Assembly: GCF_014172375.1 (NCBI RefSeq)
Contig: NZ_WNXD01000001.1
Location: 1,612,001 to 1,676,000, forward strand
Direction of reading: 5' to 3'
Source: Pedobacter planticolens
GTDB lineage: Bacteria; Bacteroidota; Bacteroidia; Sphingobacteriales; Sphingobacteriaceae
DNA length: 64,000 nt
A program made the position numbers and the translations under genes. This document shows, piece after piece, positions 1-64,000 of the stretch. The notes under the pieces are model-generated. The model searched no databases, had not been told where the DNA came from, and worked only from the letters and a program-made list of their open reading frames with translations. The first letter of the stretch is position 1. Each line of letters opens with the position of its first letter.

Positions 1-1696
1 GTACGTTATTCGTATTTACAGGGCGTTCAAATGCTAAATTAATACCTAGTTTAGGATCACGATCTGGATTAAATGGTGTTAAGGTTATTGTTTTGTTAGT
101 AAACTCTTTGCTACTATTCGCTTGATAGCCAATATTCTTTAAACTCTTATTCCCTAATCTTTCTTCTAGCTGTGCTAAATATAAACTCTGAATGGTTACA
201 GGCTTACCATGCGAATCAAAAGTTCCATCGGGTATAATTGGACTACCATCAAATAATCTAGCTGTTTGTTCTCTTTGTCCAATACAACCAATTGCCCAGT
301 TTACAGTTCCAGGAGGGTTTTGAATGATATAACTTTTCGCAATACTGTTCCAAGTTACGCCCCAAGCCATACTCCAACCATGTCCAGAACCTGCAATACC
401 TCTATTCAGAAAATCTATATTGCCATCGGCGATGGTACAGTTGTCTACCAATAAACCTGTAGCCCAACGTTGGTGTGGTTGTATGCGACTTCCTATTCCC
501 TTAAACGTAGAATTTAGCACCACATTGGGTCCAGTTATTAAACTCGATGTCCATACAAAATAAGTGTTTCCGCCAGTAGCTTCACATCGGTCTATTAAGT
601 TCATACTGCCCTCTAAACTAAAATCTGCAGGTTTAGATGCACCTAAATTAGCATAGGTATGTTTAATTTTCACCCCTTGCATGGTTATCCTATCCCCTGC
701 TAAAACGGTGGTATTCATGGTTTCCTCAGCAAAAACATTTTTAACCCAACAATCATCACCACCAACCCTAATACCTGCATAAGGAGCATCGCCATAGGCT
801 GATTCTAAAGGTTCACATTGTATATGTAAATCTTCTACACCAACATTAGTTACCCTATTTAGCACTTTAATTTTGGCTACTTTTACCCCCATAGGTAGTA
901 GAAACTTTGCATCATACGAATCTGCCAAGGGCACATCAACTGTTATGAGATTACCAGCAATCGCTTTAATTATTCGTTTAGAAATCTCTTGTCGCCCTGT
1001 ACCTACCCAAGTTTGTTTTTTACCCTCTCTGTACATATTATCCATTTCCATAAAATGAACCCAAGCATCAGTAGTAGGTCTATAAATAGCAATCGTATCT
1101 CCTACTTTAAAGCCTTTTGTAGTAGCAACTTTAAAAGATGTAGCGCCAAACGGAACATAACTATCTACAAAACGAGTAGTTATTTGCTCAACTTGTTCAT
1201 TATTTTCCACAGCACCTAAAGCTACTTTTGTATTTCCTTTGCCTATTACAATGGCAGTATGCGGTGCACCGCTCATTTTAATTGTAGTTCCAGCTATATC
1301 ACTTCCTTTACCACGTAAAACGATGCCAGTTTCTGAAATGATAATGGAGTTAGCGCAGTTAAATACCCCTGCCGACAGCTCTACTGCTCCTCTAAAACCA
1401 TTTCGCAAAGGCATTTTTGCTACTTGATCTATTGCAGTCTGAATTGCTTTGGTATCATCGCCAGTTCCAGCTGGTTTTACTACGATTGTAGTTGCTATTA
1501 GTGGTAAAGCTACACCTCCACCTTTATAACCAGCATGTGAAAAATCCATAATCCGATCTCCTGCAGGTGTAGTTTTGTAGGTTAGTTTTCCGTTTTCGTA
1601 TTTAACCCATTCGCTTTTGCCTTTATTTTGTGCAAATGCTAGGTTACTGGTAGAAAAGATAAAAGTGATAAAGAAACTTAGTTTTAGTTTATTCAT
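1..1696 (-). CDS. Secreted parallel beta-helix (pectate-lyase-like) protein, partial
   Basis: This gene runs off the left edge of the window, so the C-terminus is missing; about 565 codons are visible. The ATG at 1696 directly follows the stop codon of the gene upstream at 1697, so the two are co-transcribed. Translation gives a hydrophobic signal peptide over about residues 1-22, then a GDDTKAIQTAID segment near residue 70. That segment is typical of the first coil of pectate-lyase-3/GH28-type right-handed beta-helices. The rest is rich in short repeated N/G/V turns, as expected for a beta-helix. It is probably exported and acts on an acidic polysaccharide together with the neighbouring PL6, GH28-like and GH3 enzymes. 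The exact family and the catalytic residues cannot be assigned, so it could be a lyase, a hydrolase or a non-catalytic binding protein. Confidence 0.8.
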   Translation of the reverse strand, partial: MNKLKLSFFITFIFSTSNLAFAQNKGKSEWVKYENGKLTYKTTPAGDRIMDFSHAGYKGGGVALPLIATTIVVKPAGTGDDTKAIQTAIDQVAKMPLRNGFRGAVELSAGVFNCANSIIISETGIVLRGKGSDIAGTTIKMSGAPHTAIVIGKGNTKVALGAVENNEQVEQITTRFVDSYVPFGATSFKVATTKGFKVGDTIAIYRPTTDAWVHFMEMDNMYREGKKQTWVGTGRQEISKRIIKAIAGNLITVDVPLADSYDAKFLLPMGVKVAKIKVLNRVTNVGVEDLHIQCEPLESAYGDAPYAGIRVGGDDCWVKNVFAEETMNTTVLAGDRITMQGVKIKHTYANLGASKPADFSLEGSMNLIDRCEATGGNTYFVWTSSLITGPNVVLNSTFKGIGSRIQPHQRWATGLLVDNCTIADGNIDFLNRGIAGSGHGWSMAWGVTWNSIAKSYIIQNPPGTVNWAIGCIGQREQTARLFDGSPIIPDGTFDSHGKPVTIQSLYLAQLEERLGNKSLKNIGYQANSSKEFTNKTITLTPFNPDRDPKLGINLAFERPVNTNNV

Positions 1697-3040
1697 TTAT
1701 GGTTTAGCTAAATAGCCTACTTGACTTGGTAATAAAACAACAGCTTTACTTGCAACCTGTACATCTGGGTACTGACCAATTGTATTGTTAATTAAGGGAT
1801 TGTTTGCTGGTAATTGATAAATACCCGCAGCATCTTTAACTAACTTAGGGTCTACATTCTGATATGAACCTTGTGGTAAATCACCTGCTCCTGCTGTATT
1901 AAAAATAATGTTGCCTTGCCATTTAGCATTTACCATTGGACCAGAAATTTTAGTGGCTTCACCACCGCCTTGTATAATATTATTGGCTACAGTAACGTAT
2001 GTAGCACCCAATCCGTCTTTTCTAGGGGTTTGTACTATGTTTTCTTTATTGTTTACCAATGTATTAAAAACAATTAAAAGCCTGTCTGGTCTATCGTGAG
2101 ATACTAAAGGAGCACCATCAGCAACTTCTGCACCACCATTTCCAATAGTAATTGCAGGCTTACAGTCTTCAAAATAATTGCTGAAGACTTTATGGTCATC
2201 GCCAAAAATTCTTAGCCCTGGTGTATTTTTAAAATAATTACCATACACCAAGTTTTTGTTACCATGGCGCAAAGTAAACTGTGCCGGGCAATCTCTAATC
2301 GTATTATATCTTAAAGTAACGCCGCCAACTTTTACAGAAATGAGTTCGTTTTCGCCTTCACACTTCTCAAATAAGTTATATTCTACAATGCTATTACTCA
2401 ACGACATACTAAAGCCGCTTAAACCAAACTGAAAGGCTTCTGCTCCGTTTTTACCTCCTTGACTAGCGGCTGTATTGAAATAGTTATGGTGAATGTGTAA
2501 GCGTTCGGCAATTTGTTTTCCCTCTCCTCTAATGGCTACAAACCTACCCATGGCATTTTTGTTCTGAAAAGTATTGTAATCTATTTCTTGATCTGAACCT
2601 GCAACGGTTAAATCCTCACCATCACCTGGTGTTTCGAAAATATTTTGCGTAAAACGACAAAAACTTGTGCCATTACCTGTTTTAGCTTTCGATGCTAAGT
2701 GAGTAAACTTAAATCCTTTAATGATGATGCACTTTGCAGGGCTTACTACATTAAATCCTCCTTTACCTGTAATCTCTGTTGTACCAATCTTCTCTGCTGC
2801 AATGGTAATAGGTTGTTGTGCTGTACCTTGTTTATTCACAACAATATCTTCTGTGGTGGTATAAACTCCAGTTTTTAATAAAATAACATCGCCCGGTTGG
2901 GCTTTATTTATAGCAGTTTGCAGTTCTGCTATCGAAGCAACGGTTATTGTTTTAGCAAATAGCGTAGCTGAGGTTAGTAATGTGATTAAAAAAGCGCTTA
3001 GTATGGCTTTTTTAAAGCTAGGTAGTTGTGTGTGGTTCAT
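1697..3040 (-). CDS. Polysaccharide lyase family 6 (chondroitinase B / alginate lyase type)
   Basis: A 447-aa secreted protein with a signal peptide over about residues 1-29. It is a right-handed parallel beta-helix of the PL6 family, which cleaves dermatan sulfate or alginate by beta-elimination. The two residues corresponding to the catalytic Lys/Arg pair of PL6 enzymes are visible: Lys237 in ELISVKVGG and Arg258 in TLRHGN. The RHGN block followed by VYGNYF is characteristic of the family. Length fits a single-domain PL6 enzyme. It is the second-to-last visible gene of a minus-strand hydrolase group and abuts the following beta-helix gene with no gap. Substrate is open: the nearby sulfatase and hexosaminidase would suit a glycosaminoglycan-like chain, while the GH28-like and GH3 genes would suit a plant or algal acidic glycan. 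Confidence 0.88.
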   Translation of the reverse strand: MNHTQLPSFKKAILSAFLITLLTSATLFAKTITVASIAELQTAINKAQPGDVILLKTGVYTTTEDIVVNKQGTAQQPITIAAEKIGTTEITGKGGFNVVSPAKCIIIKGFKFTHLASKAKTGNGTSFCRFTQNIFETPGDGEDLTVAGSDQEIDYNTFQNKNAMGRFVAIRGEGKQIAERLHIHHNYFNTAASQGGKNGAEAFQFGLSGFSMSLSNSIVEYNLFEKCEGENELISVKVGGVTLRYNTIRDCPAQFTLRHGNKNLVYGNYFKNTPGLRIFGDDHKVFSNYFEDCKPAITIGNGGAEVADGAPLVSHDRPDRLLIVFNTLVNNKENIVQTPRKDGLGATYVTVANNIIQGGGEATKISGPMVNAKWQGNIIFNTAGAGDLPQGSYQNVDPKLVKDAAGIYQLPANNPLINNTIGQYPDVQVASKAVVLLPSQVGYLAKP

Positions 3041-3371
3041 CTCTTAAAGTATATTATGTAATGCCTAACCTAGTTATAAAAATATAGAATGTTATATGGA
3101 AGTTTAGCTTTTAAATCAGATATTTTGGCGTACAATAATTCTATAATCTAATTGTTGCTCGCATACTTCTTTTTGTCGCTTACATACTTCATTGCCGTTG
3201 GCTTCAGCCAACGGAATAAAAAACAAAACCCCAAAAAAAACCTTTATATGTTCCGTCAGCTAAAGCAGACGGCAATAAGCTTAGAATGCCAACCTTAAAA
3301 AATTCAAACCTTAAACAAGCTAAACATTATGCTTTCCCCTCTCCAAAGGAGAGGGGTCAGGGGTGAGGATC
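3041..3371. repeat. Intergenic stretch with three dispersed palindromic repeats
   Basis: A 331-bp gap with no gene. It holds an 8-bp-arm palindrome CCGTTGGC/GCCAACGG at 3195-3214. A related one with a single mismatch (CCGTCAGC/GCAGACGG) lies at 3253-3272. A third, with 9-bp arms CCCCTCTCC/GGAGAGGGG, lies at 3336-3356. The third resembles the elements inserted inside the methyltransferase gene near 35.9 and 38.6 kb. They are probably REP-like repeats that may also act as mRNA ends between the PL6 and GH3 genes. Confidence 0.75.
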
Positions 3372-5783
3372 TTATTTAACCACAAACTCCTTTTTCAGTT
3401 TAATATCTTCCGATGAATTACCTATCATTACCTCAAACTTACCAGGTTCTACAGTCCATTTCATGTTCTTATCTAGTAAAGCTAAATCACTAGGTTTTAG
3501 CGTGAACTTTACAGTTTTGGTTTCGCCTGGCGCTAAGCTTACCCTTTCAAACCCGCGTAAAACAGACTCGTAAGTAGTTACACTACTCACCACATCTTTA
3601 AGATACAATTGTACTACTTGGTCGCCTTTGCGTGTACCTGTGTTTTTAACATCGACAGTTATATTTATATCGCCTTGCGGATGAATTTCTTGCGCACTTA
3701 GTTTAAGGTTAGCAAACTCGAAAGTGGTGTAACTTAATCCATAACCGAAAGGATAAAGTGCACCTAGCACTCTTGTTTTACCTGTTCCGTTTGGATCATC
3801 GCTTTTACTCTGCCCTGCCTGAGAACCTGGTTTAAAAGGGAAGTTGAGTTCTATTTGACCAATAGATTTTGGGTAAGTCATGGTGAGTTTACCGCCTGGA
3901 TTGTTATCACCAAACAAAGTTTCGGCAACAACAGTACCTGCAGATGGACCTGGAAAGCCTGCTTGAAGAATTGCTGGGAGATAACGGTTTTCCCAGTTAA
4001 TAGTTAACGGTCTACCATTTACCATTACCATTACCACAGGTTTGCCTGTTGCATATAATGCTTGTAGTAATAAAAGTTGTCGCCCGGGTAAGTTTAAACT
4101 TGTTCTCGATTTACTCTCTCCTACTTGATTATCGGTTTCACCAACTACAGCAATTACTATATCGGCTTTATTTGCCGCAGCTACTGCTTCATTTATTTGA
4201 GCTTGTTCTTCGGATGTTAAGGGAGTAGTAATAATTTCACTTTCTGGCCAAGTTGCATCAATTACATCGCAGCCTTTGCTGTAACTTACATTGGCAGATT
4301 TACTAGCATAGGCTTTTATTCCATCTAAAATAGAAACAATAGGGTTGTTAGATGGACCGTATCTGCTGGTTGTATAGTTTGTTTCGGCTGCTAATGGACC
4401 TGTAACTAAAATATTTTTGTATTGTTTTACATTTAATGGGAGTATATTCTTATCGTTCTTTAACAACACCATTGATTCGCGGTTAAGTTGTACGGCTAGT
4501 TCTTCATCTGCTGTGGTATGTACTTTTTTATCAGCTGCTGCTGGATCATTTACATAAGGGCTATCGAATAAACCGAGTTTAAATTTCACTCTCAATACAT
4601 CCGCCACGCGTTCATCAAGTGTTTTCATAGTTACTTTACCTTCTTTAACCAATTCACGCAGTGGGAGGATAAAGTTTTCGGGCATAGTAAAATGAGTACG
4701 CACATTTAGTCCAGCATCAATGGCTTGTTTTATGCCTTCTTTATAATCATTTGCAACGTGGTGCTTGCTTGCAATAAATTCTACAGCTTCACTATCTGAT
4801 ACTACATAGCCTGTAAAACCATATTGTTTGCGTAGGAGTTCTGTTAAGAAATAATGGCTGCTTGTTACGGGTTCGCCATCCCAGTCGTTGTAACTACTCA
4901 TTACGCCCATGGGTTTAGCTTCCTGTATTACTCTCCTAAAAGGATAAAGGAACATTTGATGTAATTCTCTAGGTGCCACATGTGGGTCGGTACGAGCCTG
5001 CCCATCTCTACCTCCTTTTGGTACGCTATATACTGCGTAATGTTTTAAGGTTGCAGCTACGCCTTGGTTCTGAATACCGAGTGTCATTTGCTTGCCTAGC
5101 TCGGCAATTAGGAAAGGATCTTCTGCATAACATTCTACTACCCTGCCCCAACGTTGATCTCTTGCTACATCGAGTATGGGTGCATATACATTGGTGTATC
5201 CTAAGGCTTTTGCTTCGCGACCAACGGTGCTGCCTGCTCTGTACACTAAATCTTTATTCCAGGTAGTACCGATATTAATTGGTGCTGGAAAAGGTGTTGC
5301 TCTATCGTGGCAAAGTCCGTGGATGCCTTCGTTGGTAAAATCGACAGGGATGCCTAAACGTGTTTCTTCTACAAACCACTTTTGCACTGTATTAATGGCA
5401 TTGGCGTGTTTACTAAAAGGAAATGAATATTGTGTTACTGCTTTCTTGTTATAAGGTAGGCTGTTTAGTTCTTCATCTATGTTAGCAATGCCGTCTTTCC
5501 AAATCTGTGTCTTCCATTCGGCTGTTGGCATCTCGTCTTTAAGTACCCTGCCGTAGCCATATAGTGTAGCGGTTTGACAAGTCTTTTCATTTAAGTTCAT
5601 TTGGCTCAATAGATCTTTTACTCTACTATCTATCGGTTTAGATGCATCTTCAAAGACATCCATTTTACCGTTCTTGTTAAAATCTATCCAACCTTTATGG
5701 TAAATTTTATCTTTTTGAGCCTGTGCATTTATTGCTAGTACTATTAAGGCAATAGAAAATGTGATGTTTTTGTACTTAATCAT
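3372..5783 (-). CDS. Glycoside hydrolase family 3 (beta-glucosidase/beta-xylosidase type)
   Basis: An 803-aa exported enzyme with a signal peptide over residues 1-22. A short EF-hand-like DFNKNGKMDVFED segment (residues 34-46) precedes the catalytic part. The N-terminal GH3 barrel carries the KH motif (Lys247-His248) and the nucleophile Asp330 in VVSDSEA. The second alpha/beta domain carries the probable acid/base Glu556 in VGESKSR. A fibronectin-III-like domain fills about residues 690-800, as in many Bacteroidota GH3 enzymes. Its ATG overlaps the stop of the upstream GH28-like gene by four bases (ATGA), so the two are translationally coupled. It probably removes beta-linked glucose or xylose from oligosaccharides in the periplasm. 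The sugar specificity is not readable from sequence. Confidence 0.93.
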   Translation of the reverse strand: MIKYKNITFSIALIVLAINAQAQKDKIYHKGWIDFNKNGKMDVFEDASKPIDSRVKDLLSQMNLNEKTCQTATLYGYGRVLKDEMPTAEWKTQIWKDGIANIDEELNSLPYNKKAVTQYSFPFSKHANAINTVQKWFVEETRLGIPVDFTNEGIHGLCHDRATPFPAPINIGTTWNKDLVYRAGSTVGREAKALGYTNVYAPILDVARDQRWGRVVECYAEDPFLIAELGKQMTLGIQNQGVAATLKHYAVYSVPKGGRDGQARTDPHVAPRELHQMFLYPFRRVIQEAKPMGVMSSYNDWDGEPVTSSHYFLTELLRKQYGFTGYVVSDSEAVEFIASKHHVANDYKEGIKQAIDAGLNVRTHFTMPENFILPLRELVKEGKVTMKTLDERVADVLRVKFKLGLFDSPYVNDPAAADKKVHTTADEELAVQLNRESMVLLKNDKNILPLNVKQYKNILVTGPLAAETNYTTSRYGPSNNPIVSILDGIKAYASKSANVSYSKGCDVIDATWPESEIITTPLTSEEQAQINEAVAAANKADIVIAVVGETDNQVGESKSRTSLNLPGRQLLLLQALYATGKPVVMVMVNGRPLTINWENRYLPAILQAGFPGPSAGTVVAETLFGDNNPGGKLTMTYPKSIGQIELNFPFKPGSQAGQSKSDDPNGTGKTRVLGALYPFGYGLSYTTFEFANLKLSAQEIHPQGDINITVDVKNTGTRKGDQVVQLYLKDVVSSVTTYESVLRGFERVSLAPGETKTVKFTLKPSDLALLDKNMKWTVEPGKFEVMIGNSSEDIKLKKEFVVK

Positions 5784-8719
5784 TTGTATTGTTTGGGGTT
5801 TTTACCTTTTTCATCGTCGTTGTAAATTATGTTATTGGTTTTAATGCCTGATACGTTCTTTACTCCTATTAATGTTGGGTTATCTGTTGGTTTTACCATC
5901 TTCAAGTCTGAAAGCTGTGCGCCTATTACGTCTTCTAAATAAATCACATATCTGCTATCTCTCTTCTCGTAGTTAAATGTACTTTGCTTAACGGTTAAAC
6001 CCATTACATGGCGAGCCCATAACCCATACGATGGCTGTGTTTTTAAATTGGCAACGTTGTATTGCCCTACACCTAACTCTGGAGATGTTTGTAGGGTATC
6101 GGTAACTGGATTACCTCCTTTTACTAGGATATTAACATCTGTAAATGATACGTTTTTGATGTAACCTGTATGTTGTCCGTTTGGTAGTTTGAAGTCTAAA
6201 CCGCCTTCTACAGTTTCATTATCGGGTAGTTTATAGCCTGCTATGATGGGACTTGATTTGCGTTGTTTGCCATCGTAAGGTTTCCAACGGTTTGTTGCAT
6301 CTCCATAAGAACTTCCTCCATATACTTCGGCTATATCTACACCGTTGATGATAATATTCTCTACCACACCAATGTTTACATTCTTCACTAATAGTTCGCT
6401 ATGCTTTTCGCCGTTATCGGTAAAGTTGTATTTGCCTACATCGGCTCCTAAAATTCTTCCACGATTAGAAATGGAGATAAAGAATGGAGTGGTGGTGCGA
6501 AACATTTTAGACCGAGAATGCAATGCACCTGTATGACCACAGTTTAAATGGATGTTTTTAATGTGTGCACCATCATTGGTGGAGATAGAGAAACCTGCTT
6601 TGTTGGCGCCTAAAACATAAATATTATCTACACAGATATCTGTGATATCATCGGCAGTTTCTGAACCTATTTGAAATAGGTTGCAATTGGTATCGCCTAT
6701 AATGTTGCGTACTTTATAGTTGTGGGCAGGTCTGGTGAAACCCAATGAGCAATCGGAACCAGGTTTAACGATATCATCTGAGCTTACTTTGCAATAAATA
6801 TTGGTTACTGTTACTTCGTTACACTCCATAAAGTCGTAAATATCTCGAACGTTTGCTGTACTGTTTTTCCCGAAATAGGTATTGTGTACGTTGATGGAGT
6901 CTGTGCCAGTTGCTAACAATGCAAAATGCCCTGCTCTATCTATATTGAGCATGTCTTCGGTGTTATAATTTTTACTACCATCTTTGGCGATATAGTATGG
7001 CTCGTCTTTAGTTGGGTCGTACCATAAATCTTCTGTTTTGGGTAAGCCTCCTATTTCTAAGTTAGTGCACAGCTTAAGCGTAAACATTTTATCGGCTCGG
7101 TTATCGGCTGTATTGTTCATCACGTTATCGCCATTCACTAAATTGCCATCTCCTGTAATTCTTCCGTTGCCTATAATCTTAATGTTATCTAATCGTTCGC
7201 CAAAAAACATGGTGTTGTTAAAATAATGATGCCCTACATCCTGTTTAGTCATGTAGTTTTCTGGATCTGCATAGGGGCCGATGGCTGTTGGGGATAATCC
7301 GGAGCGGTATTTTTTATCGCTAAACCAAGTACTTTCGGGTGCATCGGCTCCTTTTATAGCTTTTATGGTAGCGTCTTTATCGATAAACAAATACACGTTG
7401 CTTTGCAAATGAACTGTTTTAACTAAATATGTTCCTTTGGTGAAGTGTAATGTTCCACCTCCAATTTTATTTAAATAAGCTAATGCTTCATTAATCTTCT
7501 GAGTGTCGTCTAGCTGGTCATCGGCGTTAACACCAAACTTCTTAACGTCCATTTTGCCAGTATAAAACTGCGCTTCGTTAGAGTAACCTTTTTTCTCTCC
7601 TTCTTTTACGAGTAATCTAAAACTATACAATAGGTTAGACTTTAGGTTGCTCACTTTAGCTGTACCACTTTTGGCATCTAGTACCGCAACAGCGGATGAC
7701 CACGTTTTACCATCATTTATAGATGATTGTAATTGGATGTTTTTAGCATCACCAACAAAAGACCATTTAAAGCTTGCAGAAGTATAAGTGCTTGGTGTTT
7801 CTTTATACGCCATACTACGATTAACTACACGTACAAAGTTTGAAATAGTTTTGGTAACACTTAAGGTTGTGGTTTCATTCCCTGTGCCTGCACTATTTAA
7901 AACACTTGGTTGCGATGTAGTGTAAACTGCTTTAAATGTAACATTGCCTAGCATTTTTAGATTTACATCGTTTATTTTGAGGACTATATCTGCTCCATTG
8001 GCGGGTCTGAAATCTAAATGATTAAGGGTTAGTATTGTTCCGCCATTGGGCGATTTAGTAAGCGTAACTGCTCCCACTTTTGAATACGAATAGAGTGAGC
8101 CTACTCGACCAATTGATTGGGTGTTTAACTCGCTCAGTTTTACAAAACCTCTGCCAATTACATTTACACTAGTATTGTTTAGTGTAGGTGCTATCCCTAT
8201 CGGGAAAAACAACTGAACTCTTGCATTAGGACTTCTTTGTCCTGCAGTATATGAAAGCGTAATGCTTTGTGTAGTATTTTGCGTGATTTGATTTTGCGCT
8301 AAAGTTAGTTTGCCACTCAGCGCCATTGATTTGAAGGTAATGGTGTATTTCTTTGTGGTTTTGCCATCTTGAGCGGTTACTTGTAACACATCTCCTTCGG
8401 CTATAATTCCTGTAGTTTTTAGTGTTCCATTGTTAGCTGTAACCTGATACCGTTGTTTAGAACCATCTGTTGCTACAATTTCGTTGAGTAGCTCTTCAAC
8501 CGTAGCTTGGGTATTGACTAAGCCTTTATCTTCTGGTGTATCAACCGTAAAACGATACGTTGTTCCACTTACTAAAACCAATTGATTAGCATTGATTTGA
8601 GCAATGTGTGAACTTTTATCATTGTAAGTTACCGTTGTATTTGAACTTACAGGCTTTGCAACGGCTGAATACGTAATTAATAAAATTGCAAATAAAAGGA
8701 GGACTATCAGTTTATTCAT
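5780..8719 (-). CDS. Multidomain GH28-like beta-helix protein
   Basis: A 979-aa exported protein. A signal peptide covers residues 1-21. Two Ig-like or adhesive modules follow at about 25-130 and 135-300, then a fibronectin-III-like module at about 300-388. A right-handed beta-helix starting at about 388 continues to the end. The helix opens with the DVKKFGVNADDQLDDTQKI block seen in GH28 polygalacturonases and pectate-lyase-like proteins. It contains an adjacent aspartate pair at 648-649 (SSDDIVKPGSD) where GH28 enzymes have their DD motif. The usual GHG and RIK motifs are not obvious, so activity may differ from classic polygalacturonase. It is the first gene of a coupled pair with the GH3 enzyme. 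Likely role: binding and cleaving an acidic polysaccharide outside or in the periplasm. Confidence 0.8.
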   Translation of the reverse strand: MNKLIVLLLFAILLITYSAVAKPVSSNTTVTYNDKSSHIAQINANQLVLVSGTTYRFTVDTPEDKGLVNTQATVEELLNEIVATDGSKQRYQVTANNGTLKTTGIIAEGDVLQVTAQDGKTTKKYTITFKSMALSGKLTLAQNQITQNTTQSITLSYTAGQRSPNARVQLFFPIGIAPTLNNTSVNVIGRGFVKLSELNTQSIGRVGSLYSYSKVGAVTLTKSPNGGTILTLNHLDFRPANGADIVLKINDVNLKMLGNVTFKAVYTTSQPSVLNSAGTGNETTTLSVTKTISNFVRVVNRSMAYKETPSTYTSASFKWSFVGDAKNIQLQSSINDGKTWSSAVAVLDAKSGTAKVSNLKSNLLYSFRLLVKEGEKKGYSNEAQFYTGKMDVKKFGVNADDQLDDTQKINEALAYLNKIGGGTLHFTKGTYLVKTVHLQSNVYLFIDKDATIKAIKGADAPESTWFSDKKYRSGLSPTAIGPYADPENYMTKQDVGHHYFNNTMFFGERLDNIKIIGNGRITGDGNLVNGDNVMNNTADNRADKMFTLKLCTNLEIGGLPKTEDLWYDPTKDEPYYIAKDGSKNYNTEDMLNIDRAGHFALLATGTDSINVHNTYFGKNSTANVRDIYDFMECNEVTVTNIYCKVSSDDIVKPGSDCSLGFTRPAHNYKVRNIIGDTNCNLFQIGSETADDITDICVDNIYVLGANKAGFSISTNDGAHIKNIHLNCGHTGALHSRSKMFRTTTPFFISISNRGRILGADVGKYNFTDNGEKHSELLVKNVNIGVVENIIINGVDIAEVYGGSSYGDATNRWKPYDGKQRKSSPIIAGYKLPDNETVEGGLDFKLPNGQHTGYIKNVSFTDVNILVKGGNPVTDTLQTSPELGVGQYNVANLKTQPSYGLWARHVMGLTVKQSTFNYEKRDSRYVIYLEDVIGAQLSDLKMVKPTDNPTLIGVKNVSGIKTNNIIYNDDEKGKNPKQYK

Positions 8720-8837
8720 TTTTAAAATTGCAAGGTTAATTAGTCATGCATGTGCATGCCTTTACATTTTAAAGATACTTTATAACTATATACAGGAATT
8801 AGCTATTTAATAAATAAAATTAGCATAGCATTGCGTA

Positions 8838-10349
8838 TTATTTTTTCTGTTTGATAACCAATAAAATGTCACTCAATTCTTTCACTTTTAAAGGATATTT
8901 CTCTGCTAGATTATTTTTTTCACCAGCATCTTCTTTTAAATTATACAATTGCGGGCTAGGTGAATTACCCGTTTCTATGCCTACTAATTTATCATAAGCT
9001 TCTCCTTTGGATGCTGGAATGTATTTCCAACCATCTTTAATTACAGCAAGACCTCCACCCTGTTCAATAAACACTGATCTACCTTTTACAGATTTACCAA
9101 GAAATGCATCTAACAAGTTTTCGCTATCAGGTGCATCTCCCTTTGGGATAGGTTGATTAATTAGTTTAGAAAAACTAGCCAACAAATCCATTTGACTAAC
9201 TAACGCTGATGAAACTTGTGGTTTTACTTTTGTTGGCCAACTTAAAATAAAAGGTACACGAGTACCTGCTTCTAACATGCTATACTTTCCACCGCGAAGA
9301 TTTCCAGCAGGTGTATGTCCGTTGAGTTTGGTTACTGCTTCATCTTGGTAGCCATCATCTAATACAGGTCCATTATCACTTGTAAAGATAATGATGGTGT
9401 TTTTATCAAGATTAAGTGCTTTAAGTTGTTGCATAATTTGACCAACCGTCCAATCTAATTGCAAAATTGCATCTCCGCGTAAACCTAAACCACTTTTACC
9501 TCTAAACATAGTTGCTGGCATTCTGGGTACATGTGGTTCTGTTAAAGCGAAATACAAAAAGAAGGGAGATTTTTGATTTGTTGTGATAAATTGCTGCGCC
9601 TTGGTTAAAAAAGTAGTCGAGAGTTCTTCATCAACCCAACGAGCAGTTTTACCTCCACTCATATAACCAATGCGACCAATTCCATTTACAATAGTTTGGT
9701 TATGCCCCTGACCCGGAGAAGATTGAAGCTTTAATAATTCAGGATGTTCTTTTCCTGTCGGGTCATTTCCAACTTTATTTTTATAATCAACTGCTATTGG
9801 ATCATTCGCATCCAGCGCAATTACGTTATGGTTTTCTAAAAATACAGTGGGTACTCTATCCGCAGTTGCGGGAAAAATAAAGGAATAATCAAATCCCACT
9901 TCATTTGGACCAGGTTTTATTTCTCCGTTCCAGTCTTTTTCTACTTGCTCACCTAAACCTAAGTGCCATTTACCCACTATACCAGTTTGATAACCCGCTC
10001 TTTTAAAAAGCTTAGGTAAAGTTGTTTTATCTGTCGGAATAATTAGTGCAGCATCTCCAGGTAATATTCCTGTACCTTGTTTACGCCAAGGATATTGCCC
10101 TGTCATTAATGCATAACGTGAGGGAGTGCAGGTAGCTGAAGTTGCATGACCATCTGTAAAACGAATACCTGATGCAGCAAGTTTATCAATATTTGGTGTT
10201 TGGATCTTTTTAGCGCCATAACAGCTCAAATCTCCGTAGCCCAAATCATCCGCATAAATATAAATAACGTTTGGTTTTACTGGTTTTTGCGCAAAGCTAT
10301 AGTGGCAAATAAGTATACATAAAATGGTTAGGGCTTTGACTTTATTCAT
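8838..10349 (-). CDS. Family S1 sulfatase (arylsulfatase A-like)
   Basis: A 503-aa exported sulfatase with a signal peptide over residues 1-20. The activation signature CTPSR is at residues 74-78, where Cys74 would be converted to formylglycine. The metal-binding block ADDLGYGDLSCYG, with Asp34-Asp35, and a later SDNGPVLDD block complete the S1 active site. It removes sulfate esters from a glycan and hints that the substrate of this locus is sulfated. A maturation enzyme is not visible in the window. The gene precedes the GH28-like gene on the same strand with a 118-bp gap, so it may share a transcript. Position of the sulfate removed cannot be judged. Confidence 0.93.
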   Translation of the reverse strand: MNKVKALTILCILICHYSFAQKPVKPNVIYIYADDLGYGDLSCYGAKKIQTPNIDKLAASGIRFTDGHATSATCTPSRYALMTGQYPWRKQGTGILPGDAALIIPTDKTTLPKLFKRAGYQTGIVGKWHLGLGEQVEKDWNGEIKPGPNEVGFDYSFIFPATADRVPTVFLENHNVIALDANDPIAVDYKNKVGNDPTGKEHPELLKLQSSPGQGHNQTIVNGIGRIGYMSGGKTARWVDEELSTTFLTKAQQFITTNQKSPFFLYFALTEPHVPRMPATMFRGKSGLGLRGDAILQLDWTVGQIMQQLKALNLDKNTIIIFTSDNGPVLDDGYQDEAVTKLNGHTPAGNLRGGKYSMLEAGTRVPFILSWPTKVKPQVSSALVSQMDLLASFSKLINQPIPKGDAPDSENLLDAFLGKSVKGRSVFIEQGGGLAVIKDGWKYIPASKGEAYDKLVGIETGNSPSPQLYNLKEDAGEKNNLAEKYPLKVKELSDILLVIKQKK

Positions 10350-10417
10350 TTTCGTTAGTTATGCTATAAAACTACTATAAATGAAGATAATATCAATAAG
10401 TATGTTGGTTTGATTAT

Positions 10418-10451
10418 ATAAAAAATGAGAAACAGTTAGTCTGCTTCTCAT
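10418..10451 (-). terminator. Intrinsic terminator after the DUF4153 gene
   Basis: On the minus strand a hairpin with arms ATGAGAA/TTCTCAT plus an inner CAG/CTG (10425-10451) is followed by a T-run (10418-10425). It sits 35 bp after the stop of the DUF4153-like gene and separates it from the sulfatase gene. Confidence 0.8.
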
Positions 10452-10485
10452 TAATTAATTTGTTACTATAAATTATAGATCTGTT

Positions 10486-11730
10486 TTACTTAAACCCAAA
10501 TAAGAAAGGGAATACAAAGGTTACAATTATTGCCCATATCAAATAGATGGGTAAATAATAGGCAATGGTTTTACCAACTGCACTTATATTAACTTTTCTT
10601 TGAGTTGTTTTAAACAGTTGAACAGTTACCAATAAAAGGTTAATTAATATCAATGCATTGCTACCTAAAACCGCAGCTCTATTAGGTGTAACTCCCCAAT
10701 TGATAATACGGAATATAATGGCAGAAAATGCAACACCGTTTACTATAATGGTTACTATGGAAAGTAGAAAAAGGATCCATATTTGTGTACTATTTTTAGT
10801 TTCCTTACTCGTTTCTGCAACTGAAAAGAAGATAAGCGCCATTACACCGACTAAAAGTGCATTAAAAATAAGTAGGAACTCACGATCATTGTATGGATTT
10901 TTAGCTGAGTATATTATCGCTACTAGATAAACAACCAACATCACTAAAACCAGCGGACTGAATAACTTGGCAATTACTGGTGAAATTTTACCTACCAATT
11001 GCGGATTGGTTTGAATAAGATAAGTGGCTACTAGTGGTGCAGCACAAAGCCCAAAAATTCCGATGTAATCAAAATAAAACTTCTCAATATGAATACCAAT
11101 TAATAAAAACAGATTAATGGTTAGGGCTGTCATTATTCCACCAGCTATACCAATTAAGCCAGTCATTACTACTAAATCGCCTAGGTATTTTAAAAAGCCA
11201 AGTCGTTTATCCTCGATGTTTTTATAATCACCAACAAATGAAAAGCATAGTATCGAACCTAGAAACAGGACTAAGTGAATGCACGATAAAATTAAGGTAT
11301 CGCTGGTTTTTACATTAGGTAAATAGTTAATGAAAATTACTCCCGCTAGGGTTGCGCAAGCAATAAAAGCAATTTTACCTGTTGATAGTTTGTTTTTCCA
11401 AGCGAAGTAAGCCGTTAATGCTGGAAAAACGATAAAACCAATATTTCTTTGATAGAAAAAATCTTCATTAATGCTTAACAATGCAGGCAACTTTGCAATG
11501 AGACCTGCTACGAGGGAAGCAATAATTACAAATACTAATTCTTTACCTGTTCCCCAGTTAACTGCTTCACTTTCGTAATTCAGTCTTTCATCCCAAAAAT
11601 CTGCTACTGTATTTCCTTTAAGCTCTGGATACAATTCATTAAAAGCTTGCTTAAATTGACTTTTATTAGTTCGGTAAAGTTTTTCGAGGTATTTAGGATC
11701 GTTGATGTGGGTTACTATTTGATCTTTCAT
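10486..11730 (-). CDS. DUF4153-like polytopic membrane protein
   Basis: A 414-aa inner-membrane protein. A hydrophilic N-terminus of about 60 residues is followed by about eleven or twelve hydrophobic segments. The late GVTPNRAAVLGSNALILINLL block resembles the conserved C-terminal part of DUF4153 proteins. An upstream GTG at 11805 would add 25 residues, but the ATG at 11730 gives a cleaner N-terminus and is preferred. It is downstream of a small membrane protein gene on the same strand, and both lie behind a pair of CTTTG/CAAAG palindromes. Function is unknown. It is not obviously related to the surrounding glycan genes and looks like an independent stress or envelope module. Confidence 0.72.
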   Translation of the reverse strand: MKDQIVTHINDPKYLEKLYRTNKSQFKQAFNELYPELKGNTVADFWDERLNYESEAVNWGTGKELVFVIIASLVAGLIAKLPALLSINEDFFYQRNIGFIVFPALTAYFAWKNKLSTGKIAFIACATLAGVIFINYLPNVKTSDTLILSCIHLVLFLGSILCFSFVGDYKNIEDKRLGFLKYLGDLVVMTGLIGIAGGIMTALTINLFLLIGIHIEKFYFDYIGIFGLCAAPLVATYLIQTNPQLVGKISPVIAKLFSPLVLVMLVVYLVAIIYSAKNPYNDREFLLIFNALLVGVMALIFFSVAETSKETKNSTQIWILFLLSIVTIIVNGVAFSAIIFRIINWGVTPNRAAVLGSNALILINLLLVTVQLFKTTQRKVNISAVGKTIAYYLPIYLIWAIIVTFVFPFLFGFK

Positions 11731-11849
11731 TGGAGTATAATTTGTTTTTAATGATAATGAAGCTATCATGAGCATTTTATTGCTATTTGTAAGCAGTATG
11801 CTCACGATGGTTTCATGAGTTTGTAATTTAAACTGTTAATCTTCAATGA

Positions 11850-12191
11850 TTAATTCCACAATGTACCTGCAAAACCTAATACTGTACCCAGCCAAAGTGA
11901 AATTAAAAACCCTATGATGCTAATGATTACTGCTATTATTTTGCTCCAACCACCTTGATAGCCTAAAAGATATTCCATAAAATAAGTACCTAAGCCTCCG
12001 CCAGCAGCTGCTAATGGAGTTACTATTAAAGGTCTAATCATCCAAAACTGTCCCCATTCTGGTCTAGCGTGTGTAGTTGCAATTAGAAAAAATGTAACTA
12101 AGGCTAAGCCAATTCCTGCTCCTACCAACATTCTGGTGATTAATGAACGGGTATTAATTGGTCGTGATGTAAAGTTGTTTTGTAGTGTCAT
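11850..12191 (-). CDS. Small membrane protein, three transmembrane segments
   Basis: A 113-aa protein with hydrophobic segments at about residues 19-42, 53-72 and 82-108. I do not recognise a functional family with confidence; short proteins of this kind in Bacteroidota sometimes carry a potassium-transporter label that the sequence does not support. It precedes the DUF4153-like gene with a gap of about 119 bp and is the first gene after the CTTTG/CAAAG palindromes. This suggests a two-gene membrane module under a dedicated repressor encoded elsewhere. Confidence 0.75.
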   Translation of the reverse strand: MTLQNNFTSRPINTRSLITRMLVGAGIGLALVTFFLIATTHARPEWGQFWMIRPLIVTPLAAAGGGLGTYFMEYLLGYQGGWSKIIAVIISIIGFLISLWLGTVLGFAGTLWN

Positions 12192-12288
12192 GATGGTTTG
12201 ATTTAATAAGTTATGAATTTTTTAAGTACTTCTTTTATTTTTATTTGGCGATCAGGTTCTCCATTTATTTAATCAATGAATAAAAGTG

Positions 12289-12333
12289 CTTTGCAAAACA
12301 AAGTTAAACAAAAGTACTTTGCATTTCAAAGTA
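12289..12333 (-). promoter_or_regulatory. Twin palindromic operator (CTTTG-N5-CAAAG)
   Basis: Two palindromes lie about 100 bp upstream of the small membrane protein start. The first, CTTTG-N5-CAAAG, is at 12289-12303. The second, with longer 7-bp arms TACTTTG-N5-CAAAGTA, is at 12315-12333. Their centres are 28 bp apart. Two similar palindromes in a promoter region suggest cooperative binding by a dimeric regulator. The identity of the regulator is inference; none is encoded next to it. Confidence 0.6.
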
Positions 12334-12416
12334 AAATGATAAAAAAATAATTCTTTTTAGAATTTGTTGAGTTAAAGTAGTTAAAACGGCTACATATGGC
12401 TCACGATTCCAATGTG

Positions 12417-13439
12417 TTACAATGAAACCATTGCTTTAATTACTGCATTTTCAGGATCTAACCAGGATTGAAAATCAGTAGCAACATGATTAAAAGAACT
12501 TCTGTGGGTAATGTATGGAATGGGATCGATAAGCTTATTTTTTATCGCTGAAATGACTTGGTTAAAATCGTCAATCGTTGCATTTCTACTACTCATCAAA
12601 GTGGCTTCTCTTTTATGAAACTCGGGGTGACTGAAAGAGATATTACCTTTTTGCAATCCAATCAAAACGTATCTTCCACCATGAGCCATGTATTGGAACC
12701 CATTGTTAATGGCATTCAGATTCCCTGTGGCATCTATCACTACAGAAGGCATGTCTCCACCCGTGATGTCCATGAGCAAACCATTTACATCATCATAAAT
12801 GGGGTTAATAATATATTCTATTCCTAGCTTTTGCTGGCAAAAGTCTAGCCTCTTTGCATTAGTATCCATGGAAATAACTTTTGCACCAGAAATTTTTGCA
12901 AACTCCATCGCCCCTAAACCTATAGGGCCTGCGCCAATTACCAATACATATTCTCCTTGAGCTACTGCTGCCCGACGGATACCATGTGCGCCGATAGCAA
13001 GGGGTTCTACCAGTGCAAGTTCATCCAGATTTAATCCATTACCTTTAATGACTAACCGAGTGGGGACTTGCAGATATTCTGCCATACCTCCGTTACGATG
13101 TACTCCAAAAACCTGCATAATTGAACAGCAATTGGTTTTGCCTGACCTGCAGGCTAAACATTTCCCACAGTTCATATAAGGCATGATTGTAACCAGCTCA
13201 CCTGCCTCAAATTCTTCTGGGTCACTGCTACTAACCACTTCTGCTGCAAGCTCATGGCCTAAAACCCGTGGATAAGTAAAATAAGGCTGCGAACCGCCAA
13301 AAGCATGAAGATCGGTTCCGCAAATGCCAATACGTTTAATTTTTAACAGAGTATGATCTGTTGCAAGCTCACTAATCGTTTCGACAGCATAAACCAGTTC
13401 GCCAGGTTTTCTGCATACCAGTGTTTTGTATTCCGTCAT
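12417..13439 (-). CDS. Zinc-dependent medium-chain alcohol/polyol dehydrogenase
   Basis: A 340-aa cytosolic MDR-family dehydrogenase. Catalytic zinc ligands are visible as Cys40 (GICGTD), His62-Glu63 (GHE) and probably Glu145. The structural zinc site is the cluster Cys91, Cys94, Cys97 and Cys104/105. A Rossmann GAGPIG motif (169-174) followed by Asp192 indicates NAD preference. Related enzymes oxidise sugar alcohols, L-threonine or sugar acids. It follows the GH29 fucosidase gene on the same strand after a 45-bp gap. A role in oxidising a monosaccharide released by that operon, possibly fucose-derived, is a reasonable inference but not shown. Confidence 0.87.
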   Translation of the reverse strand: MTEYKTLVCRKPGELVYAVETISELATDHTLLKIKRIGICGTDLHAFGGSQPYFTYPRVLGHELAAEVVSSSDPEEFEAGELVTIMPYMNCGKCLACRSGKTNCCSIMQVFGVHRNGGMAEYLQVPTRLVIKGNGLNLDELALVEPLAIGAHGIRRAAVAQGEYVLVIGAGPIGLGAMEFAKISGAKVISMDTNAKRLDFCQQKLGIEYIINPIYDDVNGLLMDITGGDMPSVVIDATGNLNAINNGFQYMAHGGRYVLIGLQKGNISFSHPEFHKREATLMSSRNATIDDFNQVISAIKNKLIDPIPYITHRSSFNHVATDFQSWLDPENAVIKAMVSL

Positions 13440-13484
13440 TGCAATTGAACTATTTGATCCATCAGCAGTCTTTTTTATCCGTGA

Positions 13485-15131
13485 TTAAACAAAAGACCCT
13501 TCCAATTTAAGTACAAAGGCAATATTTCCAGTAGGTTGCTCTGGCAGACTGACTTTCAACCCATCGGCTGTTTGGCTGAAATCAAGTTTCTTACCATGAC
13601 CCATCAGACTTACTTTTTCTACCTTTCCATATGGTCCCGCTTTTAAGGTTTTGATAAGCGCTGTCTGATCTGTAGGCCATCCCAATAGTGTTGCATAGAG
13701 GGTTTTGCCTTTAGTTACAAAGCGTATATCAGCAGAGCCGAAGGGTTTTCCTTTACCTTCATTGAAGCCTTGTCCACTTAATGGGGCGGCAGCTTCCATG
13801 GCAGGACCTTCACCAAAGACTTTCCATGGACGTGTTCCATATATGGCCTCACTATTTATCGCCATCCATTTTCCGATGTCTTCAACAACAGAAAGTTCCT
13901 TCTCATCAATTGAACCATCACCTCTTAACGGAACATTGAGCATCAGATTTCCATTTTTACTAATGACATCAACTAGGGTATGGATAACTGTTTTCGCAGA
14001 TTTATAGCGGTTATTATCGTAAATCCTTCGATCGTAATGCCAGGAACCAATGCAGGTATCAGTTTGCCATGGCAGTGGTTCTATTCTATTACTTTGACCA
14101 CGTTCAATATCCCAAACCATACATTTTCGCTGTTGAGCATCTAAAATTTTACCACAGATCACTGCATTAAGCTTTCCGTTTTTACGAATACTCTTGTTAT
14201 ATAGATGTGCAGCAATGCGAAGTCCTGCATCACTCACTGGCCAAAGCGGTAGCGCAGTATCATCGAAATATATCAGATCGGGGTTATATTTTTCAATCAG
14301 ATCAATTGTACGATCATAGAAGTTTTCACAATATGCTTTTGATGGCGGGTATACACCACCACCCCAGTTCCACTGATCATGAATTTCACGATCGTTATTA
14401 CTGCCTTTACTTAGCGGATGATTTTGGGCATACAATTCCTGTGGATTATACCCCTGCCACCAAGTTCCATTACCTTGTTCAGCAGTTATATTCCCATCAT
14501 AGGGAACTCCTGCTAATGGACCTTTTTTGTCTGAGCGCTGAGCAGTTTCATACCAGCTCCAGGCATGCGCCGAATGAACGCTTACACCAAGTGGTAGTCC
14601 TTGTCTTTTGGCGGCTTTTGCCCAGCCAGCCATCAGGTCTTTTTTAGGTCCCAGGTTAAGTGAATTCCAGCGATGGTGCTTGCTATCAAAAAGATCAAAG
14701 TTATCATGGTGGTTGGCAAGCGCCATAAAGTACCTTGCCCCTGCTTTTTTATATAAACTAACAAGGTATTCGGGATCCCAGCGCTCAGCTTTCCATTCAT
14801 TAATAACATCCTTAAAACCAAATTTAGACGGATGCCCGTATTTTTCGCAGTGGTAATTGTACTGATCACTACCTTCTTGGTACATACCACGTCCATACCA
14901 ATCACCACGCTCGGGCTGGCATTGAGGTCCCCAGTGTGCCCAAATACCAAACTTGGCATCCCTAAACCAATCCGGAACCTGGTATTGTGCAAGGGAATCC
15001 CATGTCGGCAGAAAAGTTTCTCCTGCACCAACGGGCAGAGCATTAGGTAATTGTAAATGTGCAAAAGTTCGGGAGGTATATAAAGAGGCCAGTCCTACAA
15101 GACCGCTTTTGATTAAGGTTCTTCGTTTCAT
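13485..15131 (-). CDS. Glycoside hydrolase family 29 alpha-L-fucosidase
   Basis: A 548-aa exported enzyme. The N-terminus begins with a KRRTLIKSG stretch and a hydrophobic segment, resembling a twin-arginine export signal, with cleavage likely near residue 24. The family-typical block WFRDAKFGIWAHWGPQ starts at residue 55. The probable nucleophile is Asp290 in LIYFDDTALP, which fits the GH29 active site. It removes terminal alpha-L-fucose, although some relatives act on other 6-deoxy sugars. The gene is divergent from the AraC regulator (177-bp shared upstream region) and upstream of the zinc dehydrogenase, so the three probably form one regulon. Confidence 0.92.
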   Translation of the reverse strand: MKRRTLIKSGLVGLASLYTSRTFAHLQLPNALPVGAGETFLPTWDSLAQYQVPDWFRDAKFGIWAHWGPQCQPERGDWYGRGMYQEGSDQYNYHCEKYGHPSKFGFKDVINEWKAERWDPEYLVSLYKKAGARYFMALANHHDNFDLFDSKHHRWNSLNLGPKKDLMAGWAKAAKRQGLPLGVSVHSAHAWSWYETAQRSDKKGPLAGVPYDGNITAEQGNGTWWQGYNPQELYAQNHPLSKGSNNDREIHDQWNWGGGVYPPSKAYCENFYDRTIDLIEKYNPDLIYFDDTALPLWPVSDAGLRIAAHLYNKSIRKNGKLNAVICGKILDAQQRKCMVWDIERGQSNRIEPLPWQTDTCIGSWHYDRRIYDNNRYKSAKTVIHTLVDVISKNGNLMLNVPLRGDGSIDEKELSVVEDIGKWMAINSEAIYGTRPWKVFGEGPAMEAAAPLSGQGFNEGKGKPFGSADIRFVTKGKTLYATLLGWPTDQTALIKTLKAGPYGKVEKVSLMGHGKKLDFSQTADGLKVSLPEQPTGNIAFVLKLEGSFV

Positions 15132-15308
15132 TTAGTTATACATTTGGTTTGCACACTCTCCTATTTAGGCAATGGATTGGTTTGCTTTAGTAGATTTAAC
15201 AACATCTTTCAGCTTATCAAATGTAATCAGTAGAATTTTGTTTATTTTAGACAAAAACAGACATGTTTTTTATCAAAACAGACTTTATACTACTTGTTAC
15301 TTTAAAAT

Positions 15309-16175
15309 ATGATCAAAAGAATACTTACTCACAGTTTCTCATTGATGAATGTTGATTTGGTTAAACTGGACTCGAAATGGAACTATAGAAATGTGGTCAG
15401 CCCTTATCATCGCGTCTATTATATTACGGGAGGTGAGGGAGAAATATCTCACTTTGAAAAGAAATTAAAACTCGAGAAGGGCTATTTGTACATCATTCCG
15501 AGCTTTACATTATGCAATTTATCTTGTGATAGTTTTTTGGAGCAATATTTTATACAGTTTTTCGAAGAGTCTTCTGATGGGATGTCACTATTTGCTTCTA
15601 ATAGATCAATATTTAAAGTAGAGGCACAAGAAGTTGATGTTATAAATTTTAAACGACTGCTGAGCATTAATCCTGGGCGGGGGATAAACAGATCAGATGA
15701 TCCGAAAATTTACGAAAAGGATGTTTATTATAAGGAATATCAGGAATTGAACATGAAGCAAAACACTTCACAATTTCTAGAAACTCAAGGAATTCTGCTA
15801 CAATTGGTCGCTCGGTTCACTTCACCTGAAATTATTGTACAAAGGAAACGGGAACACATTCCTGTTAAAATATTGGATACAATAAGTTATATCGTTATAA
15901 ATTTGCATACGCCATTATCGGTTAAATCAATGGCAGAACGGGTTTATCTCAATCCTGAATATTTTTCTAGACTTTTTGAGCAATACACTGGTATGCGCCC
16001 TCTTGCCTATATTAATGAAAAAAGGATTGAAAGAGCTCAATACCTAATCATGACATCTCGATCAAAATACACAGAAATAGCAAAAATGACTGGGTTTGAA
16101 AGTCTGTCTCATTTCTCCAGAACTTTTAAAAGAATAACAGGTATGAGTGCCAAAGCCTATGAAAAGTTTCTTTAG
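15309..16175 (+). CDS. AraC-family transcriptional regulator
   Basis: A 288-aa regulator. The N-terminal half is a cupin-like sensing domain (HRVYYITGGEGEISHFEKKL region). The C-terminal 100 residues form the double helix-turn-helix of AraC/XylS proteins, including MAERVYLNPEYFSRLFEQYTG-like and IAKMTGFESLSHFSRTFKR-like helices. It is transcribed divergently from the GH29 fucosidase and zinc dehydrogenase, with a 177-bp intergenic region. It therefore probably activates those genes in response to a sugar. The start ATG at 15309 is preferred because it begins the conserved domain without extra residues. Confidence 0.93.
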   Translation: MIKRILTHSFSLMNVDLVKLDSKWNYRNVVSPYHRVYYITGGEGEISHFEKKLKLEKGYLYIIPSFTLCNLSCDSFLEQYFIQFFEESSDGMSLFASNRSIFKVEAQEVDVINFKRLLSINPGRGINRSDDPKIYEKDVYYKEYQELNMKQNTSQFLETQGILLQLVARFTSPEIIVQRKREHIPVKILDTISYIVINLHTPLSVKSMAERVYLNPEYFSRLFEQYTGMRPLAYINEKRIERAQYLIMTSRSKYTEIAKMTGFESLSHFSRTFKRITGMSAKAYEKFL

Positions 16176-16219
16176 CTTATTTGGATGGTGCTAGTTTTTG
16201 AGAATGGTTGTAAGGCGGC

Positions 16220-16362
16220 CGTTTTTGCCACCATGTCCGTCTTTGCGATACCGATATTTCATCGGGAGTGGCAATCTCCTATTTGGTTGGCTTTATTTAT
16301 CTATTTGTATGATGGAGATTGCCAAAGTCGACGAAGGGTCTCCTTCGCAATGAAGAGCGTGT
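16220..16362. repeat. Inverted REP-like repeat pair in an intergenic gap
   Basis: The gap between the AraC gene and the GH43 gene holds two facing copies of a short element: a GTCTTTGCGA...GGCAATCTCC half and its inverted GGAGATTGCC...CTTCGCAATGA half. This composition is seen in widespread bacterial REP elements. A short open frame crosses it but shows no protein-like character. Confidence 0.6.
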
Positions 16363-16437
16363 TATTGGATGCTGATTTATATAATGAAAAGTCGAGATGT
16401 CTTGCAGAATATTTTGAACAGCTGATATGAGTATTTT

Positions 16438-19347
16438 TTAGTCATTGTTCACCATAGGCTTATTATCATACACGGCTGGCACTTGTTGTTGCAACCATAC
16501 GGTCATCCATGCAGAACCCATTCTACTGGCAATTGCTTCTTCTTTTCCTAGATAGCTGTTTTCGTGATCATCAGCATAGGTATGCTTGTCGGCAAAGCGA
16601 TTTTGTTGCGCTAACACTTTTTGTATATGGAGTTTGGCCCAATATTGCCCTTTATGCTTTTGTGCTAGCTTATCCCAGCCATAGGTAAAGGCAGCGACAT
16701 CGAGATTGGCAAAATTATCGTACACGCCAAAACCCCAATCAGAACCTTCGGGATAATAAACTTCGGGCGATCCTTCTTGATACATGGTACCGCCTGGCGC
16801 TTTATAAGGCGGGGAAGAAAATCGATGTGTTGTTACGGAGTAGTAAATTTTATCGAGGTTGAAACGTGCTGCTTCTGGTGTTGGTTTTTCGGCCAATGAG
16901 AATACAATCGGCGCATTGATCATGGAAGCCAATGCATTGTACTGTGGATGAATGATACCATGATTGATGACAAAACCAGGTTCTTCCATGTTATAGCCTT
17001 TTATCCAACTGCTCACTGGTTGTCCGTGTAATATTTTCGGATTGGTTAAATCGGTTGGTAAAGAGGTTGCCGCAATTAAATATTCGACTGACTTGGATAA
17101 CCATTTGTTGGAGTTAGGGTGGTTTGGCAACATGACTGCTGCTAAGTACAATAATTCGGCATTCCAAGCATCTTCTTCAATTTTAGAGTCGCCTACAAAA
17201 AGTACTTTCCCTGTGTTGTCTTTATAATATAGTGGTGCTGTGGGTAGAAAACGATCTGCTTCTGCAACCATCATTTTTATAATGTTTGCTTGGTCTTTGG
17301 TTGAAAGTTCATCCCATAGTAGCCATGCCGAATAACCTGTATAATATGCCCAATGTGCTGCTTGCCAATCGCCACCCCACACTTTGTTGGTGCCATTAAC
17401 TTTATGGTCGTACGCTACCGAAGTTGCTAAAAGGATGGCTTTTTCTTTCGCTTCTTTTAACGATACTCCTGTTATAGTAGGGTTGTATATTCCTGTTTTA
17501 ATGGATATGGCTAAACCAAATGCCATTGCAGCAGGAAAACGATATCGATATTCATTTACTTTAGATTTGCTTTTTAGGTCTAGGTACCCACTTGAATCTA
17601 GCTGATATTTTTTCACGTTGTGGAACCATGTGCTGAGTGCATATCTATTGGCGTTGAGCAAGGTAGTTTTTACTGTATTCGCAATTTCGGTGTTCGGTAC
17701 CTTTTTTTGAAACTTGTTCCAATTAATAGGCGTTACAAAGGTTGAGGGATCGGATTCTAAGCTATTTTGTCCGTTAAAGTGAAACCAATTAAAATCTGCA
17801 TAGCCACCCTCTCCTTCTTTTTTGGTGCTGAAATTTAATAGCGCAAAGCGATTGGCTGTCCAGTCGTAACCAAGATCCATGTTTAATTGATTGCCAAATG
17901 GGATAAACGTATTTCCATCTACACTGTAAGAGAATGTAGCTTTATAACCTATGTGTGTGGCGTTAGCTTTTAACCAGATTTTGTTGGCTGTAAAATTTTT
18001 AACACTATCTATCACTTTGTTATCATTGACCATGATGAGTATTTTCTCATTGCTCACTTTCTTTACAGCGATATAGGCATGTGGCTTCTGAAAAATTCCA
18101 AATCCTGCGCTATTCCCATCTTTTAAACCTGACACTTCCATTTCAATAATACCTTCTGAGGCTGGGCCTTGAACGCGTTGGGTAAGTGTATTGCGTGCCA
18201 TTGTGATATCATTTGCAACTGATGCATGTAAACGCATGTAGCCTTTTCGTTCTTTTAACGACCATTTTTCGTTATCGGGATTGTGGTTCCATTGCCATTG
18301 TAAACTTAATGTGGGTTGATTAAATTCATCGGATGTGGCAGGTACTTTTACAGGATAGGTTTTACCAACGTTTGGTTTTGTATAACTGGCTACTCCTTTG
18401 CCATCTACGCCTAACATTGGCCAACCATCTACCCAAGTAACAGGTTCTAGGTTAGGCACACGACCTATTGCTCCGCGATCTTGCATAATTATAAACCACC
18501 ACGAACCATCTTTAAGTTGCAGCATTCCGCCTTGATGTAGAAAATTTCCAGGATATAGCTTATCGTCTTTAATGACCACTTTCGATTCGTAAGGGCCGTA
18601 TACATTGTCGGATCGTAAACAAATTTGTCGACCTTTCGTACCTCCAGTTGTGGCCAAAATATAATACTTCCCATTCACTTTGTACATGTGAGAACCTTCT
18701 AAGTAGGGATAACTCTTATTGTTATAGATTTCTTTTTGTGGTGTTTTTACCGATAAAGCATCGGCATTTAGTTCGGTGATGAAGAGTTTTTCTTGTCCAT
18801 GTGCTACATATACTTTTCCATTATCATCAAAAAACAAACCCGGGTCGTACATATACTCTGGGAAAATAGTTCGCTTCCAAGGGCCTTTGATATCTTTTGC
18901 GGTACAGATAGAGAAATGACCATCTTTAATGCCTTGTCCGTATGGTGTACAAAACCCTACGTAAAATAATCCATTATGATAACGGATGGTTGATGCCCAA
19001 GAGCCATTGCGGTACAATGAACCTCCTTGTAGATTATAACGTGGGTCTTCATCGTATTTATTAATGGCATAACCAGCCATTTCCCAGTTTACTAAATCTT
19101 TAGAGTGTAAAATAGGAGCACCGGGCACATATTGCATACTGGTAGAAACGAAATAAAAATCATCGCCTACTCTAATCACATCTGGATCTGCCCAATCGCC
19201 CCAAAGTAAAGGGTTTTTGTACGTGCCATCACCTTTATCGGCTGTCCATGCTTTAGCAGTTGGTTGTTGACTACCTGTTTGAGCTTTGCTGAACTGAACA
19301 ATTAACAAGCCAATGCTTACCATTAGCAGTTTAGTTTTTAGCGACAT
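16438..19347 (-). CDS. GH43 hydrolase fused to a large C-terminal alpha-helical domain
   Basis: A 969-aa exported protein with a signal peptide over residues 1-22. Residues 40-340 are a GH43 five-bladed propeller. It has the catalytic base Asp54 (WADPDVI), the modulating Asp168 (YDPGLFF) and the acid Glu217 (YLEGSHMYK). Residues about 345-540 form a beta-sandwich like the C-terminal domain of beta-xylosidases. The remaining 420 residues (about 550-969) are unlike either and look helical, with Trp/Tyr/Gly-rich blocks such as WGGDWQAAHWAYYTGYSAW. They suggest an (alpha/alpha) toroid as found in some lyases and hydrolases. I do not recognise its family. The fusion suggests two successive cuts on one substrate. 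It lies just after the GH20 gene on the same strand. Confidence 0.88.
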   Translation of the reverse strand: MSLKTKLLMVSIGLLIVQFSKAQTGSQQPTAKAWTADKGDGTYKNPLLWGDWADPDVIRVGDDFYFVSTSMQYVPGAPILHSKDLVNWEMAGYAINKYDEDPRYNLQGGSLYRNGSWASTIRYHNGLFYVGFCTPYGQGIKDGHFSICTAKDIKGPWKRTIFPEYMYDPGLFFDDNGKVYVAHGQEKLFITELNADALSVKTPQKEIYNNKSYPYLEGSHMYKVNGKYYILATTGGTKGRQICLRSDNVYGPYESKVVIKDDKLYPGNFLHQGGMLQLKDGSWWFIIMQDRGAIGRVPNLEPVTWVDGWPMLGVDGKGVASYTKPNVGKTYPVKVPATSDEFNQPTLSLQWQWNHNPDNEKWSLKERKGYMRLHASVANDITMARNTLTQRVQGPASEGIIEMEVSGLKDGNSAGFGIFQKPHAYIAVKKVSNEKILIMVNDNKVIDSVKNFTANKIWLKANATHIGYKATFSYSVDGNTFIPFGNQLNMDLGYDWTANRFALLNFSTKKEGEGGYADFNWFHFNGQNSLESDPSTFVTPINWNKFQKKVPNTEIANTVKTTLLNANRYALSTWFHNVKKYQLDSSGYLDLKSKSKVNEYRYRFPAAMAFGLAISIKTGIYNPTITGVSLKEAKEKAILLATSVAYDHKVNGTNKVWGGDWQAAHWAYYTGYSAWLLWDELSTKDQANIIKMMVAEADRFLPTAPLYYKDNTGKVLFVGDSKIEEDAWNAELLYLAAVMLPNHPNSNKWLSKSVEYLIAATSLPTDLTNPKILHGQPVSSWIKGYNMEEPGFVINHGIIHPQYNALASMINAPIVFSLAEKPTPEAARFNLDKIYYSVTTHRFSSPPYKAPGGTMYQEGSPEVYYPEGSDWGFGVYDNFANLDVAAFTYGWDKLAQKHKGQYWAKLHIQKVLAQQNRFADKHTYADDHENSYLGKEEAIASRMGSAWMTVWLQQQVPAVYDNKPMVNND

Positions 19348-19457
19348 GATTTAGTATGATATTTGGTTGTTCTAAACTAGAATTATTTGATTTAACCAAT
19401 GAAATTAATATAGCACAAACGTTTGTTTATGTGTAATTCATCCACTAGATGTGCCTA

Positions 19458-21794
19458 CTACATCCCACTTAAATTGGTAATTGATAGTTCGTTTAATCGC
19501 TTGTTATACACTTTTAGGTTTGAAATTAAGTTGTACACTTGGTTTTTGGTATCGCCTACCTCATTTAAAGGAAATACCAAAGTTTGCATCCTACTTATTT
19601 TATCTTTTGTGTTTGGAAAGCTTAATTTTTTATCTTCCATTTTCTGGACTAACTTTCCATCTATATATAACCATGTGCCTTTTTCATTTCCTGTGAGCAC
19701 AATTTTATAGGTTTTATCTGGTTCAAATACAAAATCGAAAAGATCGGTATAGTTCTCTCTACTGAACCCTAATTTTAATCCATCATTCTTTAAAAGGAAT
19801 ACTCGGGCATTTTCAGATTTAAACAAAGTAATATCGTCTTTGCTACCTATAGCTGGCTGCAAGGTGAAAGCAACTGAATAAGGATAGCCGATTTCTTTTA
19901 AAGGTAATTGAATTGATGTTGATGTTTTAGTACGCAACTCATTTTTCAAGACTAGCGAATCGGTTGTCGTAGACTTCACGATAGCCCGCATGTTTAGTCC
20001 AGGCCCCTCGCCTATTTTAGTGCTGTTTTTAGCAAAGTCATCCCAGTTAGCCAATGTTGTTTTTCCTGTCCACATTTTTTCTGCTAACACTTGTAGCGCA
20101 GGAAAAACCCGTTGATGCACATCTTTCATGGTAATGCCGTTGCCTACATGGTCGTTCCATACGGCAAACATACCGCCTCTTATTTTAGGATGTCCCATTG
20201 GGAAGACTACATTACCAATTTGATTAGGTTCCCAGCTTTGGTAAAGACGTTTTACATTGAGGAAATCGTAATAATAACCTGCGGCAGGCACAATGTACAA
20301 CCAACCATCTGGTGTACTAATTTGATCGTAGCCCAAGCGCACCATTTCTTTAGGTTCTGCATAGCCATTATACCACGCGTTCATGGTTACCCCTTTTGCA
20401 CTTACTGGTGTTTTACCTTGCGCATGAGTTAATGCACCCCATAGGCGTACTTTTTTACCGAAGCTTTGTACAAAACGGATGTAATGATCGGTGAATGCTC
20501 TAAAGCTTTCTGCTTCTTTTTTCGCATATTCATCGGTTCCAATATGGACTTCCGGATCTACAAATACAGGATCTTTTCCGCTTATGTATTCTTTAAACAC
20601 ATTGTCTATAATTTCATAGGTTTTAGGGTTATTGATATCCAGGTGATCCATTCCATATGCTTTGCTTCCTATTTCTGGGAAGGCTTTGGTAAACGCCAAT
20701 GCGTGTGCAGGCACATCAATTTCTGGTATAATGCGCATGCCGTATAATTTAGCTGTTTGCTGGAGTTCTTTAAATTCTGCTTTTGTATAGTGTCCGTCTG
20801 TTGCGGTTAATTGAGGATAAGTGGTACTCTCCAATCTAAAGGCCGAATAGGTTTTATTCCAATCGCCATCAAAAAACTGCTTAAAGCCGTTATCGTTTAA
20901 ATGAATGTGGAAATCGCCCATTTTGTAATAGGCCATCATCTTTACGTAGTGTTTCAGAAAGTCGAGCGTAAAAAACTTACGACCTACATCAAGCACCAAG
21001 CCTCTCACTTCGTATTTCGGATAATCGTGTGTTTTACCTTTCACTAGCTGAGCATGCGTAGGGTCTTGTTCTAAGAGTTGTAAAATAGTTCTAGTTGCCC
21101 AAAAAGCACCTTTATAATATGGGGCTTTAATATGCACTGTTTGATCTATATCAATGGTATAACCTTCGTTACCTAAGTTTTTTTGTATAGGATTTAGACT
21201 CAAGATGATATCTCCAGGTTTTGCTTTACCACTTGCGATGCTTAAACCAGTATAGCCTGTTGCTAGTTTCAGGTCTTTTAAAAAGATTTCGGCTGCTGGT
21301 TGTAAAACTTTTTTTGCCGTTGGGTTAATGATAATTCTACTCGTTTTTAATAGCTTAAAATAACCGCTTCCACCCTTCCATTCTTGCAATGCAGGAATTA
21401 CAAAGGGTTGTTTGTTTATACCCGACTGTGGGCGAAACTGCCCTGCTACTTGTATTGTTTGTGGGAATTCGTAGGCCTTGTTGTTTTGTGTGTTTTTTAA
21501 TTTAAATACTAACTGAACTTCGCAATCAATTAATGGTTGAAATACTTTTCCATCTATAGCTATAACTGGTTTTCTACTCGATCCGTACAAAAAAAGTTGA
21601 TATCCTGTTGCCGGTTTTGGAAGCACCAACTGGTGAGTACTTTGTTCTATTTTACTCGGGAAAGATAATCCTGAAATTACTGCTTTAAAAGCTATTGAAT
21701 CTGCACTGTTTAGTTTTTCTTCTTGTGCGTAAGCGCTGCTGAATTGAAAATTTAACACCGCAATGCAGATGATAAGCAGTTTTTTTAAAGACAT
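19458..21794 (-). CDS. Glycoside hydrolase family 20 beta-N-acetylhexosaminidase
   Basis: A 778-aa exported enzyme with a signal peptide over residues 1-23. An N-terminal beta module lies at about 30-125, and a GH20b-like alpha/beta domain at about 130-250. The GH20 barrel spans about 258-590 and carries the catalytic Asp421-Glu422 pair in VHIGTDEY. The C-terminal 150 residues form a LamG/concanavalin-like domain, probably for carbohydrate binding. It hydrolyses terminal N-acetylhexosamine residues by substrate-assisted catalysis. It precedes the GH43 fusion gene by 110 bp on the same strand. Its presence indicates an amino-sugar in the substrate processed here. Confidence 0.92.
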   Translation of the reverse strand: MSLKKLLIICIAVLNFQFSSAYAQEEKLNSADSIAFKAVISGLSFPSKIEQSTHQLVLPKPATGYQLFLYGSSRKPVIAIDGKVFQPLIDCEVQLVFKLKNTQNNKAYEFPQTIQVAGQFRPQSGINKQPFVIPALQEWKGGSGYFKLLKTSRIIINPTAKKVLQPAAEIFLKDLKLATGYTGLSIASGKAKPGDIILSLNPIQKNLGNEGYTIDIDQTVHIKAPYYKGAFWATRTILQLLEQDPTHAQLVKGKTHDYPKYEVRGLVLDVGRKFFTLDFLKHYVKMMAYYKMGDFHIHLNDNGFKQFFDGDWNKTYSAFRLESTTYPQLTATDGHYTKAEFKELQQTAKLYGMRIIPEIDVPAHALAFTKAFPEIGSKAYGMDHLDINNPKTYEIIDNVFKEYISGKDPVFVDPEVHIGTDEYAKKEAESFRAFTDHYIRFVQSFGKKVRLWGALTHAQGKTPVSAKGVTMNAWYNGYAEPKEMVRLGYDQISTPDGWLYIVPAAGYYYDFLNVKRLYQSWEPNQIGNVVFPMGHPKIRGGMFAVWNDHVGNGITMKDVHQRVFPALQVLAEKMWTGKTTLANWDDFAKNSTKIGEGPGLNMRAIVKSTTTDSLVLKNELRTKTSTSIQLPLKEIGYPYSVAFTLQPAIGSKDDITLFKSENARVFLLKNDGLKLGFSRENYTDLFDFVFEPDKTYKIVLTGNEKGTWLYIDGKLVQKMEDKKLSFPNTKDKISRMQTLVFPLNEVGDTKNQVYNLISNLKVYNKRLNELSITNLSGM

Positions 21795-22280
21795 GATGTA
21801 TATGTTAGTGCTGGTTTGGTTAGTGATTGCTCTAAACTATTAATTATTTGATTTAAAGGAAGAGATTAATGTTACACAAACGTTTGTAAGGGTATAAAAA
21901 GGGTGCTAACACACTGGCTTGCCTCGGCTAGAGTTTGGTTTTGATTGATGTTTTCGGTTCGCCGCCACCTATGGCTCTTTCTTTTCTCTTGATAGAAAAG
22001 AAACAAAAGATCAAGGCTTAGTATCATCTCTCGGATTAAGCAATCAAAACTTTTTGGCAACAAGCAGCAGGTTCGATGAAGGATCGAACTGGCTCATTGT
22101 TTTGGGCTGTGATTTTTGAAAGTATTTGCACAAGTTTTAATGCTTTCTCCTTCGGGATGCTACAAGGCCAGTCCTTGCTTTTGGGAAAGGTCTGTGGTTT
22201 TATTTGAGATTGTAAAGCGGTCGTCATTCCCAACTTGATTGGGAACCGTAATGCAATAAGAGGTTTTTTAAACTTTATTT
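21795..22280. repeat. Gene-free gap with dispersed intergenic repeats
   Basis: The 486-bp gap between GH20 and the DUF4350-like gene contains no credible gene. From about 21905 it carries a copy of a repeat whose core reads CTGGCTTGCCTCGG, followed by an A/T-rich stem near 21990-22010. Another copy is at 23297. At 22222-22254 it carries a CGTCATTCCC...GGGAA...CGTAATGC hairpin element, a family also present at 31188 and 50818. Short minus-strand frames across it are translations of these repeats. Confidence 0.7.
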
Positions 22281-23066
22281 TTAATGAATTTGTTTAATTA
22301 ACCAGCTTGCGATATCATTTGCTGCTTTATCATTCTCGTATTTTACGGGCAATCTTCCGTTTACATATTCATTGTATAACCATGGATCGCCAACAGCTAA
22401 TACCGTTCCTTTGCCGTATTTAACGCTCACCATTACATTCTTTCCATCTGCTGTTTTTAAGATCGGTTTGGCTGAATTGTTAATGGCAATTGAAGATGCA
22501 TCTTTAATAAAAATGGTCTTTGCAGTTTTTAGAATTGGGTTATTCTCAATGGTTAATTCACCATCGGCAAAATGCTGATCGTCTATAACGTGAAGAATTA
22601 AGTCTTTATTAAATGTGAAACCGAATTTAGTGGTCAATATGTTGGTGTGCTCCAAATCAGCATTTACTTCGTCGTTTGCCATGATCAATAACACACCTCC
22701 TTCTTTTACCCATTTTGCAATTGCTGTTGCTTCTGTTTCCGTTACATAATTAGGTTTCGGGTTGTCTTTTAAATTATCTGGATCTACAATGATAAAAATA
22801 TCTGTTCCTTTCAATTTATCTGCATTTGGTGCGGTGCTTAAGGTTTTTAGTTCTTTTGCTCCATTTCTTTTAAAAGCTTCGCCAAAAATCGAAAATCCAG
22901 ACGATGCTTTTTCATCCCATAGGTAATGAAAACTAACCATATTACCTGATTTGTCTTTTTTTGTTTCTTGGTTGTAGTAATTATCTAGTGTAATGGTTTG
23001 TGCATTTGCTTTTAAGCCAAGGAAGATGATTAGGGTTATGATCCAGGTTTTTGAAATGTTGCTCAT
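22281..23066 (-). CDS. Exported DUF4350-like protein
   Basis: About 261 aa from the ATG at 23066. A TTG further upstream (23099) would add 11 residues before the signal peptide and is less likely. The signal peptide covers about residues 1-23. The rest resembles the GATase-like DUF4350 domain often found beside or fused to unsaturated rhamnogalacturonyl hydrolases in Bacteroidota, with VKEGGVLLIMAND and YGKGTVLAVGDPWLYNEY blocks. It lacks obvious catalytic residues. It probably acts in the periplasm with the surrounding glycan enzymes; the molecular role is unknown. Family assignment is from memory of the domain pattern. Confidence 0.7.
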   Translation of the reverse strand: MSNISKTWIITLIIFLGLKANAQTITLDNYYNQETKKDKSGNMVSFHYLWDEKASSGFSIFGEAFKRNGAKELKTLSTAPNADKLKGTDIFIIVDPDNLKDNPKPNYVTETEATAIAKWVKEGGVLLIMANDEVNADLEHTNILTTKFGFTFNKDLILHVIDDQHFADGELTIENNPILKTAKTIFIKDASSIAINNSAKPILKTADGKNVMVSVKYGKGTVLAVGDPWLYNEYVNGRLPVKYENDKAANDIASWLIKQIH

Positions 23067-23494
23067 AGTTTGGGTTGTTTTATCAATTTGTATTGACAAA
23101 TATATAATTTCAAACTTCTATTTAATATTGCTTTTTATCAATATCATCAACTGTTTACACGCAAACGCATAGGCTTGCCTTGGCTAATAGTTAACACCAA
23201 TCGTCTTTGTGAAGCTGATTTTCATCAGCTGTGGCTCCGCAGGAGTATCCTTGGTGTAATCTCATTGCTGCTCTGCTTGCTGAAGCACAATAGTAAAGAT
23301 GCCAACGCACTGGCTTGCCTCGGTTTGCCGCCACCGAAGAGGCTCTAAACTTTTTCTTGATAAAAAGTTTAACAAAAATCAAGTCAGGAACGATGCTTCC
23401 ACGCTCTAGGCTTACGCATGGCCCGCCGTTCCTGTCTACCCTACGCTCTTTGGGACAGTGGGATTTGACAAAAGATAATGTGTTAATGAATAAA
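23067..23494. repeat. Gene-free gap with dispersed intergenic repeats
   Basis: A 428-bp gap. From about 23297 to 23462 it holds the longest copy in the window of the CTGGCTTGCCTCGG repeat. The copy includes a CGCCACCGAAG segment, an A/T stem (CTTTTTCTTGATAAAAAG) near 23347-23364 and a GGCCCGCCGTTC segment. A related copy appears in inverse orientation near 31345-31465. A weaker fragment lies near 23165-23190. No gene is seen. Confidence 0.68.
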
Positions 23495-26131
23495 TTAATT
23501 TCCTATCCTTCGTTTTTCTTCGTCGTTACTTTGTTCGATTTTCTTATTATTGAATTTTTTACCGGAACTAAATGTGTAATTTAATGATAAGTTGATGGTT
23601 CTTGTTTGTCTCTTTTGGTAAAAATCTATGCTAGTTCCTAAATATTCGGTATAGCTCTTTTCTCTAGCGGTGTTAAAGATGTCGGCAAAATAGGTACGAA
23701 TTTGTAGCTTTTTATTTAATAAACGCTTTGTAAGTCCAGCATCGATATTAAATTGATCCGAGGATTTTGTGTTTGCATTTACAGAGGGCGAACGGTAATA
23801 ACCATATACATCTAAGTCTATAATATTTTTAATCATTACGGTATGCTGAAGTGAAGCAAATAAAGTAGATTGTGAAATCTGATAGTTATCTAAATTATAT
23901 CTCAAATTATATCCCGCTAAGGACGTATTCATTATCCACCACTTAAAAAATTTAATTGGTGCATATATGGAGAACCCGTATTCTTTACTACTGCTAAAAT
24001 TGCGATTTTGGTATTCAATTACATTGCCAGCACCTGGCTGCGCTAATTGTGCAACCCGATCTGTAGTAATTGAATAATACAAATCTGCAGCAATCTCTTT
24101 CCAAAAATAACTTCCTACTTCAAATTTATGTGTGTATTCTGGGGTAAGATCTGGGTTTCCTATTTGAGCTAGGTAATCATCAAACTGTAAACGATATGGG
24201 TTTAAATCTGCAAAAGAAGGTCGTTGCAATCTTCTTGAATAACTAAAATAAATGGCGCTTCCTTTTGCTTCATCCAATTTTTGGTTTACAAATACTGAAG
24301 GGAAAAGCCCGAGGTAGTTTCGTGTAAACTGCTTATTCAATGTAATTGAATTTCCGTTCATGTGCGTATGTTCTGCTCTTAGGCCTGCTTTGATGCTTAG
24401 TTTTTTCCAACTCTTTTCAATTGAAGCATATGCCATAGAAAGGTCTTCCTTATAGATGAACTGATTACTTAGATTGGTATTCAGCACCCAATTTCCCCCG
24501 CTATAATTTTCGTTGATCACTTGATTATCTCGTGTTGTTGATGCAAACTTTAAGCCCGCTTTAATAGAAATTTGTTGCTTTAACATTTTTGTATAATCGG
24601 TTTGAAGGCTATACACATTAGTAGTATTTGGGGTATTATTGCGGTAGGTAGAATTTTTTGAAGGTACATCGTACATCGAAGAAAAGTTATTTACTTCCTT
24701 TCTTTTACTGTAAATATAATCGCCTATTACTTTAAAGCTCGAACCTAAGCTGTCCAGTTTCCATACATAATTTATCGTGGTTCCACTAAGAATAGGTCTT
24801 CTGAACCATTCGGATCTTGCAGTACCTGAAAGTGGTTGAGCACCTATAAACTTATTGTAGGTATTGAAATATTGGTTTAATCGGGTACCTGTTTGCACGG
24901 TTTGAATGCCGAGCGATTGATTTTTGCCCAAGTCGTAACCTATGCTAAATTGATATTTAGCAGCGTTATTATTATTATAACGATCTGTATTACTCGAATA
25001 AAAATCCTGATTGGGATAGGTAACTCGGTTACTGGCAATGGATTCGCTCTTTTCATTCCCAGCTGATACACTACCAAAGAGATACAAGTTTTTCACTTTA
25101 TAGTTAAGCGATAACCCTGCACCATATCCAAAACGGTTTTCAATTTTACGGTATTGAGTATTCACACTTCCCACTAATCCGTCTCTTCTCGATTTTTTAA
25201 GTATGATATGGATGATGCCTCCAGAACCTGAGGCTTCAAACTCTGATGGTGGACTAGAAATGATCTCAATTTTACTGATATCTTCTGATCTTAACGTACG
25301 CAGGTAATCTGCGAGGTCATTTCCCGACATGCGTTGAACTACATCATTAATCATTACCATTACCGATTGATTTCCTCTTATTTTAATATTACCATTGTTG
25401 TCTACCCAAATTCCTGGCGATCGTTGTAATACTTCAAGTCCATTGCTCCCATTTGCCAAAAAGCTTCCTTCCACATTTACAATATAACGATCTGTTTTTC
25501 TTTCCATCAAAGGCTTGGTTCCTGTTACGTTTACCGTTTTTAGCGCTAACTGATCATCACCCAAAACAATTTGCTTTGCAGTAAGTGTATCAGGATAGGT
25601 AAAATCAATTTCTTTTGATTTAAAACCAACTGATGTAATTTTTAAACGATAGGTATAGTTTGGTAAAAAGTTAAATGCCAATTGATAATCTCCAGTTTCA
25701 TTACTAATGCTGCCTCCTAAAAGTACCTTCTCATCAAATAATCCTATAGAGGCGAATGGAATGCCTTTTCCTTTTATATCTACTATTTTACCATTTAATG
25801 TTGTTTTATAAATCGACTTTTCTTTCCCCAATTGTTTTCTACTCCCAATTGCAATTAACCTGCTGGTAATCATTTGATGATAGAGCCGTTGTTCGGGCAA
25901 TACTTTTGTTAACACTTCAGCAACTGGCATATTAGTTACATTTAATGATACTCTCATGGTATCTGAAACCACATCATCACTGTAAATGAAACTATATTTG
26001 CTCTGTTCTTCAATCTGCTTAAATAACAAACCAATAAACTGTTTATTGAGATTAAGGGTTACCACTCTATCTTGTGCGCAAAGTAGAACAGGTAAACTAA
26101 GCACAATGAGTACTATCATTATTTTTCTCAT
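23495..26131 (-). CDS. TonB-dependent outer-membrane receptor with STN signalling domain
   Basis: An 878-aa outer-membrane protein. A signal peptide (about 1-19) precedes an STN (secretin/TonB short N-terminal) domain at about 22-100. A carboxypeptidase-regulatory-like beta-sandwich follows at about 107-195, a plug domain at about 205-305, and a long beta-barrel of the outer-membrane beta-barrel-3 type to the end. The STN domain indicates that substrate binding is signalled to the FecR anti-sigma factor encoded immediately upstream (3-bp gap). It is not a SusC protein and no SusD partner is present. The substrate is unknown, but a glycan fragment or metal chelate is likely. Confidence 0.92.
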   Translation of the reverse strand: MRKIMIVLIVLSLPVLLCAQDRVVTLNLNKQFIGLLFKQIEEQSKYSFIYSDDVVSDTMRVSLNVTNMPVAEVLTKVLPEQRLYHQMITSRLIAIGSRKQLGKEKSIYKTTLNGKIVDIKGKGIPFASIGLFDEKVLLGGSISNETGDYQLAFNFLPNYTYRLKITSVGFKSKEIDFTYPDTLTAKQIVLGDDQLALKTVNVTGTKPLMERKTDRYIVNVEGSFLANGSNGLEVLQRSPGIWVDNNGNIKIRGNQSVMVMINDVVQRMSGNDLADYLRTLRSEDISKIEIISSPPSEFEASGSGGIIHIILKKSRRDGLVGSVNTQYRKIENRFGYGAGLSLNYKVKNLYLFGSVSAGNEKSESIASNRVTYPNQDFYSSNTDRYNNNNAAKYQFSIGYDLGKNQSLGIQTVQTGTRLNQYFNTYNKFIGAQPLSGTARSEWFRRPILSGTTINYVWKLDSLGSSFKVIGDYIYSKRKEVNNFSSMYDVPSKNSTYRNNTPNTTNVYSLQTDYTKMLKQQISIKAGLKFASTTRDNQVINENYSGGNWVLNTNLSNQFIYKEDLSMAYASIEKSWKKLSIKAGLRAEHTHMNGNSITLNKQFTRNYLGLFPSVFVNQKLDEAKGSAIYFSYSRRLQRPSFADLNPYRLQFDDYLAQIGNPDLTPEYTHKFEVGSYFWKEIAADLYYSITTDRVAQLAQPGAGNVIEYQNRNFSSSKEYGFSIYAPIKFFKWWIMNTSLAGYNLRYNLDNYQISQSTLFASLQHTVMIKNIIDLDVYGYYRSPSVNANTKSSDQFNIDAGLTKRLLNKKLQIRTYFADIFNTAREKSYTEYLGTSIDFYQKRQTRTINLSLNYTFSSGKKFNNKKIEQSNDEEKRRIGN

Positions 26132-26134
26132 CCT

Positions 26135-27157
26135 TTAATCTTTAATGATTACCAGCTTATTGCTAATGGTATAAGTTAACGGATAAGAGAGTTTTAGTCC
26201 ATCTAAGGCCTGTTTAATGGTTTCAGTGGTGAATGTTCCACTAAAGCGGCGCTCTTTTAATTGTGCACTTTGGATTTCAATTTTTAGTTCATATTTCTTC
26301 TCTAAGCGGATAGCCAGATCCTTTAGTTTTTCTTTGCGGAATATCAGCGTATCAGAAGTCCATTTGGTTTCATTTAACAAGTCCAGTGTACTGATCGGTT
26401 CTATATCAAATTTTGAAGTATTACCTTGCACTAAGGCTTTGGGGATGATTAGTTTTTGGTTAGGTTTAAGTAGTATCCTATTTTCGGGATCCGATGTATG
26501 GCTAACTTGGATTAGACCTCTTATTAAAGCTACTTGAATGTACGGTTTACCACTGTAGGCATTTACATTAAATGCTGTACCCTTTACTTCTATAGTGATA
26601 TTGCCAACATGAATGAATAAAGGAATGGCGGAGTTTTTCACGACATCAAAATAAGCCTCACCCTGAAGAGAAATTTCACGTTTTTCTTTTCCAAATGAGC
26701 TGTTATAGCTCAGTTCAGAGTTTTTGTTCAACCAAATTTTCGTACCATCTGCTAGTAGTTTGAAAGATTTAGTAGTACCTGTGTTAAAGGATTGGATTTC
26801 TTGCTGACTACGTTTTTGTAAGGTATAAACGACTAACGTTGAAGCTAATGCTAAAATAAGTACTGCTGCGATTTTAAGGAAGCTGAAGATATTGAATTTG
26901 CTTTTTGGTGCAGCATAATCAAATGTTCCTTCAAAGTTCTCTTCTTCGGCTTTAGCAATCATTGTCCAAGCAGCTCTTAGCTTATCGGTTTTTGAGTTTT
27001 TAGCTTTCCGTTGGTTAAAATATTTTGTTAGCTTATCCGCCAGCTGCTTATATTCATCACTAGTATTGATAGCTAGGGTTAAAAGCTCATTTTCCTCAAC
27101 GGAAATATCATTGCTTAGCTTTTTGGATAACAAGAATAGAAACTTATCTTTTTTCAT
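26135..27157 (-). CDS. FecR-family anti-sigma factor
   Basis: A 340-aa membrane protein. It has a cytosolic N-terminal segment that should bind the sigma factor, one transmembrane helix at about residues 90-110, a periplasmic FecR domain (about 120-225, with FKLLADGTKIWLNKNSEL) and a C-terminal DUF4974 domain (about 265-340). It relays the state of the STN-type receptor encoded 3 bp downstream to the ECF sigma factor encoded upstream. Gene order sigma, anti-sigma, receptor is the classic Bacteroidota trans-envelope arrangement. Confidence 0.94.
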   Translation of the reverse strand: MKKDKFLFLLSKKLSNDISVEENELLTLAINTSDEYKQLADKLTKYFNQRKAKNSKTDKLRAAWTMIAKAEEENFEGTFDYAAPKSKFNIFSFLKIAAVLILALASTLVVYTLQKRSQQEIQSFNTGTTKSFKLLADGTKIWLNKNSELSYNSSFGKEKREISLQGEAYFDVVKNSAIPLFIHVGNITIEVKGTAFNVNAYSGKPYIQVALIRGLIQVSHTSDPENRILLKPNQKLIIPKALVQGNTSKFDIEPISTLDLLNETKWTSDTLIFRKEKLKDLAIRLEKKYELKIEIQSAQLKERRFSGTFTTETIKQALDGLKLSYPLTYTISNKLVIIKD

Positions 27158-27265
27158 TTATTTAAATTTTCTTTCTTCACCTTTTTCAATGGTGATGAAG
27201 CTGACATTTTCATTTAGCTTTATACGTTAAGGACACCTGAATTTTAGTTTATACTTATCTGCTTA

Positions 27266-27889
27266 CTAAAAAAATAAAGAAGTGATTAAAGAAAGCTTTT
27301 GTGTTTTACTAGTTTTCTTGCGTGGATCGTACCCTAAATAACCGCTAATGGCATCTGCAAGTGTAATTATAGCTTTATGTAATTGGTTTTCGACGGTTCT
27401 AATAGAGATACCTAATATTTCGGCTACCTCATGTCGTTTCATGCCTTGCTCTTTAATCAATTTAAAAATCATTCGACGTTGATCAGGTAACTTAGCTACT
27501 ATTAAATCGAGTATTCTTGAAAGTTCTTTTTCTTCGGCTAGGCTAGTTTGGTAAACAGAAACTATATCGAATGACTGCTCATCTGAAGGAACAGTAACTA
27601 GTTTGTTTTTTCTGTGATTTGACCTGAGCCAATTTAAGCAGGCATTTTTAATAGAAACAAAGAGATAAACTTCAGGATTGATGATGTTCGAAAGCATGGC
27701 ACGCTTAATCCATACCTTTACAAAAAGCTCGGATGTAATTTCTTCGGCACTTTCCAATTGTTTTACATACTGCAGCGCAAATGCCAATAATTTATCGTGG
27801 TAACGCAAAAAAAGTTCATCAAATGCATGAGTATTCCCACATTGGATTTCCTTAAATAACACGATAAGGTGATCTTTCTTCTCCGGCAT
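27266..27889 (-). CDS. ECF RNA polymerase sigma factor (FecI-like)
   Basis: A 207-aa sigma-70 family factor. Region 2 is near residues 22-90 (AFDELFLRYHDKLLAFA, EEITSELFVKVW). Region 4 is near 130-185 (MKRHEVAEILGISIRTVENQLHKA). It heads the operon with FecR and the STN receptor. It should be sequestered by FecR and released when the receptor binds its ligand, then transcribe this operon and perhaps nearby hydrolase genes. It is a normal ECF factor in size and domain content, in contrast to the atypical one at 30283-31038. Confidence 0.94.
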   Translation of the reverse strand: MPEKKDHLIVLFKEIQCGNTHAFDELFLRYHDKLLAFALQYVKQLESAEEITSELFVKVWIKRAMLSNIINPEVYLFVSIKNACLNWLRSNHRKNKLVTVPSDEQSFDIVSVYQTSLAEEKELSRILDLIVAKLPDQRRMIFKLIKEQGMKRHEVAEILGISIRTVENQLHKAIITLADAISGYLGYDPRKKTSKTQKLSLITSLFF

Positions 27890-28392
27890 TAATGAGTTTT
27901 TTTTATAGCTGATAGATTGGTTTTATTAAAAGACACAAAAAATTAGTGGTATACTCACTCAAAGGTAAAATTTATACATTCAATGAGTTAAATCGATACC
28001 AAGAAAAAATATACCCTTGAGAATCTTTACCAGCTCCGCCGAAAGATAGATAAACCACTTTCCAAATTGATATGGTATAGCTGATTGTTTTATCATCAGC
28101 TCGATTTAACGTTGTGGCTAAGGAGGATAGGATTAATCCTTAAAAATAGTTGATTAAATACCTCTGTTAAGGTCTGCTTCGGGACTTCTTCGAGTCTTCT
28201 TCGAGACTTGTTCGAGAAAAGAGGTGTTTTCTCGAACATGACCCGAACAAGACCTTAACAAGACCTAATGAAATGGGTAGTATCAAAAGCTCAATTAGGG
28301 ATTAAGCCGATGGCCTTTTGTTTTTCGTTTAAGTTAAATAATCTTTTGTAGCGTTTTGTAGAACAGATTCGTATAGGTACGAAAAGCAAAAC
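27890..28392. other. Gene-free gap upstream of lipoprotein gene with long nested inverted repeat
   Basis: A 503-bp region with no gene. At 28166-28259 it holds a nested inverted repeat. Outer arms are GTTAAGGTCT/AGACCTTAAC, middle arms TTCGGG/CCCGAA, and the apical hairpin TTCGAGAAAA/TTTTCTCGAA has a 6-nt loop. Between the left arms lie short direct repeats of CTTCGAG type. A smaller hairpin GCTGAT/ATCAGC is near 28080-28100. The structure could be a regulatory leader for the lipoprotein gene at 28393 or a mobile repeat. Confidence 0.7.
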
Positions 28393-28767
28393 ATGAAAAA
28401 CTTCTTATTCGCCAGTGTACTAATATGCACCTTACTGATTACTGCCTGTAAAAAAGATGATCAAACTACAGGTGAACTATTCGGAAAATGGGTATTGACC
28501 GAACAATATGCAGATCCTGGCGATGGCAGTGGGACATATCAAAAAGTAAAAGAACTGAAAACAGTAACCTTCCTTCCTACCGGAGAAACTACGGGCGAAG
28601 TTTTTGAGCCACTTACAAAGTTTAAGATTTTGGATAGTGTGCGCCTAGAAATCACCACCAAAAATATAAATCAGCCTCTTATTTATTACTATAAAGTTAC
28701 CGCTAAACAATTGGTACTCAATCCGCCATGTATTGAAGGCTGTGGATTAAAGTTTAGGAGAAAATAG
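28393..28767 (+). CDS. Small lipoprotein, lipocalin-like
   Basis: A 124-aa lipoprotein. The lipobox LITAC places the lipidated cysteine at residue 19, after a short hydrophobic signal. The mature part starts KKDD and contains a GKWVLTEQY block typical of small lipocalin-like proteins of Bacteroidota. It is on the plus strand and convergent with the dCas12f-like gene, with 222 bp of structured sequence between their stops. Function is unknown. It could be an unrelated neighbour. Confidence 0.78.
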   Translation: MKNFLFASVLICTLLITACKKDDQTTGELFGKWVLTEQYADPGDGSGTYQKVKELKTVTFLPTGETTGEVFEPLTKFKILDSVRLEITTKNINQPLIYYYKVTAKQLVLNPPCIEGCGLKFRRK

Positions 28768-28989
28768 TGTGAGATTGGTTGGTTATTGAAGAGTGCGAAA
28801 TACAAATTCACTTAAAAGAAAAGTTCGAGGTATTTTGTAAACATCTCGAACAGCTGGCCCTTTCGTTTTTAGAGTGTAGTTTGTTAGTGAGCTTCAGATA
28901 AAGAAATATAATTATAAGAATGTTAGGGATTGTAAATCTCTTTAATTTGAATTTCGAAATGCCTTGCAAAACATTTCGAACAGCTGGGT
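28768..28989 (-). ncRNA. Structured region 3' of the dCas12f-like gene (candidate guide-RNA segment)
   Basis: Read on the minus strand, the dCas12f-like stop is followed after about 10 nt by a CAGCTG plus hairpin element at 28953-28986. Its stem starts TTCGAAATG/CATTTCGAA and continues with wobble pairs. A second CAGCTG plus hairpin is at 28824-28856 (TTCGAG/CTCGAA, extended by A-T and G-U pairs). The two lie in direct orientation 130 bp apart and differ by changes that mostly keep pairing. Cas12f and TnpB guide RNAs are often encoded next to the protein gene, so this is one candidate location. They could equally be dispersed palindromic repeats or mRNA 3' ends. No T-run follows. Confidence 0.4.
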
Positions 28990-30063
28990 TTATTCTACAA
29001 TTACCATGATACCCACTTGTTTTGCCTTATACATAATTTTCTCCTTCACGCTAAAATAGCTCCAATTTTGCAATATAAATTCATCGTGTTTGGCAATTGC
29101 CTCTTTGTCCTGCTGGCCCACTAAAATTAAGGTAGCCGCTTTATTCTTAAGGCATAACTCAATTAAACGCTTGCTGTATAAATGTAATTTAGTGTTCACA
29201 TAGTGATGCTCCTTCTGCTCATAATGTTCAGACCCTTTCATTTTACGCTTCCGTCCGTGGCCACCATGATTGTAAGTGATCCCTCTTTGCAATCTTTGTC
29301 TTGCCGCCTGTATTGCCAAACGCCGATGTAAAAACTCTTCTTTATTACCAATTTGGTACTGCTGTTGTCCAATATTTACCGTAATCGGATAGTTAAGCGA
29401 AAGCGAAGCTTCGGCAATTATGCTATTGTCTAGCTCTTGTGGTAATTCTCCCACTTCAAAATTGGCCAGTAAATAGATCTTGCCCTTATCCAGCACAATG
29501 CTACTAGAACGTAATTTAGCTGGGTAATGAAAAACCCTCGACAGTAATGTTCTTTTTTGATTGTCCTTACCTAAATAAGTACGAAATGGAATCTTAAATA
29601 AGCTAAAGGTATATTCTTTTCCGTCAGGTTTAAAGTCTTTAATACTCCGCCCCTTAAATGGCAAGGGCTGCTTTCGCTGGTGGCTCCTGAGCGATTTCTC
29701 TCCGTTTCGGTAATCCTTAATCTCTTTCGCAAAGGCGGATGATAAGCTGTAATTTAAGCAGCATAGAATGTCGTTCGGAATTTCCCCTTTAAATAGCTTC
29801 GACAACAACCTGCCCGTTGCATTCAATTTGGAGGTGTTCAATACACCCTCTTCATCTTTGGCTTGATTACTTAATTTCAAATGAAATTCTTCCGTAAAAT
29901 AGAAGAAGTCTTTTAACTGTTCCTGCACATAAAGGTGACTCGTAACCATGTTCAATGCCCTAAAAACAATATACCGCCATCTATACAAGGTTTTATGATG
30001 CAACTCAATCACTTCAGCATCTTTACTGTGAATAAACAACTGTATTTTCCTGGTAAGTACCAT
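28990..30063 (-). CDS. dcas12f: Nuclease-dead, C-terminally truncated Cas12f/TnpB-like protein (dCas12f)
   Basis: A 357-aa protein starting at the ATG at 30063. A TTG at 30195 would add 44 residues not matching the family. The N-terminus MVLTRKIQLFI...WRYIVFRALN resembles the wedge/REC start of Cas12f and TnpB proteins. The second half carries the GGHGRKRKMKG block (residues 267-277), a KLHLYSKRLIELCLKN helix, and a terminal NWSYF...IMYKAKQVGI block (from residue 333), all typical of the RuvC part. The RuvC-I aspartate position reads LSLN (Asn224). The RuvC-II glutamate position reads LILVGQ (Gly316). The protein ends right after the GIMVIV strand, so the zinc-finger and RuvC-III aspartate are absent. 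It therefore should bind DNA by guide RNA without cutting. It lies downstream of the sigma gene on the same strand. Confidence 0.85.
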   Translation of the reverse strand: MVLTRKIQLFIHSKDAEVIELHHKTLYRWRYIVFRALNMVTSHLYVQEQLKDFFYFTEEFHLKLSNQAKDEEGVLNTSKLNATGRLLSKLFKGEIPNDILCCLNYSLSSAFAKEIKDYRNGEKSLRSHQRKQPLPFKGRSIKDFKPDGKEYTFSLFKIPFRTYLGKDNQKRTLLSRVFHYPAKLRSSSIVLDKGKIYLLANFEVGELPQELDNSIIAEASLSLNYPITVNIGQQQYQIGNKEEFLHRRLAIQAARQRLQRGITYNHGGHGRKRKMKGSEHYEQKEHHYVNTKLHLYSKRLIELCLKNKAATLILVGQQDKEAIAKHDEFILQNWSYFSVKEKIMYKAKQVGIMVIVE

Positions 30064-30282
30064 TTGTTTAAGATTTTTGTAATCAAGATTAAAAATTAAA
30101 TCCTCAGCATAAGCAACAAATACTAAACTGGATTTTTGTTGTATGATCTGATAATCGAGTTTATTCAAACACCAACCAAATCTTAGTGCGTACAAACAAT
30201 GGTCGCACCCTACGGCTATACAAGTAGCCTCAAATTTTTATCTACCCTTTTCATTTAGCAAAAAAGGCATTATCAATCTTAT
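30064..30282 (-). ncRNA. Leader between the sigma and dCas12f-like genes with two hairpins (candidate guide-RNA segment)
   Basis: This 219-nt spacer separates the sigma stop from the dCas12f ATG, long for a Bacteroidota operon. In minus-strand order it holds a hairpin GGCTA/TAGCC (30214-30229), five nucleotides, and a hairpin GTGCG/CGCAC (30186-30208). An A/T-rich tail follows to the start codon. An open frame crosses it from a TTG but its translation is unlike the protein family. It could be a 5' untranslated regulator or part of a guide RNA. Confidence 0.35.
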
Positions 30283-31038
30283 TTATTTACACACCTGATA
30301 AGCCTTTACATAGGCTAGCTTTACCTGCGTTTCTGCCATGTTAAGTTCACGGGCAATTTCTTCAAAGCTATATTGAAGCTCATAACGCATCCTCATTACG
30401 TTCTTTTGCAAATCATCTAATGCTCCATTAAAGGTTAAACCACTCTTTTGTGTAGCCTGTTGCAACTTCTGTTCGTTCGTTAATATCTGCTTCATTTTTT
30501 TTAAAAGATCTTCAACTTGCTTTGCCACTACATAATCAGATATGCCGCCTAAATAATAAGCAATCCGATCATAATTGAAATCGTATTTGAGACAAAGCCT
30601 AATCATCTGTTGCTGCGCTTCTGATAAATTAGGAATCAGTTGTTTAACCCGCAACCATTGCTCCTGGTATTTGACCAATAAGTGATCATACGTCTCAAGG
30701 GGCTTATCCTCTTCCCCTATCTCTGGGTCTGCTATCAGTAAAAAATCAGGATGAGCTAAATCGTCTAAGCAAAAAAGATTAAAATGAAACCTGTTTTTTG
30801 CAACACTATAATAATTGTAAATCGCTTTATTTAATTGCTGCTTCAAAAACGTATAAATATCAGCCGCTTGTAGCTGATCACGTAAATGCCAAACATTTAA
30901 AAAGGCATCATGCACCATTCCGCTAGCCACTACATCATCTTTCACCGCTTTTGTACAACGCCAAGCGAACATAGCATAATATCGACTATAGAATTGATTG
31001 AAAACATACATTTGCTGATTTGAGGGCGTCTCTTCCAT
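30283..31038 (-). CDS. Atypical ECF-like sigma factor linked to dCas12f
   Basis: A 251-aa sigma-70 family protein, longer than usual ECF factors. Residues 12-85 match sigma region 2 (FNQFYSRYYAMFAWRC, GMVHDAFLNVW). Residues about 133-183 form one helix-turn-helix resembling region 4 (LSEAQQQMIRLCLKYDFNYDRIAYYLG). Residues 205-250 form a second (LQKNVMRMRYELQYSFEEIARELN, then QVKLAYVKA). The tandem region-4-like pair is unusual. No anti-sigma gene is adjacent, unlike the normal ECF operon at 26-28 kb. Its partner downstream is the dead Cas12f-like protein, so it probably joins RNA polymerase to an RNA-guided DNA-binding protein. Promoter recognition residues cannot be judged. Confidence 0.85.
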   Translation of the reverse strand: MEETPSNQQMYVFNQFYSRYYAMFAWRCTKAVKDDVVASGMVHDAFLNVWHLRDQLQAADIYTFLKQQLNKAIYNYYSVAKNRFHFNLFCLDDLAHPDFLLIADPEIGEEDKPLETYDHLLVKYQEQWLRVKQLIPNLSEAQQQMIRLCLKYDFNYDRIAYYLGGISDYVVAKQVEDLLKKMKQILTNEQKLQQATQKSGLTFNGALDDLQKNVMRMRYELQYSFEEIARELNMAETQVKLAYVKAYQVCK

Positions 31039-31079
31039 ATTTAGGTATTTATTGATGGTTTATTAAAATTATTAGTCCA

Positions 31080-31545
31080 ATGAGGCATTCCTGCTCCACC
31101 TCCCATATAGTCACTGTCCCCCCTTCCGCGACATTGCGAACCCAATCCTTTGCCGAAATTTTGGGATGGTAATTTCCTTCCATTCCGCGTCATTCCGCAC
31201 TTGATGCGGAATCGTAATGCTTTGGGTTTTCTTTGCCTCATGACCGGCAGGTCTATTGTCTTTTTTCTCTTTGTTTTTGTTTCGTGTTTCTCCCTGCAAC
31301 CCCTCAAAAATCCACACCCCTATCCATTTACCACTGCCCAAAAGAGCGCTGGCCTGAAAGAACGGCGGGCCATGCGTTTGCCTCGAGCGGAGAAGCATCG
31401 TTCTTTCTTGACTTTTTGGGTTCTTTTTCGTCAAGAAAAAAGAACCTTGCCCCCGCGGCAAAGAGCGGATCAACCGCTTGCTTCTATCACCCCCCAACCC
31501 TTTTACCAAAGCCAAAAATCACTGACCTAAAAGAACACCCTTGAC
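31080..31545. repeat. Dispersed intergenic repeats upstream of the sigma gene
   Basis: This stretch carries a CGTCATTCCGC...GCGGAATCGTAATGC hairpin at 31188-31220, the same family as at 22222 and 50818. From about 31345 to 31465 it carries an inverse copy of the repeat found at 23297-23462, with GGCGGGCCATGCG and an A/T stem TTCTTTTTCGTCAAG...AAGAAC. Overlapping frames on both strands are translations of these repeats and not genes. Confidence 0.7.
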
Positions 31546-31559
31546 CAAAATCACATAAC

Positions 31560-31644
31560 AAAAAAAGCGGGAACGCTCCTCTTAAAACTTAAAAGGAAGA
31601 ATTAACCTATTAACCATAACAACCTCCATTCTTTGTTCCCGCTT
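31560..31644 (-). terminator. Large terminator-like hairpin enclosing an 11-codon frame with a Shine-Dalgarno
   Basis: On the minus strand perfect 10-bp arms AAGCGGGAAC (31644-31635) and GTTCCCGCTT (31574-31565) enclose about 60 nt and are followed by a T-run to 31560. This is like an intrinsic terminator. An inner stem AAGAAT/ATTCTT is nested. In the loop, GGAGG (31627-31623) stands five nucleotides before an ATG at 31617 that opens MVNRLILPFKF and stops at 31582. A strong Shine-Dalgarno is rare in Bacteroidota. It may end a non-coding RNA transcribed from 31.6-32.0 kb, before the sigma gene, or act as an attenuator. Confidence 0.5.
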
Positions 31645-31803
31645 ATATCTTCTACACCGGGTTCTTCGGCTTTAAAGCAAACAAACGATCAAAAGGAAAA
31701 ATACAATAGAGATGATTGGGATTTGAAAAAACATAAGCTGTTGCATTCGCTTTTGGAGAAAGCGACAGTAGATTACATACAGATTTACTTATTTTTTTCA
31801 TTG

Positions 31804-32020
31804 CTCGTATGGATTATACGAGTCTTGATTGGGGTAGCTACAATACATGTGGGACTACCAACCATAACTACATTAAAGTTCTCAGGCCTTACGTTGAAAA
31901 GGATTTACAGCAGCCCCACATCTATTTCGATGCACAAATATATACATCTACACATAGATATGGGCATTAATTCTGCTGTCTTGCTTCAACGGCCTGAGAT
32001 TTTTGTAGTTGCAAGACTCG
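31804..32020. ncRNA. Nested, strongly structured segment upstream of the sigma-dCas12f pair (candidate guide RNA)
   Basis: Six pairs of arms are nested in order: CGAGTCTTG/CAAGACTCG (31819-31827 with 32012-32020), CTACA/TGTAG, CTCAGGCC/GGCCTGAG (31881-31888 with 31991-31998), GTTGAA/TTCAAC, ACAGCAG/CTGCTGT (31907-31913 with 31973-31979), and an 11-bp apical stem with one mismatch (31915-31925 with 31954-31964). The left side has extra hairpins CTCGTAT/ATACGAG (31804-31822) and GGTAG/CTACC (31833-31859). The latter's loop ATGTGGG can pair with CCCACAT at 31915-31921, giving a possible pseudoknot. Such nested stems with a pseudoknot resemble Cas12f guide scaffolds. Strand is not determined: the minus strand is co-directional with the sigma gene. 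A plus-strand frame across it looks non-coding. Confidence 0.5.
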
Positions 32021-32059
32021 GATTAATACCTAATTATAAAACGAATATAAAAATAAAAG

Positions 32060-32074
32060 TTTAGATATTCTAAA
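32060..32074 (+). promoter_or_regulatory. Palindromic operator upstream of the HTH gene
   Basis: The palindrome TTTAGATATTCTAAA has 6-bp arms and lies 60 bp before the start of the small HTH gene. A second short inverted repeat, CAAGT/ACTTG (32114-32132), abuts the start codon. Such sites commonly bind the HTH protein encoded next to them, giving autoregulation. They also lie between that gene and the structured segment on the left. Confidence 0.45.
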
Positions 32075-32134
32075 GTATTCTTTAAATAATCAAATGAAAA
32101 ATAGAAAAATTATCAAGTAAACATTTCACTTGGT

Positions 32135-32437
32135 ATGTTTATCAAAACGATAAGAGTGAAAAAGAAGTCGGAGCTTACAGAACTTGGTAAATACTTAATT
32201 TTGAAATCTGCTAACAAAGCAGAAATTTACAGGAAGACGAGTATTACTGAATCTCGTCTAAGTCTGCTAAGTAACGACCCAAAAACTAAACTTTCTGGAG
32301 AAGAATTATACTTGATAGCTCTTGCACTGGACGTTGACCCTGGCGATATGGCTAAGACAATTTATACGGGAGTTAAGCTAAACACTATTGCAGAACAAGA
32401 AGCTTTAGCTGCTAAGAGCAGAAAAAACAAGCTATAA
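32135..32437 (+). CDS. Small XRE-like helix-turn-helix protein
   Basis: A 100-aa protein. Residues about 14-65 form a Cro/C1-type helix-turn-helix (AEIYRKTSITESRLSLLSN then SGEELYLIALALDVDPGDM). The C-terminus is lysine-rich. It is convergent with the AIPR gene (57 bp between stops), and its upstream side faces the structured RNA segment. It could regulate the defence genes, the sigma-dCas12f pair, or itself. It has no toxin-like neighbour on the same strand. Confidence 0.82.
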   Translation: MFIKTIRVKKKSELTELGKYLILKSANKAEIYRKTSITESRLSLLSNDPKTKLSGEELYLIALALDVDPGDMAKTIYTGVKLNTIAEQEALAAKSRKNKL

Positions 32438-32494
32438 ACAATAACTCCAATTGATTTTAGGCTTGACTAAGGTGGTTGCTGTTATGAAACAATA

Positions 32495-34609
32495 TTAAGT
32501 CTTATTTTTAAAGTTCTTTAAAGTGTTACCATCTGAATCTTTCCAAGTGATACGGCCATTAGATGAATACCCGTTAATTACATTGGCAGCTAAAGACGAG
32601 CTAGAAAACACATAATCTTTTATAAAAGTGTATTTTCCGTTCCCTAAAGTAACTATATTTTTTTCTACCAAAACTCCTCTAAGTCTGGTTTGACTGCCAG
32701 TAAGAGATTGAGAACTCTCTATACTCATATCGCTTTTTGCAAGGACTTTGAACCCATTAATGGTTGGAATACCAAATGCTGTCAAGCCTTTAATTTTATT
32801 CTCTAATTTATATTGATTAAAGAAATTTGTTTCGACAGAATCCACATTTTCCAAATCAACCTCTTGATTTAGAGTTTTAAAAATAGTTATAGGCAAAGGC
32901 GATTTATAAAAAGTATTAAATGCGAAGCTTCTATTCTCTGTTTTAGCTCTTGCTTTTCCTACCTTATTAACTTTTTCAATAACTTCGATTGCTTTAGGAT
33001 AAAGCCCTAGTAGCAGGTCTAAATTTTTATATTCAATATCGATATTGTTTTGCTTTGCAATTTCCTTTATGAAGTAAAGAATATATAAGCTAGCATAAAT
33101 TATATATGATTTTTCTTCGTAAATAACCTCATTTATAAAGAGTTCTGGTCTCTTTTCGTTTTTATTAGCCTCTATAAATTCAAATAATTTATATGCTAGT
33201 AAAACCTTATCCGTATCAATATCTTCTGTAAACACGTTATCATACTCCTCCGCAAATATTGACGCTTTTGAATTTTTAGCTTCGTATGGACTGTTGTTGT
33301 AAAAACTCATTAACACCTGACCAACTTTTTCAGAATCTAACCTAACGTTCTTGGCTTCGTCAGCATATTGATTTTTCTTTCTTTCATAAAAGTATCCCCG
33401 AAGTTTAAATTCTTGCTCTAATTTTAACTGAACATAATCAATTGATTTTATATCACGGTTATTTACGGGGTTTTGACTATTTGTAAACTGAGCAATTTTT
33501 CCACTTAATTCTTTGTTTTTAATCTCATATATCCTACATAAAACACTTGCATTCTCAAGTTTGTTATAGTCTTCTTTAAGTGCGTCGTATAAAGCATGAA
33601 TGGTTTGACTTCCATTAACTACCTGAATATCTTTCAGCTCAATTAATGGAAATTGAGGGTTTAAATTATACATGAATTCATTACATGTAATTGTGATTCC
33701 GTTATTGTAATAGAAAAATTTTGAGCTATCATCCGATAGCACGGTTCTCTTGATATTTTGGTTAATTCGTGGTCTCTGCTTTAAATAAACCCTGACATTA
33801 TCATCAAATGCATCTTCACAAATTTCGCTATTAGTCAATTTCGAGATGTCATCTAAATTAGTTTCTAGCCTTAAATCCTCCCTGTTTAATACAATTCTGA
33901 TACAATCAACCACACTAAGATTGACAATTAATGCCCTCGTATCTCCCCCTGATTGTTCAAATAATTCCTTTTTACTTACTTGAATTTTTGCGTCAACGAT
34001 TTTTCGATGCTTACCCGTCAATTTAAGAACTATATCTTGAGCCAAAAAATTCCTAAGCTCTATGTTGCTATAGGCATCTAATTGCTTTTGAAATCTATGC
34101 TGCTCATTCTTTTCTAATGGGAGTGAACCATTTGACACCAAGTGAATAACAAACGCGGGATGCTTTACGTTAAAAAGTTCCCAAATCTCTTTAACCTTCT
34201 CGTACAAGAACTGGTTAATTGACGCTTTAAAAACATCATCTTCTATACCTTCAAATAAATGGCTGAGAAAGCTTAAAATCTTATCAATTTCACTACTTGG
34301 AAAGTTAGAGAGAGTTTTTTCGAAGGTTCCAGAATATTTAAAATTGAATAGATGAATAATTGGATCTTTACCAGTTTCTTCAATATAAATAGCATCAATT
34401 CCTCTATCATTACCTTTCGGCCCGTTATTTTGTGATAGATAATGGGTATCTGTTATACAATTCTGAATTTCGTCTAATTGAAGATTAAATAGATTACCAA
34501 GAACCAAAAAATAAAATGCTTCATTTGAAGCAGATGCATTTATATCTTCTTTAATCTTTTCAACAGATGTTTTAATTAGTGAATAATCTTGCCTAGTATA
34601 TTTTCTCAT
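32495..34609 (-). CDS. AIPR-family phage-resistance protein
   Basis: A 704-aa protein of the abortive-infection phage resistance (AIPR) family. The hallmark FFYYNNGITITC block is near residue 298, and VVNGSQT near residue 330, followed by a long helical C-terminus. The N-terminal part contains a GNDRGIDAIYIEE...HLFNFKY stretch near residue 68 that may be a degenerate restriction-endonuclease fold. These proteins are associated with phage defence and often sit beside restriction-modification genes, as here. The gene is last in a same-strand group after a membrane-anchored unknown and a methyltransferase-nuclease. The mechanism is not established from sequence. Confidence 0.88.
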   Translation of the reverse strand: MRKYTRQDYSLIKTSVEKIKEDINASASNEAFYFLVLGNLFNLQLDEIQNCITDTHYLSQNNGPKGNDRGIDAIYIEETGKDPIIHLFNFKYSGTFEKTLSNFPSSEIDKILSFLSHLFEGIEDDVFKASINQFLYEKVKEIWELFNVKHPAFVIHLVSNGSLPLEKNEQHRFQKQLDAYSNIELRNFLAQDIVLKLTGKHRKIVDAKIQVSKKELFEQSGGDTRALIVNLSVVDCIRIVLNREDLRLETNLDDISKLTNSEICEDAFDDNVRVYLKQRPRINQNIKRTVLSDDSSKFFYYNNGITITCNEFMYNLNPQFPLIELKDIQVVNGSQTIHALYDALKEDYNKLENASVLCRIYEIKNKELSGKIAQFTNSQNPVNNRDIKSIDYVQLKLEQEFKLRGYFYERKKNQYADEAKNVRLDSEKVGQVLMSFYNNSPYEAKNSKASIFAEEYDNVFTEDIDTDKVLLAYKLFEFIEANKNEKRPELFINEVIYEEKSYIIYASLYILYFIKEIAKQNNIDIEYKNLDLLLGLYPKAIEVIEKVNKVGKARAKTENRSFAFNTFYKSPLPITIFKTLNQEVDLENVDSVETNFFNQYKLENKIKGLTAFGIPTINGFKVLAKSDMSIESSQSLTGSQTRLRGVLVEKNIVTLGNGKYTFIKDYVFSSSSLAANVINGYSSNGRITWKDSDGNTLKNFKNKT

Positions 34610-34714
34610 TATTTGTTCTTAAAATCCAATTTCGTTTTTCTTGTTTCCAATGCCATATAATATTTCTCTCAACAATCATATACATTCACACATACCTAAT
34701 AATGACCAGATGTT

Positions 34715-35659
34715 TTATCTCATATGCATAATATCCATCGGTTTGTAGTGTTCGCAATAAACATTGATGCCAAATTTTATAATCAATGCACTTACCATCA
34801 CTATAACAGTTCTAATACCTATATTTAATTTATGAAATGCATCTGCAACAATAGTTGTGATTAGGCTAGTTATGCCCGCTAAGCCACCTGTGTACCAACC
34901 TTTATAAACTTCACTATCTTTATCGCAAATCGACTTATAAATAGTTCTCTTAATAGATTTAAATAAGGTCTTACCTATTTTTTTGTCTTCCAACATTTCT
35001 TTCCCGGATGGCAGTGCTATCCTCTCTGCTGTAGGCAATTGCTTTTTTGAAAACTCGTCGACCTTTAACAGGACATGTTTTGCACTATTTGGCACTACAT
35101 TACCAATATTCTCAAAATATTTATCTTCTAATTGATTAGACTGGATGAACTTACTTACTTCATGTTCAATTTCGTTAGAGTCAAATCTCTGCACAGGAAC
35201 AGATCCTTTAAGTGCAAATAGCAAACCCTCTTCGTCAAAACGTTCAATCATATTTTTTCTAAAAATTGCTCGTTTTGTTACTGAAGAGATAACTTTATCG
35301 TTTATTAAAACCTCTCTAATCAACGGTTCAGCTTTAAGAAGATCCTTCATTCTTAAATAGCATATAGCTAACAAAGCAGTAGCTTCTAGGAAAGTCCGTG
35401 TATGTTTATTTATAATAGTGCGTATACCTATAAGTCCACTAATAGCTATATTTACTTCGCCTTGTTCCATATTAGCTTCAAAGAGCCTAGTTTTAGCCTG
35501 CATTAATCTGGCTGTATTACCAGTAGAATTAAAAATGGGCTGCAAGTCTAAAATTATTATTTTAGCAGAATTGACATCCCCTTTTGAGGCGGCAATTTCA
35601 AGTTGGTTTTCAAGCCTCTCAACTCTTTCTTTTTGAATAGGAGTAAATTTTTGTATCAT
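34715..35659 (-). CDS. Unknown protein with helical repeats and C-terminal membrane anchor
   Basis: A 314-aa protein I do not recognise. The first 130 residues are helical with alternating basic and acidic stretches and resemble tetratricopeptide-type repeats (EVNIAISGLIGIRTIINKHTRTF region). Two hydrophobic segments near residues 257-275 and 281-302 anchor the C-terminus. It begins 16 bp after the restriction-methylation gene and is followed 105 bp later by AIPR, so it is probably part of the same defence operon. A sensor or scaffold role is speculation. Confidence 0.78.
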   Translation of the reverse strand: MIQKFTPIQKERVERLENQLEIAASKGDVNSAKIIILDLQPIFNSTGNTARLMQAKTRLFEANMEQGEVNIAISGLIGIRTIINKHTRTFLEATALLAICYLRMKDLLKAEPLIREVLINDKVISSVTKRAIFRKNMIERFDEEGLLFALKGSVPVQRFDSNEIEHEVSKFIQSNQLEDKYFENIGNVVPNSAKHVLLKVDEFSKKQLPTAERIALPSGKEMLEDKKIGKTLFKSIKRTIYKSICDKDSEVYKGWYTGGLAGITSLITTIVADAFHKLNIGIRTVIVMVSALIIKFGINVYCEHYKPMDIMHMR

Positions 35660-35675
35660 ATTATAATTAAATTCT

Positions 35676-38600
35676 TTAAACCTCCATCACCTGATCAATC
35701 TCCATAATCAATTCACTTGTCTTAGTAAGCGCTACAATAATCTTTTGGTAGTGTAAAATATCATCAAACTCTAAAACTCTACCTTTGCGGTCTTTTAGCC
35801 ATTTTTGGGCGGGTTGGTAACCACCTATGTAAAAGTTCCAAGCTATTTCGGGTACGTTGTTGAAGCATTGGGTTTCGTTGATGTAGACTTTGCCGAACAC
35901 CCCGCCTTTCAGGCACCCCTCTGAAAGAGGGGAATTTGGTTCGTGGTTGGTTTTTCCTTCGACAAGCTCAGGATGACAAACACTTTCTGGATGACAAACA
36001 TAGTGGGGTTTTATGACTTCATTACTGCCATCTATTGGATATTGAGTAATGTATTTTTCGGTGTCTTCGCTTTCTAATAGATGTAGTTTTCTTAGCTGAC
36101 TACCCAAATTAGCTAGAGGCATAAAATTTTTAAATGTTGGATACGGAACTCGAGGAAAATCTATTTTTAAAAACTCTTTGTATTTATCTCTATAAGCTGG
36201 ACTGTGTAAAACCGCATAGATGTAGTCTAAAATATTTATAGGATAGAATTGCATGGTTTCAACCATACAATCATCATTTGGCTCTTCTGGAGCAAAGTAA
36301 TAACCTGCACTTTCTGCAATTTTGTTAACGATTTCCATATTGAGGTTTGGAACTCTTTCTATTTTACCATCTAAAGTTGTTTGGTTGGTTTGTTCTGGAT
36401 AAATGTATAATGGAAAGTTACTAGTTATTTCACTCGTCTTATTTGATACATAAGAACTTTCTGTGATTGTATTTGAGATAAAGACGTGATGATAGTTATT
36501 TCCTGCTTTGAACTGTTTGCAACAACATAATCCGACGTTGTCACCAAGTATATAATTTTTCATTACATGATTTACAGGCCAACCAATAAATCCTTTTGAT
36601 TTTCCTGTATAGTATGTCCATTTTTTATCAAATAATCGATAATCACATTTGATAAAAAAATTTTCAGAAGTGCCAAATTCCATTACGTTTTCTTTTACGA
36701 ACTCTGCCTTTCCATCTCTGCTTTCCCATCCAACTTTATCATATTTTTGCTTAATCTCGGATATGGATAAATGAAATATATTATTAATGACATCTTTTAT
36801 TTCATCTACATTCTCTTTAAATGCTAAAGAATCTCTCTTACTAACAATCCCTGTTCCATTAACTGGATATAAATCATCTATCTTGAACCCTATTTCATAA
36901 TCTGATTGCATTCCAAAATCGGTTTGTGTCAATATGTAACTTGGTGGGTTGGGTACTAGCCTTTTGAAAAGGATAGCATTCAAATTGTTTTCACTTAGAA
37001 AATTATACTTGAAGTCTCTCTTTCCAAATAGATCAAAATGAAATACCTCTCCTAATTCAGTAGCAGTTTTTTTCCCAGTCTTTATAAATAGATTAATGCT
37101 AACACCTTGCATTATATCAAATACATTTTGATCTAAAGAACCATCAAGTGCGGTCTCTTTCTTTTTGCTATTTCCATGCAAGTCTATCGTATAAATCTTA
37201 TCATACGTTTTTAATAAGTTCCAGCGCATCCCACGAAATGTGGGGTTATCTAAAAAGCCATGTGGGTTAATGAAAGCTAAAATTCCTGTCCCATTCTTTT
37301 CTATAAAATGTTGTCCGAAGCGAATAAATTTTACATAATCATCATTTATCCACTTAGGGTTACGTTCCTTTAATTTCTCTTTTCCTCCTGGTTCTTTTTT
37401 ATAATCTTCCATTAGATTCATAATCCATTCACTTTTATTGGCACTTTCGCCACTATAAGGAGGATTACCCATAACTACCATAACTGGCGCATCTCGTTTT
37501 ATGGCATTGGCTTGGTCGGCTTCATCACTTAACCAAGAGCTAAATAAGGTTCCAGTATCTGGGTGTGCTTCTTCTAAGCTGTTGGTTAAGAAAATACGGA
37601 AACGTTGGTCTGTAGTGGCTTTATAACCAGTTTCGGTTAAAAGCATATCCATTTTAAGATGCGCCATTGCATAACTTGCCATTAGCAATTCGAAACCATT
37701 TAAACGAGGTATTAAATGTTGGTTTACATAATTGCTCCAAATGCCTTGTTGCCCTTCAAACTTTTTATGGATGTGTTTTACTACTTCTGCCAAAAAGGTG
37801 CCTGTACCAGTCGCAGGATCTAAGATTTGAACTTTGTGTACTTCATGTTCTGTTTCTACCTCTTTGAGTTTAGAACGTTGGTCGGCAGTTGCTTTGGTAA
37901 CGTGTTTAGTTTTTACTTTTATTTTGCTGGTGTCTGCTAAACCTTGTGGCAGGTTAAATTCTGTTTTCAGGATATCGTCTACCGCACGAACAATAAAGTT
38001 AACTACGGGTTGTGGCGTATACCAAACTCCCCTAGCCTTGCGCAAGGCAGGGTTATACGTTGCCAAAAAGGTTTCGTAAAAGTGTACCACTGGGTCTTCT
38101 TGTTTGGTGCTTTTACCAAAGTTCTTCATGATATCGGCAACATCGGTAGCTAAAAAGATGTTTACGAGTTCATCTACCATCCACACTAGACGATCATCTA
38201 AATCGTAACCTGCAATGTCTTGAAATAACTTGCGTAAGAAAGGATTTGATTTTGGGATTAAAGTTGCGGCTTCTTGTCGGCTAAAGGTTGGTAAGGTTGG
38301 ATCGTGGTAACGAGCAGCAAACATACCGTAAGCTATGGTTTGGGCATAAATATCTGCAAAGGCAGAGTTATTGATATCATGTATCAGCATTTGCTTAAAG
38401 GAAAGCATTTGCTGTTTTAGGCTTGTTTTGGTTTCTGTTTCATCATCGTGATTGAGGGTTTTCTCTATCACGTCTGCCATCAGCTTTGCTTTACCCGCCA
38501 TCATTTCTGCCAGCTTTGTTGGGCTTTTAATGGTTTGGGAAATGGTTTCGGCAAAGTTTTTAATTAGGTTTTGGAAGGTATCGAAGTTTTCGGGCAAGGG

Positions 38601-39011
38601 AACAATTTGACCACCCTGTCCTTCAGACACCCCTCCAGTGGAGGGGAATTGTAAACGTGCTATTGCTATGCTAGTAGTAAAAACACCGTCTTTATAAAAG
38701 TGAAAATCGAGGTAATCTGTAAAAATTAGATTGCTTAACCCAGAGCGGTAGCGATCAAATTGTTCTTTTAGCGTTTTGCTATGTAAATCTACTCCAATAT
38801 CTTTTGCTTCAATATAACCAACTGGTATATCTTTACGAGTAAGCATATAATCTGGTGCACCACAGGCTACACGAGCAGGTTCATTGGTTACCAAAATATC
38901 TGGCAACATTGCCATTAAGAGCGTTTGTAGGTCTCCTCTGTAAGTATGTTCGCGACTTATTCCAGTTTGATAGCGTAATTGTAAAGTACTGAGATACGTT
39001 TGAATGGTCAT
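35676..39011 (-). CDS. Type ISP-like restriction-modification enzyme (nuclease plus N6-adenine methyltransferase)
   Basis: A 1111-aa single-chain enzyme. The N-terminal 130 residues resemble a PD-(D/E)xK nuclease (PDYML...GYIEAKDI near residues 53-70). A helical linker leads to a class-gamma adenine methyltransferase with motif I DPATGTGTFL near residue 395 and catalytic NPPY near residue 515. The C-terminal part should recognise the target sequence. No helicase domain is seen, so it is shorter than classical type ISP enzymes and could be called type IIG. Two short in-frame segments look like inserted intergenic repeats: PSTGGVSEGQGG near residue 124, and a CHPELVEG segment near residue 1015. 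It heads the defence operon with the membrane-anchored unknown and AIPR. Confidence 0.88.
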   Translation of the reverse strand: MTIQTYLSTLQLRYQTGISREHTYRGDLQTLLMAMLPDILVTNEPARVACGAPDYMLTRKDIPVGYIEAKDIGVDLHSKTLKEQFDRYRSGLSNLIFTDYLDFHFYKDGVFTTSIAIARLQFPSTGGVSEGQGGQIVPLPENFDTFQNLIKNFAETISQTIKSPTKLAEMMAGKAKLMADVIEKTLNHDDETETKTSLKQQMLSFKQMLIHDINNSAFADIYAQTIAYGMFAARYHDPTLPTFSRQEAATLIPKSNPFLRKLFQDIAGYDLDDRLVWMVDELVNIFLATDVADIMKNFGKSTKQEDPVVHFYETFLATYNPALRKARGVWYTPQPVVNFIVRAVDDILKTEFNLPQGLADTSKIKVKTKHVTKATADQRSKLKEVETEHEVHKVQILDPATGTGTFLAEVVKHIHKKFEGQQGIWSNYVNQHLIPRLNGFELLMASYAMAHLKMDMLLTETGYKATTDQRFRIFLTNSLEEAHPDTGTLFSSWLSDEADQANAIKRDAPVMVVMGNPPYSGESANKSEWIMNLMEDYKKEPGGKEKLKERNPKWINDDYVKFIRFGQHFIEKNGTGILAFINPHGFLDNPTFRGMRWNLLKTYDKIYTIDLHGNSKKKETALDGSLDQNVFDIMQGVSINLFIKTGKKTATELGEVFHFDLFGKRDFKYNFLSENNLNAILFKRLVPNPPSYILTQTDFGMQSDYEIGFKIDDLYPVNGTGIVSKRDSLAFKENVDEIKDVINNIFHLSISEIKQKYDKVGWESRDGKAEFVKENVMEFGTSENFFIKCDYRLFDKKWTYYTGKSKGFIGWPVNHVMKNYILGDNVGLCCCKQFKAGNNYHHVFISNTITESSYVSNKTSEITSNFPLYIYPEQTNQTTLDGKIERVPNLNMEIVNKIAESAGYYFAPEEPNDDCMVETMQFYPINILDYIYAVLHSPAYRDKYKEFLKIDFPRVPYPTFKNFMPLANLGSQLRKLHLLESEDTEKYITQYPIDGSNEVIKPHYVCHPESVCHPELVEGKTNHEPNSPLSEGCLKGGVFGKVYINETQCFNNVPEIAWNFYIGGYQPAQKWLKDRKGRVLEFDDILHYQKIIVALTKTSELIMEIDQVMEV
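35900..36000 (-). repeat. Dispersed repeats inserted in frame within the restriction-methylation gene
   Basis: This segment contains the element CGACAAGCTCAGGATGAC within a 23-bp stretch (35956-35978) identical to an intergenic copy at 49054-49076. A CACCCCTC/GAGGGG hairpin repeat is joined to it. Both are read through in frame, giving the CHPELVEG peptide and an adjacent glycine-rich peptide near the C-terminus. A second CACCCCTC-type insertion lies at 38613-38655 in the same gene. Confidence 0.8.
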
Positions 39012-39114
39012 ACTTCAATATTACTAAAATTAACATTCGAAAAGAAATGGTTATTAATGGAAGCTTTCTATAACCAAAAAGAAGGCTAATGAAATTACAA
39101 TTTGTATGGCCCTA

Positions 39115-39219
39115 CTATTTACAGATGCAAAACATATTAAATATATTCTCCAATAAATTATCTGTGGCAACTGTATTGGTAATTTCTCCTAAATAATGTA
39201 ACGCCTGTTTAATATCCAT
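39115..39219 (-). pseudogene. Displaced duplicate of the mnmE 3' end
   Basis: These 105 bp match the last 105 bp of mnmE (40217-40321) at 89 of 105 positions (about 85%), same strand. The copy still reads from ATG to a stop (34 codons). Most differences are silent, but its end reads FCICK where MnmE needs FCIGK. It lies just beyond the RhuM gene, whose last codons and stop fall inside it. This is the pattern left when DNA inserts at a gene's 3' end and brings a replacement end. Confidence 0.85.
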
Positions 39220-40210
39220 TGTTCTCCCTTTTAAGCTGTTTGGTGGTTTGCTCTAAATGCTGAACAAAGTCTTGTTCTACTTTAGAGAGTTCGTTTTGTA
39301 AGCTTTCCTTATAGTTGGAGTATTCTTCTTTCGCTTTGTTTAAGGCTTGTTGGTGGCTAACGGTTCCAGCATGGGTTAAAATATCGTTGCCTGTCATTTG
39401 TAAAAAGTCGTCAACACGTTGTAGCCAATCTTGCATGTGCATGGGTTTGCGGTTTAAAGCTTGTAACTCTGCTACCTCTAAATAAGCTGTAACTATTCGG
39501 TTCAATAAATTGAGTTCTTGCTCGTTTAAATAATTTTTGGCTACGGCAATTTCTTGTTGGGTAGGTTGTACGCCTATAAAGTTGGTTAAGCCTAAAAAAG
39601 GTTTTGCGGCATCTATTCGGCTATAAACAATTTCTGCAGCGGTTTGTCCGTGTGCTGCCCAATGCATTTTATTTTGTATGGTTTTAAAAAAGGTTTGCGA
39701 GGTTTCGGTATGTGGGTCGTAATCTATACTGGTGGCATACACATCCAATACCTTGCGCCAAAATACTTTTTCAGAAGAACGAATGTCTCTAATACGAGCC
39801 AATAGTTCTTCAAAGTAATCGCCACCACCTGCTTGTTTCAGCAGTTCATCATTCATGGTAAAACCCTTTACCAAATATTCGCGTAGCCTAGCCGTTGCCC
39901 ATTGTCTAAACTTGGTTCCCTGCAAACTTTTTACGCGATAGCCTACGGAGATAATTACATCGAGGTTGTAATGATTAGTTTGATAATCTTTTCCGTCTGT
40001 AGCAGTTATTCGGAAATTCCGAACAACTGAATGTTCGTTTAATTCGCCCTCCTCAAAAATATTTTTTAGGTGTTCGCTAATGGTAGATTTAGCTTTACCA
40101 AACAATTCCATCAACTGTGCTTGCGTAAGCCAAACAGTTTCATCCTCTAATCGGGTTTGTATTTTGGTTTGCCCGTCTTCGGTTTGATATAATATTAATT
40201 CAGAATTCAT
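39209..40210 (-). CDS. RhuM-family protein
   Basis: A 333-aa protein of the virulence RhuM family. The N-terminal part contains a helix-turn-helix-like block (VWLTQAQLMELFGKAKSTIS, from residue 26), then NYNLDVIISVGYRV-type text typical of the family. A C-terminal coiled coil spans about residues 290-330. RhuM proteins are common in mobile and defence islands; their biochemical role is not settled. The ATG at 40210 lies 6 bp after the mnmE stop, and the stop codon lies within the duplicated mnmE fragment at 39115-39219. The gene thus fills exactly the DNA between the two mnmE ends and looks like an inserted cassette. Confidence 0.88.
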   Translation of the reverse strand: MNSELILYQTEDGQTKIQTRLEDETVWLTQAQLMELFGKAKSTISEHLKNIFEEGELNEHSVVRNFRITATDGKDYQTNHYNLDVIISVGYRVKSLQGTKFRQWATARLREYLVKGFTMNDELLKQAGGGDYFEELLARIRDIRSSEKVFWRKVLDVYATSIDYDPHTETSQTFFKTIQNKMHWAAHGQTAAEIVYSRIDAAKPFLGLTNFIGVQPTQQEIAVAKNYLNEQELNLLNRIVTAYLEVAELQALNRKPMHMQDWLQRVDDFLQMTGNDILTHAGTVSHQQALNKAKEEYSNYKESLQNELSKVEQDFVQHLEQTTKQLKRENNGY

Positions 40211-40216
40211 ATTACA

Positions 40217-41575
40217 CTATTTACCGATGCAAAACTTACTAAATATATTTTCCAGCAAATCATCTGTAGTCACTGTACCCGTAATCTCTCCTAAATAATG
40301 TAGTGCCTGTTTAATATCCATGGCTAAAAAATCTGAAGTAACAGGGTTATCGATGTTGTTAAGCACATTATGCAATGCCTTCTCTGTATTCTTTAAGGCT
40401 TCTACATGGCGGATGTTGCTCACTAAAGTTTCACTTGTATTGATATGATGCAGGTTTACTTTCTCTAAAAGCGCTGTTTTCAATTCTTCTACCCCTATCC
40501 CGTCTTTGGCAGATAAAAACAATACTTCTTGTTTGGCAAAGGCTTCCTTTTGTTCGGGTGTAAACAAATCTGCTTTATTAACGATGGCTAAATATGGAAT
40601 GTCAATTTTCCTCAAATCAGTTAATTGCTCTGCTAATTCATCGGGCGTTTGTAAAGCATCAACCATGTACATAATCAATTTTGCTTGTTTCATTCGCTCT
40701 AGGGTACGCTCTACCCCTTTTGCTTCAATAATATCTGCGGTATCGCGAATACCTGCCGTATCTATAAATCGGAAAATGACCCCATTGATATTAAGTTCGT
40801 CTTCTATGGTATCACGGGTAGTGCCTGCAATATCTGATACGATCGCTCTTTCTTCGTTTAATAAGGCATTTAACAAGGTTGATTTACCTACATTCGGTTT
40901 ACCTGCTATCACAATTGGAACGCCGTTTTTTAACACATTTCCCATCTCGAAGGAAGATATTAAACGGTATAACACACTATTGATTTTTAAAATTAAAGCT
41001 CTTAATTGGTCACGATTGGCGAATTCTACATCTTCTTCGGCAAAATCGAGTTCTAATTCAATCATAGAAGCGAAATGAATTAACTGCTCCCGTAAATCTT
41101 TTAGTTCACTAGAAAAACCACCACGCATTTGTTGTAAAGCCACATCGTGGGATGCTTTGCTATCTGATGCAATTAGATCTGCTACTGCTTCTGCCTGACT
41201 TAAATCGAACGCACCATTTAAAAATGCCCTTAAGGTAAACTCGCCTGGTTTTGCTGCTCTAGCTCCTTTTTTAATCAAAAGATTTAAAATCTGTTGAATG
41301 ATGTAATTAGAGCCATGGCACGAAATCTCGACAACGTTTTCTTTTGTATACGATTTTGGCGCAACATATAAACCTGCAACAACCTCATCTACGATGAGTT
41401 CTTCATCTTTAATTAAACCAAAATGCAAGGTATGAGATGCCTGTTTTGTTAAATCTTTACCTGCAAAAACCTGATTGGTTAAGTTGATGGCATCAGGGCC
41501 TGATAAACGAATTACGCCAATAGCGCCGCTGCCTGGGGGTGTAGATAAAGCAATAATGGTATCTGTTGTATACAT
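40217..41575 (-). CDS. mnmE: tRNA modification GTPase MnmE
   Basis: A 452-aa GTPase that, with MnmG, installs the cmnm5 group on U34 of certain tRNAs. The N-terminal TrmE domain, central helical domain with inserted G domain, and invariant C-terminal FCIGK are all present. G motifs are visible: GKPNVGKST near residue 223, the DTAGIRDT switch and NKAD. The start is the ATG at 41575; a TTG at 41596 is upstream but unlikely. The 3' end is used as an insertion site, because a second diverged copy of its last 105 bp lies 1.1 kb away beyond RhuM. Confidence 0.97.
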   Translation of the reverse strand: MYTTDTIIALSTPPGSGAIGVIRLSGPDAINLTNQVFAGKDLTKQASHTLHFGLIKDEELIVDEVVAGLYVAPKSYTKENVVEISCHGSNYIIQQILNLLIKKGARAAKPGEFTLRAFLNGAFDLSQAEAVADLIASDSKASHDVALQQMRGGFSSELKDLREQLIHFASMIELELDFAEEDVEFANRDQLRALILKINSVLYRLISSFEMGNVLKNGVPIVIAGKPNVGKSTLLNALLNEERAIVSDIAGTTRDTIEDELNINGVIFRFIDTAGIRDTADIIEAKGVERTLERMKQAKLIMYMVDALQTPDELAEQLTDLRKIDIPYLAIVNKADLFTPEQKEAFAKQEVLFLSAKDGIGVEELKTALLEKVNLHHINTSETLVSNIRHVEALKNTEKALHNVLNNIDNPVTSDFLAMDIKQALHYLGEITGTVTTDDLLENIFSKFCIGK

Positions 41576-41915
41576 TTCTTTGTCAGTGAAAGACAAAAAT
41601 AAGTATATTTTTATTAGCGCTAAGTCAAATTGCTGGCGTTTCCTCTTTAATCAGATTTAATGTCCTGAAATGTCTGAAAATGTCCGAATATGTCAGTATA
41701 AAAGTTAATTTGTCCTAGTGTTGTTCTAGGTTTCCCCTATGTTTGTTCTTCTCAAACGGCATTTAGTAGGAGAATACTAGGAGGAATATGGGAGAAAAGA
41801 GGGAGAATTTAAGATAGTGAAGAATTAAACTGCATGGGCAAATCACTTCTTTCTCCTATCAGCAAAACAAATTCCTTATCTTAGTGTTTAACACCTGAAA
41901 ACTAACAAACGATTG
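41576..41915. other. Intergenic region with four helically phased 10-bp repeats
   Basis: This 340-bp divergent region lies between mnmE and the AI-2E permease gene. At 41661-41700 four consecutive 10-bp units, beginning TGTCCTGAAA, TGTCTGAAAA, TGTCCGAATA and TGTCAGTATA, follow each other without gaps. A fifth TGTCC occurs 11 bp later (41711). A small hairpin CCTAG/CTAGG lies at 41714-41730. The 10-bp spacing places each TGTC on the same face of the helix, suggesting a protein-binding array for either promoter. Nothing else is recognised. Confidence 0.6.
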
Positions 41916-43040
41916 ATGAATCAACTTCCACTCACCGTAAAACGGTCTATAGAATTATTAGGTATTGCGCTTATTGTTGTCATTTTAGTGGTTGGACGAG
42001 ACATTATTATGCCTGTAATTATGGCATTTTTCATCAGCATTATGCTCTTGCCTATTTATCGTTTTTTAAGGAAACGTAATGTACCCGAATCGCTTGCTAT
42101 CATTTTACCTATTTTATTGGTACTCCTATTTATTGGTGGAATTGTGTGGTTTTTATCTGCACAGGTAGGTATTTTGGCTGATGATTTTCCGCAGATTAAG
42201 CAAAACGTGGCCAAGCACTTACAAAGTTTAAAAGAGTGGATTAGCAGTTTCACTAAAATGAGTGTTACTAAGCAAGAAAACTTCATTAAAGAAAAAAGTG
42301 ATGATATGCTCGGTATGGCTGGAACTGCTGCTAGTGGGGCTTTTGTAACGTTAAGTGGGGTATTTGTTTTTGTTGGCTTATTACCGATTTATATTTACCT
42401 GATTTTATTTTACAAAGATATTTTATTGCGTTTTGTGTTCTTGTGGTTTAAAACAGATGATCATCCTAAAGTTAAAGACGCAGTGTATGAAACTGAATCT
42501 ATTATTAAAAACTATCTTGTTGGTTTGTTGATTCAAATATCTTACATGACCATCCTTTTAGGTGGAATTTTACTATTAATTGGTATTAAACATGCACTTT
42601 TAATTGGGGTTATTTTCGCCATTTTAAATTTGATACCTTATGTTGGTGCCTTAATTGGAAACGTGATAGGTGTGTTGTTAACCTTAACTTCTTCTACAGA
42701 ATTATGGCCAGTTGTAACTGTACTAGGGGTTATTGCGGTTGTTCAGTTTTTAGATAATAATATTTTGATGCCTCGTATCGTAGGGTCAAAAATTAAAATT
42801 AATGCGTTGGTTTCTATTCTCGGGGTATTTATTGGAGGAAGTATTGCAGGCATTTCTGGGATGTTTCTCTCCATGCCAATTATTGCAGTGCTGAAAATCA
42901 TTTTCGATCGCAGCGAATCGTTTAAACAATGGGGTGTTTTATTAGGTGATGAAAGACCAGGTAAAAGCCCTTTAACTTTCGCAAAGTTTAGAAAAATTAG
43001 TACCGTAAGTACAAAGTCTGGAACTATTGATAAGGAATAA
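41916..43040 (+). CDS. AI-2E family permease
   Basis: A 374-aa polytopic inner-membrane protein with about eight hydrophobic segments and the conserved NLIPYVGALIGNVIG block near residue 243. The family includes autoinducer-2 exporter-like and sodium/proton antiporter-like members, so substrate is uncertain. The ATG at 41916 is preferred to the TTG three bases upstream. It is monocistronic, between mnmE (divergent) and argS (convergent). Confidence 0.9.
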   Translation: MNQLPLTVKRSIELLGIALIVVILVVGRDIIMPVIMAFFISIMLLPIYRFLRKRNVPESLAIILPILLVLLFIGGIVWFLSAQVGILADDFPQIKQNVAKHLQSLKEWISSFTKMSVTKQENFIKEKSDDMLGMAGTAASGAFVTLSGVFVFVGLLPIYIYLILFYKDILLRFVFLWFKTDDHPKVKDAVYETESIIKNYLVGLLIQISYMTILLGGILLLIGIKHALLIGVIFAILNLIPYVGALIGNVIGVLLTLTSSTELWPVVTVLGVIAVVQFLDNNILMPRIVGSKIKINALVSILGVFIGGSIAGISGMFLSMPIIAVLKIIFDRSESFKQWGVLLGDERPGKSPLTFAKFRKISTVSTKSGTIDKE

Positions 43041-43390
43041 GAATTTAGTTAATAGTTGATAGACAATAGCAAGTAGCTTTGGTGCCTTAAAAGGAAATAA
43101 TGAACAAATGATACCAATGAACTGATTCTCTTTTAAGGGTTCCCTACGGGGTGTAACTTTTTTCCAGTAGCTGAAAAGTCACCAAAAAAAGCCACGCCTG
43201 CGCCTGATGCTATTAAAGTTTGTTGGTATAGGCAGTTGCTAGATTCCGCACCAGCCAAGGGCGATTTTAGTAGCACAAAATTGATGCTTTGGCCTGACAT
43301 AATTTTAAAGTCCTGACTAACTCTTCAAAAGGGGGCAACGATTTACCAAATGAACCAATGATACTAATGAACCAATTCCCTTTTAGGGAA
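43041..43390. repeat. Gene-free gap with a duplicated 40-bp segment and repeats
   Basis: The gap between two convergent genes holds two similar 40-bp segments at about 43098-43138 and 43348-43388, both reading AATGATAC(C/T)AATGAAC and ending in CTTTTA(A)GGG. Between them is about 210 bp with no gene. The second segment ends in a palindrome AATTCCC/GGGAATT (43374-43392) overlapping the argS stop. It may serve as a transcript end for both genes. Confidence 0.55.
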
Positions 43391-45166
43391 TTACATTCGC
43401 TCTGGCACGTTGATACCCAAAATATTAGTACCACTTTTTAAAACATCAGCTGTAAGCTTACAAATGTTTAAACGATGCTGTTTTAAAGCTGTATTTTCTT
43501 CTTTTACGATAGGTGGTACTTCGTGATAAAACTTATTAAACAATTTGGCCACTTCATATAAATAATTAGCCAAAAACGCTGGACTGTATGCTTTCGCTGC
43601 ATTTGCAATTTCTTCTGGATATTTAGCCAACAACATGATCATTTCTAACTCTGTAGGAGATAATGCAACGTTTAACTGCTCCTCACCAACGGTTAGCTTA
43701 TAATCAGCTTTGCTTAACAACGATTTAATACGAGCATGTGTGTATTGAATAAACGGTCCTGTGTGGCCTTGAAAATCTATAGATTCTGAGGGATCGAACA
43801 ATAAACGTTTTTTAGGTTCTACTTTTAATAAGAAATACTTTAAAGCGCCTAAACCAATGTTGTAATACAATTCTTCTTTTTCCTCAGCGGAGAAATCGTT
43901 TATTTTGCCTAGTGCTTCTGTCTTTTGTTTAGCTGTTTCAATCATTTCAGCAACCAAATCATCCGCATCAACTACTGTTCCTTCTCTACTTTTCATTTTC
44001 CCGCTAGGTAAATCTACCATACCATACGATAAATGGTGTAATCCTTTAGCCCAGCTTTTACCTAATTTCTCTAAAATTAGAAATAGCACTTTGAAATGGT
44101 AATCTTGCTCATTACCTACCACATAAATAGATTGATCCATGTGATAATCATCATATTTCATTTGTGCAGTTCCCAAATCTTGGGTAATGTAAACTGAAGT
44201 TCCATCGGCACGCAATACCAATTTCTGGTCTAATCCTTCAGCTGTTAAATCAATCCATACCGAACCATCTTCTTTTTTAAAGAAAACTCCTTTTTCCAAG
44301 CCTTCATCAACAGTATCTTTTCCTAATAAATACGTATTGCTTTCGTAATAGTATTTATCAAAATCGACCCCTAAATTTTTATAGCTTACTGCAAAACCAT
44401 CATACACCCAGCCATTCATCTTTTTCCAAAGTGCAATTACATGTTCATCGCCAGCTTCCCAAGCCAATAACATTTGTTGCGCTTCTTTAATTAATGATGC
44501 GCTTTTTTTGGCTTCGTCTTCAGTTTGTCCCTCAGCTATTAAGGCTTCAATCTGTTTTTTATATTCTTTATCAAAGATGACGTAGTATTTCCCTACTAAA
44601 TGATCGCCTTTTAATCCCGAACTTTCTGGTGTTTCTCCGTTGCCCCATTTCTCCCAAGCCAACATCGATTTACAAATGTGAATTCCTCTATCATTTACCA
44701 AATTCACTTTAAAAACTTCGTAACCATCGGCTTTTAACAACTCGGCAACTGCATAACCCAATAAATTATTACGCACATGACCTAAATGCAAAGGTTTGTT
44801 GGTATTTGGTGAAGAATATTCTACCATTACCTTTTGCCCGTTTGGTTTAACTTTAGCAAAATCATCACTCAATAGCTCGTTATTGAATAGATTTAACCAA
44901 TAACTATCAGCTATGCTTAAGTTTAAAAAACCTTTAACTACATTAAATCCAGTTACTTCTTTTACATTTTCTACTAAATATTCGCCAATTGCAGTCGCGG
45001 TTTCTTCTGGAGATTTCTTTGAAAAACGTACAATCGGAAAAACTACAATAGTAATTTGACCTTCGAATTCTTTACGGGTTTCTTGTATATTGATGACACT
45101 TTCCGAAATTTCTTCGTTGTAAATTTGTTTAATTGCGTTAAGTGTTTCGGTAATGATAAAATTCAT
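43391..45166 (-). CDS. argS: Arginyl-tRNA synthetase
   Basis: A 591-aa class I synthetase that charges tRNA-Arg. The N-terminal Arg-tRNA synthetase domain leads to the HIGH-type signature HLGHVRNN near residue 126. A KMKSREG motif in the position of KMSKS lies near residue 395, and a C-terminal DALR anticodon-binding domain ends the protein. Length fits the family. It stands next to three arginine-catabolism genes transcribed in the opposite direction, although this may be coincidental. Confidence 0.97.
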   Translation of the reverse strand: MNFIITETLNAIKQIYNEEISESVINIQETRKEFEGQITIVVFPIVRFSKKSPEETATAIGEYLVENVKEVTGFNVVKGFLNLSIADSYWLNLFNNELLSDDFAKVKPNGQKVMVEYSSPNTNKPLHLGHVRNNLLGYAVAELLKADGYEVFKVNLVNDRGIHICKSMLAWEKWGNGETPESSGLKGDHLVGKYYVIFDKEYKKQIEALIAEGQTEDEAKKSASLIKEAQQMLLAWEAGDEHVIALWKKMNGWVYDGFAVSYKNLGVDFDKYYYESNTYLLGKDTVDEGLEKGVFFKKEDGSVWIDLTAEGLDQKLVLRADGTSVYITQDLGTAQMKYDDYHMDQSIYVVGNEQDYHFKVLFLILEKLGKSWAKGLHHLSYGMVDLPSGKMKSREGTVVDADDLVAEMIETAKQKTEALGKINDFSAEEKEELYYNIGLGALKYFLLKVEPKKRLLFDPSESIDFQGHTGPFIQYTHARIKSLLSKADYKLTVGEEQLNVALSPTELEMIMLLAKYPEEIANAAKAYSPAFLANYLYEVAKLFNKFYHEVPPIVKEENTALKQHRLNICKLTADVLKSGTNILGINVPERM

Positions 45167-45332
45167 GATGCGAAAATAGGGAAAGAAGTCGGGAAGTCAA
45201 AAGAGTCGGGAAGTCCGATGAAAGATAATTAACCACCGAGAAAAGGAGAATACACAGAGAACGTGGAGTTCATATTAATACGCTGTGTAAAACTCAGTGT
45301 ACTCTGTGGTAAAAACTATTGACTTTTTTGAA

Positions 45333-45340
45333 TAGCTTTG
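45333..45340 (+). promoter_or_regulatory. Probable promoter -7 element of the arginine deiminase gene
   Basis: TAGCTTTG matches the Bacteroidota TAnnTTTG promoter element and lies 21 bp before the ATG at 45361. A clear -33 TTTG at normal distance is not seen, so confidence is low. Confidence 0.35.
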
Positions 45341-45360
45341 TGTCATCACATACCAAATAT

Positions 45361-46803
45361 ATGAGTGAAAAGAACGAGCATTTTAAAGTACAGGTTAATA
45401 CTGAAATCGGGCGCCTACGTAAATTATTAATCCATAGTCCTGATAGTGGAATAGGCAAAGTAGTGCCTTCTAAAGCGCAAGACTGGCTTTTTGAAGACAT
45501 TGTGCATTTAGATACCATTCGCAAAGACGAGTACGATTATTACGTTAAATTGTTAATGTATTTCTTAGATCCTGATAAGATAAAAGGTAAACTGGCGGAT
45601 ATTGATTCAGAAAAAGCCGAAAGAAACTTCTTTAAGCCAGATAACAAAGATTTCCATGCTTCTGCCAATGTGATTGAACTACAGCAATTACTCGGAGAGG
45701 TTTTAGCAGATACAACCATCAGAAAAAAATTGGCAGCTTCGGTTTGTGCGATAGAAGGATGTACGTATAAATTGCAACTTCAATTAATTGATACCGATCC
45801 AAAAGAATTAGCAAAAACACTGATTTCTGGCTCATTACCTGATGGAAGAATGATCTTCTCTCCTATTCCGAATTTGATTTTTACGAGAGATGTTGGTACG
45901 ACGATCAACAATTTCATTCTATTAAATAAGCCTGCAAAAAAAGCAAGAGTACGCGAAAGTTTATTGATGCGTTACATTTTCTTCAACCATAACTTATTCG
46001 AAAATTACAGAGATAATATTTTGGAAATTCCTGATGGCGAACATCATTTTTTACGTCCGGGAGAAGAAATGGAGAACAGAACTACGTTAGAAGGTGGCGA
46101 TGTAATGATGATTAGCAAGAACCATGTACTTATTGGTTGTAGTGAACGTACTTCGCCTTATGGTGCAAATGAAGCTATGAAATTGTTGTTCGATAACAAT
46201 GTAGTAGAAAAAGTTACCGTAGTTCGTATTCCGAATAAACGAGATTTTATGCATTTGGATACTGTATTTACGCAGGTAAAAAGAAATACTTGGGTTTTAT
46301 TGCATTCTATTGCTAGTGTTGAGGAAAACAAGCAACAAAATCCGATTGACTTTTTAGTACAACCAGAACCAAAGGAACAGACAGAAATTATTCAGTTTTA
46401 TAAAGATAAAAGCGCTCCAAAGCATTATAAAAGTATGGAAGAGCTTTTTGAGGATATCAGTAAAAAAGACTTAAAAAGCACCGAGCCAACCAAATTTATT
46501 TATAGCGGTAGTGGTGTATTTCCTTATGATGCTCGTGAGCAATGGACAGATTCATGCAATTTATTAGCTATTAAAGAAGGTGTTGTGTTAGGTTATGATC
46601 GTAATGATAAAACGGTTGAGGCTTTTAAAAACAATGGATTTAACGTGGTAAATGTTAAAGATTTGATTAACGATTTAGAAAGTGGAAAAGTGAATGCTGA
46701 TGAATTAACAGATACCTTAATTTTGATGCCTTCGGCAGAATTATCCAGAGCTCGTGGCGGATTTCATTGTATGAGTTTTCCGATTTTGAGAGATGACATT
46801 TAG
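45361..46803 (+). CDS. Arginine deiminase family protein
   Basis: A 480-aa member of the guanidino-group modifying superfamily. The motifs TRDVGTTINNF and EGGDVMMI (near residue 243), a His in MHLDTVFT near residue 297 and a C-terminal Cys470 in GGFHCMSFP supply the Asp/Glu-His-Cys active-site set. This fits arginine deiminase (arginine to citrulline and ammonia). It is longer than the usual 400-420 residues, with an extra segment around residues 330-380. The ATG at 45361 is preferred over a TTG 42 bp upstream. It is followed on the same strand by CtlX, so citrulline or arginine turnover is likely. Confidence 0.88.
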   Translation: MSEKNEHFKVQVNTEIGRLRKLLIHSPDSGIGKVVPSKAQDWLFEDIVHLDTIRKDEYDYYVKLLMYFLDPDKIKGKLADIDSEKAERNFFKPDNKDFHASANVIELQQLLGEVLADTTIRKKLAASVCAIEGCTYKLQLQLIDTDPKELAKTLISGSLPDGRMIFSPIPNLIFTRDVGTTINNFILLNKPAKKARVRESLLMRYIFFNHNLFENYRDNILEIPDGEHHFLRPGEEMENRTTLEGGDVMMISKNHVLIGCSERTSPYGANEAMKLLFDNNVVEKVTVVRIPNKRDFMHLDTVFTQVKRNTWVLLHSIASVEENKQQNPIDFLVQPEPKEQTEIIQFYKDKSAPKHYKSMEELFEDISKKDLKSTEPTKFIYSGSGVFPYDAREQWTDSCNLLAIKEGVVLGYDRNDKTVEAFKNNGFNVVNVKDLINDLESGKVNADELTDTLILMPSAELSRARGGFHCMSFPILRDDI

Positions 46804-46826
46804 CAGAAAAGGGTTAATGGACAATG

Positions 46827-46856
46827 GTTGATAGACTATAGCCATGGTCTATCAAC
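46827..46856 (+). repeat. 10-bp-arm hairpin between the deiminase and ctlX genes
   Basis: A perfect inverted repeat GTTGATAGAC/GTCTATCAAC with a 10-nt loop lies between the two genes. A related GTTGATAGACAATAG stretch is present near 43055, so this is probably a dispersed repeat. It may also attenuate transcription into ctlX. Confidence 0.6.
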
Positions 46857-46882
46857 TATCGACCATAAACATTTAAAAAGAA

Positions 46883-47794
46883 ATGCAAACAACAAACCAT
46901 ATTTTAATGATCCGTCCGGTTGATTTTAAATTCAATGCACAAACGGCGGTCAATAATAAATTTCAACAAGCATCAGCACAGGGCGATGTACAAAATCAAG
47001 CCTTAAAAGAGTTTGATGGTTTTGTAGCGATGTTAAAATCAAATGGGGTTGATGTAACTGTAATTGATGATACTTTAAAACCAGAAACACCCGATTCTAT
47101 TTTTCCCAATAATTGGGTTTCTTTTCATGCAAATGGAGAAGTTATTTTGTATCCTATGTTTTCAGAAAACCGCCGACCTGAACGCAGAGAAGATATTTTA
47201 ACAACCATTGGAAATAATTTCACTATCAATAAAATCACCGATTTAAGTACTTACGAAGCACAAAATATCTTTTTAGAAGGTACGGGGAGTTTAGTTTTAG
47301 ATCGCGAGCATAAACTAGCTTATGCCTGTAAATCGGTAAGGATGGATGAAAAAGTGCTAGCCGATTTTTGCGATAAAACTGGTTATACCGCTATCGTTTT
47401 TAACGCAGTAGATTCCGAAGGTTTTCCTATTTACCACACCAATGTGATGATGTGCATTGGCGATACATTTGCAGTAATTTGTTTCGATTCAATTCCTAAT
47501 CAACAAGAAAAAGAAAACGTAAAACAGAGTTTAATTAGTACTGGTAAAGAAGTAATAGAAATTAGCTTCGATCAGATGAATCATTTTGCTGGCAATATGC
47601 TTCAAGTTCAAAACAAAAATAAAGAAAGCCTGTTAGTGATGTCAGAACAAGCTTATTTATCCTTAAAAAAAGAACAAATAACTACATTAGAAAAACATAG
47701 CAAATTGATTTACGCACCGTTATATACTATAGAAAAAAATGGTGGTGGAAGCGCAAGGTGTATGTTAGCAGAAATACATTTGCCGGTAAAGTAA
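46883..47794 (+). CDS. ctlX: CtlX-type citrulline/arginine amidinotransferase-fold hydrolase
   Basis: A 303-aa protein of the same guanidino-modifying superfamily. It resembles citrulline-utilisation hydrolase CtlX: DSIFPNNWVSFH near residue 74, a LEGTGSLVLD block, a MNHFAGNMLQV block near 235 with an active-site-type His, and Cys293 in GGGSARCMLAE. It lies 79 bp downstream of the arginine deiminase gene on the same strand. Together they suggest stepwise degradation of arginine or peptidyl citrulline. The exact substrate has not been derived here. Confidence 0.85.
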   Translation: MQTTNHILMIRPVDFKFNAQTAVNNKFQQASAQGDVQNQALKEFDGFVAMLKSNGVDVTVIDDTLKPETPDSIFPNNWVSFHANGEVILYPMFSENRRPERREDILTTIGNNFTINKITDLSTYEAQNIFLEGTGSLVLDREHKLAYACKSVRMDEKVLADFCDKTGYTAIVFNAVDSEGFPIYHTNVMMCIGDTFAVICFDSIPNQQEKENVKQSLISTGKEVIEISFDQMNHFAGNMLQVQNKNKESLLVMSEQAYLSLKKEQITTLEKHSKLIYAPLYTIEKNGGGSARCMLAEIHLPVK

Positions 47795-47895
47795 TTTGAG
47801 TTCCGTCATCTTGTCAAATTATTAAAAATTTATAAGTGTAGCGTTTTTGAAGAGTTAAACGTATAGCCTTATAAACCTAAACTAATTATTAAAAG

Positions 47896-48246
47896 ATGAA
47901 CCAGAAATTCACGGCTATTAAAACTTTTATCGCTCTTCTTATTATTGCTATTTTCTTGTTAAGTAGCTGCAAGAAAGATCAACTTACAGTTGACCAAGAA
48001 AAAATATTTTCACAAACAGATTTCAAAGCAAGTACGAACCCGTATGATTCAGGGTGGCAACTCACTTTAAAGCCAGATGGCGTTGCGGAGATATTACCTG
48101 GCGGAGATGTTTGGTGGCGAGGTACGTATAAAATTAGTGGCAGCTTGATCACAGTCAAAGCAGACAATGTTACCTACAAGTTCGAAATTCTATCTAAAAC
48201 AGAAATCAAAGATAAAACTTATGGCGTAGTGCTAAGATTGAAATAA
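47896..48246 (+). CDS. Small lipoprotein
   Basis: A 116-aa lipoprotein with a hydrophobic signal and lipobox LLSSC giving a lipidated Cys25. The mature part contains a GWQLTLKPDGVAEILPGGD stretch typical of small lipocalin-like Bacteroidota lipoproteins. Function is unknown; it sits alone between ctlX and the PhnA gene. Confidence 0.82.
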   Translation: MNQKFTAIKTFIALLIIAIFLLSSCKKDQLTVDQEKIFSQTDFKASTNPYDSGWQLTLKPDGVAEILPGGDVWWRGTYKISGSLITVKADNVTYKFEILSKTEIKDKTYGVVLRLK

Positions 48247-48312
48247 ATAGCTTTCCACTCATCAAATACCCTTTAAATTAATTTAGTATTTTCGCAGAAA
48301 ATCTAAATTCAA

Positions 48313-48891
48313 ATGTCTTTACTACAACAATTATTAACACGCTCTAATCATCAATGCGAATTATGCACTGCAACTACTAATTTGTCTGTGTATGAAGTTC
48401 CACCAACAAGTAATGCTAACGCAGATAATAGCATTCTAGTTTGTAAAACTTGTTTAGACCAAATTGAAAAAACAGAGCAAATTAATCCTGAGCATTGGAA
48501 AGTATTAACCGAAACCATGTGGTCGGAGTTTGCACCAGTACAAGTTGTAGCCTGGAGAATGTTGAGCAGATTAAGAAATGAAGGTTGGGCAGCAGACAGT
48601 CTAGATATTTTATATCTTGATGATGAAACATTGGAATTGGCTAAAAAAACTGGCGACCACGAGCAAGATGGAACTGTAGAGTTTCACCAAGATAGCAACG
48701 GCGCACGTTTATTGGAAGGTGATACCGTTGTTTTAATTAAAACTTTAGATGTTAAAGGTTCTACAATTAGCGCCAAATTAGGTACAGTTGTTAAAAATAT
48801 TCGTTTGGTACATGATAATACTGAGCAAATTGAAGGTAAAGTAGAAGGACAAACCATTGTCATTTTAACTAAATATTTGAGAAAAGGGTAG
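48313..48891 (+). CDS. PhnA/YjdM-family zinc-ribbon protein
   Basis: A 192-aa protein. An N-terminal zinc-ribbon has two Cys pairs (CELC near residue 16 and CKTC near residue 44). A C-terminal PhnA domain at about 115-192 reads LEGDTVVLIKTLDVKGS and VVKNIRLV. Despite its name, PhnA/YjdM is not established in phosphonate breakdown, and the role is unclear. It is probably transcribed alone. Confidence 0.9.
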   Translation: MSLLQQLLTRSNHQCELCTATTNLSVYEVPPTSNANADNSILVCKTCLDQIEKTEQINPEHWKVLTETMWSEFAPVQVVAWRMLSRLRNEGWAADSLDILYLDDETLELAKKTGDHEQDGTVEFHQDSNGARLLEGDTVVLIKTLDVKGSTISAKLGTVVKNIRLVHDNTEQIEGKVEGQTIVILTKYLRKG

Positions 48892-49341
48892 TTTAATTAG
48901 TTCGTCATTGCGAGGAGGAACGACGAAGCAATCTTTCCTGCTGATTTTGAAACCATAAAGAACACAAAGATTTTCTGTTCATATTGTCAGTCTGAGCTAG
49001 CTTGCACTGAGCATAGCCGAAGTGAAGACCTAAATTTAAAATAAATAAAAAGTCCTTCGACAAGCTCAGGATGACATTTTTTTTTATTTCTTCCATCATG
49101 CAAACCCCAAATAGAACCACTACCCTCGCCACTTAAACCTGATGGTAGTGAGCACGAAGCGTAGCGAGTAAAACGTACAGCAGGACAGAAATTCCCAATG
49201 AAAAACAGTTTCGGCTTTTCAAATGTTATTAACCAATTATATCCTTTTCGTAAAACTTTTAGTTATTATGTCGAATAATTTTAAACTACTTCATCAATTC
49301 TCAATTTAAAATTACATTTTTGCAAAAATTATTTGATATAA
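48892..49341. repeat. Gene-free gap with several REP-like elements
   Basis: A 450-bp gap. At 48903-48933 lies a CGTCATTGCGAGG...CGACGAAGCAATC element of a family widespread in bacteria. At about 48985-49076 lies an inverted pair of a GTCAGTCTGAGC-type half and CGACAAGCTCAGGATGAC, the latter identical over 23 bp to the segment inside the methyltransferase gene. Near 49120-49160 a CCACTACC/GGTAGTG inverted repeat is seen. No gene is supported. Confidence 0.7.
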
Positions 49342-50736
49342 ATGCAGAGTTACTCCGAATTTCTTGATCTAAGTGTTGGCTTTCCGCAAGAGGGTTACAG
49401 CGTTATAGACGATGAATTATATTTTCAGGATCTAAATTTAATGGAAATGATAGAAACATATGGTACGCCATTGCGTTTCACTTATTTACCAATGATTAGT
49501 AAGAAGATACAACAGGCTAAGTTGTTGTTTCAAACCGCTATTATCAAGAATAATTACCGTGGCGATTATAAATATTGCTACTGCACTAAAAGTTCTCACT
49601 TTAAGCATATTGTTGAAGAGGCTTTAAAAAACGGAATTCACTTAGAAACGTCGTCGGCATTTGATATGCCAATGATTGAAGCTTTGGAGAAAAAAGGTGC
49701 GTTAACTAAAGATATCACAGTCATTTGTAATGGTTTTAAAACCTATCAATACAAACAATATATCATTGATATGTTGCACGATGGCTATAAAAACATCATT
49801 CCAATTTTAGATAATAAGGAAGAATTTAACTTGTACGATGATGAAGTAGAAATGGATACGCCTTGTAATTTAGGGATCCGTATTGCTGCAGAGGAACAAC
49901 CAGATTCGCAATTCTATACTTCACGTTTAGGGGTTCGTATGGAAGATGTAATTGATTTTTACAACAATAAAATCGCTGCAAATCCTAATTTCAGAGTTAA
50001 ATTACTGCATTTCTTCATCAATTCTGGTATTACAGATTCACCGTATTATTGGAACGAGTTAGAGAAATATGTTACGCTTTATTGCAAGTTCAAAAAAATA
50101 AATCCAGAGTTAGATACTTTAGATATTGGTGGCGGAATGCCATTTAAAGATAGTTTAGTATTTGATTTCGATTACGAATACATGGTAAATGAAATCGTAA
50201 AACGGATTAAAGAAATTTGTGCTGAGCATGATGTTGTTGAACCAGATATTATTACCGAATTCGGAAAATACACTGTTGCAGAAGCATCGGGCATTTTATA
50301 CAAAGTATTAGGTCGTAAACAACAAAACGACCGTGAAAAATGGTTAATGTTAGATGGTTCTTTCATCACAAATTTACCAGATGTTTGGGCTTTGAATCAG
50401 AAATATATTCTATTGCCAATTAATAATTGGGATGCCGAATATGAGCGAGTAAACTTAGGTGGTATTACTTGCGATGGTCAGGATTATTACAACCAAGAAG
50501 CCCACATGAATAGTGTATTTATGCCAAAAACGCGTAAAGTACAATACCTTGGTTTCTTTAATACAGGCGCTTATCAAGAGGTTTTAAGTGGTTATGGTGG
50601 TATTCATCACTGTTTATTACCAAGTCCGAAGCATGTAATTATTCGTCGTAATAGAGATGAGACTTTCAATTTTGAGGTTTTTGGGGAAGAACAAAACAGT
50701 AAACAGGTATTAAAAATTCTGGGTTATACTTCTTAA
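49342..50736 (+). CDS. speA: Arginine decarboxylase (PLP-dependent, fold type III)
   Basis: A 464-aa enzyme converting arginine to agmatine for polyamine synthesis. It has the alanine-racemase-like barrel with the probable PLP lysine Lys83 (YCYCTKSSH), a glycine-rich DIGGGMPF phosphate-binding loop near residue 255 and a C-terminal beta domain. It is shorter than the 630-aa E. coli SpeA and matches the compact Bacteroidota version. A terminator follows. It lies near the arginine deiminase and ctlX genes, so arginine disposal genes cluster here. Confidence 0.88.
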   Translation: MQSYSEFLDLSVGFPQEGYSVIDDELYFQDLNLMEMIETYGTPLRFTYLPMISKKIQQAKLLFQTAIIKNNYRGDYKYCYCTKSSHFKHIVEEALKNGIHLETSSAFDMPMIEALEKKGALTKDITVICNGFKTYQYKQYIIDMLHDGYKNIIPILDNKEEFNLYDDEVEMDTPCNLGIRIAAEEQPDSQFYTSRLGVRMEDVIDFYNNKIAANPNFRVKLLHFFINSGITDSPYYWNELEKYVTLYCKFKKINPELDTLDIGGGMPFKDSLVFDFDYEYMVNEIVKRIKEICAEHDVVEPDIITEFGKYTVAEASGILYKVLGRKQQNDREKWLMLDGSFITNLPDVWALNQKYILLPINNWDAEYERVNLGGITCDGQDYYNQEAHMNSVFMPKTRKVQYLGFFNTGAYQEVLSGYGGIHHCLLPSPKHVIIRRNRDETFNFEVFGEEQNSKQVLKILGYTS

Positions 50737-50772
50737 GAGATTAAGGATAAAAGAGCAAAGAATAAAGATTTA

Positions 50773-50805
50773 AATCCTTTCCAATAAATTGGGAAGGATT
50801 TTTTT
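50773..50805 (+). terminator. Intrinsic terminator after speA
   Basis: The arms AATCCTTTCC and GGGAAGGATT with an 8-nt loop are followed by a T-run. It ends the speA transcript 37 bp after its stop. Confidence 0.85.
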
Positions 50806-50817
50806 ATATGCCCAACT

Positions 50818-50899
50818 CGTCATTCCCGTGAAAACGGGAATCGTAATGCGTTAAAAGGTTAACTTCATTAAGATTCCCAATCGAGTTGGGAATGACGAG
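50818..50899. repeat. Inverted pair of CGTCATTCCC elements
   Basis: A CGTCATTCCCG hairpin element ending CGGGAATCGTAATGC (50818-50849) faces an inverted GATTCCCAA...TTGGGAATGACGAG copy (50872-50899). Single copies of the same family lie at 22222-22254 and 31188-31220. Confidence 0.8.
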
Positions 50900-50977
50900 T
50901 ATGAATCAATATAAACTCAACTATTTTCTCTATCTTCAAATTCCCTATTTAAATTTACATCATAAACATTTACGCTT

Positions 50978-51691
50978 ATGCTTAAAGACGTTAACTTAAA
51001 TAAGGTTTTTGTAATTGACATCGAAACCGTTCCATTATACGAATATTTCGAGCAGATGCCTTTACAAATGCAATCCTTATGGGATAGCAAAACTCAATTT
51101 CTTCGAAAAGACGATAAAACTCCTGCAGATTTCTATGAAAGAGCGGGCATTTGGGCCGAATTTGGGAAAATCATCTGTATCAGCGTTGGTTTATTTCACA
51201 GCCAAAAAGGTAAACTACATTTCAGAGTAAACTCTTACTTTGGTGACAATGAAGTTGAAGTTTTAAATCAGTTTAACGCATTACTTTCAAAACAACCAAA
51301 AGACTTGGTTCTGTGTGCACATAATGGTAAAGAATTTGATTTCCCCTATTTATGCCGTAGAATGTTAGTGAACAGCATTTCAATTCCATTACAATTACAA
51401 ATTGCTGGAAAAAAACCTTGGGAAATTAACCACATTGATACTATGGAATTATGGAAGTTTGGCGATTATAAGAACTATACTTCCTTAAACTTATTGGCAG
51501 CAATTTTTAATATCCCTACACCAAAAGATGATATTGATGGAAGCATGGTAAAAGATGTGTATTACCAAGAAAAGGATTTACAACGCATTGTAACCTACTG
51601 TCAAAAAGATGTAATTACCACTGCACAAATTCTGTTACGTTTTAAAGGATTAGATGCAATTCCAGCAGAAAATATTACCTTAGTGAAGTAA
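50978..51691 (+). CDS. DnaQ-like 3'-5' exonuclease
   Basis: A 237-aa exonuclease of the DEDD/RNase H-like fold. Exo motifs are visible: VFVIDIETVP near residue 13, an AHNGKEFDFPYL block near residue 112 and YCQKDV near residue 211. It resembles the predicted PolB-associated exonuclease family and probably acts in DNA repair or RNA processing. The stop codon overlaps the start of the ABC ATPase gene by one base, so they are co-translated, though a shared function is unclear. Confidence 0.88.
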   Translation: MLKDVNLNKVFVIDIETVPLYEYFEQMPLQMQSLWDSKTQFLRKDDKTPADFYERAGIWAEFGKIICISVGLFHSQKGKLHFRVNSYFGDNEVEVLNQFNALLSKQPKDLVLCAHNGKEFDFPYLCRRMLVNSISIPLQLQIAGKKPWEINHIDTMELWKFGDYKNYTSLNLLAAIFNIPTPKDDIDGSMVKDVYYQEKDLQRIVTYCQKDVITTAQILLRFKGLDAIPAENITLVK

Positions 51692-53409
51692 TGTTAGAAG
51701 TAAAAGAACTCGCCATAGAATTTTATAACCGAGAAGAAAAAACTTGGTCTGAAGCTGTACACAAAGTCAGTTTTAAACTTGAAAAAGGTAAAGTTTTAGG
51801 CATTGTTGGCGAATCCGGCTCAGGGAAATCAGTTACTTCTTTTTCTATCATGCGTTTGCATGATTCTAAAAACACCAACATTACGGGCGAAATAGATTTT
51901 GATAATATCAGTTTATTGAATTTATCTGATAATGAAATCAGGAATTTTCGTGGCAATAAAATCTCCATGATTTTCCAAGAACCAATGACCTCTTTAAACC
52001 CTGTGTTTACTTGTGGTTATCAAGTTCAGGAAGCAATCATGTTGCACCAAAATGTAGATAAAGCAACGGCAAAAGCACAAACTATTGCACTTTTTAAAGA
52101 AGTGCAACTCCCCCGCCCTGAAAATATTTTCGAAAGTTATCCGCATCAATTATCTGGTGGACAAAAGCAACGGGTAATGATTGCAATGGCTTTAAGCTGT
52201 AATCCGGAACTATTAATTGCTGATGAACCGACTACTGCTTTAGATGTAACTGTTCAAAAGACCATTCTAGATTTGTTGCTTCGACTAAAAAATGAACGCA
52301 ACATGGGTTTGATTTTCATCTCCCATGATTTAGCCGTAATTAGCGAAATAGCCGACGAACTTTTAGTGATGTACAAAGGTGATATTGTAGAACAGGGCCC
52401 AGCGAAACAATTATTTAAAAACCCACAGCATCCCTATACAAAAGGGCTTTTAGCTTGTCGACCAGCTCCGCAAAGACGTTTAAAAAAACTGCCTATTGTT
52501 GCAGATTTTTTAAATGAAGATAAAAATGTAGCGGTAAGGCATTTGCTTGATATTAATAGCTACACTAACGAAGAAATTGAACAACGAAGACACGAATTAT
52601 ATACTCAAAAACCTTTATTGCAAGTGCAAAATTTGTGCACTTGGTATCCCATAAAAAAAGGATTATTTGGTAAAACTACTTCTTTTGTAAAAGCGGTTGA
52701 TGATATTACTTTTGATGTTTTTCCTGGAGAAACTTTAGGTTTGGTTGGCGAATCTGGTTGCGGTAAAACAACTTTAGGAAGAAGTATTTTGCGTTTAGTA
52801 GAACCTACTTCTGGTAAGATTATTTTTGATGGAACTGATTTAATCAAAGCTAGCAAAGCTGATTTAAGAAGAATGCGTAGAGATGTGCAAATCATTTTTC
52901 AAGATCCATATTCTTCACTCAATCCAAAAATTACGGTTGGTAATGCAATAATGGAACCTTTGCAAGTGCATAAAGTTTTTAACACAGATCAGGAACGAAA
53001 AGCGCATGTTTTACATTTATTAGAAAAGGTAAACTTAAATCCTGAACATTTTGATCGCTATCCGCATGAGTTTTCTGGCGGGCAACGCCAACGTATTGTA
53101 ATTGCTAGAGCATTAGCTTTACAGCCTAAATTTATCATTTGCGATGAATCTGTTTCTGCATTAGATGTTTCAGTTCAAGCACAGGTTTTAAATTTATTAA
53201 GAGAATTGCAACAAGAATTTGGTCTAACCTATATCTTCATTTCTCATGATTTAGCGGTTGTAAAACACATATCAGATCGAATGATTGTGATGAATAAAGG
53301 AAAAGTGGAAGAAGAAGGTTTTCCAGAAGTCATTTACAATTCTCCGAAAGCTGAGTATACTAAGAAATTAATTGAAGCAATTCCTGGTGCTGGTAGCATA
53401 GCTATTTAA
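51691..53409 (+). CDS. Fused double-ATPase peptide-type ABC transporter subunit
   Basis: A 572-aa protein with two ABC ATPase domains, equivalent to DppD and DppF joined. Walker A motifs GESGSGKS (near 45) and GESGCGKT (near 354) are each followed by a signature ([16 protein letters not shown]). A C-terminal oligopeptide/dipeptide ABC domain follows the first cassette. It energises uptake of peptides or related solutes; no permease or binding protein is adjacent. It starts within the stop of the exonuclease gene. Confidence 0.93.
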
Positions 53410-53544
53410 TACTCTTTAGCAATATATTTCTCCTAAATAAAAATCAAATTACAGTTCAATTCTGTTATAGAAACGTTATTTCTCATAAAAAATAACCCTT
53501 CGTAAACTTACAATTACTATCTTCGATAGTATACATCAATAGCT

Positions 53545-55686
53545 ATGGCAAAAAACAAAAATTCTCAATTCAAACTCGTTTTAACACAGATGATTAGTGA
53601 TATATTCGAGAAAAATAAAAATGTGGCACTTAACCACAAACAAGTTGCTGCCAAGCTAAATTTAAGTGATAAAGCTGCGGTTGATACTATTTTAGAAGTA
53701 TTAACAGAGCAAACGGAAAATGGATTATTCATACGCCCAGAACGTGGTAAATTCAAATTAAAAGACCAAAAAGTTTTTATAATTGGTAAGGTGGACATGA
53801 CTGCTGATGGTTCGGCTTTTATTGTACCAGATGATGAGTTTGAGAAAGATATTTTTGTAGCGCCACGCAAACTGCGCAATGCTTTACACGGAGATATTGT
53901 TAAGGTTCATGTTTTTGGTAAAAAAACGAGTGGACGTAGAAATGAAGGTGAAATTGTAGAGATTATAACCAGAGCAAAAACAGATTTCATTGGTGTTGCC
54001 AAGGTTTCTGAACGTTTTGCTTTTATTATACCAGACGATCGTAAAATGTTGCATGATATTTTTGTGCCATTGAGCGATTTAAATGGTGCTAAAAATGGTC
54101 AGAAAGTACAAGTTAGCATTACTGACTGGCCGGAAGGAGCAAAAAATCCGATAGGAAAAGTCATAAATGTTTTAGGTACGCAGGGCGAAAATGATACCGA
54201 GATGAATGCCATCTTGGCCCAATATGGTTTTCCTTTAAGTTTTCCTACCGAAGTTGAAAAAGAAGCCAACGCTATTCCAGAAACGGTAAGCGAAGCTGAA
54301 ATAAACGAAAAAGGAAGAAAAGATTTTAGAGAAACCGTCACTTTTACCATTGACCCTGCTGATGCAAAAGATTTCGATGATGCGATTTCCTTCAAAAAAC
54401 TACCTAACGGAAATTATGAAGTAGGCGTTCACATAGCTGATGTTTCTCATTATGTAAAACCTAATAGTGCACTAGATAAAGAGGCTTACGAACGTGCTAC
54501 ATCTGTTTATTTGGTGGATAGAGTGATACCAATGTTGCCAGAAAGACTAAGCAATGGCGTTTGTTCTTTGCGACCAAATGAAGATAAATTATGTTTTGCC
54601 GCTGTTTTTGAATTGGATAACGAGGCCAACATTAAAAGTGAATGGTTTGGCAGAACAACTATACATTCCGACCGACGTTTTAGCTATGAAGAAGCTCAAG
54701 AAGTGATCGAAACTAAAGCAGGAGATTACGCTGAGGAGATTTTAAAACTAAATGAACTTGCTTACATTTTACGCGATAGAAAATTTAAAAATGGTGCCAT
54801 TAGTTTTGAAAGTACAGAGGTTAAATTTAAACTCGATGAGCGTGGAAAACCGATTGGCGTTTATGTAAAAGAACGTAAAGATGCACACAAACTAATTGAA
54901 GACTTTATGTTATTGGCGAACAAAAAAGTAGCCGAATTCATTGCGAAAAAGGGCAATGGAAATAATAAATACACTTTCGTTTATCGTTCTCATGATTCTC
55001 CCAACCTAGAAAATTTGAACAATTTTGCAGCTTTTGCTTCTCGTTTTGGTTATAAAATCAATACCAAAACCGATAAAGACATTGCCAAATCTTTAAATTA
55101 TTTAATGGAGGATGTGGAAGGTAAAAAAGAACAGAATATGCTAACACAATTAGCCATTCGTTCTATGGCTAAAGCAATTTATACGACTAAAAAAACCAGT
55201 CATTATGGCTTAGCATTTGACCACTATACGCACTTTACTTCTCCTATTCGCCGTTATCCCGATGTAATGGTACATCGCCTATTAGCTTTGTATTTAGATG
55301 GTGGTCGCTCGGCAAATGCAGAAGAATATGAAACAGCAAGTTCTCATTCATCTGCCATGGAAAAACGTGCTTCTGATGCAGAAAGAGCCTCTATTAAATA
55401 TAAACAAGCCGAATATTTAGAAGATAATATTGGAAGTTTATATACTGGAATAATTTCTGGTGTTACCGAATGGGGAATGTATGTAGAAATATCAGAAAAC
55501 AAATGCGAAGGAATGATTCGTTTAAGAGATATAACTGATGATTTTTACGTTTGGGATGAGAAAAATTACTGCATTGTTGGTCAGCGTAAACATAAAAAAT
55601 ACCAATTGGGAGATGAAGTGCAAGTAAAAGTTAAAAAAGTAGATCTTTCTAAGCGTCAAATAGATTTTTCATTGATACAAGATTAA
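53545..55686 (+). CDS. rnr: Ribonuclease R
   Basis: A 713-aa processive 3'-5' exoribonuclease. An N-terminal winged-helix and cold-shock-type OB domains lead to the RNB catalytic domain with the aspartate cluster DPADAKDFDDAIS near residue 270. A C-terminal S1 domain lies near residues 625-710. Length and order match RNase R rather than RNase II. The stop is three bases before the next gene, which suggests an operon with the carboxypeptidase-regulatory-like protein and polyprenyl synthase. Confidence 0.96.
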   Translation: MAKNKNSQFKLVLTQMISDIFEKNKNVALNHKQVAAKLNLSDKAAVDTILEVLTEQTENGLFIRPERGKFKLKDQKVFIIGKVDMTADGSAFIVPDDEFEKDIFVAPRKLRNALHGDIVKVHVFGKKTSGRRNEGEIVEIITRAKTDFIGVAKVSERFAFIIPDDRKMLHDIFVPLSDLNGAKNGQKVQVSITDWPEGAKNPIGKVINVLGTQGENDTEMNAILAQYGFPLSFPTEVEKEANAIPETVSEAEINEKGRKDFRETVTFTIDPADAKDFDDAISFKKLPNGNYEVGVHIADVSHYVKPNSALDKEAYERATSVYLVDRVIPMLPERLSNGVCSLRPNEDKLCFAAVFELDNEANIKSEWFGRTTIHSDRRFSYEEAQEVIETKAGDYAEEILKLNELAYILRDRKFKNGAISFESTEVKFKLDERGKPIGVYVKERKDAHKLIEDFMLLANKKVAEFIAKKGNGNNKYTFVYRSHDSPNLENLNNFAAFASRFGYKINTKTDKDIAKSLNYLMEDVEGKKEQNMLTQLAIRSMAKAIYTTKKTSHYGLAFDHYTHFTSPIRRYPDVMVHRLLALYLDGGRSANAEEYETASSHSSAMEKRASDAERASIKYKQAEYLEDNIGSLYTGIISGVTEWGMYVEISENKCEGMIRLRDITDDFYVWDEKNYCIVGQRKHKKYQLGDEVQVKVKKVDLSKRQIDFSLIQD

Positions 55687-55689
55687 GCG

Positions 55690-56874
55690 ATGAGGAAACT
55701 GTTTTTATTCGTTTTTTTTATTTCATTTATAGGTATTACTAAAGCTCAAGTTTTACAAGGAAAGATTGTTGACGAAGTAACTGGAGTAGGAATCCCTTTT
55801 GCGTCCATTGGGATAATAGGAACTAATAATGCAACTGTTACCAATGAAACAGGTGGTTTTATACTTAGGGTTAGTACTTATCCAGCAAAACTAAGGTTTA
55901 GTCATGTGAGTTATTTATTAGCCGAAATAATAATTACTGAAAGCTCCAACGATTTAATTGTTAAACTTAAACCTGCAACGATCAGTTTAAGTGAAGTAAC
56001 AATAGATCCTTTTAAAGGGCAAAGAATTGTGAAAGCTGCATTAGAAAAAGCAATAGCAAATCAAGCAACTAATTTTTACACTAATGCTTTTTACAGACAA
56101 CTTACCACACTTAATAACAAACCCAATCAAATTTATGAGTTATTTTACGATTTAAAATGGAATGCAAAAGGAATACAAGGTTGGATAGCTAAACAAAGTC
56201 GCCTTGCAGAACAGCACGATCAAATAGCATTCTCGTTTGACAATCAATCTTATTTCACCTTCTCTTTTGGTGGTCAGCTATCTCCAGAAAGAAAAGGAAA
56301 ATTAATTACTTTAACTAACTTAAACGAATACGAAATTGTAATAGAAAAATATATAGAACAACCAGCGCAAAACATCGCGGTAATATCTTGTAAATATAAA
56401 AGCACTAAAAAAAACCAATTTTATGTTAATACTACCTATTATATAGGTATTGATAATTTGAATATTTACAGATTAGAAAATAGTTTATTTAATTTACCAA
56501 TGCGATTTTCTGGTGCCAGTAAAAGGTATCCGCCTCTGGCAACAACAATTTCTACTTTTAATGGAAATGATCATATCATTCCTGTTTTAGAAAGTATCTC
56601 CACCAAATTACAAGTTAGCTTATCAGTTTCTGGCCAAGAAAATAATTCTACAGTTCAATCTTTATTAACTGTTTATAATATTGATGAAAATTTAAAAAAA
56701 GAACAATTCCAGAACTTAAATATTAAAACTAAAGATAAAAAAGTTAGAGAATCTATAAAATACGATGCTATATTTTGGAAAAACAACCCGATAGTGAAGC
56801 AAACTACGTTAGAAGATTCTTTTATTAAAATGATGGAAAGCAAACAAGCTTTTGGCACCATGACTAACCCTTAA
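55690..56874 (+). CDS. Exported carboxypeptidase-regulatory-like domain protein
   Basis: A 394-aa exported protein with a signal peptide over residues 1-19. It has a carboxypeptidase-regulatory-like beta-sandwich at about 20-105 (GKIVDEVTGVGIPFASI). A large C-terminal region of unknown fold follows, of the kind found in outer-membrane-associated Bacteroidota proteins. It is tightly packed between rnr and the polyprenyl synthase gene. Function is unknown. Confidence 0.85.
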   Translation: MRKLFLFVFFISFIGITKAQVLQGKIVDEVTGVGIPFASIGIIGTNNATVTNETGGFILRVSTYPAKLRFSHVSYLLAEIIITESSNDLIVKLKPATISLSEVTIDPFKGQRIVKAALEKAIANQATNFYTNAFYRQLTTLNNKPNQIYELFYDLKWNAKGIQGWIAKQSRLAEQHDQIAFSFDNQSYFTFSFGGQLSPERKGKLITLTNLNEYEIVIEKYIEQPAQNIAVISCKYKSTKKNQFYVNTTYYIGIDNLNIYRLENSLFNLPMRFSGASKRYPPLATTISTFNGNDHIIPVLESISTKLQVSLSVSGQENNSTVQSLLTVYNIDENLKKEQFQNLNIKTKDKKVRESIKYDAIFWKNNPIVKQTTLEDSFIKMMESKQAFGTMTNP

Positions 56875-56877
56875 ATA

Positions 56878-57840
56878 ATGCATAGTTCTACAGAATTACA
56901 AGAAATAATAGAGAAAGCGATACCTCAAATAGAATATCCAACACACCCGGCAAATTTATACGAACCTATTCGTTATATCATGAGTTTGGGTGGTAAACGC
57001 ATAAGACCGGTAATGGTTTTAATGGCCACAGAACTATTTACTACCGAAGTTAATAAAGCAATTGATGTGGCTTTAGCCATAGAAACCTTCCATAATTTTA
57101 CGTTGGTACATGATGATATTATGGATAATGCCCCTTTGCGTCGTGGCAGGCAAACCGTACACGAAAAATGGGGAAATAACAATGCCATTTTAAGTGGAGA
57201 TGTGATGATGGTCGAATCAAACAAACACTTATCAAAAGTAGATATTAATGTACTGAAACCTGTTTTAGATACATTTAATGCTACCGCTCAAGGAGTTTGC
57301 GAAGGCCAGCAATTAGATATGGAATTTGAGCAGCGAAGCGATGTGAGTATTCCCGAATATTTAGAAATGATTCGTCTTAAAACAGCTGTTTTATTAGGTG
57401 GAGCAATGAAATTAGGTGCAATTGTTGGTGGCGCAAGTTCAGCTGATGCTGAATTACTATATAATTTTGGCGAAAATTTGGGAGTTGCATTTCAATTACA
57501 AGATGATATTTTAGATGTTTATGGTAATCCAGAAAAATTTGGAAAACAAGTTGGAGGAGATATCATTGCTAACAAAAAGACTTTCCTACATTTAAAAACA
57601 TTGTCTTTAGCACATGAAAACGAAAAAGAAAGTCTGATAAGTACTACTGATAATAAAATTGACAAAATAAATGCAGTGAAACAATTGTACGATAAATATA
57701 AAATAAAGGAATTAGCTGCCTTAGAAATGAATAAATACTTAACAAAAGCCAATTTTGCATTAGATAGTTTAGCTGTAGCTGATGAAAAGAAAGCTAATTT
57801 TAGAGAATTAGTGCAACAAATTTTAGATAGAGAAAAGTAA
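56878..57840 (+). CDS. Polyprenyl diphosphate synthase
   Basis: A 320-aa trans-prenyltransferase that extends isoprenoid diphosphates, providing the side chain of menaquinone. The first aspartate-rich motif reads HDDIMDNAPLRRGR near residue 79. The second reads QDDILD near residue 210. The family members differ in chain length, so it could be farnesyl, heptaprenyl or octaprenyl type. It starts four bases after the upstream gene and is followed by a terminator. Confidence 0.93.
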   Translation: MHSSTELQEIIEKAIPQIEYPTHPANLYEPIRYIMSLGGKRIRPVMVLMATELFTTEVNKAIDVALAIETFHNFTLVHDDIMDNAPLRRGRQTVHEKWGNNNAILSGDVMMVESNKHLSKVDINVLKPVLDTFNATAQGVCEGQQLDMEFEQRSDVSIPEYLEMIRLKTAVLLGGAMKLGAIVGGASSADAELLYNFGENLGVAFQLQDDILDVYGNPEKFGKQVGGDIIANKKTFLHLKTLSLAHENEKESLISTTDNKIDKINAVKQLYDKYKIKELAALEMNKYLTKANFALDSLAVADEKKANFRELVQQILDREK

Positions 57841-57868
57841 AATTCTTCTTGCAAATTTTAACTTAACA

Positions 57869-57901
57869 AAAAAAGCCTCGATAAATTATCGAGGCTTTTT
57901 T
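57869..57901. terminator. Bidirectional intrinsic terminator
   Basis: A perfect hairpin with arms AGCCTCGAT/ATCGAGGCT has an A-run on the left and a T-run on the right. It sits between the convergent polyprenyl synthase and rpmA genes and can end transcription from both sides. Confidence 0.92.
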
Positions 57902-57923
57902 TAATGTAATCTAGTTACAAATA

Positions 57924-58382
57924 TTATTCAGCTGTTTTATCGTCAGCTTTAGCTGCTTTTTTAGCTGGTGCTTTTGCCGCCGCTTTAGGAGCTGCTGCTT
58001 TTTTTGCAGGTGCTTTTGGTGCTGCTGCAGGTTTAACTGCTACAGGTTTTGCTTCAACTGCTTTTTTTGCAGGTGCTTTTTTAGCTACAATTTTCTTTGC
58101 TGCTGTTTTCACAGGTGCGTCTTCAGCAACAACAGGTAATACAGAAACGTAAGATTTGTTATCTTGTTTCTTTTTAAAAGTTACTACACCAGGTACTAAA
58201 GCGAATAAAGTATGATCTTTACCAATACCTACTCCTTTATCTGGATGATGTTTAGTACCACGTTGACGAACGATGATATTTCCAGCGATAGCTTCTTGAC
58301 CACCAAAGATCTTGATACCTAAACGCTTGCTATGCGATTCACGTCCGTTTCTAGAACTACCGGCTCCTTTTTTATGTGCCAT
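57924..58382 (-). CDS. rpmA: 50S ribosomal protein L27 with long Ala/Lys/Pro tail
   Basis: A 152-aa protein. The first about 88 residues are a normal L27 ([22 protein letters not shown] start, PGDKG-type region, FKKK end). The last 64 residues are a low-complexity [13 protein letters not shown] tail, which is about 60 residues longer than the usual protein. The tail resembles histone-H1-like basic repeats. It follows rplU in the usual rplU-rpmA order. Whether the tail contacts RNA or is removed is unknown. Confidence 0.95.
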
Positions 58383-58439
58383 TTGATTTTATATTTTTTA
58401 AACTGGGAAACCCAATTTTACAATTAAACAAAAAATTAA

Positions 58440-58751
58440 CTACAGAGTGATACTCTCAATCTGGATTTTGGTGAAATACTGGCGGTGACCATTTTTCTTT
58501 TTGTAACCTTTTCTACGTTTCTTTTTGAAAACGATTACCTTATCACCTTTTAAATGAGACACGATTTTAGCTGTAACCGATGCACCTTTTACTGCAGGAA
58601 CCCCTACTGTAATTTTACCATCATTATCAACCAACAATACATTGTCAAATTCAATACTAGCGCCTTCATCTCCTTGTAAACGGTGTACAAAAAGGTGCTG
58701 GTCTTTTGCAACTTTGAATTGCTGTCCTGCTATATTTACTATTGCGTACAT
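58440..58751 (-). CDS. rplU: 50S ribosomal protein L21
   Basis: A 103-aa ribosomal protein with the conserved [14 protein letters not shown] start and [21 protein letters not shown] block. Forms an operon with rpmA, 57 bp downstream. Confidence 0.97.
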
Positions 58752-58795
58752 TGTTAAATAATTATTTTTTAAATTGTATATTTTTTATCGAGGTG

Positions 58796-58827
58796 CAAAT
58801 ATAGAATAAATACTATTCAAACACAAA
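58796..58827 (-). promoter_or_regulatory. Bacteroidota-type promoter of rplU-rpmA
   Basis: On the minus strand TTTG (58827-58824) is followed after 20 bp by TATATTTG (58803-58796), matching the TTTG/TAnnTTTG promoter, 45 bp before the rplU start. Confidence 0.7.
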
Positions 58828-58852
58828 TGGATAGCGAAAATAAATTAAGTTA

Positions 58853-59974
58853 TTAAACTACTCTTGCCTTAACTTGATCTTCTGGACTAAACTTTCCCTT
58901 TAATTTAATAAAGAATTTCTCAAAAACATGGTAAGATATTACTGCAGTTAGAGAAAGTACAAAGAGTTTTAACCAAATCGAACTTGTTGGCATTATATTA
59001 TGATCATTATTCAAAAATAATTGTTGCCAGATGTAAAGACTATATGAAAGTTTACCAATATATCGGAATATCCATAAATTAAGGACTTTTCCCATCAAAC
59101 TATTCCCACTCAAATTAAGTACAATCATAGTAGCCATTAAAATGGGAAATAAAAATAAAGAGCAGTGTGGTATACGTAAAGGAAATGATTCTGTATGAAT
59201 AAGAACACCACATACAAATAATATCAACCCTGCATAACGGGTATAAATATTATCTTTAATTACAATTATTTTTTTAAAAAGCAGAATTGCAAATAACGAC
59301 CCTATTAAAATACAAACTGTTTTACCTAATGCATTAATGAGCAAAAAAGCAATAATATGCACTGTACGATTAGTATAAAAAACACCAACCTTGGCATAAC
59401 CTAAAGTTCCAATTATTGGAACAATTAGTACTATTAAGAGTAAGATCTTTATATAAGTATTTTGATTATAAACAAGTAATAAAGGAAAAACAAGATAAAA
59501 CTGCTCTTCTACAGACAAGCTCCAAAAATGCGCCACATACCAATGGTTAAACATGGACAAAGGTATATTGTTAAAAAATAACCCTGCAGAAACAAAAGGT
59601 AATACCCCAATACCTAAATTCATCAGTTGATTTAGTAAGGCCAGTGTAGCTAAAAATAAGTAGGCTACTGGGATTATTCTCAAAAACCTACGAATATAAA
59701 ATTGTTTAAGAGAAATTTTATTTGTACTAATTTTTTCTTTTAATAAAAGTGTTGTGATTAGAAACCCACTTAACACAAAAAATATCTCAACCCCAATAGC
59801 CCCAGCAAAACTATTTTTAAAGGGAGTAGTCATAAATATATGGCTAAGCATTACAATAATAATCGCTATTGCCCTTAGCCCATCTAAACTTGGCAAATGG
59901 GTAGATTGTAAGATTGCTGGAACTTCCCTACTTTCAGAAAATAATTTGTATTTGAGCTGGTGAAAATACTTCAT
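58853..59974 (-). CDS. Acyltransferase 3 family membrane protein
   Basis: A 373-aa inner-membrane protein with about ten hydrophobic segments. The family-typical N-terminal block LDGLRAIAIIIVMLSHIF carries the active-site-type His near residue 46, followed by FFVLSGFLITTLL. It probably O-acylates a surface polysaccharide or lipid. No adjacent polysaccharide genes are present, so substrate is unknown. Confidence 0.92.
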   Translation of the reverse strand: MKYFHQLKYKLFSESREVPAILQSTHLPSLDGLRAIAIIIVMLSHIFMTTPFKNSFAGAIGVEIFFVLSGFLITTLLLKEKISTNKISLKQFYIRRFLRIIPVAYLFLATLALLNQLMNLGIGVLPFVSAGLFFNNIPLSMFNHWYVAHFWSLSVEEQFYLVFPLLLVYNQNTYIKILLLIVLIVPIIGTLGYAKVGVFYTNRTVHIIAFLLINALGKTVCILIGSLFAILLFKKIIVIKDNIYTRYAGLILFVCGVLIHTESFPLRIPHCSLFLFPILMATMIVLNLSGNSLMGKVLNLWIFRYIGKLSYSLYIWQQLFLNNDHNIMPTSSIWLKLFVLSLTAVISYHVFEKFFIKLKGKFSPEDQVKARVV

Positions 59975-60128
59975 AGAGTTGAGTTACGCTAAAACAAATA
60001 TATCTTTTTATCCTACATTCTCGGGGAACACAACATCAAAATAAAATGATTTCAACGATACCTTAATTCTCTCCTTTTGGGATTAAAAAATTCAACAATA
60101 TAGTATTACCTAAAAATAATTTTTATAT

Positions 60129-60143
60129 TACGAAATATTCGTA
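60129..60143 (+). promoter_or_regulatory. Palindromic operator before the first GLPGLI gene
   Basis: TACGAAATATTCGTA, with 6-bp arms and a 3-bp centre, is followed by GATTTACG. The same 15-mer and the same GATTTACG lie before the second GLPGLI gene, so one regulator probably controls both. The site ends 35 bp before the ATG. A BlaI/MecI-like repressor is a guess. Confidence 0.7.
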
Positions 60144-60178
60144 GATTTACGTAAACGTAATACTTAAAATTAGATTTT

Positions 60179-61030
60179 ATGAAAACTCTTTTAACAACCT
60201 ACTTTGTAATTTTATTCAGCACAATTTCATTTGCTCAAAAACCAGATAAAGTACTGGCCAGAGTGAAATATAGTTTTATCCATATACGAGATACTACTCA
60301 AAAGAATAATCCATATACAGAAAATATGTTACTGGTTATTGGAAAAAATGCATCGGTATTTACTAGTCTTGATAGGTTAGAAAGAGAATTAGATTTACCA
60401 AAAGCCAAGCGAGCACCAGGTTCACCCTTTAAACCTATCAATCAAGTTGATCTTTATTTTTTTGCCAAGGAAAATAAATTAATGAGCAGAGAACGGTTTA
60501 TGAATGCTTATTACTTAATTGATGAGCCTTCCCAACAAATCAATTGGAAGATTACAAAAGATACTACAAGTTTTAATGGTGTGCATTGCAAAAAAGCAAC
60601 CGCTACTTTTAAAGGTAGAAACTGGATTGCTTGGTATGCTCCAGAATTACCATTTCAAAGTGGTCCTTGGAAATTAAATGGACTTCCTGGACTGATTATA
60701 CAAGCTAATGATGATAAAAAGGAAGTTCAGTTTTTATTTGATGGAATTGATAATCTCAAGAAGGAAAATCTTAGTGCCGAACAGATAGAATTAGCTAAGG
60801 TTTATGATAAAAGCTTTTTCTTTAGTACTGAAATCGCACTGCAAAAAGATGCCAAAATAACAGCTAGAGCTGAATTTGATAAAATTATGGATCTCTTTAA
60901 AAAAGACCCAAAAGGTTTTATCGCTGCAGCGAGCGGCACACCGAGAGATAAAGTATTTATAGGCGGAAGTATGACAGGTGTCAGTCATACCACTATTAAT
61001 AATCCAATAGAACTACCTGAAAAGAAATAA
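60179..61030 (+). CDS. GLPGLI-family protein
   Basis: A 283-aa exported protein with a signal peptide over residues 1-19. The family signature GLPGLI is near residue 175 and is preceded by the conserved NWIAWYAPELPFQSGPWKL region. The family is restricted to Bacteroidota and functionally obscure; members often accompany outer-membrane beta-barrel genes, as here. It shares a 15-bp palindrome and high N-terminal similarity with the next gene, suggesting tandem duplication. Confidence 0.92.
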   Translation: MKTLLTTYFVILFSTISFAQKPDKVLARVKYSFIHIRDTTQKNNPYTENMLLVIGKNASVFTSLDRLERELDLPKAKRAPGSPFKPINQVDLYFFAKENKLMSRERFMNAYYLIDEPSQQINWKITKDTTSFNGVHCKKATATFKGRNWIAWYAPELPFQSGPWKLNGLPGLIIQANDDKKEVQFLFDGIDNLKKENLSAEQIELAKVYDKSFFFSTEIALQKDAKITARAEFDKIMDLFKKDPKGFIAAASGTPRDKVFIGGSMTGVSHTTINNPIELPEKK

Positions 61031-61077
61031 ATCGGTAATAAGTGAATAGTTAAAATATGTTAAACCGTTTTGCTAAT

Positions 61078-61092
61078 TACGAAATATTCGTA
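61078..61092 (+). promoter_or_regulatory. Palindromic operator before the second GLPGLI gene
   Basis: Exact repeat of the palindrome TACGAAATATTCGTA found at 60129, again followed by GATTTACG, 40 bp before the second GLPGLI start. Confidence 0.7.
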
Positions 61093-61132
61093 GATTTACG
61101 AATAATTAATTGATTTAAACCCAAAAAACATT

Positions 61133-62095
61133 ATGAAAATTTTACTAACCACATTCTTCGCTATTGCAACAACTTCAATTGCATTAGCTCAAAACCCTGA
61201 TAAAGCTTTATCTAGGGTAAAATACACGTTTACTCATATTCAAGATACCATGCAAAGAGATAAGCCATTTACCGAAAATATGTTATTAGTAATTGGTAAA
61301 AATGCCTCTGTTTTTACAAGTTATGATAAAATTAATCGTGAATTAGAAACGCAAAAACAAATTCAAGAACAAGTTAAAAACCAAGCTGGAAGTGGTCAAA
61401 TGAGTATTAAAATTACTGGTCAAGGTCCTAGAGCTTCTTCCCTACCAGATTATTTCTTTTTCGCTAAAGAAAATAAATTTTTCACCCAAGAGCGGATTTT
61501 CAATAACTACCTAATTGAAGAAGTGGCACCTCAAATAAACTGGAAACTTACTAAAGATACAAATAGCTTTTCTGGTGTAAAATGCCAAATGGCCACTACT
61601 TATTTTAAAGGCAGAAATTGGATTGCTTGGTACGCTCCAGAGCTTCCGTTTCAAAGCGGACCATGGAAATTAAATGGCTTACCAGGATTAATTATTGAAG
61701 CTTATGATGAAACCAAAACCGTTCAGTTCCAATTTGCGGGGATGGATAATGTGGTTCCAGAAGAAACAAAAGCTACAGAAAAAAGTGATGGAATTAAAAT
61801 TGTTGGTCCAAATGGTTCGGTGAACGCAGTAAATGTGATGGGTATAGGTGGTGGCACTGCGTATTTAGGAAACGAAGTAAAACTTCCCGCAGATGCGATT
61901 AGAACAACAAGAAAAGAGCTAGATAAACTTAAAGAAGCTAGAGATAAAGACCCACAAGGTTTTATGAATGCTCAAATGGCAGCACAAGGCGTGCAAATGG
62001 GTGTATCTAGAAGTGTTAGAGTTGCTTCTGGTGGTCCAACCGCTAACAAAATAGTCATCAATAATCCGATAGAGTTGCCTGAGAAAGAGAAATAG
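61133..62095 (+). CDS. GLPGLI-family protein (paralogue)
   Basis: A 320-aa exported paralogue of the preceding gene. It has a signal peptide over residues 1-19, the same RNWIAWYAPELPFQSGPWKLN region and a GLPGLI motif near residue 182. It carries an extra Q/G-rich insertion near residues 77-103 and a glycine-rich stretch near 226-245. The end of both paralogues is ELPEK. It is 30 bp upstream of the barrel gene and probably co-transcribed with it. Confidence 0.92.
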   Translation: MKILLTTFFAIATTSIALAQNPDKALSRVKYTFTHIQDTMQRDKPFTENMLLVIGKNASVFTSYDKINRELETQKQIQEQVKNQAGSGQMSIKITGQGPRASSLPDYFFFAKENKFFTQERIFNNYLIEEVAPQINWKLTKDTNSFSGVKCQMATTYFKGRNWIAWYAPELPFQSGPWKLNGLPGLIIEAYDETKTVQFQFAGMDNVVPEETKATEKSDGIKIVGPNGSVNAVNVMGIGGGTAYLGNEVKLPADAIRTTRKELDKLKEARDKDPQGFMNAQMAAQGVQMGVSRSVRVASGGPTANKIVINNPIELPEKEK

Positions 62096-62125
62096 TCATT
62101 AGTTCATAAGTTAAAAAACACACAA

Positions 62126-64000
62126 ATGAAAAAGTACTATTTAATTACTTTGCTCTGCTTTTTAGTGGGCATTTCATCCGCCTATGCGCAAAAGCAACTA
62201 AAAGGGAAAGTAAAGGATGCAAAAGGCACACCCATCGAATCAGCAAGCATCAATTTAAAAGATGCAACAGGTAATATTTTAAGTTTTACGAGAACGAATG
62301 AAAAAGGCGAGTATATTTTATCTTTTTCTGAAGAGAATAAAGATTTGACAATTGAGGCCACCACCATAGGCTATACAAAAAAAGTGGTCGAGATTACAGA
62401 ACTCAGTAAAAGTTATGATTTAACATTACAAGAAAGTGCGACTAACCTTAAAACTGTAGTGGTTAAAAACAAACCAACGCTCACCGTAAATGGCGATACG
62501 TTAAACTACAAAACATCAGATTTTGCCGATAAACAAGATAGAAGTATTGGCGATGTGCTTAGAAAAATGCCAGGTATTACGGTAGAAGAAAGCGGTAAAG
62601 TGAGCTATAATGGAAAACCTATTTCGGCTTTATACATTGATGGCGATAATGTTTTAGATGACAAATATTCAATTGGAACTAAGAGTATTCCTCATGGAGC
62701 AGTAGATAAAGTTCAGGTGATAGAAAAAGATCAGCCTATTAAAATGTTGCGCAAAAATAACACGAGCGAAGATGTAGCTTTAAATTTAGTGATTAAAGAT
62801 GAGGCGAAAATTAAAGTATTGGGAGATGTAAGAGCTGGTGCAGGAACTCCGAATAGATTTGATGCAAACGCCAATGCGATGATGTTTAAAAAGAAAGCAA
62901 AATTCATCAATAACATAAAAGGAAATAATATTGGCATTGATCCAGGATTGGATTTAACCTCTTTTAACTTTGAAGATTATCTTAAAAGATTAGATAATGA
63001 TAAACCAAGTGGTTTTTTATCTGCTGGAGCTGCTGGTGTACCTACCCTGCCTCAAAAACGAACACTATTTAATAAAGCAGGTTTAGCTAATTTAAATAAC
63101 CTGTATAAATTTAATGAGGATTTTCAGATAAGAGCCAATGTATCTTATTTGTATGATCAGAGAGATCAACAGTACAGCAAATTTTCTGAAACATATTTAT
63201 CTGGTCAGACGATTACCTATAATGAGCTTCAAGAAAATGCAATTAATCCACAAAAATTACAGACTAAGTTTAATGTGCTCGCAAATGCTGACAACTATTA
63301 TTTCAATGATAATTTAATAGTTAATTATGGTACAACTAAAACAAATTCTGGTGTTGTAACTAATGGCATTGGCGCAAATCAATCCTTAAAGCAAGAAACT
63401 TTTGACATTTCTAATGAATTGAACTATAGGAAAAAGCTTAAATCTGAAAATACATTTAACTTTTATTCCTATATCAGTAAATCAACACAACCAGAAGTTC
63501 TAAACATTAACCCTGGTTTAAATGAAGACATTTTAAATAATGGAAATCCTTATGCAGGATTAAATCAGTATGTTAAACTACCTACTTTGTACGCCAATAA
63601 TTACACCTCATTTGCATTTGTAAGCAGTAAATTTACTCAAACGTATAAATTAGGATTCAATGTTCAGCAACAGCAATTAAATTCAGAGTTGTATCGTGTT
63701 CAAAATGATCAGACCACAGAATTAGTTTCATCGCAAATGACCAATGATTTAGATTGGCTTAAAACCAAATTATATACCGATGCGAATTATGAATATAACT
63801 CAGGGAAATTTAAAACAAGTCTAAGTTTGCCTATTAGTTATAACATGATTAATTATGAAGATAAAGCGAAAGGCTTGGATAAAAATTTAAACAAGTTTTT
63901 TGTAAATCCATCTTTAAACGTAAAATATCAAACCGGAATAGAGAATTATATTACTGCCAATTATTCTTTTAGTAACGATTTAGGTGGAATTGATGATGTG
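62126..64000 (+). CDS. Outer-membrane beta-barrel protein with carboxypeptidase-regulatory-like domain, partial
   Basis: The gene is open to the right edge (625 codons visible). A signal peptide covers residues 1-22. A carboxypeptidase-regulatory-like domain (about 23-110, KGKVKDAKGTPIESASI) precedes a TonB-type plug (about 115-225, with SIGDVLRKMPGI) and a barrel rich in aromatic strands. It belongs to the outer-membrane beta-barrel family often paired with GLPGLI genes. It follows the second GLPGLI gene by 30 bp. The substrate is unknown. Confidence 0.9.
   Translation, partial: MKKYYLITLLCFLVGISSAYAQKQLKGKVKDAKGTPIESASINLKDATGNILSFTRTNEKGEYILSFSEENKDLTIEATTIGYTKKVVEITELSKSYDLTLQESATNLKTVVVKNKPTLTVNGDTLNYKTSDFADKQDRSIGDVLRKMPGITVEESGKVSYNGKPISALYIDGDNVLDDKYSIGTKSIPHGAVDKVQVIEKDQPIKMLRKNNTSEDVALNLVIKDEAKIKVLGDVRAGAGTPNRFDANANAMMFKKKAKFINNIKGNNIGIDPGLDLTSFNFEDYLKRLDNDKPSGFLSAGAAGVPTLPQKRTLFNKAGLANLNNLYKFNEDFQIRANVSYLYDQRDQQYSKFSETYLSGQTITYNELQENAINPQKLQTKFNVLANADNYYFNDNLIVNYGTTKTNSGVVTNGIGANQSLKQETFDISNELNYRKKLKSENTFNFYSYISKSTQPEVLNINPGLNEDILNNGNPYAGLNQYVKLPTLYANNYTSFAFVSSKFTQTYKLGFNVQQQQLNSELYRVQNDQTTELVSSQMTNDLDWLKTKLYTDANYEYNSGKFKTSLSLPISYNMINYEDKAKGLDKNLNKFFVNPSLNVKYQTGIENYITANYSFSNDLGGIDDV

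What the first reader, a model, noticed from the sequence alone, without database searches (positions are those of the whole stretch)
28768..32134. A dCas12f-sigma locus: likely RNA-guided transcription system
A dead, truncated Cas12f/TnpB-like protein (28990-30063) lies 219 bp downstream of an unusual ECF-like sigma factor (30283-31038) on the same strand, with structured non-coding DNA on all sides. I recall a report that nuclease-dead Cas12f and sigmaE homologues from Bacteroidota act together to recruit RNA polymerase at guide-RNA-chosen sites. This pair has that architecture. Seen: the domains, the lost RuvC residues, gene order. Known from family: Cas12f/TnpB use guide RNAs. Inferred: that this pair activates transcription.
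Basis: partly seen in the sequence, partly recalled or inferred. Interest (0 to 1): 0.95.

Follow-up and report, generated by a model that had tools for sequence, protein, structure and literature searches.

The report
RNA-guided sigma switch for nutrient uptake
This Pedobacter locus encodes a nuclease-dead Cas12f-like protein, its predicted partner sigma factor and, between them, a predicted guide-RNA gene whose 15-letter guide matches (14 of 15) a site just upstream of a nutrient-uptake operon elsewhere in the same genome, where the complex likely switches transcription on.

Summary
The protein at 28990-30063(-) is a dead, truncated Cas12f: its best solved relative is "Nuclease-deactivated Cas12f" (PDB 9n9c and others, E 4e-98). 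The sigma factor at 30283-31038(-) matches "RpoE" in 9n9q (E 4e-29), an entry that holds both chains. The pair is linked in 77 of 80 related loci.

A scaffold supported by covariation lies in the 219-bp gap (30138-30231, -), followed by the guide AAAAATCCAGTTTAG (30123-30137, -). It is the only such RNA found in this genome. The guide matches 14 of 15 bases (the mismatch is wobble-compatible) at the end of a leader ORF (...LKPKNPV*) upstream of a redoxin-SusC-SusD operon. In P. chinensis it matches 15 of 15 upstream of SusC-SusD. In P. paludis no such target was found.

Many such leaders end just before a terminator-like hairpin; the same arrangement precedes this sigma gene. Flavobacteriaceae guides also hit a SusC leader, on the strand shared by a terminator and an antiterminator.

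This is a new member of the known dCas12f-sigma kind. The bold reading is RNA-guided initiation past an attenuator. Transcription itself is inferred, not tested.

The parts
28990..30063 (-). dcas12f: nuclease-dead, truncated Cas12f-like protein, 357 aa
   Evidence: phmmer vs PDB 9n9c 'Nuclease-deactivated Cas12f' E 4.4e-98 over 354 aa; PADLOC Cas12u3/Cas12f 1.5e-47; 96 of 399 family genomes have a match at E <= 0.001
30123..30137 (-). guide AAAAATCCAGTTTAG (3' end of the guide RNA; length inferred from conservation in three species)
   Evidence: follows the scaffold end CAAC in window, L032 and L087, 15 nt conserved as AAAAAYCCWGTTTAG and then diverging
30138..30231 (-). guide-RNA scaffold, three stems
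   Evidence: covariance model R1 69.3 bits, E 1.8e-16 (model contains this sequence); alignment A2 93.1% of cells paired, 9 of 15 pairs changed on both sides, 0 of 500 shuffles; no Rfam match in 27900-32500
30283..31038 (-). partner ECF-like sigma factor, 251 aa
   Evidence: phmmer vs PDB 9n9q_C 'RpoE' E 4.3e-29; Pfam Sigma70_r4_2 5.8e-09; TIGR02937 2.1e-14
31565..31574 (-). 3' arm of terminator-like hairpin (GTTCCCGCTT, then T-run) upstream of sigma
31635..31644 (-). 5' arm of the same hairpin (AAGCGGGAAC), 7 nt after the leader stop codon
   Evidence: same arms at the SusC target C1:875248 (L175)
31652..31666 (-). guide-like site AAGAACCCGGTGTAG (11 of 15 identical to the guide) ahead of the sigma gene
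31652..31675 (-). end of leader ORF ...PFDRLFALKPKNPV* upstream of sigma (start codon not determined)

Best explanation
This locus encodes a nuclease-dead Cas12f, its predicted partner sigma factor and, between the two genes, a single predicted guide RNA whose 15-nt guide matches (14 of 15) the end of a leader ORF upstream of a redoxin-SusC-SusD operon in the same genome, where the complex is predicted to bring RNA polymerase and likely starts transcription of that operon. Shown here: the proteins and their homology, the RNA scaffold with covariation, the guide, the target-like site and its position upstream of SusC/SusD in two species. Inferred: that the RNA is made and bound, that the complex opens the target DNA, and that the sigma factor recruits polymerase. 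The guide has the same sense as the leader transcript, so it can pair with the template DNA strand but not with the mRNA. Because the leader stop codon is followed within 7-9 nt by a terminator-like hairpin at both sites of this genome, a transcript begun some tens of bases downstream of the site (about 46 bp in the published relative, recalled and not checked) would lack the leader and the hairpin's 5' arm. The same leader and hairpin stand before the sigma gene, so weak self-regulation is possible (4 mismatches).
For: Protein homology to solved 9n9c/9n9q, which hold nuclease-deactivated Cas12f and RpoE. Sigma next upstream in 77 of 80 loci. Guide scaffold in 77 of 80 loci with covariation. 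One scaffold found in each of this genome, P. paludis and P. chinensis (150 of about 2100-2300 first-look candidates scored per genome). Guide pattern AAAAAYCCWGTTTAG with no mismatch: outside the guide-RNA genes there is one hit in each of the three genomes; two of the three lie upstream of a SusC operon. KPKNPV* pattern, up to 1 mismatch: 2 sites in this genome, 1 in P. chinensis, 0 in reversed controls. Operon contents by Pfam: redoxin, SusC-type receptor, SusD; and SusC-type receptor, SusD, redoxin in P. chinensis. Terminator-like hairpin after the leader stop in 18 of 29 leaders against 32 of 1000 random segments and 6 of 290 shuffles. Guides of Flavobacteriaceae hit a covarying SusC leader.
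Against: No RNA, binding or transcription data. The own-genome match is 14 of 15, not exact. In P. paludis the guide's only exact genomic match outside its own gene is antisense inside a gene whose protein resembles an M60-type peptidase (by eye), and no SusC-linked leader was found. The sigma leaders of P. chinensis and P. paludis failed the hairpin-plus-T test that the window's leader passed. The base before the site is C and T at the two SusC targets of this clade but G at the Flavobacteriaceae and P. foliorum sites, so a common flanking motif (TAM) is not established. The leader pattern is common in Pedobacter without dCas12f: 41 of 105 genus genomes have a hit and 21 have dCas12f, with 10 in both, about what chance gives (counted by hand). 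The site upstream of sigma has 4 mismatches to the guide. Of five genomes searched for another Pedobacter guide, only P. foliorum gave leader sites.
Confidence: 0.8

Rival explanations
1. The dead Cas12f acts as an RNA-guided roadblock (TldR-like): it binds the leader and blocks polymerase coming from an upstream promoter, and the sigma factor has a separate job.
For: The target lies inside a leader that must be transcribed from upstream for its peptide to be made, and the leader shows coding constraint.
Against: Tight linkage with a dedicated sigma factor in 77 of 80 loci and a solved entry with both proteins.
Confidence: 0.1
2. The guide resembles the leader only because the 3' part of the guide-RNA gene was copied from a leader; the real target is elsewhere or has been lost, and the locus is a decaying relic.
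For: No leader target in P. paludis; 14 of 15 match only in this genome; leader spread is independent of dCas12f.
Against: The similarity starts exactly at the scaffold end and covers the guide alone. The dcas12f and sigma frames are intact in the three species, and the guide stays conserved for 15 nt while flanking bases diverge.
Confidence: 0.12
3. A TnpB-family remnant of an IS605 element that lies by chance beside a sigma gene, without a functional partnership.
For: Databases name some such proteins transposase, and NCBIfam TnpB matches below cut-off.
Against: Linkage in 77 of 80 loci, length of 348-382 aa among the listed relatives, shared guide-RNA family.
Confidence: 0.02

Closest known systems
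dCas12f-sigmaE RNA-guided transcription system of Bacteroidota (PDB 9n9c, 9n9m, 9n9o, 9n9q; literature recalled, not found in the library)
   Same: Homologous dead Cas12f (E 4e-98) and RpoE-like sigma (E 4e-29), gene order of the related loci, guide RNA with 3' guide, target-like site upstream of SusC-type genes
   Different: Guide-RNA gene lies between sigma and dcas12f (this window and 2 of the 80 loci); longer third stem; C-G in place of A-U in stem 2; one guide only; target is the stop-codon end of a leader ORF
Cas12f nucleases (type V-F; PDB 9nzr, 8hr5, 7l48)
   Same: Detectable homology over residues 122-398 of the 401-aa frame, and guide-RNA binding by inference
   Different: RuvC residues lost, C-terminus missing, no CRISPR array found at the locus
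TldR, nuclease-dead TnpB repressors (recalled)
   Same: RNA-guided DNA binding by a dead TnpB/Cas12 relative
   Different: TldR represses and has no dedicated sigma partner (recalled)
Leader-peptide attenuators such as tnaC (recalled)
   Same: Short leader ORF whose stop codon lies next to a terminator-like hairpin
   Different: Here an RNA-guided complex is predicted to act on the leader DNA; arrest by the KPKNPV peptide is untested

Membership tests
dCas12f-sigmaE system | Cas12f-like protein homologous to the nuclease-deactivated Cas12f of the known system | tested here: met
   E 4.4e-98 over 354 aa to 9n9c_A
dCas12f-sigmaE system | Loss of RuvC catalytic residues | tested here: met
   First Asp aligned with Ser220, Glu-bearing stretch deleted, C-terminal part absent in the alignment to 9nzr; column 220 is Ser or Thr in 21 sequences
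dCas12f-sigmaE system | Adjacent homologous sigma factor | tested here: met
   9n9q_C RpoE E 4.3e-29; linked in 77 of 80 loci
dCas12f-sigmaE system | Guide RNA of the same family with a 3' guide | tested here: met
   Scaffold model R1, in window and in 77 of 80 loci; identity with the RNA in the solved structures was not compared
dCas12f-sigmaE system | Guide matches a site upstream of the regulated gene | tested here: met
   14 of 15 in this genome, 15 of 15 in P. chinensis, both upstream of SusC/SusD; not found in P. paludis
dCas12f-sigmaE system | RNA-guided recruitment of RNA polymerase and initiation downstream of the site | not testable with these tools
   needs biochemistry
Type V-F CRISPR-Cas12f | Active RuvC nuclease | tested here: not met
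   residues lost
Type V-F CRISPR-Cas12f | CRISPR array at the locus | tested here: not met
   No direct-repeat family of 18 nt or more with over 2 copies in 28000-33000; one scaffold found in the genome
TldR | Represses its target | not testable with these tools
   no expression data

The most novel reading that the evidence does not exclude
dCas12f-sigma systems are RNA-guided attenuator bypasses. Their guides aim at the 5' strand of transcription attenuators in SusC/SusD leaders, so that transcription restarts inside the leader, past the arm that would form the terminator. In this Pedobacter clade the guide covers the last codons and stop of a conserved leader peptide ahead of the terminator. 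In Flavobacteriaceae it covers the strand shared by terminator and antiterminator. The sigma gene here carries the same leader and would be coupled to the same signal.
Probability: 0.35. Interest if true: 0.82.

Novelty: new member of a known kind. Interest (0 to 1): 0.62.

Why it matters
It gives an RNA-guided transcription system in Pedobacter a guide, a candidate target and a candidate operon, so activation can be tested directly. If guides regularly aim at attenuators, that would explain what these systems are for: overriding the leader control of nutrient-uptake operons. It would also give a natural rule for choosing target sites.

Tried and rejected
Guides against their own loci with up to 10-kb flanks: of 35 guides, 4 hit and 1 reversed control did; the 4 hits were other guide genes or repeats beside them. 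So targets were not found next to the system.

A 20-nt guide with up to 3 mismatches in the own genome gave only the gene itself and three 3-mismatch hits, against 5 for the reversed control. The guide was therefore taken as 15 nt, where conservation among three species stops. This length is an inference.

The idea that KPKNPV* sites mark dCas12f genomes was rejected: among the 105 genus genomes, 41 have a pattern hit (at least two of these, G227 and G242, are not leaders), 21 have dCas12f, 10 have both, where about 8 are expected by chance. These counts were made by hand from the two tables.

The 55-aa P. chinensis leader as a protein query gave 3 weak relatives, so it is not a recognised large protein family. 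Rfam gave nothing for the window region or for the 12 loci tried (one sub-threshold sRNA match in L154, outside the leader set).

PF07282 is absent from the own genome. This agrees with the missing C-terminal part and does not argue against the Cas12f relation.

Literature: searches found no paper on dCas12f-sigma in the held library. I saw only search listings and one irrelevant passage of PMC12857756. Statements about the published system, including the ~46 bp distance, are recalled.

Selections: A2 uses 32 of the 53 scaffolds extracted; those with long third domains or unclear ends were left out by hand. The position classes rest on one copy per locus (two for L065 and L102), typed from the 160 hits. 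One search used 26 of the 30 fetched leader loci (L154, L155, L158 and L160 dropped because the motif was not in a leader) plus 3 sigma leaders. One search also dropped L156 and P. paludis, so 25 plus 2. A3 uses 13 of the 14 sites extracted; L202 (Chitinophaga) was left out. Of the 26 hits, 9 are guide-RNA genes, 13 are the SusC-leader type, 2 lie inside coding genes, and 2 (L195, L202) are other hairpin sites.
Full report
Genes. The two genes are as described. The 357-aa protein aligns over 354 residues with 'Nuclease-deactivated Cas12f' of PDB 9n9c (E 4.4e-98) and, much more weakly, with Cas12f nucleases such as 9nzr. In the latter alignment the first RuvC Asp aligns with Ser220, the Glu-bearing stretch is deleted and the C-terminal part is missing; column 220 is Ser in 20 and Thr in 1 of 21 aligned sequences. 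The sigma factor aligns from residue 14 to 251 with 'RpoE' of 9n9q (E 4.3e-29); 9n9q is also listed as an entry of the dead Cas12f. Matches to the Cas12f-like protein occur in 96 of 399 genomes of the family and 27 of 145 of the genus. In the 80 named loci kept from one scan (160 were found), a sigma homologue ends within 700 bp upstream in 77; L091, L098 and L101 lack one.

Guide RNA. Comparing flanks revealed a shared element. An alignment of 32 copies supports a three-stem scaffold: 93.1% of cells pair, 9 of 15 pairs have changes on both sides, and 0 of 500 shuffles reach either value; slid controls pair 32-49%. The covariance model finds one copy in the window, 30138-30231(-), E 1.8e-16 (it is among the training rows), 160 hits in the 80 loci, at least one in 77 of 80 loci (L072, L073 and L091 have none), and one in each of the window's genome, P. 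paludis and P. chinensis (where 150 first-look candidates were scored per genome). In the window, L032 and L087 the guide-RNA gene lies between sigma and dcas12f. In the other 75 loci the copy classed lies downstream of dcas12f, upstream of sigma (L065 has both), or upstream of dcas12f where no sigma was detected.

Guide and target. The scaffold ends in CAAC. The next 15 nt are AAAAATCCAGTTTAG here, AAAAACCCAGTTTAG in P. paludis and AAAAATCCTGTTTAG in P. chinensis, after which the sequences diverge. In a search of the three genomes with AAAAAYCCWGTTTAG and up to one mismatch (34 hits), six hits have no mismatch: the three guide genes, C1:875248 in this genome, C5:25833 in P. chinensis, and one antisense hit inside a gene in P. 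paludis that resembles an M60-type peptidase by eye. The first two genomic sites are the ends of short ORFs ...LFALKPKNPV*, in the same sense, 176 and 411 bp upstream of a redoxin gene and a SusC gene. Pfam confirms redoxin, SusC-type receptor and SusD, and SusC-type receptor, SusD, redoxin. A one-mismatch hit in P. chinensis (L133) also ends a leader-like frame...LIALRPKNSV*, but no SusC-type ORF follows within the 1.5 kb fetched. The own-genome match is 14 of 15; the differing base would form a U-G wobble. A codon-degenerate search for KPKNPV* (up to one mismatch) gave 2 sites in this genome, 1 in P. chinensis, none in P. paludis and none in reversed controls. The second own site is window 31652-31672(-), about 614 bp upstream of the sigma start codon. 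A wider pattern (14 hits, 5 of them leaders) found the sigma-leader forms KPKSPV* in P. chinensis and KPRNPE* in P. paludis. So the target is identified in two of three species, and the P. paludis target is unknown.

What the leader is. The LKPKNPV* pattern, up to one mismatch, gives 58 sites in 45 of 399 family genomes, 41 of them in the genus, against 5 hits of the reversed control. In the 30 loci fetched, 26 sites end a short ORF (typically ...PF[DN]xLYALKPKNPV*), in most cases upstream of TlpA-like or SusC-type genes; 4 do not (by eye). Outside the search pattern, mean entropy by codon position is 0.73, 0.31 and 1.22 bits, the mark of a translated peptide (27 leaders). In 18 of 29 leaders a strong hairpin followed by T's starts within 60 nt of the stop, against 32 of 1000 random segments and 6 of 290 shuffles; the sigma leaders of P. 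chinensis and P. paludis are among the 11 that fail. Both own sites have the arms AAGCGGGAAC / GTTCCCGCTT; their folds have z-scores -2.07 and -3.22. This is the layout of an attenuator. That it works as one is inferred.

Other clades. In nine genomes carrying the guide GCGTGGGCTCTCTTATT or a near relative of it (eight Flavobacteriaceae by record title and recalled placement, and one Chitinophaga), 26 hits with up to 2 mismatches were found: 9 are guide genes, 13 lie in one conserved leader, 2 in coding genes and 2 in other hairpins. Nine of the 13 have an ORF with a SusC-type N-terminus (judged by eye) 506-624 nt downstream; in the other four the stretch fetched showed none. The leader shows covariation for a long hairpin including GCTCACG/CGTGGGC (95.1% paired, 8 of 25 pairs changed on both sides, 0 of 500 shuffles for these two counts, 21 of 500 for pair types; one of its helices pairs in only 78.5% of cells) and for a terminator GGGCGTGGGCTC/GAGTTCCACGCCC plus T-rich run (98.7%, 4 of 12 pairs, 0 of 500; 153 of 500 for pair types). 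These two share a strand and exclude each other, and the guide covers that strand. In P. foliorum a guide matched two sites with 3 of 19 mismatches, each in the 5' arm of a hairpin seen by eye; one lies 302 nt before a SusC-type ORF and one has none nearby. The other 12 of the 14 hits of that search, over five genomes, were guide genes (7) or coding genes (5), so the other four genomes gave no leader site.

Reading. The guide is identical in sense to the leader RNA, so it can address the template DNA strand and not the mRNA. With the solved homologue containing both proteins, RNA-guided recruitment of polymerase is the best explanation. A start some tens of bases downstream (about 46 bp is recalled for the known system) would fall beyond the hairpin's 5' arm at all three kinds of site, which suggests attenuator bypass. 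This is a hypothesis.

Limits. No expression or binding data exist here. Guide length and flanking motif are uncertain: the base before the site is C and T at the two SusC targets of this clade and G in the other clades, and in this clade it sits in a conserved Pro codon. The published papers on the system were not found in the library, so whether attenuator targeting has been described could not be checked.

Noticed in passing
G handles; loci L157-L183: A conserved Pedobacter leader peptide ending LYALKPKNPV*, often followed by a terminator-like hairpin, stands before many TlpA-SusC operons, mostly in genomes without dCas12f; it may be an undescribed attenuator.
   Followed up: partly
L188, L192, L194, L196, L198-L201, L203, L204, L206, L208, L209 near the guide match: A covarying Flavobacteriaceae SusC leader with alternative terminator and antiterminator hairpins; the five of these loci tested have no Rfam match.
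   Followed up: partly
window 28842-28856 and 28972-28986: Two copies of CAGCTGTTCGARATG, each starting a short hairpin by eye, downstream of dcas12f; role unknown (terminators or repeats).
   Followed up: partly
window 23495-27889: A TonB/CarboxypepD-type receptor, a FecR-like protein and an ordinary FecI-like ECF sigma gene lie beside the dCas12f locus (named by eye from the sequences).
   Followed up: no
window 32495-39011: Defence genes beside the locus: an AIPR/AbiU-like protein with DUF4357 and a type IIG restriction enzyme-methyltransferase.
   Followed up: partly
L202 (G407:C1:1651498), genome of L104: In Chitinophaga alhagiae a guide-like site in a hairpin lies about 118 bp upstream of the system's own sigma gene (by eye), a parallel to the leader before sigma in this window.
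   Followed up: no
L098 and L101: Two Sphingobacterium loci have dCas12f and a guide RNA, but no sigma gene was detected beside them.
   Followed up: partly
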